From Aquila chrysaetos chrysaetos (lineage: Eukaryota; Chordata; Aves; Accipitriformes; Accipitridae), in assembly GCF_900496995.4 (NCBI RefSeq), contig NC_044012.1, positions 24,962,759-25,026,758 of the forward strand: a stretch of 64,000 nucleotides of DNA. The letters are read 5' to 3'. Numbering within the stretch: position 1 is the stretch's first letter; every line of letters starts with the position of its first letter. The notes under the pieces were generated by a model that saw nothing but the letters and a program-made list of their open reading frames with translations, ran no database searches and was not told the origin of the DNA. This document shows positions 1 to 64,000 of the stretch, piece by piece. The position numbers and the translations under genes are program-made.

Positions 1-3000
1 TTCTGGTCTAGATTATCGGGAGCTGCTACCCATCGTTGCCTGGAGAAGCCACACTCCTCTCATGGCAGGCTGTCCTTTGTCCCCTCCATCAGACAACCGC
101 CTGAATTGCTTGGAGAGCTGGTGGGTGCCTGCTGGAGGCTGCAGCCCTGGAGCTTCTTGGTGCTGTTTTCTCTGTTTTTTTCACCATATATGGTTGCTTC
201 CAGCAAATTCGAGGCAGGGAAGGGGGGGGAAGAGAGGGACGCCAAGGGATTCACAGTGGCCCGAGTGAAGGGACAGAGTGTGCCTGCTGTGCGGTCGAGA
301 GCGGGAGCCAGGGCGGAAAAGGCATTTCCTTTGGTGAGATTGTTTATGTACAGGGAACATAATAAATAAATCCCACGCTGATTGCATCGGGGGTGTGTCG
401 CTGCAGCTGGAAAACGAGGGACCGTGGGACTTGAGTGGCTCCTGGAAAGCCACTGCTTGTCCCACACTCGGCTTCTCACTGCTCACATTTGGCTGTGGCC
501 AAGGCAGTCATTCAACAGCAAAAGGGCCACCTGAGATTTCTAGGTTTGAAAGCAGGCAGTGAAGCAAGGGTAGCATCACTGTTTCAGTTTCTAAATAAAA
601 CCAGCAGTTTTGGTAAGGATGTTAAGGTTTGTGGGGCCTGGCTTGAGGTGGGGCGGGGGTGGCACAGCACTGCTGGTTTGCTGGAATAGAGGTGAACAGG
701 GCTGGTGTTTGTTTGACAGCTCTTGAGGGATCTACCAGAAACGGGTTGGAAAACTCTTAGGGCAGATCCCCATTAGGGGTTTCCAAAATCAGGATTTTTT
801 TTGCTGCTTTCGTCCATAGCAGTGGCTTGTGTTACCACTGGCTGTGCTTCCTAGCGCTGTGCAGGCTGCGTACCATTTTGAAATGCTTTGTGGCACACAT
901 ATTGCAGAGCAGGATCACTTTTCCCCCTTACCCATCCCTGCTGAACAGGGAGAAGTCCTCTCAGGGCTCAGGTATGAGGACTTTTCCCCCAGAGCCCCAA
1001 GTTTCCAGCTCCTGCCACGGAGTGCGATGCAAAAGCTCTCCCTGACAGATGGTTCTTTGCTGTGGTGGGATTTCTTAATTTCTTTTCTGGCCAGATTGTG
1101 TTTTTGCAACAGAGGAAGGGGAAAGCCAGAGCTAAGTGTCACCACCCTCTGACAAGAAACTGAGCTCAGTCATCCATAAACAAGGAGGAATTTGAATTCA
1201 GAGTTTGGGAAGTCCCGTGTCTATCATCTGGTCTGGGCAGGAAGACTCAGCTGCATCAGCTCTTTCCTCCGGCTGGGAGAGCATGACCTCTCCCGGGCTC
1301 TCAGCGCACGGCAGGGCTGGTTAAAACCATGGCTCCGTTGGCCAAGCCTTCCTCTTCTAAAAGAACAAATCCAGCTCATCTCTTTGCCAGACCAGTCTGC
1401 TAGGTCCTTTTTGCCTTTGGTGTCAGTTGGGTTTTAAATATGTTGTTACGAAGGGAGGAAAAAGTATCCTGATTTCCTGAGCTTCCATCTCTCCTTTGTC
1501 TGTTTGTCCTTTGAAAGGCCTCAGCAGGTTCTGCAGATGCTGGAGAGAGCAAAGAAATAAGGAACTTTTACTTTTCAGCAGCCAAAGCTACTCTGAGGCT
1601 GCCAGCCTGTGTGTGCATGCTTGGGAGCAAGGGAATCCTCACCTGACATGCTCACCCCAAACATCAAGCTCCCTAATTTAGAGAACCAGGTTGGGTGGCT
1701 GTAATTGGGGGATGGGGGGCGGCAATCCCCTCCTAGACCTCTTTCACGATCTCACAGGCAGCAAGGCCAAACGATGGAACCTTTTGGGGAGCATTTCGTG
1801 GTGTTTGGGGTGAGAATGGACATCCCCTGGGCTGTGGAGCTGCTGACTCCGCCGAAGTCCTTCTTATACTTTGTGTTGTGTGGACATCTAGAGGCCTTGC
1901 CAGGAATGGCACAGGAGTGATTTTCCTCCCTCCACCCGTGCGGGCCGGTTGGTTGGATTACAGAAACGACAAAGGATATCGGTGTTTTTCACCTGCCCAG
2001 TCCTAGGTACAAAGTTTAAGAGGAGGTGAGTGAAGTTGCTTTTAGATTTGGCTGCTATGAGCCAATTTCTCGTGTTTTGAGCATGCTGCTTGTGTGTTTG
2101 TAAAAGTGAGAATGAGCGTTAATCTTTACTTTGTGTATTTACAAGAAGGAGGAGGAATGGCTGTAAGAGGCTGAACACTGTGGCATTTGCCACTTGATGA
2201 GGGCAAGGGGAGGTTGGACCTCCAGACATCTGGCTTCTGTGCATCTGCTGCCCAAATGCCAGTGGCAGCTTATATCTTTTTTAGTTTTTTTCTGTGATTT
2301 GAGATTATTTTTCATGCCAAATGAGGAGGAACATGAGGAAGCATTCCACACCGAGACGTGCCCATTTCAGCCGCTGTCCCCATTCCTGTTCTCTGCTGGT
2401 GATGCTGCTCAAGGCATTGGCCATTACGAACATGAGGAAGCCGAATCTAACCCTGAACATTGTGGAGGAAGTTCTCGCCTTGGCCTTAACTTCTTGCTAA
2501 CAAAACATGCTGGAGTTTAGCAGGAAACACACACATTTGGGTGGCTTTTAAACCAGCACTGCTGTTTTGAAGACGTGCTTCTGATCTGCAGAGCTCTGGT
2601 TTGCAGGTTAGAGGCTTGGCAGCTCCAACTTACACAGCTATGTGCCCTCACTGCCACACTGGGAGCTGGCAAACCTGGCCACCTCTGATGATCAGGCTGG
2701 TTTATGATATGTAGAAGCAGCTGCTAATGAAGATTCAGGTTTGGCTACTACACCTCATGCCCCAAGGCCTTGGTATTTCTCTAACTACTAGAAATCAGAG
2801 TGAGGCGGGATGTAAGAGGAGCAGATTGTCCCAGACTTCTCACACCTTCCTGCGAGATCCGGTGCTGGCTGCTGTTGACAACCGCCTACCAGGGTAGGCA
2901 AACCCCAGGTCTGATCCAGACTGGGAATTCCCTTGCTCCAGTTGCCCAGGTTGGGCATCTGGATGCAGAATGGCCCAAACTGGGCTTGCTTTTGAAAATG

Positions 3001-3057
3001 CTGGGCAATGTTGCCAGAGTCTTTTTTAGCAGGTGACATATGCTAGGAAATTTAAGG

Positions 3058-3128
3058 GCTCGATCCAAAGTCTACTGACGTCAAGGGAATTACTCTTGTC
3101 GACATCAGTGGGGCTTGGATCCACGCCT
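3058..3128. repeat. Degraded palindromic MITE-like repeat
   Basis: Two arms, 3062-3085 and about 3094-3121, are imperfect inverted copies of each other. The left arm begins gatccaaagtctactgacg and the right arm ends cagtggggcttggatc. The centre is about 8 bases. The wording resembles an old palindromic repeat that is abundant in turtle and crocodile genomes, where the arms read like GATCCAAAGCCCATTGA. I do not recall its family name with certainty. Confidence 0.5.
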
Positions 3129-3499
3129 ACGTTCCACTTCTTCATTTCAGACTGCAATCTGTCAGGGGTGGAAAGGTTTCTTTTCTACTTACAGACTTTA
3201 GCACGTCTTTGAAAGGTCTTGCTTCCTCGGCAATCATTATGTTGAGGATGCAGACTACAGAACAATTTGGAGAACAGGCGCAAACCCATTCAACGCTGTG
3301 CACGTTCCTTCTGCATTGCTGGACCCTAGCCAGGCTGCAGCTCAGGTTTAAGCATCTGCATTGCATGTAAGGGAGGTGGAGGCCTTGGCTGTGATGTGCT
3401 GTGACTCCCCAATACCTGCTCCAACCAGAATTAGAGCTTCAGACCTCCATGAGCTGCTCAGGATGGTCCAGCTCACCTTTTCCAGAGAGCACTGGCCAA

Positions 3500-3622
3500 A
3501 GTCCTCTCTTCAAGGAGCATCTGGACGATGCTTTTAGTCATATGGTTTAGTTTTATTTGTGGGGAGTTGGACTCGATGGTCCTTATGGGTCCCTTCCAAC
3601 TTGAGGTATTCTATGGTTCTCA
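3500..3622 (+). mobile_element. CR1 LINE 3' fragment
   Basis: The stretch carries the avian CR1 tail: a gagcatctggacgatgct segment, then ttggactcgatggtcctta, gggtcccttccaact, and finally the terminal ttctatggttct octamer-like repeat. It is a short 5'-truncated copy in sense orientation on the plus strand. The 5' limit is approximate. Confidence 0.85.
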
Positions 3623-5005
3623 TGGGCTTTGGGGTTTGTCAGGTGAATGATGTGTGAGGGGTCTTGAATCCACCTTTCACAGGACCCAGGAAACTCTGCT
3701 TTTCTTTTCAATGGGAGCAAAGCCCTTGGAGCCCAATTCATTGCCTCCTTCCCAGGTGGGACGTTCGTGAGCAGGTTGGGAAGAGTGAGTCTGTATAACA
3801 GCCTTCCTGCAAAGCTCTGGGTTAGCACTCGCCACGCTCCTTGGTCAGGACAGAGCTAGCACGATGCTACGAGAGACGTGGTGGGCCAGGCTCTGCTGTG
3901 CCACTTCCCTGCCATACCCATGTGCCCAGGGCTCGCGCAGGATCACCTCTCCAACCACCTTCATGTTGCTGGTGGATCCTGGGGACTCTTCTGTCCTCGT
4001 TTTATGACTGTGGAGATACCAAGAGGCTGGGTCTGGGTGGTGAGTGTGGCCCCGCTCACCTGCAATGGTCATCAGCCAGTGAGATCCTCATCTCTCCCTT
4101 AGGAAAGCCCCCCTTTCCCCATGGCATTCTTGTTGATTGGCTCCATTGGCCAAAATCTAACAGATAATTATATTCTGCATCATAACATCTGACCGTGACG
4201 CTGTTTCTGGCAGTTGCATAGCATCGCTGCGTGCTGTTGAAGAGCTGCTGTTTCACACCCTGGGAGTGGCTACCTTTTGTTACTAGATCAAGTCACTCCT
4301 GTTTCTCTAAGTAGCTCCAGCTTCTATCAACCCTGCAGCCTCTTCAGAGCTCCTGAGGATTTTACCCCTATGGGGAACATCGCTAAGAGGGGGACTTACA
4401 GTCTCCTGCAAAGTGGTGGAACAGAGCAGCAAGGCAGGCTGGCTTCCTCTCCTCATTCAGTGCATGTATATATAGACCACAAAGTGCTCCAGAGTAAAAG
4501 GAGCAGTGGGTGGAAGGCGAGATATTATTATCTTCACCTGCTGCTGCCGACCAAAGAAATAAAGAGACAGATGACAGGAAATGAGGACTTCAAAAATAGA
4601 CACCTTTAATGTCAAAACGTTTGGGGATTAGTGAGAGCACCATACAAGAAACAGAGAAACTCTCATGCTAGTCACCATGTTCTTTGAGTGCATGCTGGAG
4701 GAGGAAATATGCTGAGATATCTAAGAAATGTTTCCATAATTACTCTTTGTGCCCTTGGCAGAAGAGCAAGAGAAAAAAAAATGACCAAAGAAACTGCAGA
4801 TACACTGAAACATGAATTGTAAAACCTTGCTTTACATCGTGACAGATCCTCCGTACTTGGATGATCTGCAGTTCTCTTTCCCCGAGCTGCATGTCCAAAT
4901 CCTGCCCATGTCTGCCATCTCACTTCTCTGCCTCCACGAGGCTTTACAAGGCTCTTCTTATGGCTCCATGGGACAGGAATGGCAAAGGTTTTAATGTGAG
5001 CCCTC

Positions 5006-5011
5006 TTTATT
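5006..5011 (-). terminator. HJV: Candidate HJV polyadenylation signal (AATAAA)
   Basis: On the minus strand an AATAAA lies about 1.1 kb past the HJV stop codon, after a run of T and before GAGGGCTCACA. It is the first canonical AATAAA I find downstream of the gene, giving a 3' UTR of about 1.1 kb. The assignment is inferred, with no transcript evidence. Confidence 0.45.
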
Positions 5012-6108
5012 AAAAAAAAAGTCTTTCAATATGGAAAATATTTCTTAGCATATAGAACTCTAGGTGCTTTACTTAAAACCTCTTAAATATACTAAACATC
5101 TAATTTGGCCTTACCTCTGTATTTATGTACATCTGCTAGTAGTTCCCCTGCCCATCAATACAGTCATATGGCTTTTTGGCAGCTCCGTGTCTTCATTATT
5201 AATTCTCTTTTGCAAGTGAAAGCCACAGTCTGGGTTGGATTTGAATGGGGTTGTGACAGTGACAGAGAAAGTTGGGCCCAAGGGAGAGGAATACCAAGGG
5301 GTATTTTTCCTCACTGAAACTCAACGCTGGTCCAAAGTCCAGAACTGGCTATATTGAGTCCTAGACATGTGCCAAGACAGCAAGGAAAAATAGCAACGAT
5401 AGCCTGATGCTCCGCAGCTCCCGACGCTGGAAATGAGCACATTACTAATCCAGAGAGAGGAGAATACAGTACGAAATGGTTGATTTCTAGGTCAAAAATC
5501 TCAAACCTTGGTCACAACACTCCGATAACCAACTTGTTGCCTTGCTTCGCTCTTGCATTGCTTTGGTAGCAGCTGGGTCAAGGGGCCCCAAATCCACCAA
5601 ACAACATTTTTTCACTGCTAAAAACTGGGATCCGGGCTTTGAGCCCATTATTTCTGAATCTGTAAGGTTCCTGAGTAAAAGTCTGCTGCAGTAACACTGG
5701 AAGAAAGGTGTAAAGCAAGTTTATGGAAAGGCTTTGAAGGGCAGAGAGGTTTTCTAAATGTGTCTTCACCCTGGGTGTTTCTTTTTCTTTGATACAGCAG
5801 CAACGTCCTCATCTTTAGAAAAAAGAAATGCATCCAAATCCAACAGAAAAAATTGTGATCTGCCTTTGGGAGAGGAACCAGGTTCAATTGGTGCTGTACG
5901 TGTGAGAACAGTGGATGCAAGCCAGTGTCTCTCAGTCTTTCATCTCCAGCGCTCCCCTCTCCAAAGGTCTGGGTCTCTGATTCCTTATTGCCACAGAGAC
6001 ACTTGATCCTAGGTAAGGCAACCCTCTTGATCTGCAAGGCATGGGACTTGAGTCAGCAGCTCTCTCGTGTTACCCCTGTGGACTGGCTCTATGCAATGCC
6101 AGTGAGAG
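5012..6108 (-). other. HJV: Probable HJV 3' UTR
   Basis: This stretch lies between the HJV stop and the first AATAAA on the same strand. No other coding potential is seen in it. The extent depends on the poly(A) signal at its far end being the one used. Confidence 0.4.
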
Positions 6109-8999
6109 TTAAAAGTGCAACAAAACAGCCCAAAGACCAGAGGTGAGGAGGAGGAGGAGGAAGGAAGAAGAGATGTGTGGGCAGCCTGCCCCAGCCTGGA
6201 AGATGTGCAGTTTCTCAGCATTGGGAAGGAAGACCCTGGCATCCTCCAGGGCCCCGTGAGCTGCCATGGTGAAGTTGGCATCCCCCGAGGTCACCACATC
6301 AAAGACACACGACTGGAAGTAGACATCCTCTACGGGCAACAATTCCTTGCAGAGTGCCCGGGCCGTCTCAGTTGCCACGCGGCCGCGGCAGCACTCGCTG
6401 CGGGAGATGCGCTGACTGCGGGGGCAGCCGCCCACGCAGAGCTGCAGGTCTTGCTCCTCCGTGAAGGCGCGTGCCACCTCCTCGGCTGCCCGGATGGAGA
6501 AGGAGAGCTGACGGCCAGCCTGACGGACAGCGATGGTGGTGCCGATGTACTCCGCCTGGATTTCCACATGCTGCCCGGGACTGCGCTCCCGGATAACCAA
6601 GCTGCTCCCACCTGGCCTCTCGCCCCCGTTCACCGAGCCATCCTCGAAGGCTGCTGGGAGGTTGTCTATCTCAGCCTGGTAGACCTTCTGGTCGATGCAT
6701 TCCTTCATGTTCTTGAAGATGATGGTGAGCTGCAGAGGGCAGATCAAAGGGTGTTTGATCTCACTTGCTGGGTGTGAGAGTGGCGGCCATGTCCCCACCC
6801 CAAGTACCAGCTATCTAGGGGAGGCAAAGCAGATCGCACACGTCTGCCTCACCGATGCATCCCCCTCTGCCCCAAACCATCTCTCCCACATTGCTGCAGT
6901 CCTTTTGGGAAAGCAGCACCTTCCCTACTTTCTTTAATACCATGTAAGCAACTGAAAACTGAGATGGAGCCAAGCCTGGCTGGGCTGCATGCAGGTAATC
7001 CATGAACCACACACTAACCCATCCCCAGGCAGCAATGGGAGCGTTTGCAAGCCTCTCTGGTCCCCTCAGGGACCTTCATCCCACTTGTTCCTGCAGACGT
7101 TCATTCCTGATCCCATGTGGGTTTAGCTGAAGTTATTGCTGCCCTCCCCAGACATTTTAGGGAGTGCCCTAAGCCGTTGCTGCATCCCAGAGGTGTATGG
7201 CTTTGCTGCCAAGCCCTATGCACGAGTGTTACCTTGCTAGTGACCGTAGCGTTGGACCCCTTTGCCACCGGAGAGCTGGTTGCTTGCACAAACAGGTAGT
7301 CATTGTCCAAGAGAGGCCAGGAGCCCTCCACTCGGCAAGTGTGGAAGTCATCATGGAAAGTGCGGATATGGGGGTCCCCGAAAGCTGCGCAGTGCTGGTA
7401 GCTCGGGGGCTGGCCATGCTTGTAGAGAAAACTCTTCTCATAGTTGCAGATATCGAGAGACTCAAAGCCCTGATGGTTGGGGGCCGGGGGCCGGGGTCGG
7501 GGCGGCGATGTGGGACCCTCCTTGGAGCAGTTGTTTTGGATCATGAGGTCCTCGATGCCGTGGACGGCAGAGTGGTAGGCCAGGTCGCCCCGGCACGTGC
7601 GAGCCGTCTTGCGGGTGCAGTGGGAGTAGGAGCGGAGAGCGTTGCAGTACGCTGCATTCCTGTTGGAGCCACGTAGGTTGAGGGTGGCAGCCACGTACTC
7701 GGAGTTGCAGCGCAGGATCTTGCACTGGGAAGAAACTGGGAGAGACGGGATGGCTCGGGGCATCCCGGTAGAGCTGTAGGGGTGGGGAAGGGCAGCCCCT
7801 TCTCCTCCCACCACCTCCCATCATCTGGACCACTCCAGATCTCATGATGGAGACAGTTTCTGGAAGCACTTATCTCCCTGTTTTAACAAACTCAGTGGCC
7901 GGTTTAAATGACCTGCTTCTTACGTGCCTGAGGGGAATGAATCCAGGGTTGCCTGCTGCAGAAACAGGCTGGAGCCCAGCGCAGAGGACAGCCTGGGGGA
8001 AGTCATGGGAACAAAGGGGTGTCCTGAAGCAACTGGGATGTGAGATTGTACCTGAGGCAGGAGCGTGGCCGAGAGCCAGGGCAGCAGTTGTGACTGTGGC
8101 CCTAGGACGTGGCTCAGATGGAGATTCTTCACCCCAGGGCTTGCCAGGGGACAAACAGGAATTTCTGAGCTGGGAAACCCCTTCTTCCCATTGCAACCTT
8201 GGCTGGGCCATGCAATTGCTCTTTCACAAGAGGCTTGACTGTCTGCACCCCTCAAATGTGATTTCTCTGTGCTGCAGGAGGCAGTGCCATGTACCACAGC
8301 TCCAGGAGAGCTAACGAACTTGCTCCAGCAGGGATGATTTAGCTCATTAAGCAGAGGGGTTATAAGGGATAGCTGCCCTTGCAGTAGATGAATGTAAGCT
8401 GGGTTGGGCAAGGTGCTGGGAAGTGAATTTAGGTGTGGCAGGATGTGGGTCTCAGTCCTCCTAGCAGAGTGCTTGGGATGCAGGAAGGAAAGCAAGGGAC
8501 CGAGTGATGGATATGGCTGGTGCCTTCTGCTAGAAGACCCTGGACTTTGGCTGGTCTCAGTACCCTGTTGTCCCTGTCTTATCTTGGGAGGTAATAGAGG
8601 CTTTAAGGGCTTTCCCAGGGAAAGTGCCTGCTGCAGGAGAGCAGGGGGATGCTCTTGTTGTGGAGGCTACCCTGGTAGGGGCAGGTGATGTTGGTGAGAA
8701 TGCTGCCTGCCCTTCCCTCTGGCTGTGGTGGGCCAAGGGCACTCTGATACTGCCTGAGCCTTACGGCTGCCATGAGAGGAGCTTCTGGTTGCTCCAGTCA
8801 CCTCCCAGGAGCTTGTACCCTCCCTGCACCCCGGGACTGCAACTTCCACCGATATCCTTGCCAGAGATGTGACTCTGGCATGGCTCTGCCCATGCAGTTC
8901 CTTACCATGCCCGCAGAACAGGAGGAGGAAGAGAGCTCGAAGGAAGAAGCTGGGGTTTTCTAGCTGCCCTGGGCTCTCACTGCAGGCAGGTTTCCCCAT
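6109..8999 (-). CDS. HJV: Hemojuvelin (RGM family member C), BMP co-receptor
   Basis: Three coding exons read on the minus strand: 8999-8906, 7735-7233 and 6729-6109. They join in frame to 405 codons (human HJV has 426). Phases match: CAT G|TT, then AAG|CTC. The start gives a short signal peptide ending LLLFCGH, equivalent to human LLLLLCGH, directly before SQCKILRCN. Visible features are an RGD at residues 80-82, the GDPH autocleavage site at 151-154 inside the von Willebrand type D-like domain, N-glycosylation sites including N100, a conserved Cys set, and a hydrophobic C terminus (SSSFLLLLL) for GPI attachment. The family acts at the cell surface, presenting BMPs to their receptors, and in mammals drives hepcidin expression in liver. 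Phrases such as [16 protein letters not shown] and [15 protein letters not shown] place it with HJV rather than RGMA or RGMB. Oddity: the usual RNRR furin site reads ECCRGR at 311-316. Confidence 0.95.
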
Positions 9000-9067
9000 T
9001 CCAATCCATGCAGAGCCTGGGGAGTTGCTCACCCGCTGGCTTGTCTCAGCTTCATTCAGCAGGTCCC
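9000..9067 (-). other. HJV: 5' UTR part of HJV first coding exon
   Basis: On the minus strand a good acceptor (CTTTCCTTCTAG) precedes 9067, placing 68 bases of leader before the ATG. A short upstream ORF (ATG AAG CTG, eight codons, ending TGA) lies in this leader. The acceptor implies at least one further non-coding exon upstream, which I could not place. Confidence 0.5.
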
Positions 9068-12000
9068 CTAGAAGGAAAGCAGAGGTGGGATCTGAGAGGT
9101 GCCACTAAACATGAGCTGCTGCAGGTATGGAGCTGCCAGCATCCAGGCAGCTGCCAAACATGGCCCTGCAGGGCTTGGCTGCACTACTGGCTGTCGGGGG
9201 GGAGGCAAGCTTTTGAGCAAAATCCCAGAGGGTTTGGGTTTTTTACTGCTTTCAACCACTGCAGCTCTCATCTTCCACCCTGAGGCAGCTGTGCTGTGTA
9301 GTTCAGTGTGTAAAAAAGTTAAAGCTTCCAGCTGCCCTTGGAGAGGATCACTGAGCTCCAGGGGCTTGGAGAAACTGCACAGCAGGGATGTGAGCAGCCA
9401 ATGAGTGTGGAGAAGACCCAAACTGTCCTACATGTTGGGTGCAGTGTGGGCTGCCTCTGGCCTGCTGCTGCCCCCACCAAAATGAAGGTTTGGAGCACAG
9501 CATCCAAGGGGATAGGAGTTGAAAAGCCAAATTATAAGTGCGACTGTCATGACGTCCACAGCCAGCACCACTGGGTGATAACAGCACCTCCTGCTCCCTC
9601 AAAAAACCTGTGTCCAGGTTCCCCTCAAAGCTGGGAAACATGCTTTCAGCCACACTCCACCTTTCCCCCTTGCTGCACCAGCTCTGGCTGCTCCCTGGGT
9701 GCTGGGGAGCTTGAGCTGGCTGGAGGGGGAGTGCAAGAAGCTGCACACATCCAGACAGTGGGCTGCAGCAGGAGGAAGTGTAGCCACAGAAAAAATTTAA
9801 CTTCCGTTGTGTTTCATCAGTGCTGGGGATTTGAATCCTTGGTGGCTTATTTTAACAGCCAGTTATTAGTCACTTGTTAGTCAAATAGCTTTTTGCAAAG
9901 GTCCTTTTGAAACTGCTGTATGTGAAATCAGTATTTATTTTTTTGTCCCCTTTAGCTTGTATGAGGTGCTGGTTGCCAGAGGCTAACACTCACGGTGACA
10001 TGCCTGTGCCTGGTACCCTGGGCAGCCCAAGGAGTCAATATTACTGACACTGTGATTGCTAGTAAGTGTAAACTGCAACCGTGGGGGAGAAGAGACGGAA
10101 TTCTCATCTTTTTCTCGGAAAAGGAGAAATCACAGCTCTACCAGCTCTGTCTAGCACCTTTCAGCTCCCTTTGCCATGGCTGCAGCCATCGAACAACCAC
10201 CATTAGTTGTACTGGCTGGCATGGTGACATAGCTGAATGCTGGTGGCCCCCCCCCCCAGTTCCTCTGCCAGCTGGATTAATGGCTAACAGGGCAGATGTC
10301 TGGAGTGAAAACATGCTTCAGACCTGCTGGCGATGCTCTGACCACCAGCTGCTCTTGGCAGTGAGGACAAGCTGAGCCGACCATGCTGGAAGGGGGAGAG
10401 TGGTCTCTGCAGCCCTGGGGCATGGGGACACGAGACCCAGTACTGGGAATTGGGAACTAGGCTCATGTTGGATGTATACTGGTGAGCGAGGTAAAAGCAG
10501 ACTGACTGTCTGCTCCGATCCTCCTCTGATGCCTGGCACTTGCTCTGTCATGTCCCACCCTACCTGGTCTGACCCTGTTTGACCAGGCTGAGCATCTTTC
10601 TTGGGGCTCACAGGAGCTAGTGACCCCTCAGCACTACCCCCCCCCCAATCCCCTGGAGGTGATGACGCGGAGGGGACCTGTCCCTGGTGCAACGCTTAGC
10701 AGATAAACAGCTGGTTAATGTGTAGCAGAGAAGTGTGGCTCTGGCAGGGGCAAGGAGAGGTCCTGCCATGGGTCCTGCAGGGAGCAGGACTTTCTTTGGG
10801 ATGTCCTGACCCCAGTGGTGTTAGGAGAAAGGCAGTAGCAGCAGTTAGAGATGCTCCACAAGCCCAAGGTGATGCCACCTGTGCGGGGAGATGGATGGTT
10901 TCTGGCTGTGCCAGGCAGGGCAGCAAGGGGTACTTGGTCACCCCAGTTCTCCCTCTGTTTGGGGCCACCTGCCCATGGGACCAGACCCTGGATCACCCGT
11001 GGGTGCCAGTGCCAATGTCCTGTGCCTCAGACCCTCATCCTTGCTTTGCTGCAGCCTCACTCACCTGCATCAGCCTCCTCTGGAGATGAGCTGGCTCCCA
11101 GTGCAGGGAGCTCCTTGCCTGGTGGACACATGGGCTGGCTTGTCCTTGTCACCCAGCTCTACCCCAAGTGACACCCAGAGAAATCCATGGGATGACAGCT
11201 GGTAAAATGCCAGCCTCAGTCCTGGGCACCTCCATGGCCTCGCAGCCAGATAAAATCCAGGGTGCTGGTGGGGAAAGTCTGGCCAGAGGCGCAGGGAGCA
11301 GACCCCACTGAAGAGCACCGCAGTCCCTGCTCTTCCTCCCCAGCTACCTTTGCTCCGTCCTCTTCCCCCTGCAGGGCAGAGGATGGGTGTTGAAATAGAT
11401 CTGCCTAAATTTAGACAGGCTAAATCCCAGCCAAGAACAACAAGCGGAGGGGGCAGAGAGAAATGGTGTGCAGCAAGGGCGGGGGGCAGAGGAGCTCAAG
11501 GAGGAGATGGGAGGCCCCAGACCCCCTAGCTGGGTGATGCTACTTGGTGGTGTGGGGTCACGTCACTTGTGGGGTGCAGCACAGGCTGCAGGAGCTGGCT
11601 TTCTTGGAGCTACCTGGTTTTCCTTCCTTGGGTGATATTGCAACCACCTGCCTGCACCCCTGTGGAGTGAGTCCCCATGGAAAAGCACTGTGCTTTTCCC
11701 CGTGGGGTGTATCCCCACAGGGAATACTTTTTCAGCTGTATCTCTCATAGCTTCCCCTCCTGGGGCACAGCTGAGTCCTGAACACAAACTCAGCATGGGC
11801 CAAAGGTGGCCGGTGTCCCCCGGGGTCGACGAACGCCAGGCCGTGCTGGCTGGGTTCTGGAAAGCCCACCTGCAAGGGCTTGGGTGCAGAGAGCAGCTGT
11901 GCAAACCCCTGTCCCTGCAGGGAGGAGAAATGGTGGGGAAGTGTCCAGGTCAGGCTTTTGCAGGGGTGGCCTGTCCATTTAGGATCCCTGGCAGTTATAG

Positions 12001-15000
12001 CTGGAGGGCAAGGATTGAAAGCAGGTCCCATAGTGCTCCCAGCACCCACAAACCCCTTTGGGAACCCATTCAGAAAAGCCTTCTGCCTCCTAAACCAAAT
12101 TCCTGCTGTTTCCCAGGTCTTGCTCCTCACAGCAGGGACCGAAGCCTCGCAGACCCACAGTGCCCTTGACATCTTCACACCAGAAGCCTCATGCTTACCT
12201 GAGCCCAGGAGAGCAGATGGAACTTAACCAAATCCCCCCAGGTACCGCCATGCCCCTCCTGGGGGAATCGCTCCCGATTTCTGCAGTGCATCTCGAGACC
12301 AGTTTGGTTTGTTTAGGGATGGGAGGGAAAGGGGTTTCCCCCTCTGACCCTCTCCTCTTCTGCTCTGACCCTGGCACAAGCTCTCCTGCTGCATGAACCA
12401 AGCAGCCAGCACTGGCGTGGGTCATGGCAGCTGCTGAACTGCTCTTCACCCAGGGAATTGGGGAGAAAAGGAGGGATTGCGGCTTCTTACTGCAGAACAA
12501 GCTTTAATCTATAGCCAGACTCTTGTTTTAAGTGTAACAGTACATCTTGGGGGCAATGGATAGAAGAAAGGAAAACAAAGAATAAATACCAGCTTGGGTT
12601 CAAATCCCAGCTGGGATTTACATCAGCAGCCACTGGAGGAGGAAGGTTTTAGATGCCTGTTTTGGGGGTTTTTTTTGCTCCTGGGGTGCATGGAGGCTTT
12701 GCAGCTCTTTTCCCTGCCCAGTATTTATGCACTGGGTCTCTGTTACCTGGTAACAAGGGATAACCAGGGAGTGGAAAAAATGTTTAAAAAATAAGACCCA
12801 TATCTCAGTGTAGCCTCCCAAGGTCCACTCTGGCCATGCCTTGGACGCCTGGTATTCTCCCCATCTGCTGCCGTAGGTTTCCCCACAGCGAGCCCCTGGT
12901 GCGGGGAGGCACAGACACCCACAGAGGGAATTGGTTACACGTGGGGTGGGAGCAGGGGTGGGCAGGTGGGAATTCTTCTGGAACAGCAGACGGTACCATC
13001 TGGGCTTGGCGAGAGCGGAGGCCTCTCGGCATCCCACCCACCGGCTTCATTTGGACAGGGGAGGGGAAACTTGGAATAGAGAAACCAAACTGGGATATCC
13101 AGGTTGCTGCAGCCCAGAGGCCAGGTTGTGGGGCTCACCTCGCAGCCCCGAGACTCAGAGTTATGGGTGCACGTCCCTGGCGATGTGCTGGATCCCGGCC
13201 ATGCCATGAAACGGGGCCATCCGTTGCTTTAACGCCATCAGTGCACAGCAGCTCTCCAAGCTGGGGGCTGCAGGCATATGTTGGGCTGAGGAGGCTGGGA
13301 ATCTCTCCCAAGCTGGCAGAGAGTCACGGTACCAAGACAAAAGCATCTGTGATCAAACTGCTTCCAAAAACCAACTCCCCCCTCCTTCCCACCAGCAAAA
13401 TCGGCTGGAGATCTAGGAGGCACAAAGCACTGGATCCTGCCACTGAGGGGGCTGCAGAGCAGCTGGCCTCACCCAGATCCTCCTGCCCAAAAAGATGAGG
13501 CTTTCCCAAGCACTGCAATGCCCCAGGAGAGGGGAAGAGACCTTGATCGTGGCAGCTGTGTAATTTTTGGTGCAAAGCACGTAATGTGCAGCTCTGCCTG
13601 TGAGCATCACCCACATGGATTGTCGTCTGGAGCAATGCCATCCCTCCAAAGGTTGGAACAGCATGGTCACAGCTCAGCTCCAGCCCCTATCTAGCCCAAT
13701 CACTAACACAATGAGTTTAGCAAGAGTTTGGTTTAACCCGAGTGCTTTGGAGATTTAATTTGCTGAGGGAGACCAGCACCAGCTTGGTTCTGAGCTGGCA
13801 TCAGCCCTGTCTGCAAACCCACTGCTGCCAGGAGCCCTGGTCCGAGCCGAGGTGGATTTGCACCCAAAATGGCCTGTGTGGATGGGGAAACATGGCAAAA
13901 CATACCTAAAGAGGCATCAGGAGCTTGTCTGCCTCCATCAGAGCTGTGGACACGAGCAAACCCTCCTGCCACCCACCAGCATTGCAAGGTGAGAGCGTAC
14001 AGCCTGTGCACAGCACATCCACGCTGCTCCTGAGTGTGGCTCGGTTAAGCCACTGTCCCGGAGAGCTCCGCCAGCCTTTCCTGAGCATCCCTGGGTGAGT
14101 GGGATCAGCCAGGCTCCTCAGGTTGGAGGCAGGGGATGAGCCAAGCTGTGAATGTCATCCCTGCACTCCCTGGACCACAGCACAGCAGCCAGCATCCCCT
14201 GGGAGCTGCAGGGGACAGCTGAGCCAAGCTGCAGGGCTGGGATCGGAGTCGGAAGAGGGGCCTGGGGAAGGCAGGATTTGCTGGAGAGTTGGAAGAGAGG
14301 ATCTCGCTTCTCTCCAGGTACAGACACAGCAGCGGACTGGCTGTTTGCACAGTGCCTGCTCGAACTCAAAGCATCCACCCTTCTTTCCACAACGTGCTTG
14401 GCATAAAACTCCCATGCCTCCCTCCCCAAACCTCTGCCGAGGATCCCAGTGCTCCACTCACCCCAGCAAATGCCACTCTGACCAGCCACAGGACAGGCCA
14501 CCGAATGCCCCCAGACCTTCCAGACGTGAGTCCTGGTACCCGGCGTGTGTTTGGCTCCGGGCAGGAGTGAGGAGGGAATCACGGCTGTTAACGCCCTGGG
14601 CTCAGTGCAGAGGGAGCAGAAAACAGCTGAACTTTACGACAGCCCGATCCGTCACCGCGAGCTGGAGGAGAGGGGGCTAAGTCGATGCTTTAAAAATAGC
14701 CAGTAGTATTTTTGATCCCGAAAGCCGGATTCCAGTGGGGAGGGGAAGGGAAAAGGAGGGAGAGCCAAAGGCTTCCCAACTGCGCACTTCAAATCTGTGG
14801 GCAGAGCAAACTGCATGCAAGATGGACACAGGGTCCTGGCCGGACCACTCAGAGCTGCTGATCTCTGGGGTTTCTCCAAGCTCTGGGAAAGACAAGCAGG
14901 TTGGGAATGCAAAGTACTGCTGGAAATTCAAGGCAGGCTCTTCTTTCAGCAACACCTGCCTCCTTGAGCACGGGAGCACCCGGCCTGGGTGCCTTCCCCT

Positions 15001-15681
15001 GCCACAGCAGGGCTGGGAGTGAAGAGCCTGTGCCTGCAAGCAACTGCTTTTCTCCCAGCTCTGCAAGGAAGGAGATGGAAAAACCGATGAAGATGCAAGT
15101 CTGGAGTCAAGTTACACTCTGCCTCCAGCTTTCTCCAGCCCAGAGCTTTCCGTCTTCCTTGCTTGGAGAGCTCAGGAGGTCCTGGAGAAGGGCAGGTGCT
15201 GGGAGGACCAGAAATCTCAGTGCTACCTCTGGAGAGGGAAGATCTTGAGAAGGTCGGGGAAGAATCAAGGAGCTGCATCCTTTAACCGCCTCGCTTGAAG
15301 GTGTAACCCAAGTCCCATGGTCCTCTCCACCCATGGTACAGCACATCCACGTGGGGCTGGCATCCCTCAGCTGCCTCCGGAGCAAAACCATCCATCCCGC
15401 TCCCCTGGATGCTGCTCAGAGACGCTCCTGAGATGCTGACGTGCAGATAAATCACCAGCCCCAAGCACCTGCTCCAAGGCTGGGCAGCTGCAGGGCCGGG
15501 AAGCTCTGAGGCTAAAAAAAGATGGGAGCAGATGGGGCTGGACGCAGCCACCGCTTTGCAGAGGAACCAGGAGTTGTCCCCTGCCCTGTTCGGTCTCTGC
15601 CGAATGCCAACCCTGTGAGTGATGGTGGCAGTGCCCAGCGCACGCAGCTGGGGTGCTGGGGACTACCAGCAAGCTCAGACA

Positions 15682-15696
15682 TGCCTCAGTTTCCCC
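15682..15696 (+). repeat. MIR-like core motif
   Basis: The 15-mer tgcctcagtttcccc is followed by agcagctaaaatgc, resembling the MIR SINE segment ctcagtttccccatctgtaaaatg. It is one of about ten such cores in the window, in both orientations. Confidence 0.4.
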
Positions 15697-16191
15697 AGCA
15701 GCTAAAATGCAGCGTCCTGGTGTCCACGTAGAGTGGTGGGAGAGGAAGGTCTGGGCTCTGCGTGGCTTCAGTGCAAGGTTGTCACTGGGTGCGTATGGAC
15801 CCTCCGGACACCGGTGAGAGCCCAGCCCCCCCTAACCTCGACTCCCAGCCCCACCGAGTGCAGGATGCGGCCGGGAGCCTGGAGCTGCCTCGGGGGTGGC
15901 TTTGGGGACGCGGGGACAGCAGGTGAGCGGGGACACGGTACCACGAGGTGGCAGCAGCACTTTGCGAGTGGCAGTGGGGCTTGCGAGGAGGAGGAGGGGG
16001 CTGCCAGGGCCATCCCTGCCTGCCCCGGCCCCCTTCCCCTGCCTGCTCTGCTGCCCACCTCCCTGAAAGGAGGGGAGGAAAGGCGGCCCGGGGGTTGCGG
16101 GATGGAGAGGTCCCAAGCTCAGCGTCAGAGCCGTCCGGGGAGCAGCAGGTTTGATGTCCAAAAGGACATCAAAGGACCCTCGGTTTCCACT

Positions 16192-16210
16192 CTGTGCCTC
16201 AGTTTCCCCA
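16192..16210 (+). repeat. MIR-like core motif
   Basis: Reads ctgtgcctcagtttcccca, the same core as at 15.68 kb and 30.70 kb, with unrelated flanks. Confidence 0.4.
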
Positions 16211-18182
16211 CTCCTGCTTTCACATCACCCAGGGGGTCCCCCAGGCTGAGCTCGCTCCATCATGCTGCGGCCCATCTCACAGGTCAAACGAGAGCAAGGG
16301 ACTTGGAAAAACCAACCCCAGGTGTCCCTTGGAGAGTATCCCCCCCCTCCCCAAACCCTGGGGCAGCCGCGTTGCCCCAGGGTCCCCCGAGCTCCCTCAC
16401 CAGCTCTGAGATGGTGGCAAATTTGGGCTTCCTCTACCCTCCAATTGGGAAGCATTGCTTCCACAGCTGTGAGATGGAGAGGCTTTGGCTTGGCACAGAT
16501 GAATTAGTAAAGAGCTGGGGAATCACTTCTATGGGTTTGCTCCCATAAATGGGAATAACGCCCTTTCCCAGGAGTCACCCTGTCCATCTCCAGGCCTCCA
16601 AAATGCTCCGGCGGGGGATTTTAAATGACCTTTTTGTTGCCTTTAGCAGAGGTCTGGGGAGAAGATGGGCTGGAGAGGGGGGACACCTTCAGGGAATGAT
16701 TTTTCCTTGCTCCCAAGTAGAAGAAAATGAACTCCCAGCTGAGCTGCTGCCAGTGCCAGCTCAGCCCAAGAATACCTGGAAATGGTTGGGTTCCAAAGGG
16801 GGAAAAACTAATCTTCAATTTATGGGCTTCTTTACACAGGGAAATAGAGAAATATCCCTCGCAACACATGGGGGATTGGAAAACGGAGTAAATCAGCCAG
16901 AGACTTTTCAAATTTGGTGTAATTGTGTGGCTGTGACACAGGAGTCAAGAGGCCTTCCTCCCCGAGGAGGAGTGGGGGGCGGGTTGGCTGGGAAGAGTGG
17001 AAGAAATCAGGGGGTTCCGGGTGCTCCCACTGACCTGTTGAACTTCACTTTGCAAACCAGGGTCCTGCCAAGGCAACCAAAACCCTCGGCCAGGCTCACC
17101 GGCAGGAGCGATCTGACACGGCTGCCTCATTGGGAGATGCTCCTGCAGCTTTTGCCACCTTCTCTCCCCTCCCAGGTAATGTGGGGAATGCAGCAAAGGC
17201 CACGGGGGGAAAACACGGCCCCACACACGTGTGCAGATGCCGGCAGCACGGACCTCGCTCCTGCCAAACCTTCGGCACGTGGGTTGAACTTCATGGCTGC
17301 AGTGGCGGTGCTGCTCTCCACCACCCACCTTGCAGCATCCGTCACCTGGCTGTTTTGAAGGGGGTGGGGGGTTGACCAAACCAAAGTCCTCGAGGTTTCT
17401 GTTCCATGTTAGCGGATTAAAAACCCTGTCTCTCTTGCAGACATGTCTAAAGGGAAAATGTCTCTTGGGCTTGAACCTGCTTCATCCTTGCAGGCGTTTG
17501 CAATTTGCTGTAAAAATCAGGCAGGGTGTCTTGGGCGGCTTCCTTTGTGACATCGGAGCTTGCCAGCAGCAAACAGGGCTCCGAATCTGGCCCATAGCAC
17601 TGAAAGGCGTGAATCCCTGGAGATTAGAGGGTTGGATTTTGGTGTGGGTTTTTTTTGTTGGTTTTTTTTTTTTTTTTTTTTCCACAATGCCATTCAGGGC
17701 CTGGAAAGGCTGTCCCTGTCACCTCGACCCAGTCCAGCTCTCCAGCATGGCTATGCAAATTGGTCAGTGCTTTTGCAGGCAACATTAGAACTCGGATGAG
17801 CAGGAGCTCCCCGGGGGGTAAGACACTGGCTGGGGGTTTGTGGGGCTATTTTAAGCGAGGTAAAATGAGGGAGGGACGGTTAATTGATTTCTGTGATTAA
17901 CTAAGAGTTTGTCAGCGCAATAGTCTTGGGTTTACTCTCCTTGGTTTTTGCAGTGGGGAATTATTTATTTTTAAACAGTGGTTGGGGAGGGAATGTTTCT
18001 TTTTCTGTCCCTGAATATTTCCAGCGAGAAAGTCATTAATCTCTAGCTGATTTTTAGCCTGGGGAGGGAAACGAGTGTGTCCAGCTGCGTGGGAATGAAA
18101 AGCTTCAAACGCTGTTGCGTTAGCTGGCAGGCAAACCCGTGCAGCTCCGGTGTGAGAGGCAGAGCATGGCTGCTTTGCTTTC

Positions 18183-18306
18183 ACATGAGAAATCCTAACA
18201 GGATCCTACCAGGAGCTATCCCACCTCCGGCAGCAAATTCGGTGCCGGTGGCAAATTGCTGTCCTGGCCAGCAGTGGGAAACAGCTGTAGCCTCTTTGTG
18301 CTCACC
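18183..18306 (+). repeat. Direct duplication, copy 1 (124 bp)
   Basis: This 124-base segment, starting acatgagaaatcctaacagg and ending ctttgtgctcacc, recurs without a visible mismatch 326 bases further on. It is neither low-complexity nor a repeat family I recognise. Confidence 0.9.
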
Positions 18307-18508
18307 ACAACTTCCCTTGCAAACTTTTCATCAATTCCCTCTGTAGAAATCCTCAGCCACAATTTTCTGGCATTTCTTGTTTTTCCATTAAAAAAATCAA
18401 GAGGAGGGAAATTGTGGCAATTTATTGTTTTGGTGAAAGCATCCTTGCTGGTTTTCCGGGCACAAGGGTAGGGGGAGTGTGTCCCCACACGAGAACGCGT
18501 TTCCTTTG

Positions 18509-18632
18509 ACATGAGAAATCCTAACAGGATCCTACCAGGAGCTATCCCACCTCCGGCAGCAAATTCGGTGCCGGTGGCAAATTGCTGTCCTGGCCAGCAG
18601 TGGGAAACAGCTGTAGCCTCTTTGTGCTCACC
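18509..18632 (+). repeat. Direct duplication, copy 2 (124 bp)
   Basis: Second copy of the segment at 18183-18306, same orientation, apparently identical over its whole length. The 202 bases between the copies are unique and not themselves repeated, so this is not a complete tandem duplication. Confidence 0.9.
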
Positions 18633-18855
18633 CTTTCCTAGGGTGGGACAGCAAGGGGTTAATATGGAAAAGGTGGAATAGACGTGGCCCATCCGTCAGG
18701 ATCCACCCTGATGGACCTTAGTCTGGTTGGTTATTTTTAATTTAAGAGACTTGTCAATCAGCGCCCACTTGCTGGCCTGCCAGCCCACCACGTCTCACTT
18801 TGGCCAAGGCTGGAGTGTCAGCTGGCAGGCAGCAAAAATCCACCTCAGCCCAGAA

Positions 18856-18883
18856 ATTATTATTAATAATAATAATATTAATA
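18856..18883 (+). repeat. (TTA/AAT)n microsatellite
   Basis: Imperfect attattattaataataata run followed by more AT. Confidence 0.8.
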
Positions 18884-20040
18884 TGATCACTGGTGGAAAA
18901 AGTGCAAGCAGGGAAGAGGTGGGGAGAGCACGACAACACCTCGGTTTGTATCTGTTGGTTGTCTTTCCCGTGCCTCGTGTTTTGTGTGGCTTTTCCTAAC
19001 CAGAGGAAAAAAATAGTGGTTTAAGGGATGTTTAAGTCAGCTCTTGAGAGGCTGGAGGAGGCTGCGTTGATCCCCCCGCAAAGGAAAACAAGTGAAAGAG
19101 AGAAAAAAAAAAAAAGCTACAAGGCTCTTTGTGAAAGGAATTAAAATGGGTCTCAGAGGCTGCGAGTGCTGGGATAGAAACAGGCGCCAATGGGAATGGG
19201 AGCCCTTGGAAAGAGGACTTTCCAAAAGGAGAGCTGCGGATACAAAAGCAACAGGCTGGGAAAGGGAGATGCGCTGGGATGCTGCCAGCCGAAGCTAGGT
19301 GTGGGCAGGTATTGGGCAGCAGCAGCATCCCAGGTCACCCTCATCGCCGCTGCGATGCTCCTGGGGACGTCAAACCGGGGGCCAAAGCACTTTACTGGGA
19401 TGCAGGTCCCTGGGCCGAGGATGCCAGGCAGCATGGGATGCTTGTAGGGTAACCCTATAAACCTCCTCTGTGCTTGGCACCCACCTGCCCTTCCTACACA
19501 TCTCTTCACCTGTGTCTTTGCAAGTTTGGAGGAGGAATTAAAAATATTAAAGAAAAGCATGCCACAGCTGTTACGACAGGAAAGGCCTGGGAGCTGTCTT
19601 TAGGATGCTTTATTTTTTGCCTCCAAGACACTCTAGGCAAATCCCAAAGGTGATCCTGCAGTGGTGCAGAGAACCATCTTGAGTCCCGGGGGGGGTTCAT
19701 CCTCTGCCAGGATCATGGCCTCGACACATCCCCAGGGCTCCCCAGATGCATGGCAGCACTGAAGCTGGGGCAAACCTGCCAGCATCGAAGGAGCCACCCC
19801 CAGATTTACACTATTCTACTAAGCTTTTTGGCTAGCATTATCCCTCTGCCTTTTTAAAATGAGAATAATATGGTAAAAAGGCAGAGGGGGGACAACCCTG
19901 TCTCTGCGAACATGGTGCTTCATCGCTGCGCCTGGCATTCGCCACGGCAGGTTGGGAAAGCATCCTCCCATTGCACTGCAGCTTATTTTCCCATTCCCCG
20001 CTATTGCCAACCTTGAGGTTAGACCCTGTTGGTTTTTCAT

Positions 20041-20370
20041 TTCTACAGAGGGGGGAATAAATTAATTAAATAAATTAGATTTTATAGAGCTATATAGTGT
20101 CCTTAGCCATGCTGAAGGCTTTCCGACTGCATTTCAACCAGCTTTGCTGTGCAACAGCTGCTCTGGGCCAAGGGATCTTGTAAAAGAAACACCCCCAAAT
20201 AGGTTGTGTTGGATTCGAATTAATCATCTGCTTGGTTTTGCCTTTGTGAGAGATTTTTAATGCAATCAGGTCTGCCAGAAAATGAACGATAAGAAAGCAC
20301 GGTAAATATATTGTCCGATGACCACAAAACAAATGCTGTCAAGAAAATGGAATGAAGGCTTGAAAAATGG
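20041..20370. promoter_or_regulatory. Candidate conserved non-coding element
   Basis: AT-rich island with several ATTAAT/TAATTA-type homeodomain motifs and a TGACCACAAA (RUNX-like) word. It has no repeat character and no coding frame. Called only on composition and motif density, in a region expected to hold NR2F enhancers. Confidence 0.25.
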
Positions 20371-23300
20371 GATTTCAGAAGGAAATATTGAGCTGGCATC
20401 AAAACGAGCATTGTTTTCACAGAGCGAGGGAAGTGAGTCTTCCTTAGGACTGCTTGGGGGCAGAGAAGAAGTTCCCCAAACCCTTGGAAAGTTTGAATTT
20501 GGGCTGACTTTGCTGGCTGGAGCTTTTGCCACTGAAAATATTTGGGAAGTCGCCTTCTAAAATGAAACAAATAATTGAGTCCCAAATCACCATGAAGGGA
20601 CATACAGGGGTTTTATTTTGGGGTGGCCATGAATATATCTTCATTCCCCCCAAGAAAGTATTGCAAAATATGTTCAACATCCTCTGATGCTGCCATGTGC
20701 ATTTTTAATTCCTCTGCTTTTGGTCTCTTGGCTGTTTTTCCCGGGAGAGGACCCATCTTTCCCAGGGAATCCTGTTCCCTCGCTTCCCTCTGTCTCCCCC
20801 TCGGCAGATCCTTGCACTTTCCGGGGACGATTTCCCTCCGATAACATCCCTCACTTGCCATTCCCAGGAGCTGTTTTACGCCCCTCAAAGACCCTCCCTC
20901 AACTTCCAATTTTTTTTTTTTTTCTTTTGCCAAAAGCCTTTTTTGTGTCGCCTTCTCAGGGACCTGAATTAAACCTGGTGTTTAGCAAATGGGGCGGTGG
21001 GATTGAATGTTCAACGGCTTGTAGCTCATAAGGATGATGCAAACACTGTGGGCACAGAAGATCCTTATTCCAGAGATATCATAGCAAAAAATACTGACTT
21101 GAAATGTCCTTTACACTGATTATATCCAGAAGCTTTCTGGTGTTTTAAACCAAATTTATTTGCAGCAATACTGATCCATTGTTCGCATAGGGTTTGGGGA
21201 AGTTTAAGCAGCAGTTATAAAAGTCTCAGCTTTTCTAACAAATTATAAAAGCTTTTCTAACAAATTATAAAAGCCTCAGCTAAAGCCTCAGCTATTTAAT
21301 GGAGGGAAAATAAATGCTTTTTTAAAGATACTTGAAAATTTAGTAAGCATGTTCCTATTAGGAAAAATCACCTTGTCTGCTTGGTGAGCATATTGGATCC
21401 ACTAAATCCACCTCCATCCCCTTTCTATCCCCCCCCGGTCCCCCATTCCCACTGGTGGAGGACACGCAGCAGCAGGTCATGGAGGGTGAATTTATGCCGG
21501 ATTTGAGCCGGATAAGAGACCCAAGCACGGCAGAGGAGCTCGCCCAAAACCCATGCCCATTCTGGGCTGGCTGAAGGCTCTTTTTCACAGTTTTTATCCT
21601 TCTGCTGCACTGATTTGCACCCTGTGTGGCCGTTTACATTGCCTACGAAGCCAATTGCCGTGGGTTTTACACCACTGCTTGTTCCTCAGGTGGCAATGAG
21701 TGCACACAGCGTGGAGAGTCCTAAAGTACAATTTCAGTACAAAGCTTTCAGCTTCATTAAAGACATGCTAAATACCCCTGGGCACACAAGGACCTGCCAG
21801 GCGCTGGAGAATAGAGCTGGTTTGTTAGGGAAGGCATTATCCAACCTCAATTGCTTTTATTTTTTTTAAATCCTACTTAATAGTATTAATCTGCAAGTAT
21901 TTTTTTCTGTTCTTTTCCAAGATAGCTGCACAGGCACGCCGGGCTGGAGAACTCGCTGCTTTTTTCCTTCGAGGAATAGGCAAAGTGGCCTCAATATTTG
22001 CAGAAAATGCTGTTAACTATTGCAAAGGGAAAAGTTAAAGGCTGGGAGCGGCGGAGGGAGCTGGGAGCGAGCGGGGAACGTGCAGCCTGCAAAACTTCAG
22101 CTGCTGCTAGACATGGTGAGCTATAAAGGCATAAAAGCCAGCTTTATGAGCACTACCCATCCCTGGGTTTGGGGAAAAAACTAACAAAATGTTCAAGCCA
22201 AACCATTTATGTTTTTAGAAATAAGTTTGGAATCCAAAAGTGATAAGAGTGATTTAATTTAGGTTTGTTTTTTTTTTTAAAAGGCATCCCTGCATTTGCT
22301 TAATCAACATTTGCTTTTGGCTTGTGCTGGAGCAACACAGAAGAAAAACAAATTCCTTGGGATAAAAGCAGCTCTCTGCCGCAGTATTAGAAGCACAAAG
22401 GTGTCGGCAACACGGCATAGATGAGATTTGTTTAACACTCCTCTGAGCCTTTTAAACCACAAATTAATGAACTTCAGACCGACGCAATATTGATGGTAAT
22501 CTTTCCTTTTTCATTCGCTTACTTGTTCATTCGTTTTCCTGCTCGGTGCTTGCTGGATCTGACAAGGGTTCCTCGCTCTGCACTGGCTTAAAGGGGAAAG
22601 GTTACAGTCCAGCAAGGTGGGTTTGAAATAATTTCTTACCAACATATCATTTCTCTGGGAAAAATCCGTCGGCATCGGCAGGCACTTATGGGGAGAGCGA
22701 AGAAGGGAGCTGCTCGTTTGGGGGCTTTTCTGTTGTGGGGGAAAGGACTCGTTCCCATTGCTGGGGAGGATTATCAGGCTTAATTCCTTTTTCCCCTTCT
22801 CCCTGCTTTTGCGCTTAGAAAAATAAGGGTGAATCAACAGTCCTGCAGCTCAGTGGCTATTCAGGGTGATGTGCAAGCTCCAGATAAATATATTTTTTTT
22901 TTTCATCTCTTTTTATCTTGAAATACCTGGTAAGAGCCATGACTGAAAGCTGGTGGCATCCTCTAACAGCCTGCTCTAAGCCACCGCTCCTCTTTGTAAA
23001 TTCAGAGTTCATCCCTCCAAGCCCAAGGAAGTGATGTATTCCTGGCCTTATTTTATAGAAATTTTATAGATTTCCTATAATCAACTTCTCTGGCTTTTGC
23101 TAAAGGTTACTTTTTGATTTTTAAACAGAAGAAAGAAATTGATTTAGCCCTCCTGGATTTAAATAAAAGGTGTCAGGACTTTTGGGGCACAAAACAGGAG
23201 AATGAGAAAGCGGGTTTGCAGCTGCAATTATCTAAATTCCCTGAATTATCTGAATTATCCTCATGTCTCCCACGGGACAAGATACCTGGCTAGAAAGGCT

Positions 23301-25114
23301 GAGCAGGGACCACCAAAATTGCATGGGGAGGTGAGAGAAAATGCAACCGATGGGAGAAACGGGGTAAGGATTCAGCAATGGAAAACAGGGATGTTATCAA
23401 TCGCTGTTTTAATGTCCCTCAGTGGATGTGGTACCTGATGGGCACTCAGGGATGGAGTTATCTCTCCGTCTCCTGGATCCGGCTGTGCATGTGGGCAGAG
23501 GAAGGTCTCAACCTCTCCCTGCCGAAACGCCTGCACTACAGACGCGGCTGGGAGCTGCCGAGGGACAGTATTCCCAAAATGCCTCATAAAACCCCTATTT
23601 CTCTCCATCAATTGAGTTTAACAACTCTCAGCTTCATCCTTCAGATATTACCACTATTAATTATCCCATGTACAAAAACTTTTTAGGACCATCCTCAGCC
23701 TCATGGAAAGATTTGTGGTTTACTTCGTGCAGACAGGGCTGAAGCCTTCACTGGCAAAGCCAAATGGGAAATTTCTTGCTTTATGATCAAATCCCTCCTT
23801 TTTAATATAAATAAGTAACTGTCCTGGAGAGCTGAGCAAATTTGCAGTGTGTGGTTTTATGGAGGAAATGCATTTTAGAGGTAGTAAAAGTAGGATTTTA
23901 TGGTGCAGAGAAAGCAAACTGGGTTTGTGGAAGAGGCTGCAGCGATGCTGGTCCAGACCTTTGATGTGTGTCTGTGGAAAACAGTCACTGCCGTAACTAT
24001 TCCTAATGCAAGAGGGAAAGGTCAGCATCAGCTGTGCTCTTGCCCCGTCGTCGATACTGGGAGGGATGCTCCCATCCTCGTGTCTGCCAGGGGCCAAAGC
24101 TTCCCCTTCTCTTTTTTTGGGGTGCTGGGGCTTGGAGCAGGTGGGTTTTCTCCCCAAAGTGCTCATGGGAAGCAAGTTAAGAGCTGGAAAATAGGCAGGG
24201 AAATTTCTGGCTGGAGAGGGGAATGCTTAAAAAAAATCAGCCCCTGTATCCATCCTGCTCTAACAGGTCCCCCCAAAAATTTGGGGTTTAAAACCCTCCC
24301 TCTGAATCATGGGGAGGCTGCAACCCCAGCCAGGATCCTGGCTCCTGGGGCTGTGCATGATTTTTTGCAGGGTCTTTCAGCGGTTACGGGGAATTTTACC
24401 CATGCACAGAGCAGGGGAAATGGAGACATGGGGTGAGGTGGTGACATCCTTGGCACCTGGTGCAAAGCCCACCTGCCAAAGCCAACCATCTCCAGGTGGG
24501 GACACCCAGGGACGTGGGGATGCCTAAGGACATGGGGACACCCAAGGTCATGGCCTTGATGCCTTCAGAGGACCCCAAACCAGCCCCATCACCCCAGGGT
24601 GGTCTCCATCCACCCCAGGGACCCCCAAGCTCTGCTCGGCCCCACCAGCAGCGGCCCCACGGTGGGGACAAGCCAGACATGGCGCCCCAGGAGGCGAAGG
24701 GGAGCCCCCACACAGCCACTGAGGGGCCGCGCCGTGTGAATTAACCAACTTTGTTTTCCACCAAGGCTTTTCCCTTAATAGCCATCCCCCTCCCCCTCGC
24801 TTTTGCCGGCATTTGAGGAGAAGTGAGGCGTGAGAGATCCTTTGGAATAATGAGGTGTAATTAGCCCTGGCAGCTCTTATCTTCCACCCCCCCCCTTCAA
24901 TTAGATTGAAATAAAAAAAAAAAAAGGCAAGAAAAGAGGGGGGAAATAAAAAGGGATGAAAAGGAAGGTGGGGAGGGAGGGAGGCGAGAGAAAGTTGGAT
25001 GCCTTGTCCAGCTTCATCCTTCTGGGCCGCATCCTGGTCCCTGTGGATGGGGGATGCTGGTTGCTGGCGCCGTCCCGCTTTGTGTGGCTGCTGCCAGGGT
25101 GGGGAGGTTTTCTC

Positions 25115-25130
25115 CGTGCCTCAGTTTCCC
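25115..25130 (+). repeat. MIR-like core motif
   Basis: Reads cgtgcctcagtttccc, the same recurring core as elsewhere in the window. Confidence 0.35.
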
Positions 25131-27660
25131 TCAGCTGTGCTGGCGGTGGGGGCAGCTGGCTGCGGTCACTGACTTGGCAGGGTGCGGAAACCAACCCCTG
25201 CAGCGGGGCAAGAGGCATTGTTAGGGGTGTTGTGGATGAAAGCAGATCCCTGAGTCCCAAGCATCCCTTGAGCCCTGAGCATCCTGCCGGCACGGTCCAG
25301 GCAGCCTCGGGATGGGTAGGAGCTCTCTTTTTCCCTGCCAGACACCAGTTTCTAACCCCGGCTTTGATTCCCATGTGCCACATCGGGTTGCTGGTATACA
25401 AGGGAGGTGGGAAAAGTCACTGCAAGCAGGACCTGGGTGCAAGGGAGCTGTTTTCAGGTGGCTCCATCCATCCCGGCTCATCCCTGCATCCCCCCGTCCG
25501 CGCTACCTCCCGGCCTCCGACGTTGCCCGTCCACCCCACCCCTGCCCCACTGCCATTCCCGCTCGGCCCTTGATCTTTCATACCCGTGACCCTGATCTTC
25601 AGGCTGACAGGCTGATGGATGGGCAGTGCCCCAGTGATTTACGACGTCCTTTAATATTTGGCAAAGTGGCCGAAAGCCCCGGGCAGCCAACGGAGCTGGA
25701 TGGGGGGGAGACGGCCGGGAGATTTGTCAACCTTTGAGCCAGGGAGGCGGGGAGGGAGGAAAGTGCCCTGTCTGTCCGCAGTGATTTATACACAATCACC
25801 GTGATTAAATTGGCCTTAGCTAATGATAACTAACTAGTCAGGGGCTGACCTTTCTCTGACAATGGAAGGGGGCCGGGAGCCACGCTGCTGCGGGGTGTCT
25901 AATGGGGATGTTTCTTCAGCCAAGACACCACTCTTTTTTTTAATATCACTTTCTTTTTTTCCCCTTAGAAATGGTTTCCCAGCTGGCCCCGCGTACAGAA
26001 GATGCAGGACTCTGCATCCCTGCGCACCCCAGGGTCTCGCCCCCGCCACACGTCTCCTTTCTGGGCTCCATCAGCTGCGGCTGCATCGGCGTGACCACGG
26101 CCGGGTACCATGGCCCGGGAGGGACCCGAATGCCTGAGCCCATGGTACCAGGACCGGGAGGGCCAAAGCAAGTGGGTCTGATGGTTTTTATCTGGGGAGA
26201 ACTTGAAATATGTTTCCAGTGAGAAATCTCACCCATATCCAAGCTGAACAGGGTCCTGGGGGGCTGCACAGGCGCCCTCAAGCCTGAAATGTCCTGGTTT
26301 TCCAGGGATGCTGTATTGTCTGTCCATCCTTCCTCAGATCCACCCGTCCCTCCCTCCCTCTCTCCACCTCTCTCTATTCTCCTCCATCTCTTTCACTGTT
26401 CATCCCCATCTCCCCACCACACGGTGGAGGGGAACAGCCTAGTGTCTCCCTGCCAAGCCATGGTGGGGGTATATGAAATGATAAAAAATGGCATTTTCAG
26501 CTTTAAAACACTTTTTGCCTCGTCTGCTTGACCTAAATAAAACCCACAACCATTGAAATGAAGCCCCTGACCACCTCCAGGCTCAGGTTTCACTGCTCAG
26601 CTCAGATTTTTCCCATCGGCACTCTTTACACAGGTTTGGTTTTTTGGGTCCCGTTTCAGATGTGTGTGTTGATGTCGCTGCATCCAAAGATTTCCCTGAC
26701 CGGGGGGGACATCGCTGGCTCGCTGCGGCCTGGAGAGACACCAGAGAGATGCGCCGACGACCAGAGTTAAGGGTAAAAGGGAGTAAAATCTTCCAGGAGC
26801 GGGGATGGACGTCTCAGTGCGTGCTGCCCTGGCTGTACTGAGTGGTGCCCCCAGCCGCGTTCACCCTCCCTGCCCCGACGTCTTGACACGCGGATAAAAG
26901 CCGGGCTGAAGGGACGATTTCACGGAGATTAACCTCACGCGCTGCGCTGGGGCTGCCGCTGCCCTTGACACTGGGTCCCCCATGTATCAAAGGTGGATTA
27001 CAGATATATTAGCCCCGCCACTGGTTTTATTAGTGGCGGTTTATCACGTGGAGGGGGTCAGCCAAGGGCAGGGGACGGAGGAGCCCAGTCACCCTCCGGG
27101 GACCCAGAGCATCACAGAGAGGCTTTAATTGAATTTTTGGGAGGAAACCTGGGCTGGGGTCAGTGTTTGCTGCCTGGCCCCGGTGCAGCCCAGCTCCCCA
27201 AGATTTGTAGTGCTGATGGGTGATGCCTGCGGTGCCCATGGCAAGGGAGAAGGGAAGCTTTTGGCCTCATTGCAGGCAGGGCTGCCCCTGTGCACCACCC
27301 CGGGCTGGGTTTAGAGAGATTTGATTCAAAAATAAATCAATCCCCTCTGGGAGGCACTCGGACGGCTTCTGCTGGGGATGGAGATGCCAGTCCTGTCCTG
27401 CCTGGGCGCATCCCTCCTCATCCCACACAAAACCTCCCCTGGGCTGGAGGAATTTGACTCCTTCGACCCAAACAAATGCCTTCGAACCCTGAGCATCCCC
27501 GTGCGGCACCGGGGTACCCAAACCCAAGGGGGTTCAGGTGGATGCTGGGATGCCCGGCATCGATGCAACAAGTCGCATCAAGGAGGTGGGGGCAGGATTT
27601 GAGCATGAAAGAGGTTAAAGTGGGGCAAAGCAGGGGGGAAGAGAAACCTCCTGAACCGGG

Positions 27661-27800
27661 CGTTTTAATGACATTCCATTAAAGCTCCCTTTGGGGCTGG
27701 CGCGGCAGCCATGTGCTCCACATTCTCATGGTAATTATGAGACATCTGTATAGAGGCTCTTTTCTCATCAAAGATGGCTCTCTTCAAAGACACTCCTGGG
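27661..27800. promoter_or_regulatory. Candidate conserved non-coding element
   Basis: AT-rich island inside very GC-rich sequence. It holds a TAATTA at 27732-27737 and a TCF/LEF-like CATCAAAG at 27766-27773. It is not repetitive, and its complexity is that of a functional element rather than a simple repeat. Confidence 0.3.
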
Positions 27801-28589
27801 AAACCCTTCACCTCTGACCCAGGGGGTCACTGCCGAAACAGTGGCTCTATAGTGCGCGTTACTGTAAAGCCCAGTATCCTTTTTCTTCCCCTAACCTGAC
27901 CAGTTCCCGGCTTTTCAGGCACGATTCGTTGAGCTTGAGAGGGTTGCGGCGGGGGGCACCGGTTTCAGAGAAGGGTGTCCCACACACACACCACCACCAC
28001 CAGTGCCAGTCCTGGGTGCCGTCATCGTCATCGCCTGCGCTGACCCCGGGGCGCAGGAGGGAGATCAAAGTAGGATGAAAAGGCATTTAATGAGAGCAGA
28101 CAGGGCTGAGGGTTTCCTGTCCCCTCACTGGGGAAGGGATGGCCTCCGCCCCCCACAGTGTCACCCATCACCGCTCTCTGCCTGGTGCACCCCACCCGGG
28201 AAGTGCCAGGTCCCAGGGAGTGATTTTTGGTGATTGCCACAAAAAACCCCACCATCCTCCATGCTGCGGAGGTGATGGGGACGTGCCTGAGGTCCCCCCC
28301 AGCCACAAAACATGGGCACTTCATCACCATGAGGGTGCTCGATGTCCCCACATCCCCTGGGGATGGAGACCACCTTGTCCCATGGGGATGTTTCCAGCAG
28401 AGCCGGCATTGCCGTCCCATCCACGGCACCGGCATCACTGTCCCATCCATGCCACCGGTGACCCTGATGTCCCACCTCCCCAGCTGGGCGACGACGGCCT
28501 TGGGACGAAGGCGACGGATGCCTGGCAGGTCCCTTGGTGCCGGCATGGGCGGCTCCATCACGCCAGCACAGCACTGGCGAATGCTCCCC

Positions 28590-28740
28590 ACGGCCCTTTC
28601 CAATAAGCGGCAAATGATTCTTCGTCCTGTCGCTCCCCGGCAGCAATAAACCTTAATCACAATGAAGTCATTTGATTTCCACGTCCTGTAATCGTGCGGC
28701 GATTTGGCATTAATTAACGAGTGCTTACGGGAAGGGTCAG
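28590..28740. promoter_or_regulatory. Candidate conserved non-coding element
   Basis: Unique-looking island with CCAATAA, AATCACAAT and TTAATTAA (28710-28717) words, flanked on both sides by C/G-rich repeat-like sequence. No coding frame. The call rests on composition and motifs only. Confidence 0.3.
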
Positions 28741-29189
28741 CTGCCGGAGTTAGCACTGCGCTTTTCCAGAAGATGGATTACCTCCGGAGCATCCATGGGG
28801 ACACGCCGGTGCCGGGGGACATCCTGTCCTGTGCCAGGAGTGGGGTCCCGAGGGCACGTTGAGCCTAACGAAGCACCCGGCTAGTGAGGGAGGGGACATG
28901 GGTGCTGTGGGACCTCTCATTTTTCACTCCCACCCCCCTTTCTCCAGCCCGTATTGGTCTTCTGGGCAGGGCTGGTGGGGAAACTGAGGCACAGAGGGAG
29001 ACAGGCAGAGAGGTGGGAAGGGGCAATTTCTTCACCGCAGCAGAAACGGACGGGCCATCCTGGCATGGGGGGGTCCGGGGCTCTTTGGGGCTGGGGGTGC
29101 TGGACCATGGTGTTGACTCAACAGGGAATTAAGCTCGTTAGAAACTTCCTGGGGCCCAGTGGGGGAGAGACCCCAGGGCAGGAGGTCCC

Positions 29190-29207
29190 GGGGGGGGGGG
29201 GGGGGGG
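29190..29207 (+). repeat. Poly-G run (18 G)
   Basis: Uninterrupted G homopolymer within G-rich sequence. It could form a G-quadruplex. Its length in any assembly should be treated as uncertain. Confidence 0.9.
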
Positions 29208-29832
29208 TTATTCACCCCAGCACCGGGGGATTATCGCCCCTGGGGTTGTTTGGTAGTGATGGGGTTGTGTCCAGGTGGATTCTCTACTGTCTAATACAAG
29301 GGTTGAGTCCCCCCTGATGGCCTGTCCCAAGGCCACCACTGTCCCCCCTCCCCGCTGACCCCCGACTGCAGCCTACCCCAGCCACCCTTCCCCTCGCAGC
29401 CCTCGCGCCTTTGCCGCTGTCAGCTGAGCCTTGCCAGCATGCCGCCGACACAGGATTCTTCCCTTTGTGTTGGCATCTTCTTCGCCAGAGACTTCCCCGA
29501 GTCTGCTGCTCCCTCATTCGCAGCTTGGCATTGAACCCTTATTATTCTCTTGTCAATTTGATTTTTTCCCAAAGTCTTCATATTTTGCAGAGGCCTGGGA
29601 ACACCCCCCCATGCAATTACACCCCCCAGATCCTCCACCAGCACCAGAGCCCACCACAAAAAAACAGCCATTCCCCGCCGAGCGGGTTCAGAGCTGCCGG
29701 TGATTTACCAGGGCTCGGAGTGGTGCGTGCCTCAGTTTTCCCAGTGGGGCAGGATGGGGTCCCCCTCTTCTGCACCCCAAGGGGCTGGTTGTGACGTGAC
29801 ATGGCTGTGTTGCGGGGTGGAGAGAGGGACAG

Positions 29833-30212
29833 GAATGGGGATGGGTTTAGGGTGAGGATGGGGATGAAGATGAAGATGGAGATGGGGATGGGGTTGGGGA
29901 TGGAATGGGAATGGGGAAGTGCTGAGGATAAGGATGAGAATTCAGGATAGGGAGAAGGATGAGGCTAGGGGTGAGGATGAGATTGGGGAAAGGGTGAAGA
30001 TGATTTAGATAAGGATGGGGTTGGGAAAAGGGTCAGGAATGGGAATGGGATTGGAGTGAGGATGGAGATGGGGATGGGCAGGGACAGCAACAGGGATGGA
30101 GTTGAAAATGGGGACAAGGATGAAGGTGGAGATGGGATGGGGACAAGGATGTGGATGGGAATCGGAATGGGAAAGCGTTGAGGATGAGAATAAGGATGGG
30201 GACGGGACAGGA
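29833..30212 (+). repeat. GGGGAT/GAAGAT hexamer-based minisatellite
   Basis: About 380 bases built from gatggggatg and gatgaagatg variants in the same phase, strongly purine-biased on the plus strand. Confidence 0.85.
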
Positions 30213-30699
30213 TCGGGGATGGGAGCAGCTGGCCTGGGCAGCCCCATGCAGCGCCCAGAGGGAGCAGGGGAAGGAGTTGCGCGGGGGCACTGCAAGCCCT
30301 CCTCAGGCGGAGGGTCCAGAGGGGACAGACCCTCTCCCAGAGCTTGGCAGGGCCGGGGGGAGACTGGGTCTGGATCCGGACAGCAGAGTGGGGCAGGGGA
30401 CAGGCAGAGGGACACCAGCAAGGGGTGCGGGTGCCCCAGGTAATGCTCAGGCGGGTGCTGCCGGCCCTGGCGAGCACTGCTGCCCATCTGCTGCCCGCGT
30501 GCTGCCTGATAAATCCTCCCATCGTATATAAGCCACCCCAGCGCCAGGTTGCCAGATTTTGTCTGGTGCCTTAATGTCAGGACTGTAAATTAGCTCCCGG
30601 CACCGAGGCGACCTTGAGGAGTTCTCTGCAGGGTTTAGCGTTGGGGGGGAGTGGAGCTGGGGGCGGGGGGAGGACACATGTGGGTGCTCCATGCCCAGC

Positions 30700-30718
30700 T
30701 GTGCCTCAGTTTCCCCAG
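30700..30718 (+). repeat. MIR-like core motif
   Basis: Reads ctgtgcctcagtttcccca, identical over 19 bases to the copy at 16192-16210. Confidence 0.4.
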
Positions 30719-31195
30719 TGCAGGGAGGGATGCTGCTGTGCTGGTGGAGGTTAGTGCACTCTGAACTTGAACCTGTGGGCTGCTGCAGCCCCAGGTCCTG
30801 CCAGAGCCCCCATCACCACTGCAATCCCCCAAAATCTGTGGGGACGATCACCTCCATGTTGGCATTAGGAATGACAGCTCTGGGAGCCGGTGTGGCCGCT
30901 ACCAACCCTCAGGTCCCCAAAAGACCCCTGATCCCAGCAGATCCCAAGCATCCTTTGGGATCCCAAGGAGATGGGGACTGGAGAAGGCCCATCCATAACC
31001 CCCGGGAGCAGCTTCATGCAGGGCCCACGGCTGGCCCCACAGCCCGGGAAGGGGTCACAGCCACAGTCAAATCCTCCTGGTGGGGATGTCTGCTCTGACC
31101 CTCCTCCAGCTTGCAATGGGTGCAGGAGCCAGGGCAGCACCTTTGCTTAGCTTCTACCTACTGACTGCAAAGCTACCTCCCAATTATCGATTACC

Positions 31196-31462
31196 TCCCC
31201 AGCACCGCCACACACTTGTGCATGTACATACACACAGGTGCTTGCATGCATACCCAGGTACATAGGCAGACGTGCATGCACACGCACACATGTATATGCA
31301 CCTTCATGAATGCATATACATGTACACATGCATACACATACATGCATGCACATATATGCACATTCAGGCACGCACTTATGTGCACACACAGATGTACACA
31401 TGCATATGTGCACGCACATACATTCATGCACATGCACATGTATGCACATTCAGGTGTGCACA
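31196..31462 (+). repeat. Alternating CA/TG-rich repeat (TGCACA, CATGCA)
   Basis: About 265 bases of imperfect alternating purine-pyrimidine sequence such as catacacatacatgcatgc. Such tracts can adopt Z-DNA and are prone to slippage. It forces meaningless Met/His/Cys/Thr-rich frames on both strands. Confidence 0.9.
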
Positions 31463-31954
31463 CACTGCACTGGGCTCGCTTGCAGTGCAAATCCCACTGT
31501 GAACTGGGCAAGCACCCCAGTGGGTGCTGGGTGGCCATATCCTGTGCACCCCCACCCCTTTCCCATCCTCTTTTGGGGCTCTCCTTGCCCTTCCCAGGAC
31601 TAACCAGCCCTGGGGTGGGGAAGGACCCCCCCACATCATCATCCCAGCACATCCCAGGGCTGGGATGTTTGGCCATCGCTCGCCCAACTGCCGGCGCTGA
31701 GCTCATGACAGCCAAACAGCTACTTAATCGATCGATTGAGACATTTATCTGCCCCCCCCCCCCCCATTGCTGTTGGATCATCTCCAGGTCGTTAAAATTA
31801 GAAGCCGTCAGAGCAGCGATGGCCGCGCTGGGAGGGGGAAGCACGGCGGGAAGAGGGGGTGCAGGTGCAGGTGTCTGAGCGAGGAGCATCGAGGATGGTG
31901 GCGTGGGTTGGTGGGATGAGGGCTGGAGGGTGCACCTTGATGTTAGGTGCCTGC

Positions 31955-32140
31955 ACAGGGATGTAGGACGGATGGGGACAGCAGCAGCTGCACCAGGAAT
32001 GGGGTTGGAGGGAGCAGAAATGGTGTTGGATGGACCAGAAGCAGCATCAGATGCACCAGGGATGGGGTTGGAGGCACCAGAGATGGGGCTGGAGGCATCA
32101 GATGCACCAGGGATGAGGTTGGAAGCACACACAGGGACGC
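31955..32140 (+). repeat. Short minisatellite (gcaccagggatggggttggag)
   Basis: Roughly 24-base imperfect units of the type caccagggatggggttgg repeated several times. Confidence 0.7.
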
Positions 32141-32989
32141 AGCAGGGAGGGATGCAGCCGGGCCGCTGCTTGTCCCCCCACCAGCTCCCTCTCGGGCAGA
32201 CCCAGCCAGCCGTGAGCAACTCCAAACCGGGGGAAAAAGAAGGATAAATCCCATCCCTGTGGCAGCAAAAGGCTGGCAGGTTGTAACTAGCCCTGGGGAC
32301 AACCCGCCAGGGGGTGGTGGCACCACAGGGACAACCTGGGAGCTCCCAGGGCAGGGGGGGGTAAATGCTGCTTTTTCCCTCATTTATTTGCCCCTTGGAA
32401 TCAAATAAAGGCTTTTTAAGTGCTTCAACTGATATATTTTAATTTTATACCCCGGGTCACCCCCTAAGGTGACAGTTTGGGGCCAGAGGGACATGAAGTT
32501 TCCCTGGGCTGACACAGAGGGGCCAGACTTGCTGCTTTTAGCTGCAACTCGACAGGGAAAAGGGAATTAAAATGGGAACACAAGGCAGGAATTTTATATT
32601 TTCCCTGGACATATTCTCCACTATTAAGAAAAGAAAAGAAGGAATAACATAAAAAAGAAAGACTGCAGCTTGACGGCTGTGCCAACCCCCCACGCTGCTC
32701 CAGCAGCACTCAAAAATTTTAATTTTTTTTTTTTTTTTTTTTTGTTATTATTTTTAATTCTCCCCCCGCCAGCTTGGCTTCTTAGCTCTGATTGACTGTG
32801 ACTGACAGCTCTGCCCATCATTTTCAACGGGAGTCACTGCTGGATTTGCAGCTCCCACTCCCTTTATCAATATAATCGGGATTTTTATAAGGAATCTGCA
32901 TCCGTCCAGGAGGGTTTAAGCCCCCCCTCCCCTGGGGGGTCCCAGCGCTCCCCCCCAGGACAATAACTTTTCCTCGTGGCCTTTTCCAG

Positions 32990-33155
32990 CTTGTCCTTGA
33001 ATTAAGGCCTCGTGTCCCGCTTGGTGTTTATTTAAAATATTCCCAGTGGAGGTTATTTATAGGGGGGTGAAATGGCGCTGGGCTCGTGCCGCTGCTTTGA
33101 AAAGGCCATTTCTGACTTTTCTTTAATGGGCTGTTAAAAATGTGCAATAAAACAG
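32990..33155. promoter_or_regulatory. Candidate conserved non-coding element
   Basis: AT-rich island with TGTTTATTTAAAATATTCCC and TTTAATGGGC words between GC-rich blocks. No coding frame. Low-confidence call on composition. Confidence 0.25.
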
Positions 33156-33214
33156 CCCTCCCCCTCCCCCCCCCAGGCTGGGAGCTGAGGGGGACCCAGC
33201 CTCTGCCACTGGGC

Positions 33215-33650
33215 CATACAGGGATCAGACTGGGGGGCACACTGGGATCAGACTGGGAGGGGAGGGCTACTGGGCGGTCATACTGGGGTGATGGTGGGAC
33301 CATACTGGGATCAAAGTGGTGGAGCATACTGGGATGCTACTGGGACCATACAGGGCTCAGATTGGGGCACATACTGGCATGAGACTGGTATCAGACTGGG
33401 GAGCATACTGGGATGATACTGGGATCAGACTGGGAGGGCATACAGGGATGAGACTGAAGCTGCACACCAGGATAAACCTGGGGGCCACAGTGGGATCTGA
33501 CTGAGGCTGCACTGGGCTTTCACTGAGGGCTCATACTGGTGGGAGCAGGAGAGGCTCATACTGGGAGTGCACAGGGACCACACTGGGGGTGGATGGGGCT
33601 TAACTGGGATGAGCCTGGGACCACCCCATGCCCATACTGGGAGAGGACGG
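33215..33650 (+). repeat. Minisatellite (catactgggatcagactggga)
   Basis: About 430 bases made of cat-actggga and cag-actggga words in units of roughly 10-20 bases. It ends shortly before the 3' end of NR2F5. Confidence 0.85.
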
Positions 33651-33901
33651 AGCCCACTGGGCTCAGCCGCTGCCACTTTTCCTTCTAATCCCAATTGCAG
33701 CCAAAAAAGATTAAAAAAAAAAAAGGTGTGGAATTTGTCAAATTCCATTTTTTTTAAAGAAGATAAATAAAAACCCAGCCCATGAGCAGCAGGGAGGAAG
33801 CACACAGCTAATAAAGAAAAAAAACCACTGAATAAAAAAAATTAATAATAATATACATTTGCCTTGCCCACTGGAGGGAATGAGGATATAATATAGGCTT
33901 T

Positions 33902-33912
33902 TATTTTATTTT
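33902..33912 (-). terminator. NR2F5: Two overlapping AATAAA signals for NR2F5
   Basis: On the minus strand AAAATAAAATAAAAGCC gives two overlapping AATAAA hexamers about 425 bases past the NR2F5 stop, so a short 3' UTR is predicted. Confidence 0.6.
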
Positions 33913-34334
33913 CTCTTTATAAATAGTCCCCCCTCTCCCTGTGCCCCGCAGGGGGAGGTGCCAGCTGGGGGCTGCTTCCCCCTAGCACTCACAGTTTGGC
34001 GCCCCAAAAACCTGCTTTTCTCCCTTAAATAGCGGGGGAAAAAAAAAAAATCCCCCCCCAGCAGCATCCCTGTCCCTGGGTCCCCATTGTTGGGGTCACT
34101 AACCTCGGTGTCCCCATCTTTGGAGTCCCCTCCTTGGGGGCCAATCCTTGGGGGTCCCCATCTTTGGGACCCCATCCTTGGGGTCCCCATCCTTCATGTC
34201 CCGCTCTTTGGGGTCCCATCATTGGGATCCCATCTTTGGCATCCCATCCTTGGAGTCCCAACCTTGGGATCCCTGTCCTTGGTGTCCCCATCTTTGGGGT
34301 CTCCTCCTTGGGGTCCCCATCCCGGGACAGGGTG
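33913..34334 (-). other. NR2F5: Probable NR2F5 3' UTR
   Basis: Lies between the stop and the AATAAA pair. Much of it (34080-34330) is a minisatellite with ttggggtccccatc-type units of about 18 bases, so the mature mRNA would carry a G/C-rich repetitive 3' UTR. Confidence 0.5.
34080..34330 (+). repeat. Minisatellite in NR2F5 3' UTR
   Basis: Imperfect units of about 18 bases, ggggtccccatcctt and variants, repeated about 14 times right up to the stop codon. Confidence 0.85.
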
Positions 34335-37300
34335 TCACTGCATGGGGCCGTAGGGCCAGTTGATGGTGGCACCGGCAAGCAGCATGTCGCGGATGAGGGT
34401 CTCGATGGGGGTCTTGCCGACCAGGCGGCTGAAGAAGAGCTGCTGGATGCCAGGGGCGGAGACGCTGCGGAGGGCAGGCAGGCGCAGGAGCAGGCGCCCG
34501 AACCGGCTGGGCTGGCTGGGGTGCTGCCGCCGCACGTGCTCCTCCAGTGCGCACTGCGACTTCTCCTGCAGGCCGGCCACCTGCCCCGGGTCTGACAGCC
34601 CCACTGCGTCTGCCCGGAGGGCAAGGGGAAACTGAGGCATGGCCCCGCCCCGGCGGAGACCCTGCCCCTTTAGCTCCACCCATTATTTCCCAGCCCATTC
34701 GTTCCCTTGACACCCAGACCTGCCCCATCAAGCCCGCCCCCTTAGGCTTACCCCATTGGAGCCCCACCCCATTAAGCCCCACCCTAAGACACACCCCATT
34801 AAACTCCACCCAAAGCCGACCCCACTTAGCCCCACCCAGTCATTCCCAGCCCATTCATTCCCTGCACACCCATTGATGCCCACCCCCTTGCAACCCCACC
34901 CCATTAAGCCCCACGCCATTGGAACCCCACCCCCCTTGGAACCCCTACCTCACTAAGCCCCCCTTCATTTAGCCACACCCCATTCAGCCACACCCCATTT
35001 AGCCACACCCAGCCATCCCCAGCCCATTCATTCCCTGCCCACTCATTGACACCCACCCCATTGAAACGCCACCCCATTGGACACCCCCCACCCCAATAAG
35101 CCCCACCCACGACACCACCCCCTTAAGCCCCTCCCCCCCTTGCAGCCCCGCCCCTCCTCACCAGGGGAGAAGAGGGCCACGGCCTTGAGGCAGGCGTACT
35201 CGGCGGCGTCGACGCGCAGCGCCTTCAGCTTCTCCACCTGCTCCTGGAAGAGGCGGATGTGATCCATGAAAGCCACCACGCGGTCGGCAGCCATCGGAGC
35301 GGCGTGGAGGCCAGCGGCGGCCAACAACGGGGCGGCGTGCAATGGTAAAGCCGACTGCGCCGCGTTCAACACGAAGAGCTCGCTCCAACCCAACCGGAGC
35401 AAAGCGACTTGATCGGAAAGTTGCAAATCCGGGAAGAAAGGGATGCCCTTGGCCCATTCGATGGCACTGAAGAGGAGGCGAGCGGCCAGCTCGCAGATGC
35501 TCTCGATGCCGACCACACCGCTGGGTTGCAGGCACTGGGAGCCGTAGCGAGCCGGGGGGTACGGTTCCGCGCGGAGCAGCAAGGAGATGAAGCCGCTTAA
35601 ATAGCCGTGACCGCCATAGGGATCCCCGGGGACCATGGGATATTGGCCGGGACTGCTCGGGGCATGCGCCATGCGGCCTCGCTGCACGGCTGCGGAGGGG
35701 AGCAGGAGGTCAGCACCCCAACCCACCCCCCCCAGCGCCATCACCCCTGTGTGTTGGCCAACACCCCCCCCACCATTCCCCAGGGATTAAATACACAGGC
35801 TGGGGTGGAGGGTGGCTGTTAGAGGGTCCCCAGGGGATGGTGTGCCCCCCACCCATGTTAGAGGGGGGACATGCCACCCGGGATGGGGACAAATTTACCA
35901 CTACCCCCCCCGGTGACCCCCCAGTGCAACGCACTGGGGCTCGCCTGTCTACCAGCTCCCACCTGGCTTTTCACAGGCACACTGAATTTGTCGTATCCCC
36001 CCCATGCAAACATTTGGGGTCACCCCCTTCTTGCAAGGGGACGGTGCTAATGAGGGTCCCCAAGGACATGCTGGGGGGGAGGGGACAGGAGCTCCCCTCT
36101 GGGTCCCACCCCTGGGGTTTTTTACACTTTGGCCTTAAAAAACTCCAAATTGGTGTGTGTTTGGTTTTTTTTTTTCTCTTGGTGATGCTGTGCAGTGGGG
36201 GGGGGGGTCCAGCCTCCTCCTCCCCAGTGCCCCCAGCTCACCGGCCCCCACCCCCAGCATCGCCGCCCCCCGTGGCGAGGGCAGGCTCTGAGCCAGGCTT
36301 AGCCTAATGCAGCGTGACAGTCCCAAGTGTCAGCCAGCGGTCGGGATCGGGGGCCGTGGGAACGGGGGTCCGCAGGGAATGGGTGTCCTTCAGGATTGGG
36401 GGGGTCCCCCAGGATCGGGGGTGCTGGGAGCCTCCTCCTGCTCTCACCCAGCCCTGGGGGTGCAGCGTGTGGCCCCAGCTCCCCCCAAACCCTCCCTCTG
36501 CTCAGCATCGCCCCAGGAGCATTTGCCAGGTGTGGCCCCCTCCTCGCCACCCACACCCCCTCTCTTTGCACCACGAACCTCCAAACCTCCTTTGCAACAC
36601 TACAACCCCTCCGTTTGAAAGACCACTAACTCCTCCCTTTGCATCACCCCAGACCCCCTTTTCATCACCATGTACCCCCAAACCCTCTTTGTTCCTCCAT
36701 GAACCCAAACCCACTTTGCATCACCACGACCCTCCCTTTGCATCACCACGACCCCCCCCCAACCCCTTTTTTCCTCCTTTTTGGGCAAAACAATTCCTTC
36801 AACCCACTGGTGTGTCCTGGAAGGAAACGAGCTTTTTTTAGCCCAAAAAAAGACACGGGAGCAGCCGTGGATGGCTTCCCCCCCCCGGCTCCATCCGCTC
36901 CCTGGCTCACCCCACCTCTGACCGGGCCAGATCCAGGAGCTGAACAAGCCGATAACCCCGAACACCCGCTCCCTTGGCCCCGCCGCAGGATCAGGCCTCA
37001 CGTTCCCCGTGTCTCATCCCGGATGATTTTGGGGAAACCAAAATTTAATCCACCTTTCCCAGCTAAATCCTGCTCCCAGTGTTTGCACCCCCAGCATCCT
37101 TAGGGAATAAATTCAGCCCAAAGCAGTGCTCGGCTCCTGAGCTGCTGGTTTCAACGCTGGCTTCGGTGCTGGATTCAGTGCTGGTTCCCAGCTAGGAAGG
37201 CCAGGATAAGGAGCATCACAAGGAGCACGAGCCGGCGGGTTTGGGACACCCCAATTTGAGCTGGAGCATCCCTGCTCTGGCACGGCCAGCAATGCCATGA

Positions 37301-40300
37301 TCGGACAGGGAAACTGAGGCATGGAGCAGCCAGACCCAGTAAATTAAATCCCCGGGGAGGCTGAATGCCCAGATGCTTTTCAACATTTCCCGTGCCTGGA
37401 GGTGCCGCATCCAGCAATGGCTTCACGCACATCTCAGGACAGCTGGGAGCCCCCCAAAAATCAGAGCCAAGGGGGGGGGTGCGTGCGGGAAATGGGGAAC
37501 CCTGCCCGGGGATTAACACCGCGCCAGGGGATCCACTGTGACCAGGCCCATCGCGCCAGATCCTGGCGTTAAGCAGCAGCAGCAGCAGCAGCTTGTGGCA
37601 ATTCTGAATTAAAACAAAAATTAAAAAAAACCAAAACCAAAACCAAAACCCAACAACCACCCCAAAAAGCTCAAATCTGACTCCAAACAACCCCACTAAG
37701 CAGGGGTTCTCCAGGGCAGGGAAATGGGAATTCGCCTGGATTTTTTTTTTTTTTTTACCCCAGTGAATTAATCCCCAGCTCTAGCTGCATGAAGCAGGCA
37801 GAGATTTGCTACGAGGGGGTCTCGCTGCGCCCAGGACCTCTGCAAAAATCCCTTCCCCAGCCTCCAGACATCCAACCAGCCTTTTTTGGGGAAGAAAAGG
37901 GAAAATTGAGGGTTAGGCTTGAGCTGATTTTGTCCCTGAGCCCGGTCCCACCTAATTCACATTTATTTGTGCAAGCCGTGGTACGTCACTGCAGCCGTGC
38001 CGGGACACTGGGGGGGGTCCCTTTCCCACCTCCCACCACAATTTTCCACCTTATCTGAATTTTTGTGATTTTTTTTTTTTTTTAATGCCAGAAAAGGTGA
38101 CTTCTGAATTTTCAGGATTTTTTTTCTGCTAGAAAAGGCAACTGCTGAATTTTTGTGATTTTTTTTTTTTTAATGCTAAAAAAAGTGACTTTCTGGGTGG
38201 GAGCATCGCTGCTGTCGCTGTTGCCGAAGGACAAACCCATCAATGCTGACTCAAGGGGTTGCAGAATAAATCCCCCGTTTGGCTGAGCCCAGCCTGGGCC
38301 CTCGCTATAATTATTTAGAAATACTAAATTTATAAATAAGGACCTTGAATATAAATAAGAACCCCCCCAGGTCCTTATTCAAGCAGGGAGGATGCTGCAA
38401 GGCAGAGATTTGGAACTGAGGTTTCGGCATGGTGGCAAAGCTGATGCCCCAACACCCTGTTTTGGGCTTAAACCCCCCCAAATCTGCTTTAAAGCTGCTG
38501 CTTTTGGGGGGGGGAAATAAAATCGACCCAAAAATGTGATGATGGGGCTGGTTGGAGGCAGAGGCACAGGCACATGGTGTATCGCTGGGAGCTTGAAATA
38601 TGATTTTAATCCCGGTCACGCTAAATATTCAGACTAATTAACTTCAGATTTACCAGTCACTCGTCCCAAAAAGCCAAATTCGTAATCTTTTGAAGAATAT
38701 CTGTATTATTTCCCTCAAATCCCTGGGATTTTTAACAGCCACATCCCTGGGCTACATATAATGGAGAGGAAAAGTAAATTGTCCCCTTCTCGGCATAGAC
38801 CTGGACCTATAAACCGAGCCTAAGCTAAACCCAAAAGAAATTTAAAGTTGAAACGAGGAGTTTCTATGATGATATAATTAAGCGGAATAAGAAACGGGTT
38901 CCCTCGGCAGAGCCTTTCCTGTGGGAAAAGCCAAAAAAATAATGATGTGGGGATTTATCCCCTCAAAGGCAAAGTGAGGGAGAGAGGGAGCCCCAAAATC
39001 TCTAACCGGGGGGGGGGGGGGGGGGGGGTGATGCTGAATTTGAGGTTGCAAAAAGGAGACGCGAGCTGAAGCCCTGGAGGAGGATGGAGACAGGCGCGGG
39101 GGGATTGGTGGCGTTGGGAGATGCTCGGTCGCCGCCGAGGGAAGTTTTGCTGGGATTTGGGGATGCTCACCCCAAAATGATGGGGCTGAGGGACAGAGGG
39201 AAGATGAAGAGCGAAAGCAAAATGAAAGAGAAGAGGGAGAGGAGTTTTCTTTTTCTCTTTTCCTCCTTTTACTTTCTCTTTCCTTTTCTGCCAGCCCTTT
39301 CTTTCACTTCCTTTCTTTTACTTTCTCTTTCTCCAGGCGCTCCTTTCTCTTTCTCTCCCTTCCCTTTTTCTTTCTCTTTTTCCTTCTGGTTTCTCTTTTT
39401 TGCTCTCTCCCGTTCTCACCTTTCTCTTTCTCTTTTGTCTTTACCATTCAGACTTGCTCGCTCCCCCCCTTCCCCTCTCCATTCCTTCTCCACTTTCACT
39501 TTTTTGTTCCTGCACTTTTTCCTCCTCTTTTTTCCTCCCTTTCCCCTTTTTCTTTTCTTTTTTGCTCCCTCTTGCTCTTTTCCACTTTTCCTCTCCCTTT
39601 CTTTTCTGCCTTCACTCTCACTCTTCCTCGCTCTCGCTGTTCCCTTTTTAGCACCCACTCCCTCTTTTGCACCCTCTGTCCTTTTCCAGCCTCTCGCCTT
39701 CTTTTCCGTCCCCTCTCCTTTGGCACTCACTCTCTCTTCTTTGCCACCCTCTCCTTTTCCATCCTCTCTCCCTTTTTTCCATGCCGTCCCTCTTTTGCAC
39801 CCTCCCTCCCTTTGCATCCTCTTTTTGTATCCCCTCTCCCTCTTCTCCACCTTCTCTCCCTCTTTTCATCCCCTCTCCCTCTTTGCCACCCTCTCTCCTT
39901 TTCCATCCCTTCTCCTTTTCCATCCCCTCTGTCTCTCTTTTCCACCCTCTGTCCCTCTTTTGCACCATCTCCTCCTTTTCCACCTTCTCTCCCTCTTTTC
40001 CATCCCCTCTCCTTCTTTTCTACCCCTTTTCCTTTTTTATCCCCTTTCCTTCTTTTCCACCCTCTGTCCCTCTTTCCCACTCTCTCTCCTTTTCCACCCT
40101 TTCCTCCTTTTCCATCCCCTCTCCCTCTTTTCCACCCTCTGCCCTTCTTTTGCACCCTCTCTCCTTTTGCATCTGTTCTCCTTTTCCATCCCTTCTTCTT
40201 TTCTATCCCTTCTCCTTTTCCATCCCCTCTCCTTCTTTTCCACCCTGTCCCTCTTTTCCAACCTCTGTCATTCTTTTGCATCCTCTCTCCTCCTTTTCCA

Positions 40301-41540
40301 TCCTCTCTCCTTTTTTATCCCTTCTTCTTTCCCAGCCCCTCTCCTCCTCTTCCACCCTCTCTCCCTCTTTACCACCCCCTCTCCTTCTTTTCTATCCCTT
40401 CTTTTCCACCCTGTCCCTCTTTTCCATCCTCTCCCCTTTTCCAACCTCTCTCCTTCTTTTCTGTCCCTTCTCCCTCTTTTCCACCCTCTGTCCTTCTTTT
40501 GCACCCTCTCTCCTTTTCCATCCCCTCTCCTTTTCTACCCATTCCCCTTTTCCAGCCCCTGTCCTTCTTTTCCAACCTGTGTCCCTCTTTTGCACCTTCT
40601 CTCCTTCTTTTTCATCCTCTCTCCTCCTTTGCCATCCCTTCTCCTCCTTTTCTACCCCTTCTCCTTTTCTGGCCCCTCTCCCTCTTTTCCATCCTCTGTC
40701 CTTTCCCAGCCCCTCTCCTCCTTTTCCACATTCTCTCCCTCTTTACCATCCCCTGTCCTTCTTTTCTATCTCTTCTTCTTTTCTAACCCTTCGCCTTTTC
40801 CACCCTCTCTCCCTCTTTTCCACCCTCTCCCCTTTTCCACCCTCTCTCCTTCTTTTCTATCCCTTCTCCCTCTTTTCCACGCTTTGTCCTTCTTTTGCAC
40901 CCTCTTTCCTTTTGCATCTGTTCTCCTTTTCCATCCCCTCTTGTTCTTTTCTATCCCTTCCTTTTTTCCAGCCCCTCTCCCTCTTTTTCACCCTCTGGCC
41001 TTTTCCAGCCCCTCTCCTTCTTTTCCACCTACTCTCCCTCTTTTTCCAGCCCCTCACCTCCTTTTCCAGGCCCTCTCCCCTTTTCCATCCCTTCTTCCTC
41101 TTCGACTTCTCCCCACTCACCCTCCCTTCCCTTTCCCTCCCCTTTCCTCCCGGACCCCCCCCCCCCAAAAAAAAAAACCCACCCCCCCCTCCCCCCCTCC
41201 CAGACCCCCCCAGACCCCCACCTTCCCTCCGCATCCCCACGCGCAGACACTTGCGGAGCCGGCAGTACTGGCACTGGTTGCGGTGGGGTTGATCCACGGG
41301 GCAATCCCGACCCCCCCGGCAGCTGTAGGAAAGATTGCGACGAACGGAGCGTTTGAAGAAGCTTTTGCAGCCCTCGCAGGTCACCTGCCCGTAGTGCTTC
41401 CCGCTCGCCTTGTCCCCACACACCAGGCAGTCCCCCCCCGCCTTCCCCGCCACCTCCGGGCCACCGGGAGGAGGAGGAGGAGGAGGAGGAGGAGGAGGAG
41501 GAAGGGGAGGCTCCGGCCACGGCCCCGCGGTCAGGGCCAT
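34335..41540 (-). CDS. NR2F5: COUP-TF-type nuclear receptor, NR2F5
   Basis: Three exons on the minus strand, 41540-41222, 35689-35162 and 34609-34335, join in frame (GAA G|CC GTG CAG; CCT G|AC GCA) to 373 codons. The A/B region (1-37) is short, starts MALTAGPW and contains a run of 12 or more prolines. The DNA-binding domain spans about 38-103, with the P-box CEGCKS at 55-60 and both zinc modules intact. The linker AVQRGRM follows. The ligand-binding domain holds [32 protein letters not shown] and [21 protein letters not shown], and ends with the COUP-TF signature [12 protein letters not shown] near the AF-2 helix. These match COUP-TFs, not NR2F6. [20 protein letters not shown] and [10 protein letters not shown] fit fish and frog NR2F5 better than NR2F1 or NR2F2, and HJV and SV2A as neighbours agree. 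COUP-TFs bind direct AGGTCA repeats and mostly repress transcription. The sequence is more divergent than NR2F1 or NR2F2. A fast-evolving NR2F1 or NR2F2 is the alternative. Confidence 0.88.
34665..35150 (+). repeat. Minisatellite filling NR2F5 intron 2
   Basis: Nearly all of the short intron between the two ligand-binding-domain exons is ccccattaagccccaccc-type units of about 14-20 bases. Confidence 0.85.
38060..38190 (+). repeat. About three copies of a roughly 55-base unit
   Basis: Each unit reads gaatttttgtgatttt, a poly-T run, aatgc, then agaaaaggtgact. The copies differ mainly in poly-T length. Confidence 0.75.
38590..38880. promoter_or_regulatory. NR2F5: Candidate conserved intronic element of NR2F5
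   Basis: Complex AT-rich sequence with GACTAATTAAC, CTGTATTATTTCC and TACATATAATGG words, set in otherwise G/C-homopolymer-rich intron. Homeodomain-type sites and lack of repetition make it the best intronic enhancer candidate. No alignment was available. Confidence 0.3.
39008..39028 (+). repeat. Poly-G run (21 G)
   Basis: Longest uninterrupted G run in the window, about 0.2 kb from the polypyrimidine tract in the same intron. Confidence 0.9.
39235..41130 (+). repeat. About 1.9 kb polypyrimidine tract in NR2F5 intron 1
   Basis: Almost every base is C or T on the plus strand, interrupted by occasional A and G in words like ttttgcacc and ttttccatcc. From about 39.7 kb it resolves into units of about 20 bases such as ctctctccttttccatcccc. 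On the transcribed strand it is purine-rich (GA). It begins about 90 bases inside the intron after the exon 1 donor. It creates very long Phe/Ser/Leu/Pro frames that are not genes. Confidence 0.95.
41467..41503 (+). repeat. (GGA)n coding for NR2F5 poly-proline
   Basis: A gga triplet run inside NR2F5 exon 1. It reads as CCT/CCC codons on the minus strand and gives the proline run of the A/B domain. Confidence 0.9.
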
Positions 41541-42700
41541 GCTTGGGGGGGGAGCCCCCACCCCCCCCGGGTGAAATGGGGTCTCTTTGGGGAGAGGGAT
41601 GGGGTTGGAGGGGAAGGGGAGGTGGGGGAAGTAAGGGATGGAGGGGGAGAGCTGGGTTTGGGGGTGGGAGGAGAGCCGGGATGGGAAGGGGGGGTGTCCG
41701 GGATGGAGAGGGGTGTCCGGAGTGGAAGGGTGGGAAAGGGGGTCCCGGGTGGAGATTTGGAGGGGGTCAGGGGATGGAGAAGGGAGTCTGGGATGGAGGG
41801 GTGGGAAAGGAGCCCCGGGATGGCGGGGTGGAGAAAGGAGCCCCGGAGCAGGGAGCGTCCGGGCTGGGGGAACGGAGCTCCGGGCTGGGGGAAAAGCCCC
41901 TCCCCGAAGGGACCCCCCGGCCTGGGAGGGACGCCCGGGCTCCGGGAGAGGGACGGGGAAGGACTGGCGGCGGCGGCGGAGGAGGAGAAGGAGGAAGAGA
42001 AAAGTTAATTCTCCTCCCCGCGGGGGCTGCCCGGCGCCGCGGGAGGGTCCGGGGGGGCCGGGCTGGCGGCGGCGGGGGGGGGGCGGCTCCCGGGGGCGGG
42101 GGATGGGGGGGACCGGCAGCCCCGGGGCTGCTGGCGCTGTCCCTGTCCCAGCCCCGGCCGGCCCCCGCGGGGAACCGGCCCGACACCCCCGTCGCCACGG
42201 GGGAGGAACCGGGCGCGGGGGAGGGGGCGGGGGGGGTGCACGGAGCCCTGGGCACCCCCCGTGCGTGGGGGGGTGGTGGTGCAGGGACGTCCGTGCAGCG
42301 GGGGGGGGGGGGAGGGTTGCAGGGACCTGGGTGTGCAACGGGGGGGGGGTGTGTGTGCAATGGGGGGTGTGCAGGGATCTGAGTGTGCAATGGGGGGGTG
42401 TGCACGTGGGTCCGTGTGTGCAATGGGGGCGTGTGTGCAGTGAGCCGAGTGTGCAATGTGAGTGTGTGCGTGCAGGGACCCGAGTGTGCAACGGGGGTGT
42501 GTGTGCGTGTGTGTTTCGTGGGTCACGTGGCGGCGGCGCCGCCAACACCACACCGCACCGCCCCGCCCCGCCCGTAGAAGTCCCGCTGTGCCATATTAGG
42601 GCATGTAGGGCGGGGCGTGTCTCCGTCACCCCCTCTCCCCGCCTCGGAGGGGTGGAGGGCTTGCAGCCAATCAGGGAGAGGCGGGGCGGGGTAAAGCGGT
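41541..42700 (-). promoter_or_regulatory. NR2F5: CpG-rich promoter and 5' UTR region of NR2F5
   Basis: Very CpG-dense sequence directly upstream of the NR2F5 ATG. Going from the distal end it holds a CCAAT motif (agccaatca, 42666-42674), a CArG box (42591-42600), GC boxes (42559-42573) and a CACGTG E-box (42524-42529), then a long G/C-rich leader. The transcription start is not determined. The elements could also serve a divergent transcript. Confidence 0.55.
42591..42600. promoter_or_regulatory. Consensus CArG box (SRF site)
   Basis: ccatattagg matches CC(A/T)6GG exactly and stands out as the only AT-rich word in a GC-rich promoter, next to GC boxes and a CCAAT motif. Confidence 0.55.
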
Positions 42701-42782
42701 GGGGCGTGGCGTATGCTAAAGAAGGGGCGTGGCTGGTCCGTGGGTTTAGGGCCAGGCGGGTCCCCCCGGGAGAGGGGATAAG

Positions 42783-43080
42783 GACGGGGATGGGGGGGCC
42801 AGGGCCGTGTCCCCAGGGAGGAGACAGGGATGGGGACGGGGATGGAGACAGGGACATAGAGCCCAGGGCTGTGTCCCCAGGGACAGGGATGGGGACAGGG
42901 ATAGGGACAGGGACAGGGGGTCCAGGGCCATGTCCCCAGGGACAGGGATGAAGATGGGGACAGGGACAGGGTGTCCAGGACCGTGTCCCCAGGGTCAAGG
43001 ATGGGGCCGGGGGGGTCCAGGGCTGTGTCACTGGGGAGATCAGTGAGGACAGGGGACAGGGAAGGGGACAAGATGGGGAC
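42783..43080 (+). repeat. Minisatellite (gggacagggatggggaca)
   Basis: GGGACA/GGGATG hexamer-based array with an interspersed ccagggctgtgtccccag unit repeated about five times. Confidence 0.85.
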
Positions 43081-43234
43081 AGCCAATGGCACCCAGGTGG
43101 CCATAACCAGGGTGGCTGCTGAGCACGTGCTTCCCAAAAAGCCAAGTGGTGACCGGCGCCATGCCAGTGCCACTGCGGCGGCTGCCAGGCCATGGCGGCT
43201 TGAAGGAGCTGAGAGAGAAAAAAGATCAATTAAT

Positions 43235-43350
43235 TTCCACCCCAAGATTTATTCATTTTCTCTTAATCTGCAGCCCAACATGTGGGATGCCATAAATAAC
43301 CTGGCTCCTGGAATTGCTCATAAACCCCCCAATTTCATTAGTCACTCCTG
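43235..43350. promoter_or_regulatory. Candidate conserved non-coding element upstream of NR2F5
   Basis: AT-rich unique island (TTAATTTCC, ATTCATTTTCTCTTAATC, CCATAAATAACC, TTTCATTAGTCACTCC words) between G-rich repeats, about 1.7 kb upstream of the NR2F5 start. Called on composition only. Confidence 0.3.
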
Positions 43351-44620
43351 GGGGGAGGCAAGGGGACACACACACCTGCCTCGTAAATCCCCCGGGACCC
43401 TTTTTGGGGGGAAATTCATCAACTTTTACCACTCAAGAGCAAAAATCCTTGAGCTGAATTTGGCATGGCTGGGGGGGGGGGCATTTATGGGGTTGGGGAT
43501 TTATGAGGCTGGGGGGCATTTATGGGGCCATTCCTCCCATGGGTGCCACTCCAGCATCCCCTGACTTGGGGGGGGGATGCAGCCCAAATCTGGGGGGGGG
43601 GGGGGGCATCAGCAGGAAACGCACAAGCCATGCTGAGACCCCCCCCAAACTCAGGACAGGTGATGGATGGGGTCAGCGAGGTGGGTGCTGGGGTGGGCAA
43701 TGGGGGTCACAGCAGAGTGGGGCCATGCCAGGGGGTGGCTTGGTGGGGGCTGGGGGGTCGTGGCCCCCCCCAGGAGCTGGCACTGGCCACCGCCTTGGGG
43801 ACAGGCCAGGCGGCAAGGACAGGGGTGGCAGTCATGGGTCCGATCACATCCCCCTTGGTGTGACATCCCCACTGGTGGGACATCCCCACCGGTGTCACCT
43901 CCCCACCAGTGGGACACAGATGTGACCACCTCACCGGTGGGTGGGGGCACTTTCCTCCGTCCCATGGGGACATGGGTCTGGCCACCACATGGCTTAAAGC
44001 TGTGGGGCCGGAGAGGCTGGTGGCATCCCGCACCCCAGCCGAGCCACCAGCACCCATGGGTGCCCACAGGGGCTGCCCCAAACACCCGGTGGCTCTGGGG
44101 GACCCTGGGTGTTCCCTGGGGTGGGGGCTCCTCCACAGTGGAGGGGTACAGGGACACAGAGGACTGCAGATGGGTGACAGCACCCATGGGGGACCCCAGC
44201 TCCCAGGTGGCCCCACGCGGGGTGACAAGGCACACCATCCCCCCAGGCGCTGCAGGAGGTGTAAGGCAGCGTTCCACGGGGTGACACGGGTGAGACACGG
44301 GGTGTCCCGCAGCACTGTGACACAGGGCTCGGGGACCCCCGCCCCGAGGCGGGGGCTTTGTCCCTTCACCCATCTCCCAGCTGGGCACAGCACCCTGTGG
44401 GGCCTCTCCGGTTCACCCAGCACCCCACACGCTGCACCCAGCACCCCACAACCCAGACCTTGCAACCTGCACCCCGGGCTCTGCACCCCACACCTCACCC
44501 ACCACCTCTTGCACCCCACACCCTGCACCCCAGACTTTGCACCCAGCACCCCACACCCTAGACCTTGCACCCTGCTCCCCGCACGCGCCCCGGAGCGCCG
44601 GCAGGCGGGAATGGGCCGCA
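43351..44620. other. Spacer between NR2F5 and BOLA1 promoters
   Basis: No exon is recognised on either strand. It contains ggggcatttatgggg repeats at about 43.48-43.62 kb, G-runs, and a gcaccccacac-type array at 44.40-44.58 kb. Confidence 0.5.
44405..44580 (+). repeat. gcacccagcaccccac-type array
   Basis: Imperfect short units of gcaccccacacc and ccttgcaccc, the same vocabulary as the array in SV2A intron 11 some 5 kb away. Confidence 0.8.
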
Positions 44621-44623
44621 AGG

Positions 44624-44697
44624 CCTTCTGGGAGCTGTAGTTCTGCCGGGGTCACGTGACGGGGCGGGGCTGGGCAGGACTCCATCTCCCAGCGTGC
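44624..44697 (+). promoter_or_regulatory. BOLA1: BOLA1 core promoter with two ZNF143-type sites
   Basis: Two opposed matches to the ZNF143/Staf promoter motif (ACTACA..TCCCAG.ATGC) flank the promoter: ccttctgggagctgtagttc at 44624-44643 (antisense) and actccatctcccagcgtgc at 44679-44697 (sense). Between them lie the palindrome gtcacgtgac (44651-44660, USF/bHLH type) and a GC box. This is a typical TATA-less housekeeping promoter. Exon 1 follows at once. Confidence 0.75.
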
Positions 44698-44730
44698 TCA
44701 GCGGCGGAGCGGAGCCGGAGCGGCGCTCGG
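44698..44730 (+). other. BOLA1: BOLA1 non-coding exon 1 (approximate 5' end)
   Basis: A GC-rich leader ends at the donor GCTCGG|GTGAGGG. The matching acceptor is ccttgcag at 46131-46138, 13 bases before the ATG. The 5' end is inferred from the promoter motifs. Confidence 0.5.
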
Positions 44731-44740
44731 GTGAGGGACG

Positions 44741-44790
44741 GGTTGGGTTGGGTTGGGTTGGGTTGGGTTGGGTTGGGTTGGGTTGGGTTG
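44741..44790 (+). repeat. (GGTTG)10 microsatellite
   Basis: Ten perfect five-base units, starting ten bases after the exon 1 splice donor. Confidence 0.95.
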
Positions 44791-44845
44791 GGGGGGGGAC
44801 GGGGGGTGCTCCCCTGCATTGCATGGGGGGGGGCGGGGGTGCAGC

Positions 44846-44877
44846 CCTGCACTGCACTGCACTGCACTGCACTGCAC
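44846..44877 (+). repeat. (CACTG)n microsatellite
   Basis: Six near-perfect cactg units. Confidence 0.9.
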
Positions 44878-45074
44878 ACACCGGGGGGGGGCAGGGGGGC
44901 CCTTCTCTCCCTGCTCCCCCTCTCTGGTGGGGGGCTGAGGGTCGACGAGGCTCTCCCCGCCCCCCCAAAAGCCAGAACTCATCTCCGGGCCTTGCACTGC
45001 CCTATGACCCCCCCACCCCCCCTTCTTGCACAGCCCCCCCAAGCTCACCGACCCTTATCCCCCCATCCTGCTAC

Positions 45075-46070
45075 CACCCCCCCCTAGTTTCAGGGTCTGA
45101 TCCTGCAGAGCCCCCCCAAACTCACCCCCCCCCAATGCAACACCCCCCCCATTTATAGGATCTGGTCCTGCAGAGCTCCCCCAAACTTCTCCCGCCATAC
45201 AACCCCATGCCCCCCCCCCCTTCCTGCCACCCCCACTTACAGGGGTCTGATCCTACAGGCCCCCTCCCAAACTCACCCTATGTTAACCCCCCACCATGCA
45301 ACCCCACGTCCTCCTCCTCCTGCCACCCCCATTTACAAGGTCTGATCCTGCAGTCCACCCCACCTCACCTTCCCCATACAACCCCTCCGCCACCCCCATA
45401 AATGGTGTCAGGTCTACAGACCCCCCCCAGATCATCACCCTTAACCACCACCCCCCCATAGACTCCCCCATCCCCCCTTCCTCTCACCCTCATTTACAAC
45501 GTATGATCCTGCAAAGCCCCCCAACCCCCCCCCCCCCTTACAGCCTCAGCTCCCGCAGACCCCCCCCCCACCCCCCCTGCTCCTGCCACCCCCATAAATG
45601 GGGTCTGGTCCTGCAAAGCCCCCCCAAACTCACACCCTCCCCATACAACCCCAACCCCTCCCTCCTGCCACCCCTATAAATGGGGTCTGGTCCTGCAAAG
45701 CCCCCCCCCCCCCCCGATTCCCTTCCCTCTTCTAAACCCCCCCATACAACCCCAGATCCCCCTTCCTGCCACCCCCATAAATGGGGTCTGGTCCTACAGA
45801 GTCCCCCCCAGAATCATCACCCTTAACCACCCCCCCATGGAACCCCCCTATCCCCCTGCTTCCTCTCACCCCCATTTACAAGGTCTGGTCCTGCAGAGCC
45901 CCCCCAGACTCACCTCCCCCATACAAGCCCCCCCGTAAATGGGGTCGGATCCCACAGACCCTCCCCAAAATCATCACCCTTAACCACCACCCCCCATGGA
46001 CACCCCCCCATCCCCCCATTCCTCTCACCCCCATTTACAACATCCAATCCTGCAGACCCCACCAACCCCC
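45075..46070 (+). repeat. Minisatellite with roughly 100-base units in BOLA1 intron 1
   Basis: Each unit carries ccacccccatttacaggg, tctgatcctgcagagccccc, ccaaactcaccc and catacaacccc in that order. About nine imperfect units are visible. C-runs make unit lengths variable. Confidence 0.85.
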
Positions 46071-46151
46071 CCACCACTCCTTACAGCTCCCCCAGCACCC
46101 CCGCAAACGCCCCCTTTCTCTCTCTCTCTCCCTTGCAGCCCACCCCTCCGG

Positions 46152-46568
46152 ATGCGGGGTCCCCTCCTGGCGGCTGCTGGCCGGGGGCTGCGGGCCATGG
46201 GGGACGGCCCTCTGGCCCACGCCATCCGTACCAAGCTGGATGCAGCCCTGCAGCCCACCCACCTCCAAGTCCTGGATGAAAGTTCCCGCCACGGTGGCCC
46301 CCCCGGTGCTGAAACCCATTTTGCGGTGGTGGTGGTGAGCGGGCGTTTCGCCGGGTTGCCCCCGCTGCAGCGGCATCGCCTGATCCATGCTGCCCTTCGC
46401 GCCGAACTGGCCGGACCCCTGCACGCTCTCGCCATCGTCGCCAAGACCCCCCAACAATGGGAAAGTGACCCCCATGTCCCCCCCCGGCCCCCGTGTTTGG
46501 GGGGCTCCAAGCACGAGCGCCACGGCGATGCGGCTGCTGGGGACAGGCAGTCACCCAGGAATCAGTGA
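46152..46568 (+). CDS. BOLA1: BolA-like protein 1, mitochondrial
   Basis: A single coding exon of 138 codons (human BOLA1 has 137). The ATG lies 13 bases after the acceptor at 46138. Residues 1-18 are basic and hydrophobic with few acids (RGPLLAAAGRGLRAM), suiting a mitochondrial presequence. The BolA fold follows: AIRTKLDAAL helix, ETHFAVVVVSGRF strand, PLQRHRLIHAAL helix with the RHR signature at 74-76, and HALAIVAKTPQQW. Histidines at 47, 57 and 91 match those proposed in the family for iron-sulphur ligation with glutaredoxin 5. In mammals the protein acts in mitochondria in iron-sulphur assembly and thiol redox balance. PPCLGGSK near the end matches human PPCLGGNK, after which the bird protein has its own polar tail. 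It lies tail-to-tail with SV2A, as in human 1q21. Confidence 0.95.
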   Translation: MRGPLLAAAGRGLRAMGDGPLAHAIRTKLDAALQPTHLQVLDESSRHGGPPGAETHFAVVVVSGRFAGLPPLQRHRLIHAALRAELAGPLHALAIVAKTPQQWESDPHVPPRPPCLGGSKHERHGDAAAGDRQSPRNQ

Positions 46569-46853
46569 CAGCAGCGCCAGGTGTCGTGTGTGTGTGTCCC
46601 CTCCTTCAGTGACGCCACAGTGGGGACAGAGCCCAAATTTGGAGGGGGGGGGGCAAAAATATTGGGGTGACCCCCCCACCCCGCATCACCCCAGCCACCC
46701 AATGGGTCCCACCCTGACCACATCATCCACGCAGCCTCTCTCCCACCACCCGCTCCCACCTTGGGGGAGGATTTCGGGGGTGTGTGTCATGTCCATCCCC
46801 CCCCCAAATTACTTTAATTTTTAAGTAGATTGGCAATCTCCTGCACGCGAAAA

Positions 46854-46859
46854 AATAAA
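46854..46859 (+). terminator. BOLA1: BOLA1 polyadenylation signal (AATAAA)
   Basis: AATAAA about 290 bases after the BOLA1 stop, in an A-rich stretch and before TGCTCC. It is the first canonical signal on the strand. Confidence 0.7.
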
Positions 46860-46995
46860 TGCTCCCTCAGGAGCAACTTGGAAATGGCAGCTGGATAATC
46901 CTTCCGCGTGGGATGGGGTATTTTGGGTCATTTGGGGGGACTATTTTTTTTTCTGGTGAGGTTGGGTTGGGTTTTGTTTGGTTTTTTTGTTTTTG

Positions 46996-47001
46996 TTTAA
47001 T
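46996..47001 (-). terminator. SV2A: Candidate SV2A polyadenylation signal (ATTAAA)
   Basis: On the minus strand GTAAATTAATTAAAC holds ATTAAA about 1.85 kb past the SV2A stop. I found no AATAAA on this strand between it and the stop. If used, the BOLA1 and SV2A mRNA ends are about 140 bases apart. Confidence 0.4.
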
Positions 47002-48852
47002 TAATTTACAAACATCTAAAAACTACAGCACGGCACGACTGCGTACGGACAGAACTACAGGGGTGCTCCCCAAAGGACCAGCTACACCGAAGGATGGGGA
47101 GGAGGAGGAGGAGGAGGAGAAGCACACACCGCTCGATCGCTTAGAGGGGGGGCTGCTCACGATGCTGGGGGGGTGGGGGCTGCCCTAAATATTGTGGGGC
47201 TGCCTGTGATGTTGGGGGGCTGCCGGGGGCCTCTGAAGCGCTTTTGCATAGACCAACACTTCCCATCTCTTGCTGGGGACCGATCCGGGGGGGGCACAGC
47301 CCCAGGCCCCCCCCCCGTACCCCACCTTTTTTGGGGGGGGGGGTGTCCCCGGTGCTGCATCTGGGCGCTGCTTTGTGCTTTGCAAACCGCTGGTGGTTTT
47401 GTGCTCTGGGCTGGGGAGAAAGGGGGCGTGGGGGGGAAAAGGGGGTGCAGGGAGCACCCCACGCCCCCCCCCAGCACCCCTAAGAAAGAAAATCCTTTAA
47501 AAACGAGTTTAAAAAAAAAAAAAAAAAAAAAAGGCAGTTTTGGGAGTTCCCACGCCACTGCACCCCAAAACGCAACTGTGTCCCCCAGCCCCGCCCCCAT
47601 CCAAGGGGGTTGTGTCTGGGGCAGCCCTTGCACCCCCACCACGAACCCGAATCGACGAGCTGGGAGGCATCACGCGAAGGCCAGCAGCAGCCATGGGTGA
47701 TGCCTCGGGGCACCCAGCCATAGCTGGGCAGTGCCTGGTGAAGGTGGGGGGGAGGGCCCTGCACCCCAAAATTAGATGAGGGGCTGCTGTGGTCAGGGCT
47801 TGCTGCACCCTGAGGTGCAATGGGCCGGCGGCACCCCAGGGGGCTGTGCTCAATGAGGGACTCTGCACCCCAAGGTTTGTGCACCCCAAAGTGCCGGGCA
47901 CCGTGGGGTGCTGTGCATGCTGAAGCACCGTGCACCCCAAGGGGCTTTGCACCCCCCCCAAGGCACCATGCACCCCAAGGCAGCATGCACCCTAAAATGC
48001 CACACAAACCAAGGCGTTGTGCACTCCAAAGTGTTGTGCACCCCAAGGTGCCATGCACCCCAAGGGGTTTTGCACCCCAACGTGCAGTTCAACCCAACAA
48101 ACCATGCACCCCAAAAGGATCTGCACCCCAACATGCAATGCATCTCGAAGTGCCATGCACCCAAAAAGGTTGTGCACCCCGAAGGCTCGAGCACCCCAAT
48201 GTGCCGTGCACCCCAAGGCATTGTGCATGCCCAGGTGCTGTGCGCCCCAAGGGGTCCTGCAACCCAAAAGGCCGTGCAACCCAAGGTACCCCCCCCCCCC
48301 AAATCCTCCTGGGGTGCAGATGGAGACCCCGTCACCCGCTGACCTCACCCCGGGCAGCGCTGGACACCGTCCTTCCGGATGGAGAAACTGAGTCACAGAG
48401 CCACCACCACCCCATCCCTGCCATGGGGCTGAGGACGGAGCCTTCCTCCTCCTCCTCCTCCTCCTCCTCCCCAGGCCTGGCCGGGAGGGGGGACAGAGGC
48501 CCTGTCCCCCCCTACCCTGTGAGGCCAAGGCACCCCCAACCCCCCACCCTCAGCCCCCCGCAGCCCCCCAGGAGCGAGCAGCTATTCACAGAGGGGATGA
48601 CACCAAGAAAAGAAATGGGGGAGCTTAAAGGGGGAGGCAGGGGGTTTTGGGGGGGTTCCAAGTGCAAATGAAAAAGATCCCAAATGCTCCAAGAAGACGT
48701 TTCACAGTGTCTAACAAGACTAATCCCCCGGTGGGGGGGGGCAAGGAGGGGAGCTGGGATTGGGGGGGTGGGGGGGGCAGTTGGCACAGGGAGGTGGTGG
48801 TGGTGGCAGTTGGGGAGGGGGGGGATTCCTCTCCCTCAGCCTTCCCCCCCCA
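47002..48852 (-). other. SV2A: Probable SV2A 3' UTR
   Basis: Lies between the SV2A stop and the candidate ATTAAA. It contains an A-run at 47511-47532, an array of gcaccccaagg units at about 47.81-48.29 kb and a (TCC)n run at 48441-48470. No other gene is recognised here. Confidence 0.45.
47805..48290 (+). repeat. Minisatellite (caccccaaggtgccatg) in SV2A 3' UTR
   Basis: About 24 imperfect units of roughly 20 bases, each with g-caccccaa-gg and a variable middle. It lies inside the predicted 3' UTR, so the transcript would carry it in antisense. Confidence 0.9.
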
Positions 48853-51800
48853 TCACTGCAAGACTTGCCCCCGAGTTTCCGGCAATTTCAAGGCGAGGGA
48901 GCTGCCGAGGGCCAGGGCGGCGGAGGCCAGGAAGATGGGCACCGCCTTGGTGATGCCCACAAAGGAGGTGAAGATGCTGATACCCAGCACGGCCGCCAGC
49001 TTGCAAAGGGCATTGAGGAAGCCAAAGGCCGTCGTCCTGGGGAGGGAATGGGGACAAAGCAGAGGTGGGGGTGACATAGCAGCCGGTGGCCCCAAGGGAT
49101 CGCTTCTGGCCTGCATCCCGTAGGGTTGCACCCATGGCGTGCAGGTGGTACCCCAAAATTCACAGCTGGCAGCCCATGTTTTGCAGCTGGTACCCAAAAC
49201 CTTATACCCAGCAGCCAGTACCACACACCCAGCACCCCACAACCGGCACCCAACACCCCAGATCTGGCAGCTGGCACCCAGCACTCCAAACTTCACACCT
49301 GGCACCCACACCCTCACACCTAGCACCCAAAACATTGCACCTGGCACCCCACACCCAGCACCTTCCACCCCATGCCTTGCAGCCAGCACCTCACACCTGG
49401 CACCCTGCACCCCACAACTGGCACCTGGCAACCAAAACCTTGCACCCAGCACCCCACATCTTGCAACCAGCACCCAAAACCTTGCACCTAGCACCCCATG
49501 CCTTGCACCAAGCACCCAAAACCTTGCGCCCAGCACCCTATGTCTTGCACCCAGCACCCAAGCCCTCACACCTGACACCCAAAAACCTCAAACCTGGCAC
49601 TCTGCATCTTCAAACCAGCACCCAAAACCCTGCATCTACCCCTCCGTGCTTTGCACCTGGCATCCAAAACCTCACCCCCAGGACCCGAATCTGGCACCCA
49701 GCATCCAAAACCTCACACCTGGCACCCCACATCTTGCAACCAGCACCCAAAACCTCCCAAGTGGCACCCAAACTCTCCCACTTGGCATCCCACATCTTGC
49801 ACCCAGCACCCCACACCTTGCCCCCAGCACCCTTGTGGGGGCTGCCCGCACCTCTTGTCGGAGGGGTAGAGCTCCACAGTGAGCACATCGAGGGCATTCC
49901 AGGAGGCAATGCTGACGCCGCCGAAGAGGCAGAGCAGTGCGATCATGGCCGACTCACTGTTGCCGAAGGAGAGGAAGAAGCAGCTGACGCAGGACATCAC
50001 GCTGGAGCCGGCTATGGTGGGACACGGGGACAGGTCAGGGTTGGGAAAGGGGATGAGCATCCTTCCCGCCTGCCGCATCGGGGAGGGGAAACTGAGGCAG
50101 GAGATGATAGACTGGTTTGGGTTGGAAGGGACCTTTAAAGGTCACCTAGTCCAACCCCACTCCATGAGTGGGGACATCTCCCACTCAATCAGGTTGCTCA
50201 GAGCCCCGTCCATCCCGACCTCGAATGTCTCCAGCGATGGGGCATCGACCACCTCTCTGGGCAACCTGGGCCAGTGTCTCACCACCCGCAGCGTAAAATA
50301 TTTCTTCCTCAATGCCCACCCAGCATGCGAAGGCGGCCGATCTTGTCCATGAGGAGAGCCGAGACGATGTTCCCGGGGAGGACGGCCAAGGTGCCCAAGA
50401 AGCTGACGAAGTAGATCATGTAGGCATTGTTGTCGTCGCTGAAGTCCAGCTGGCAGCCCTCCTTGTTGTGCAGGAAGGTGCTGTTCACCACTTCGCTGTT
50501 GATGAACTTGTACTCAAAGAGATCTGTGGGGATGGAGAAGGGGTTTGGTGGGGTCACCCCCCCCCATCTCTGTCACCCCCTTGGGGACCGTCCTGACCCC
50601 CCCCCCGACCTGTGTTGTAGAAGACAGTGGAGATGAAGGTGCAGTTCTTGAAGAAGGTGTTGCTGGAGGTGATGTCCTCAAAGTAGCACTCCTCAAAGAG
50701 CGAGTCCTCGAACGTCACCGATTTCATCCTCAGGCCAATGAACCTGGTGGGGTTGGAATGCAGGGGGGAAGAGTCCGGCTCATCACCTCCACTCATGCAA
50801 CGAGCAGGCCCAGCCTCAGCACCCCCCAGGACACACTTGTCGTTGAAGTACTCCCCGCCTTTGTGGATCTGGTTCTCCAGGGTGAAGTTGAAGGTGAAAT
50901 GCCGGACCTTCTCGTGGGTGAAGAGCTTGGTGCGTGAGGCGTACTCGATGTTCTGCAGGTGCTTTATCATGTCCGGGAACCAGACCGTCAGCCCGTAGTA
51001 GCTGCGGGGAGAGAGGGGCTGAACCCGGGCACCACGATGCCCGTCCCGTCCCAGTGCTGCCTGTCCTGTCCCAGTGCTGTCCGACCCACTGCCAGTCCCA
51101 TTCCAGTGCTGTCCGTCCGGTCCCAGTGCTGTCTGTCCCCCTGCCAGTCCCATCCCAGTGCTGCCCATCCCATCCCACTCCCATCCCAGTGCTGTCCGGC
51201 TCCATCCCAGTGCTGCCCGTCCCATTCCAGTCCTGTCTCAGTGCTGCCTGTCCCATCCCAGCACTGTCCATCCCATCCCAGTCCCATCCTAGCATTGTCA
51301 GTCCCATCCCAGTCCCATCCCAGTGCTGCCCATCCAATCCCAGCGCTGCCAGTCCCATCCCAGTCCCATCCCAGTGCTGTCCATCCCATTCTGGCGCTGC
51401 CTGGCTCTGGCCATGCTGTGGGCTGACAGCACCGCTGGATGCCCCCCGCCTCTGGGGCTGACCCCAGCGTCCCACCCCAGCACAGCTGGCGGGTCCCCCC
51501 AGCCCCACCTGAAGGACATGGTGAACCACACGGCCATCATCATCAGCGTGATGCGGCGGTACTCGGGCGCAAAGCACTGCTGGAAGTTGCTCCACACCTA
51601 TGGAGGGGGGGGGGACACGAGAGGTGACAAGGGGACACAGCAGGGGAGTGTGTCCACCCTGGGGCAGGATCTGGCCTCACCTGCTGTGAGAGGTTGAAGA
51701 ATCTGACGAGCCAGCGCCGGTACCACGTGCCGGTGTCCGACTGGATCTCGATGAGTTCGTCCTCCCGCTTGATGGTCTTGATGTGGGTGACCTGCAGGGT

Positions 51801-54800
51801 GGCAGAGGCGGGGACGATTTGGGGATACTGGGAAGCACCAGCCTTGGCCAAAGCTCCCAGGTGAGACCCGTCCCCACCTCGTGCCTCAGTTTCCCCATCC
51901 GTTAAAGCAGGGCTGACCCCCTCCGGGAGGTGCTTTTCCCAGAGGTGGGAATTTGCAGCCCCCTGCTCCTTGAGGACCCCACCCCCAGGCTGCCAGGTGC
52001 CTGGAGGCTCAGCCCTGGGGTGGGGGGGACCTTACCGAGAAGACCCTCTCGGGGTGGCCCTTGGCCCGCATGTTGGTGTCATGGACTTGCTTCAGCACCA
52101 TCCAAGCCTCGTCATGCTTGCCATTCTGCAAGGCAGAGCCCGGGCTCACCCCAGGACCAATCCTGCCCCAGTCCCACCACCCACTTGGGGTCCCTGCTTG
52201 GGTCCTGCCACCCACTTGGGGGTCCCTGTGTAGGTGACCCAATCTCCATCACCCACTTGGGGTCCCTGCCTGTGCCCCGTCACCCACTTAGAGGTCCCTG
52301 CCCGGGTCCCCCCATGTCCCACCACCCACTTGGGGGTCCCTGCCTGGGTCCCTCCATCTCCGTCACCTGCTTGGGGTTCCTGCTTGGGTCCTATCACCCA
52401 CTTGGGGGTCCCTGCCCCCATCCCGCCACCCACTTGGGGGTCCCTGCCTGGGTCCCGCCATCTCCATCACCCACTTGGGGTCCCTGCCTGGCTCTCCCCT
52501 TTTCCACCACCTACTCAGGGACCTCACCCAGGTTCCACCACCCACCTGGGGGTCCCTGCCTGGGTCCCCCCATCTCTGCCACCAGCTCAGGGTCCCTGCC
52601 CAGCTTCCCACCATCCCACCACCCTCTCAGGGACCCTGCTTGCACCCACAACACCATCACCACCCCCCCAGCAGGATACGGCCCTGCATGCTCCCCGGTC
52701 CACTCACCTCCAGGAAGAAGCGGGGGCTCTCGGGCATGGTGGTGAGCGCCCCAATGGCAAAGACCGCGGGGAAGGCGCAGACCAGGACAAAGACCCTCCA
52801 GCTGTGGAACTGGTACGCTGAGCCCATCTGGAAGCTCCAGCCTATGGAGATGGGACAGGACATAGTGGTGGTGCTGAGACCCACCAAACTCGCTGCATGT
52901 TCCGGTACCAGGAAGCTCTTACCGTAGTGGGGGATGATGGCCCAAGCCATGGCGGAGGCGTAGATGCCCCCGATCATCCAGAACATGCAGAGCCAGCTCA
53001 GGTGCTCCCCGCGCTTCTCCTGCGCCAGGAACTCCGAGAAGTAGGAGAAGACAATGGGGATGGAGCCACCGATGCTGGGGGACGGAGGGCAGCACAGCAT
53101 CACCACCCGCGCCGGCATCCCCACCGCCACAACAAACAGGGCATTTCGGCACAGCAAGGGATGGAGCTCAGCCCCCAACATGGGGGGCCCGGACACCTGG
53201 GTCCCCTACACGACACCGTGCCCCGCCCTTACCCCACGCCTGAGAGGAGGCGGCAGAAGAGGAAGGTGCCGTAGCCTTGGACAAAGGAGGAGAAGAAGGC
53301 AAAGACGCTGTTGACGGAGAGGGAGATGAGGAGGCACTGCCTTCGGCCCAGGCGATCGGCCAGCCCGCCCCACAGGAAGGCGCCCACCATCATGCCCAAG
53401 TACACGATGAGCCCTGGGGGGTGGACCGGGGGACACAGTGCCATCAGTCCTGGGGGACCCAGGAACCCACACCCCAAGTTACCCGGTGGAGGGTGACAGT
53501 GATCGGGGCAGGGGCTCGGTGTTGGGGTCCCATGGGGGTCTCAGTGACACCCCCCACCCTGAACTGAGCACAGCCAGGATGCCTGGGTCCCCTCGCAGGG
53601 AGGAGGGGACCGACCCCCACGTATAAGTGGGGGGGTGGAGGGCAGACATCTGCGTTGTCCTCCCTGCTCTGCTTGGGGACCATCGGATGGGGGGTGCAGA
53701 GATGTCCCCAGCCCCAGCCGGCTCCCCAGCATTCCCCATGTCCTCCGCATCCAGCCCCTACTCCTGCCCCAAGTTTGCCAGGTCTCAGGGAAGGAGCGGG
53801 GGACCAGTAACACCTGGGATGGGGAGGGTGCTCAGGCTGCAGCAGGCACCATGGAGAAGCGGGGAACACACCGCATTGCAGCCAACACAGCCGCCTGCAG
53901 TCCCCCCAAACCCGCTCTCAGCATCCCCTTATCAGCTCTGGGCAGGAGGGATGGGGGGGGCTCTGCCTCAGCCCCCCTGCCGCCATGCCTGGCTGCAGGA
54001 GGGAGATAAGCCGGGAGGGACTGCAGGGCTGGGGGGGCCATGAATCACAGCCTGACTGCGCAGTGGCTTTCACACCCCCACCCCAGCCCCCCTCTTCCCT
54101 TTGTTCAGGTGGGGACCAGTGTGGGACTGGGAGAAGGAGGATGATGGGAGCCCTACACCCCGGGGAGGGTTCCCATCACTACCCCCATGTCCCTCCTTGT
54201 CCCCACTTCCTGGCCACTTCCTTCCCCATCTCTTCCTGGCCCCCCACATCTCACTCTGCAGCTCCATGCCCCCCTCCCCCAGCCTTATGGCCCCCCATAT
54301 CTTCTCATGTCCCTCCCTCATCTTGTGGTGTCCCCCCATACCCCATGTCGCTCCATACCCCCTGGATTGTGCCCCCATGTCCTCCCACGTCCCCCCGTAC
54401 CCCCATATCTCCTTGCATCCCTCCACATCTATGTCCCCCCATGTTGCCTCTGTCCCCCCATAGCTCCACATCTCCTGTGTCCCCCCACACCTCCCTGTGG
54501 CCCCCAATCTCCCCCTGTCCTGCCATCTCCCCCATATTTTCTCATGTCCCACCCTCCCCCCATACCTGCTGTGACCCTCCATATCTCCCACGTCCCCCCA
54601 CATCTCCCTGAGTCCCCCTTGTCCTTCCCCATCCTCACACTTCCCATGTCCCCCACCTCCACCTGTGTGTCTCTGATCCCCACATGTCCCCATGTCCCCC
54701 CATGTCCTCTCACATCCCTGTATGCCCTCATGTCCCTCCACATCCCCATAGCTCCCAGGACCCTCCATGTCCCTCCACATCCCTCTGTCTGCTCATGTTT

Positions 54801-56106
54801 CCCCATGTCCCCACCTGCTCGTACCTCCCCACATCTCCCTGTGTCCCCCCATCCCTCATGTCCCCCCATATCCCCTATCTGCTCGTGTCACCCCATACCC
54901 GCTAACATTGCTCATACTCGTGTCCCTCTACATCCTTCCGTATCCCCATCTGGTCATTTTGTCCCATGTCCCCCATACCCACCATGTCCCCTCATCTGCT
55001 CATGTGCCCCCACATCACATGTCCCTCCATATCCCCATCTGCTTGTGTGTCCCCATATCCGTGTCCCTCCATATCTCCATCTGCCCTCATCCCCTATACC
55101 CTCCATGTCCCTCCATCTCCTCAGCTGCCTATGTCCCCCCATATCCCCTATGTCCTTCCATGTTCCCATCTGCTCGTCCCTCCCCACATCTCCCCATGTC
55201 CCCTGTCCCTCCTGTGTCCCTCTATGTCCCCCTATCTGCTCCTGTCACCCTATATCCCCCATCTGCTCATCCCCCGTATCCGTGTCATCCCATATCCGCC
55301 ATCTGCTCTTGTCCCCCATACCCTCGGTGTCCCCTCAACTCCCCATCTGCTCATGTGCCCCCACATCCCATGTCCCTCCATGTCCCCCCACATCTTTCCA
55401 CATGCCTCCTCTCCCAGCACCCCTCCATGTCCCCCCATGTCCCTCCATCCACTCATGCCCCCCCCATCCTTCTACCTGCTCCTGTCCCCCGACATGTCCC
55501 AGCACCCTACCCCGTCCCCTCCTCACCCAGCATGCCCTTGTTGGAGTCGGAGAGGCACATGTCCTTCTCTGCACTGGGCAGGACGAAGCCCACCACGAAG
55601 ACCTCCACGCCGTCAGCCATGAGGGCCAGTCCCAGGACGAAGTAGAGGGTCCACTGGAAGCGGCCGTGGCCACACTCCTGCAGGATGAGCTCGTACTGCT
55701 GCGCCAGCTCCTCCTTGTCCTTCCGTCGCTGTCCCTCGCTGTCATCAAAGGCGCCGACAGCCGCCTCAGCCCCCAACCGCTCCCCAGTCTTCAGTGAGTC
55801 ATGCCGGGGGATGCCCTGGTACTCGCCCTCATAGATCTCGTCCTCCTCGTCGTGACCCTCGGTGGCATCGCTGGAAGCCCCCTCCTCTTCGTTGGCCCCC
55901 TCGCCCCCTCGGTAGTAGCCGTCCTGGGGTGGGTAATCTTCATCATCCTCCTCTTCCTCGAAGCGGGAGTAGGAGCGCTTGGTGTACTCATCCTGCACGC
56001 GGTCCATGCCCTTGCTCACCTTCTTGGCCGCGTGTTTCTTCACCTCCTTGGCGATGTCCTTGGCGCCTCGGATGAACGCCGTCCGGTCTCGGAAGCTCTC
56101 ATCCAT
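48853..56106 (-). CDS. SV2A: Synaptic vesicle glycoprotein 2A
   Basis: Twelve coding exons on the minus strand: 56106-55527, 53413-53233, 53074-52923, 52841-52708, 52125-52036, 51791-51681, 51597-51509, 51001-50837, 50743-50610, 50523-50320, 50011-49852, 49036-48853. All have GT/AG borders and matching phases and give 727 codons (human 742). The N-terminal cytosolic region starts MDESFRDR and has an acidic stretch at about 50-92. Twelve-helix major-facilitator transmembrane segments start near 155, with the DRLGRR motif at 213-218. The large luminal loop (about 446-575) has the pentapeptide-like F-repeats and three N-glycosylation sites, N484, N534 and N559. The end is PETRGQVLQ. The SV2A-type N terminus and EGHDE-DEIYEGEYQGIPR separate it from SV2B and SV2C. 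It is a presynaptic vesicle protein that binds synaptotagmin and tunes release. Most introns carry their own minisatellite. Confidence 0.97.
49170..49835 (+). repeat. Minisatellite in SV2A intron 11 (gcacccagcaccccacacc)
   Basis: About 35 imperfect short units (roughly 18-20 bases) of cacccaaaaccttgcacc and relatives fill most of the 815-base intron. Confidence 0.9.
50104..50316 (-). mobile_element. CR1 LINE 3' fragment in SV2A intron 10
   Basis: On the minus strand it reads GAGGAAGAAATATTTTACGC, then ACACTGGCCCAGGTTGCCCA, GAGCAACCTGATTGAGTGGG and GGTCCCTTCCAACCCAAACC, ending TCTATCATCTC. This is a clear CR1 3' end in the same sense as SV2A. Its truncated 5' side runs to within a few bases of the exon 10 splice donor. 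Confidence 0.92.
51040..51410 (+). repeat. Minisatellite in SV2A intron 7 (cccatcccagtgctgtcc)
   Basis: About 20 imperfect units of roughly 12-20 bases built from cccagtgctg and cccatccca. Confidence 0.9.
51880..51907 (+). repeat. MIR-like core motif in SV2A intron 5
   Basis: Reads gtgcctcagtttccccatcc followed by gttaaag. This is the copy in the window closest to the MIR 3' domain (ctcagtttccccatctgtaaa). Confidence 0.5.
52145..52675 (+). repeat. Minisatellite in SV2A intron 4 (cacccacttgggggtccctg)
   Basis: About 14 imperfect units of roughly 35-40 bases: caccacccacttgggg, gtccctgcctgggtcc, and so on. It fills nearly the whole 582-base intron. Confidence 0.9.
54180..55500 (+). repeat. Minisatellite in SV2A intron 1 (catgtccccccatatc)
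   Basis: About 1.3 kb of catgtccccccatatctcc-type units with an embedded higher-order word (atctgctcatgtcccc) in its second half. It produces long open frames on both strands that are artefacts of the repeat. Confidence 0.9.
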
Positions 56107-59100
56107 GGTGCCGGTGGGATCGTCCAGGACACCGGGATTTGGGGGGGGGGGGGGGGGATGGTGTGTCTCTGCGTCGGGGGCTGCACCCTCACACCTGGGG
56201 GCCGTGGTGGGATGCAGGGAGACGGGCAACGGCGCTACCCATCCGTGTGGCACCGGCTGGCAGAGGATGTGGGAGGACCCTGGATGCCGGCCCGGACCTG
56301 AGGAGCCCAGAGACAAGCAGGGGCCATTTTAGGGTGGAAATGGCTCCGCATCCCACCTCACCCCGGGGTTTGCTCCACTCTGAGCTCCCCCCACCAGCAC
56401 CCGCAGCACTTTTTTCCCCATCTCAGATGGAAAGAGGAGGATTTGGGGCTCCCCCACTCCATAGTGAGGTGGCAGGGGGGCTCACCCCAGGGCAGGCACC
56501 CGGGCGCAGTGAGCCCAGCTCGGGGCCAGGCACCCGCAGCGGGGGCCAGGATGGGGACAGCTCTGGGGGACACTGGGTCCATGCCAGCCCCCCGTGCTCA
56601 GGTGCCCTCTCCCCTCACTTGGAGGATCAAAGTTTTCATGGGTGCCCACGTTTCTGTAGGATTTAGACACCCATTGACCTCAGGGTGGGATCCAAGGTGT
56701 ATTCTCCAATGTCTAATAATATGGCTGAGCACAAGCTATGGCATGTGTTTGCCTCCCTCTGTCTCTTTTCCCCAGCTGCTTATTTGAACCAAAACCCAAC
56801 GGCACTTCCTAAATAAATAAATCTGCGGGAGAAGGGAGCATGGCACCCACAGGTTCGATACGGTGAGAGAGAGGACGGATCTGCATGGACAAACAAGACA
56901 AGCTGAAAGATGAGGGGGTTGGCCCACGTCTCCCCTGCCATTGCAAGGCCACCTGCCCCATCTGCCCCTCCAGGGACCCCGGTGTCCCTTGGGGACAGGG
57001 AGGTCCAAGCCCAGAGCTCTGCAGGGCTGTAATGCCCCTAAGCTTGGACCCCCACTGGGGATCCCAGCAGTGACCGATCCCAGCAAGGAGCAGGAGGGTC
57101 CCACAGGCCCTCCATCTCCTACCCCCAGCAGGCCAGGCCCCCCCCAGGCCATGGGGACCCCCAATATCCCCCCACCAGCCCACCCAACCCATTGAGGGAA
57201 AAGGCCACGCCATCCACTCAACGGGGCCAGGAAGGTGTGGCTGGGCCAAGGACCAATGAGCTGCAGGGGGTGTGGCCACCCCACCAGCATCAATGGGGCC
57301 ATGGAGGCACAGCCCAGCTGTTCAGCCAGTGAGCTCCAGGGGGTGTGGCCACACAGCTGCCTCCCCCCCCCTCCCCAGCTTAGGACACCCCGGGGCAGAG
57401 GGGGGTCATGGTGCTGGGGTGGGACCCTGGGGACCCCTCTAAGGTGGCTCAGCTGACATCAGCAGGGAACAGAGTGACCCCAAGGATGGTGGGTCCCCAA
57501 TGACAGTGCGGGTCAGGGGACACCCCTGCCCATCACTGGTGGGAGGGGGACACACCGCAGCACCCCCCAGGCTGGGCTGCAGCCCAAATCTGACCCTTCC
57601 GTGTCCATCCCCACAAAGGCCAGAGGACAAGGGAGTCGTGTAGGGGGCACCAGGGACATCACTGCTTCCCAGTCCATCCACCCACAACTGCAAGTCACTA
57701 CCAAAAACTAGGCCTGACCAAAGCCGCCCCCATTTTCTCAGGGACCGTAGGATAGAGTGACACCGACCCTGGAGGGATGGCGAGGGGACCAGCCCCCCCC
57801 AAGGGCACAGGGGTCCCCCCCCAAAGCCTTCCAGGGCAGCCACAGTGCTGTGTGATGGTACCCTGGGCCAAGGGGACTCAAGGAGGCAGGTTTGGGATGG
57901 GGGGTCCCTTGGAGGGGTCCCAGACTGACCAACAGTGGCCCGGCTGTGTCCCCGGCTCCAATCCAGCAACCCAAGGCTGGCTGCGGTGGCAGAGCGGGCG
58001 CTGGGGACCACATGTGCCAGGCCGCTCTCCCTGGGGAGACTTCCAGAAGGGATTGGGCTGTGGGTTGTGTTTGGTGAGAGACGCTGGCGTTGGCGGCAGC
58101 TGAACCAGCCGCCTGGGGCAGAGCCAGCGGGTGCTGGGGGCACCCTGAGCACCCCTGGTGTCTGGCTTTTGGGGAGGAGAGGGGGCATCCGGATACATCC
58201 CAGAGGCTTTAACCTGCGGGTGGCATCTCCCTGTCCCCACACATCCCAGGCATCCTGCACCCCCCTTCCCCAGCCCAGCATCCCCCCCTCCACAGGCTGC
58301 GAAGGCCAAGGGCAGGCAGCATACCCCCTGAGCCTTGCAGAGCCCAGCTCAGCTCGTGACAGGGATGGGCAGCAGCCACAGGGGCTGCTGACCCAGCCGT
58401 GGGGGCTGGCATGACCACCCCCCCCCCCCCGAAGGCTATTTTTATCTCTGACAGTGGTCAGGCACGGATGGCAAGGCAGGAGTTGAGCCGCAGGGAGAGG
58501 GACACAGCCGGCACCATGTCCCCCCTTCCCCAAGCGAGGGGATGGGGCACAGCAGGGAGGCTAAAATTAGACCTTCCAAAATAGCCAGGGCTGTCGGCAG
58601 TGCTCCCCCAGGGCGGGAGCCCACACTGGCTCTGCGCAGCCAGCAGGAACCTGGGGACAGTGCTGCAGCACAGCGTGGCCCCCCAAATTTCTGCATGAAG
58701 CCAGGCAGGTGCTTTTAAACAGCATAAAATCACTAATTCACCCATTGCCCTCTCTTCCTTGGCTGGCTGGGAGCAACCCCAGCCCTGTACCCATCCTGGG
58801 GACCCCCCCGGCCCCCCTCCTTGGATTAAATCTGTTGGCACCTGAGGCCTCTGGAAGGAGCCTATTCACAGCCAAGGTCATTTTGCTCCAGCCGGGCTGG
58901 CAGCTCCCTGCAGTGCCTCCCAATGCGGCCATGCCACGGGATGCCGTTATACGGACCGTGACGTATAGGGAACTGGCAAAAGGAAGAGGGGAGCAAAGAA
59001 AGGCCAAATACCTGCTGAGGAAGAGGACAGGCCAGCAAGCAAGGTCATAGCTCAGTTCCGTGACAGAGAGGCTGCTCTGCACGAGCCAGGGGGCCTCGAG

Positions 59101-59885
59101 CGGCCAAGCCAATGGTCAGTGACAGATGCTTTTGAGATCAGGGGTTTGATTTCACAAGGAAGTCAGAAATGTCATCGACTGTACAGCCACCCTATAGGCA
59201 AAAGCCTGGGGGGTGTCCCAAAAACGCTCTTCTGGTTGCAAAAACACACCGCTGGCCCTGCCAGCCCCGTCCTGGCATTAGCCGGAGTAGTCACTGCCAG
59301 CCCTAGACAAGGTTATTGGACTCCGGACCCGTTTCTTCCTGCCATGTGTCCGACTGGAGCCAGCAATTGATGCAGCCCTGCCTCGCCGCACACCCTGAAC
59401 CCCTCCCCGGGAGGTCCCATGTTAGGGCTCGTCTGGGTCCGTGTCCCCGCCACCGCAGCCCCCAGCCTTTTTGCAGAACTGTAAGAACATGGCGACAAAG
59501 GAGTAGAGTTTTAAATCGCCTGTGTCCAAGGTCATCTTCCAACGCCCCCCTTTGCCACCCCCAGAGAGCTACGCCACTCTCCCTCCCCAAAACCTGCCGG
59601 TACCACCATGATAAATACCCATCCCTGCAACGAAATCCCAATCCCCATCAGCAGAGATTCCCCGGCCCTACGACAGCACGGGAGAGATGACAAGAGGCTA
59701 CTAAACATGCACATAAAAAGACAGAGCAAGGCTAGAGGCAAGGTTTTCCAGGACAAAATGGCCACACCGAGTGGAAAGAAGCCGAACCCCTAATCCATCA
59801 AACGGCGGCTCCGAGGATGCTAATTAAAAGCAGCGGGGAGAGGAGGGGGATCTGCCATATAAAAGGCATTTCCTTCTCTCCTTAC
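56107..59885 (-). other. SV2A: SV2A upstream sequence, probably leader exon part and first intron
   Basis: No coding exon is recognised. A poly-C run on the minus strand lies about 35 bases before the ATG. The exon 2 acceptor is probably just beyond it, but I could not fix it. A short zinc-finger-like relic lies near 56.7 kb. Confidence 0.4.
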
Positions 59886-59943
59886 CTGTTTCAACCCTCA
59901 CTCTGCTCCAGCCCTCCTTTCGGCGTCTGCCTCCTGCGCTGCG
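59886..59943 (-). other. SV2A: Candidate SV2A non-coding 5' exon
   Basis: The strong minus-strand donor AAACAG|GTAAGG at 59886/59885 lies 3.8 kb before the SV2A ATG, in moderately GC-rich sequence. A possible acceptor (CTTCCTCGCAG) lies just before 59930, or this may be the 3' part of a larger first exon. It is inferred from the donor quality and position only. Confidence 0.3.
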
Positions 59944-62900
59944 AGGAAGGATGGTCCGGCAACGATATGGCAGGAAAACAGCTCACGGGTACCAGACCCA
60001 GCCTGGTTAACGCCGCAGCCTCCGACACACACGCTGAGCATTGGGAGAGTCCATTGCAACAACCCAGGGAAGGGAGGTGGCGGGGAGGGCTGTGCTACAG
60101 CAAACAACGAGCCGGGGGCGGCGGAGAAGAGGGGGGGGGGACTGGCAAGAGGATGGGGGGCTCGCCCCTCGCCTTTGCTTATTAACGAAGGCAAAGGGAG
60201 GGCAATGCCTCCCCTGGGCTGCCCACGCTTGTAGGGAGCTCCCTCAGAGGCAGGGTTCCCGTGCCGGAGCTGCTGGGTTGAATGTGCTCTGGTGACTGCG
60301 GAGGTGACCGTGGCTAACAGGGAGCACGAGCAGCGGGCCCCCCCACCCCTCCGGTTACCCTCCCCGGGGATCCGCAGCGGCGTAAAGGCGAAGCCGTGAG
60401 GATTTGGCGGTGGCGTTCAGACCCTCTATGGCAACCTCTCCTCCTGCCGCCCACCACAGCCGCAGGCAGCGCGGCGGATGGGAACGCAGCCTGGCGAATC
60501 TGAGTCACAGCCTCCTCGGGGGTGAATTCGGATTTCTTTGGATCAAATCGTCTCCGTCTGGGCTGGCCAGACCCAGCCCCTCCGTTGCGACAGGCCACAA
60601 ACGCCTCCAACATCTTTTTGTGGGGAGGGGGTGCAGGGAGGAATGCGGTTATTGCAGGGAGGCAAACCGAGGTCCGGAGCACCCAAACCAAAACCCCGTT
60701 TGCCTTGGGTCGCTCACCAACGGTGGGAAATCAGGACCTCAAGTGCTCCAGCCCAGATACCTCCTGGGGGACATGGGGCACAGAGTACTCCCAGCACCCG
60801 TGGGGCCAGGTCTAGAGTGAGGGGGGTGTCCCCACGGCAAGCAGGGCTGGGACAACTCGCACAAGCAGGACCTTCCCTGAGCCACCTCCTCTTGCAACTC
60901 ACTTGCAATGAGTTGAGCTGGTCTCAGCTTCCAGGACGTTAGACCCAAAGCCATCGGCAGAGCCAGGTATGGGGCCAGGCTTCCCATGCCCTAGTTGTGC
61001 TGAGCTCACAGCAGCTCAGGCATGAACCAGACCCCAGTGGGAGACAATCCTTTAACAGGAGGAGGAGGAGGAGGAGGAAGGAAGCATGCTCAAGGCCAAA
61101 ATGAGCAGAGCAAGGGTAGGAATGAGTGCCCGGACTGACACGCTAACAGCCACACAGCGGGACTTCAGCTCTCAGACCAGGCAAACAGGATCAGGGACCA
61201 GTCCACAACAGTGGTAGCAGCACAGGGAAGGATTTCAGAAACTGGAAGCTGAGAAATAATTGAGATCTTGTTGGAAATAACCACAAAAGGGGGAACACAG
61301 ACGAGCTATCGGGGTCTTTAACTCAGCTGAAAGAGGCTGGGCTGGGACAGGGCTGCGGGAGGCTGAGGATGCGAGCTGAAAACCTGACCCCATCTTCCCC
61401 CTCTGCGTGGGTGGCAGCACCCACGGCTGGGCACCCGCTCTGACAGCATTGCATCCGGGCTGCGGGGCTAATCACGTGTGGAACGAGCCCCAGCACGGAG
61501 CCTCATTGGACTGGGCCGGACTGGTGAGCACTGCTTCCTCGGGGCCGCCAAGTCCTGTCAAGCTATGACTCATGTGCCACATTGTCACCAGCAAATCTCA
61601 TTGTCCCCTTTCCCTTCTGTCTCGAGTCTGAGCATCCGGGAGCTCATGCTCAGCCCTAAGGCTTTAACGCATATAACCAGAGCAAAATGCATCGCAGCAA
61701 GGACAAGGGAATGGCTCTTTCCTGTCCTGAGTGTCTTGGATCACATCACATTCGCCAGGGCCTAAAAACCAGGGGTGATGGGATAAAATCAGAGGTGGAT
61801 CCATCCATGGCAGGGAGATTGGCTGCCCTGGGTGGGTCACGGTGGCTTCCTTGAGCAAAGAGCACAGAAATGCCACGCCAGGGCTTGCTGGCTACAGACA
61901 GAAGGCACCGGTTTCTTTGGACACTCAAGATCTCAAAGCATCTCAGATCTCAGCATCAGAGTCATCGCAAGATAACCTCCGTCCCCACAAGCACACATCC
62001 CACCCCTCCCATACCTAAATCTACCCATTCCAGTAGTCCAAGCTGGACTCTCCCCAAATTTCTGACTGCAAACGATTGGGATGGGGGTTACGGATCTTGT
62101 CACTCCCTCCCCAGCCTGTCTGGACCATGGGTATTCCCTACCCTGACAGCCCACTGGAAGAAGAAGAGGAGCCATCTTTTTTTTTTTTTTTTTTTTTTGC
62201 TATTAAACCAGCAGTTGTTCCCTCCCTGCACACACAGGTATCACAGAGGCTTTCAGAAATCTTAACCAGAGTGACAGGCTAAGGTTGCTGTGAAATTAAA
62301 ACCAAAGCCGTACAGCAAACGGCACTGAATTACAGGCTACAACTGTCCCAGGGCTGGAGCTCCGGCAGAGGCAGGAGCATTTTGCCTTTGGGGAAAAGCA
62401 TCCAGGGAGCAGCTGGAAGAAGGCGGGATTGGGGAAGAGGATGAAGATGCTGCTGAGCACAGCCCCACTGCAGATTAAGACACTGGCATGAATAAGGAGG
62501 CAGCACGTTCCCAACTTTTACATCTCACCGCAAGCTCCAGGCTCACTCGGAGGGTCCGACACTGTCCAAGGCAGGAGGGGTTTGTATATCTCAGCCTCTG
62601 AACACAAAACACCTTCAGCAGCAGCTTAATCCAACTTGCTGTGACATGGGGGACACACACGCACCTCTCCATCGCCTCCCTCGCAGCTCAGAGAGCTGCA
62701 TGCTTCCCACCTAGCAGGAGCTCAGACACACAAGCTAACAAGGTCACCCAGCCGGAGTTGCAGTGAGGCTGCAGGGACCAACACATCTCACTTCTGGCAG
62801 GCGTTTAGACCCGATCGATGGATGGCAATTTGCCTCTCCCTTCGCATAAGTATTTCCACTCCAGGAATGCTTTTAATTACTGTAGCTATCATGGATTTTT

Positions 62901-64000
62901 CATGGGACTGTTTGAATTTGGTCAAACCTTGGCACCAAAATCTTCCATCATCTCTCCAGTCCAGCTTTAAGACCAACATGCTGCGTACAGTTAAAGCACC
63001 CGTTTGGTGCTTCCAAAACCAGAGTCCAGCTCAGCTCTCTCCAGCTCGCTCCGCGTCCATCACAAATTAAACCCCACAGCACTGCTGCTGCTTTAAGATT
63101 TGTTCAGCTTCAGAGGTGCTTTTCTCTGCTGCGTTACAAAGCCCTTCCCATCACCTGCAACTGGGGATTTAAGCATCTACCTCATCTACACCTAATGAAA
63201 GGCAAGAGTGTTATTGCCTTGAACTGCGTCCAGGCATACACAAACACTCCAACATACAGACAACCGCAGCAGAGAAAGGCAAACTGCAACCCCATGCATG
63301 GGAAGATTAGCACAAACATTAGATATGTTTTAAAACGCACTCACCAGGCATCTCTTAAGAAAAACACCTACAGCCCAGCTGCTGTCTGTTTAGGAGCAGC
63401 CAGCAGAGCCCCTCGCAGCTTCTGGCCTCTTAACCAGCAACAATTTACTGCTAATTTACACCTGAGCCCAGTTTTCTCCTCCGGCTTCAGCTATGCTTCT
63501 TAAAGCAGCAGCTGTGAAGCCGCTTTTCATTTGCCTCCTAGCACAGGTGGAGGAACCAGAGCCAAACAGTGCAATGACTTCAACCCATCACTTCATCCAT
63601 CAGCCACAGCCGGTACAGAGAGACCCAGGAGTCCTACTTCCCCACCTCCCCACTACCCACAGTGAGACAATGAGGTCTGCGTTGGGCTCTTTCCATAATT
63701 TAACCATCAGAGCAGCATGCAGTAGAATGGCTCCAGGCTGGACACAATCCAGCAGTAATTGCAAGGCACATGCAAGGGAGACTCAACTGATGGAATTGTG
63801 CCAGCTCCGGAGTGGGCCCAGAGCAGAGACAGCCAAGGCCCGTGGGCGGTTTAATGAAATCACAGAGGTTCAGTGAGCACCCCAGTGCCTCCAGGTCTGC
63901 TGGAAGACCCTGTGCAAGTTACATTTCTTCCTCTGGACTTCAGTGTGCTCTATATAAACTTGGGAACCTTCACTGCTCTTAAGCATCTGGGGTTAATGTC
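59944..64000. other. Right flank, no gene seen
   Basis: CpG content is raised near 60.3-60.5 kb (possible promoter of SV2A). Beyond this I see no recognisable coding exon or RNA gene. A (GGA)n patch at about 61.06 kb and a run of about 22 T near 62.18 kb are present. Confidence 0.5.

What the first reader, a model, noticed from the sequence alone, without database searches (positions are those of the whole stretch)
34335..41540. A bird NR2F5: the COUP-TF gene that mammals lost
The three exons encode a full COUP-TF receptor with DNA-binding domain, hinge, ligand-binding domain and AF-2 end all in frame. From what I know of the family, its wording ([40 protein letters not shown]) sits with fish and amphibian NR2F5, not NR2F1, NR2F2 or NR2F6. 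Its neighbours are HJV and SV2A, the positions expected for the fourth copy. Mammals have no such gene, and in birds it would be easily missed because of its extreme GC content and repeats.
Basis: partly seen in the sequence, partly recalled or inferred. Interest (0 to 1): 0.85.

Follow-up and report, generated by a model that had tools for sequence, protein, structure and literature searches.

The report
Bird NR2F5, a supposedly lost receptor
This bird genome holds an intact, correctly placed copy of NR2F5, a gene-control protein of the COUP-TF family that mammals lack and that a published survey also lists as absent from birds.

Summary
Minus-strand exons 41540-41222, 35689-35162 and 34609-34335, joined by two GT-AG phase-1 introns, encode a 373-residue COUP-TF with both domains intact. 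The same genome holds NR2F1, NR2F2 and NR2F6 elsewhere, so this is a fourth gene. Position identifies it: it lies between TXNIP/HJV and BOLA1/SV2A, 60 kb from RBM8A, matching published NR2F5 neighbours. Each of the four COUP-TF loci lies within about 2 Mb of one of the four MEF2 loci found, as expected of a genome-duplication quartet. It lacks the intron that marks NR2F6. Sequence alone only places it in the NR2F5/NR2F6 half: trees put it beside NR2F6 rather than zebrafish nr2f5, a pull that fades when GC-biased columns are dropped. Feather-keratin arrays 0.7 Mb away show that the host is a bird. A 2021 survey states NR2F5 is absent in birds, and a 2026 survey of avian gene loss considered only genes with human orthologues. 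Expression and other birds were not testable.

The parts
41222..41540 (-). NR2F5 coding exon 1: ATG, short A/B region with a proline run from a GGA/TCC trinucleotide repeat (41467-41510), whole DNA-binding domain, ends phase 1 (MRRE|)
   Evidence: N-terminus MALTAGPW resembles MAMVxGxW of own NR2F2/NR2F6
35690..41221 (-). intron 1 (GT-AG, phase 1); carries a pyrimidine-rich (+ strand) imperfect tandem array at 39658-41102
35162..35689 (-). coding exon 2: hinge (SSPGQY, DPYGG) and first part of the ligand-binding domain
34610..35161 (-). intron 2 (GT-AG, phase 1), 15-34 bp minisatellites
34335..34609 (-). coding exon 3: rest of the ligand-binding domain, AF-2 helix ([13 protein letters not shown]; the label is from general knowledge), TGA stop
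34078..34322 (-). minisatellite directly after the stop codon (presumed 3' UTR); nearest downstream AATAAA/ATTAAA on this strand at 33910
41222..42800 (-). CpG-rich stretch (GC 0.69-0.79, CpG observed/expected 0.54-0.80 in 400-base bins 41200-42799) over exon 1 and upstream: probable promoter, inferred
6199..7727 (-). neighbour: HJV (RGMc), two exons
46164..46511 (+). neighbour: BOLA1
48856..56106 (-). neighbour: SV2A, exons
   Evidence: recalled human SV2A; SV2 luminal domain

Best explanation
The window holds an intact NR2F5, the fourth COUP-TF left by the two early vertebrate genome duplications, kept in its ancestral place in a bird. Shown: complete reading frame, splice sites, domains, intron code, coexistence with NR2F1, NR2F2 and NR2F6, and conserved synteny. 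Inferred: it is transcribed from the CpG-rich region at about 41.2-42.8 kb and acts as other COUP-TFs do. That is, its P-box zinc fingers read direct repeats of AGGTCA as homodimers or with RXR, and its ligand-binding domain, normally held in a self-repressed form, recruits co-repressors and competes with retinoid-type receptors (family knowledge, not tested). Its developmental role is probably partly redundant with NR2F1 and NR2F2. The reported absence from birds most likely reflects GC-rich, repeat-rich sequence that dropped out of earlier assemblies, together with searches that start from human genes.
For: Gene model and domains. The ten best matches in the genome fall at four COUP-TF loci: C9 window, C37 (exons 2+3 with the NR2F1 hinge), C5 NR2F2 and C12 NR2F6. 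NR2F6 has its DNA-binding domain split over two exons; the window gene has not, and one search gives that intron as unique to NR2F6. Neighbours RBM8A at C9:24.935 Mb, POLR3GL and TXNIP left of the window, HJV, BOLA1, SV2A, and SF3B4 to the right, against the published NR2F5 neighbours Rbm8a, Txnip and Bola1. All 4 MEF2-domain matches lie on the four COUP-TF contigs, 2.0, 1.4, 0.3 and 1.5 Mb from them. AU tests: clade with own NR2F2 p 0.0035, with NR2F1 0.008, with own NR2F6 to the exclusion of human NR2F6 6e-10. The glycine in CRGGRDC fits the Znf II legend for Nr2f5. Nine of nine conserved cysteines of the DNA-binding domain (eight are the zinc ligands, from general knowledge) and the P-box CEGCKS are present.
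Against: Sequence trees do not group it with zebrafish nr2f5. The free tree puts it beside NR2F6 (88/91; 82/87 without the A/B domain; 90/92 without human NR2F6); the held clade with zebrafish nr2f5 is 4.8, 4.4 and 6.1 log-units worse (AU p 0.069, 0.104, 0.051). Over the full length the highest identity is to recalled human NR2F1 (75.2%), against 72.3% to zebrafish nr2f5; it shares 20 states with own NR2F6 alone against 7 with zebrafish nr2f5 alone. Once variable columns that hold G, A, R or P are dropped, NR2F6 support falls to 43/7, the difference is 0.4 log-units (p 0.36), and zebrafish nr2f5 is the most identical row (90%). Its branch is long, with 15 of 212 otherwise invariant columns changed, 5 of 55 in the DNA-binding domain including F53V and H85P. 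The zebrafish, human and fly rows were recalled. There is no RNA evidence and no second bird. The 2021 survey reports absence in birds, and the 2026 survey holds that many avian gene losses are real, with 4-7% on chromosomes 22, 25 and 33.
Confidence: 0.93

Rival explanations
1. It is one of the ordinary bird COUP-TFs (NR2F1, NR2F2 or NR2F6), misnamed.
For: 70-75% identity to each of the own paralogues.
Against: All three are present elsewhere in the same genome; AU tests reject a clade with own NR2F2, with NR2F1, and with own NR2F6 to the exclusion of human NR2F6; intron code (NR2F6) and synteny differ.
Confidence: 0.01
2. It is a lineage-specific duplicate of NR2F6 or another COUP-TF that landed beside SV2A.
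For: The free trees place it beside NR2F6 and 20 states are shared with own NR2F6 alone.
Against: It lacks the NR2F6 intron in the second zinc finger; a split from own NR2F6 after the human-bird split is rejected (p 6e-10); the NR2F6 pull vanishes without GC-biased columns; a copy would have had to land at the ancestral NR2F5 place on the chromosome of the fourth MEF2.
Confidence: 0.03
3. It is a recently dead or silent NR2F5 whose frame happens to be still open; other birds lack it.
For: Fast branch (0.26-0.47 against 0.10-0.20 for zebrafish nr2f5), changes at otherwise invariant sites, repeats in introns and after the stop, published report of absence in birds.
Against: Open frame, all splice sites and all nine DNA-binding-domain cysteines intact; window-only states fall at invariant columns half as often as expected (15 against 30 of 48; P 1.6e-6, a whole-history measure); simulated neutral decay leaves the frame open in 53% of runs at 0.02, 23% at 0.05, 7% at 0.1 and 0.8% at 0.2 substitutions per site without indels. 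Recent inactivation cannot be excluded without RNA.
Confidence: 0.06

Closest known systems
NR2F5 (nr2f5/svp46) of zebrafish, frog, coelacanth, gecko, alligator and green sea turtle
   Same: COUP-TF domains, two phase-1 introns, no zinc-finger intron, glycine in the second zinc finger, [10 protein letters not shown] and SSPGQY wording (recalled zebrafish row), neighbours RBM8A, TXNIP, BOLA1
   Different: In a bird; faster change with GC-favoured residues; short A/B region with a proline run; introns filled with minisatellites
NR2F6 (EAR2)
   Same: Sister ohnologue in the published tree; shares [20 protein letters not shown] and other, partly GC-favoured, states
   Different: NR2F6 has the extra phase-2 intron, CRSNRDCQ and GVFTC; a separate locus at C12 here
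NR2F1 and NR2F2 (COUP-TFI and II)
   Same: Domain plan, intron phases, 70-75% identity to the own copies
   Different: CRANRNCP (NR2F2 here) and a TQP...GDPLN hinge; separate loci on C37 and C5; a clade with both gives p 0.030, 0.054 and 0.047

Membership tests
NR2F (COUP-TF) | zf-C4 with P-box CEGCKS plus COUP-TF ligand-binding domain | tested here: met
NR2F5 | two phase-1 introns and no intron in the second zinc finger | tested here: met
   against
NR2F5 | neighbourhood of RBM8A, TXNIP, BOLA1 | tested here: met
   against
NR2F5 | fourth locus of the duplication quartet, distinct from NR2F1, NR2F2, NR2F6, with a MEF2 on the same chromosome | tested here: met
   the MEF2 copies were named by place, not by a tree
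NR2F5 | glycine in the second zinc finger (CRGxRDC) where NR2F2 here has alanine and NR2F6 serine | tested here: met
   the published letters are inferred from a figure legend only
NR2F5 | groups with other NR2F5 in a protein tree | tested here: inconclusive
   one recalled zebrafish row only; not rejected at 0.05 (p 0.069, 0.051, 0.104, 0.357), not favoured
NR2F6 | phase-2 intron in the second zinc finger | tested here: not met
   own NR2F6 on C12 has the split
NR2F1/NR2F2 | branches with NR2F1 or NR2F2 | tested here: not met
   p 0.030 (both together), 0.008 (NR2F1), 0.0035 (NR2F2); both together p 0.054 and 0.047
Functional gene | spliced transcript, binding to AGGTCA direct repeats | not testable with these tools
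   no RNA data or assays on hand

The most novel reading that the evidence does not exclude
NR2F5 was never lost in birds as a whole: it is a working fourth COUP-TF, hidden by GC and repeats, and is one of a class of doubly invisible genes (lost in mammals, so missing from human-based search lists; unassembled in birds). If it keeps the role known from zebrafish pharyngeal arches, it would be an overlooked factor in patterning the upper beak.
Probability: 0.5. Interest if true: 0.72.

Novelty: new member of a known kind. Interest (0 to 1): 0.55.

Why it matters
It contradicts, for at least one bird, a published statement that NR2F5 is absent from birds (PMC8608329), and so moves the loss, if any, to branches within birds. 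It shows a blind spot: a 2026 survey of avian gene loss (PMC12954441) counted only ohnologues with human orthologues, and the duck recovery of missing genes used human protein queries (PMC8505442), so genes that mammals lack could not appear in either. COUP-TF redundancy in avian development may have been read with one player missing.

Tried and rejected
Considered and rejected: NR2F1/NR2F2/NR2F6 misnamed; NR2F6 duplicate; retrocopy (introns kept); chance frame. Looked for further relatives in genome contigs and viral contigs: none, as expected for prokaryote and virus collections. Recalled human PEX11B gave no match in the 134-kb region searched. An exon-2 end one base short gave a false frame and was corrected. 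Structure prediction was not run: the domains are clear by sequence. ARRDC paralogues near the other loci were asked for and never answered. Of six window stretches given to Pfam, four matched a family; 28031-28777 and 55510-56328 (the SV2A N-terminus) did not.

Papers. PMC8608329: abstract, passages, and the sections on synteny and on searches read. PMC12954441: passages and part 1 of 2 of its section on gene loss. PMC8505442, PMC9516821, PMC12045641, PMC4339804, PMC3133656: passages only. The listings for NR2F5 show no bird NR2F5: 21 papers in the open library hold the word, judged by title and abstract start apart from PMC8608329, PMC4339804 and PMC12045641. Subscription papers, supplements, RefSeq and Ensembl annotation were not searched, so a database entry or a report for this gene may exist.
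Full report
What is there. On the minus strand, an ATG at 41540 opens exon 1 (41540-41222). It is followed by exon 2 (35689-35162) and exon 3 (34609-34335, ending in TGA). Donors and acceptors are GT and AG, both introns fall after the first base of a codon, and the 1122-bp coding sequence reads 373 residues without a stop. Pfam gives the C4 zinc-finger domain and the nuclear-receptor ligand-binding domain; the nearest solved structure by sequence is the human COUP-TFII ligand-binding domain, followed by NR2F6. The N-terminus MALTAGPW resembles MAMVVGAW of own NR2F2 and MAMVAGGW of own NR2F6, which supports the start codon. The nine conserved cysteines of the DNA-binding domain and the P-box CEGCKS are intact.

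Which animal. The genome has 1.23 Gb in 144 contigs, and the window is C9:24962759-25026758. A recalled feather keratin finds 144 matches; the best six lie on C9 at 25.72-25.74 Mb, at 95% identity, about 0.7 Mb from the gene. The host is a bird; the species was not identified.

Which COUP-TF. The genome search gives 86 matches to the protein. The ten best (E 9e-35 or lower) fall at four loci: C9 (window), C37 near 2.30 Mb, C5 near 56.18 Mb, and C12 near 1.345 Mb; the rest include the split C12 zinc-finger exons and, by their low scores, other nuclear receptors that I did not name. The hinge wording and the split zinc-finger domain mark the other three as NR2F1, NR2F2 and NR2F6. The C12 gene breaks its DNA-binding domain after TCR, the intron that the 2021 survey calls unique to NR2F6; the window gene has no such break. 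The window gene therefore is a fourth COUP-TF with the NR2F1/2/5 intron code. Exon 1 of the own NR2F1 was not found.

Position. Going along C9 one meets RBM8A (24.935 Mb, 26 kb left of the window), POLR3GL, TXNIP (3-6 kb left of the window), HJV (6.2-7.7 kb in the window), this gene, BOLA1 (46.2 kb), SV2A (48.9-56.1 kb) and SF3B4 (5-6 kb right of the window) (recalled human queries). The 2021 survey names Rbm8a, Txnip and Bola1 in connection with NR2F5-type loci and says chicken kept the flanks without the gene. A MEF2 domain query finds four matches in the genome. One lies near each COUP-TF: 2.0 Mb on C37, 1.4 Mb on C5, 0.3 Mb on C12 and 1.5 Mb on C9. The four pairs are what the two early vertebrate duplications would leave. 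They were named by place, not by a MEF2 tree.

Trees, told in full. Only eight rows were available: four own proteins and four recalled ones. A clade with own NR2F2 alone (p 0.0035), with NR2F1 (p 0.008), or with own NR2F6 to the exclusion of human NR2F6 (p 6e-10) is rejected. A clade with NR2F1 and NR2F2 together gives p 0.030 and 0.054 and 0.047 in the trimmed sets. The NR2F5+NR2F6 half has support 94/95. Within it the free tree places the gene beside NR2F6 (88/91; 82/87 without the A/B domain; 90/92 without human NR2F6); the clade with zebrafish nr2f5 is not rejected at 0.05 (p 0.069, 0.104 and 0.051) but is not favoured. Over the full length its highest identity is to recalled human NR2F1 (75.2%), with 72.3% to zebrafish nr2f5. 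Of the states shared with one paralogue type only, 20 are with own NR2F6, 7 with zebrafish nr2f5 and 3 with NR2F2. Many of the NR2F6-type states are alanine, proline, arginine or glycine, as expected from GC pressure in both genes. When variable columns that hold any of those letters are dropped, NR2F6 support falls to 43/7, the two placements differ by 0.4 log-units (p 0.36), and zebrafish nr2f5 is the row most identical to the window gene (90% over 254 columns). I read this as attraction by composition; synteny and intron code decide.

Alive or dead. Of 212 columns invariant in the other rows (337 compared), 15 are changed here, where 30 would be expected from 48 window-only states (P 1.6e-6). 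That covers the whole history since the duplications, not birds alone. In simulation of neutral change (2000 runs each) the frame stays open in 53% of runs at 0.02, 23% at 0.05, 7% at 0.1 and 0.8% at 0.2 substitutions per site; with indels at 0.1 per substitution the figures are 11%, 0.4%, 0 and 0. Taking some 0.2 neutral substitutions per site since early birds (my estimate from general knowledge), a loss at the base of birds is very unlikely; a recent death is not excluded. The branch is long and F53V and H85P sit in the DNA-binding domain. GC3 is 0.82.

Why it could be missed. Exons have 65-70% GC. Intron 1 carries a tandem array of about 1.4 kb (39658-41102; 88% C+T over 39200-41100), intron 2 and the stretch after the stop are minisatellites, and bins from 34.0 to 59.5 kb have 30-33 quadruplex motifs per 8.5 kb against 2-12 further left. 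Published work describes false gene loss of this kind in birds and 1.23 Mb gained on zebra finch chromosome 25 (PMC9516821 passages); that this region corresponds to chicken chromosome 25 is from general knowledge. The 2021 NR2F survey used human NR2F queries, the 2026 survey of avian losses states that only ohnologues with human orthologues were searched, and the duck study used human protein queries. NR2F5 could not appear on the last two lists. The same 2026 paper holds that many avian losses are real, so loss in some birds remains possible.

How it probably works. From general knowledge of the family, COUP-TFs bind direct repeats of AGGTCA as homodimers or with RXR and mostly repress. The P-box and AF-2 helix are kept here, so the same is expected; this is inference. 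[quoted passage not shown] single mutants are viable. Whether a bird uses it for the upper beak is open and testable.

Verdict. Observation confirmed, interpretation supported: a bird NR2F5. It is a new member of a known kind, but it contradicts the printed record and points to a class of genes that human-based searches cannot see.

Noticed in passing
L010 and L011 (C37:2295500-2315000): Exon 1 of the bird's own NR2F1 is not found; the 19.5 kb around the gene hold 5075 N (1702 + 3373), so it may lie in a gap or masked stretch.
   Followed up: partly
window 39658-41102: Pyrimidine-rich imperfect tandem array (about 20/37-bp units) filling the 5' end of intron 1.
   Followed up: partly
window 6199-7727: HJV (hemojuvelin) with RGM_N and RGM_C domains open in a bird; whether it is reported elsewhere in birds was not settled.
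   Followed up: partly
G000:C9:25.64-25.80 Mb: Very regular keratin arrays, some feather-keratin copies spaced exactly 3717 or 3010 bases; one match lies in an 'open frame' of 21490 codons, perhaps a run of N or a stop-free satellite.
   Followed up: no
window 33278-33456 and 34078-34322: Minisatellites immediately downstream of the gene, with different units from the intron arrays.
   Followed up: no
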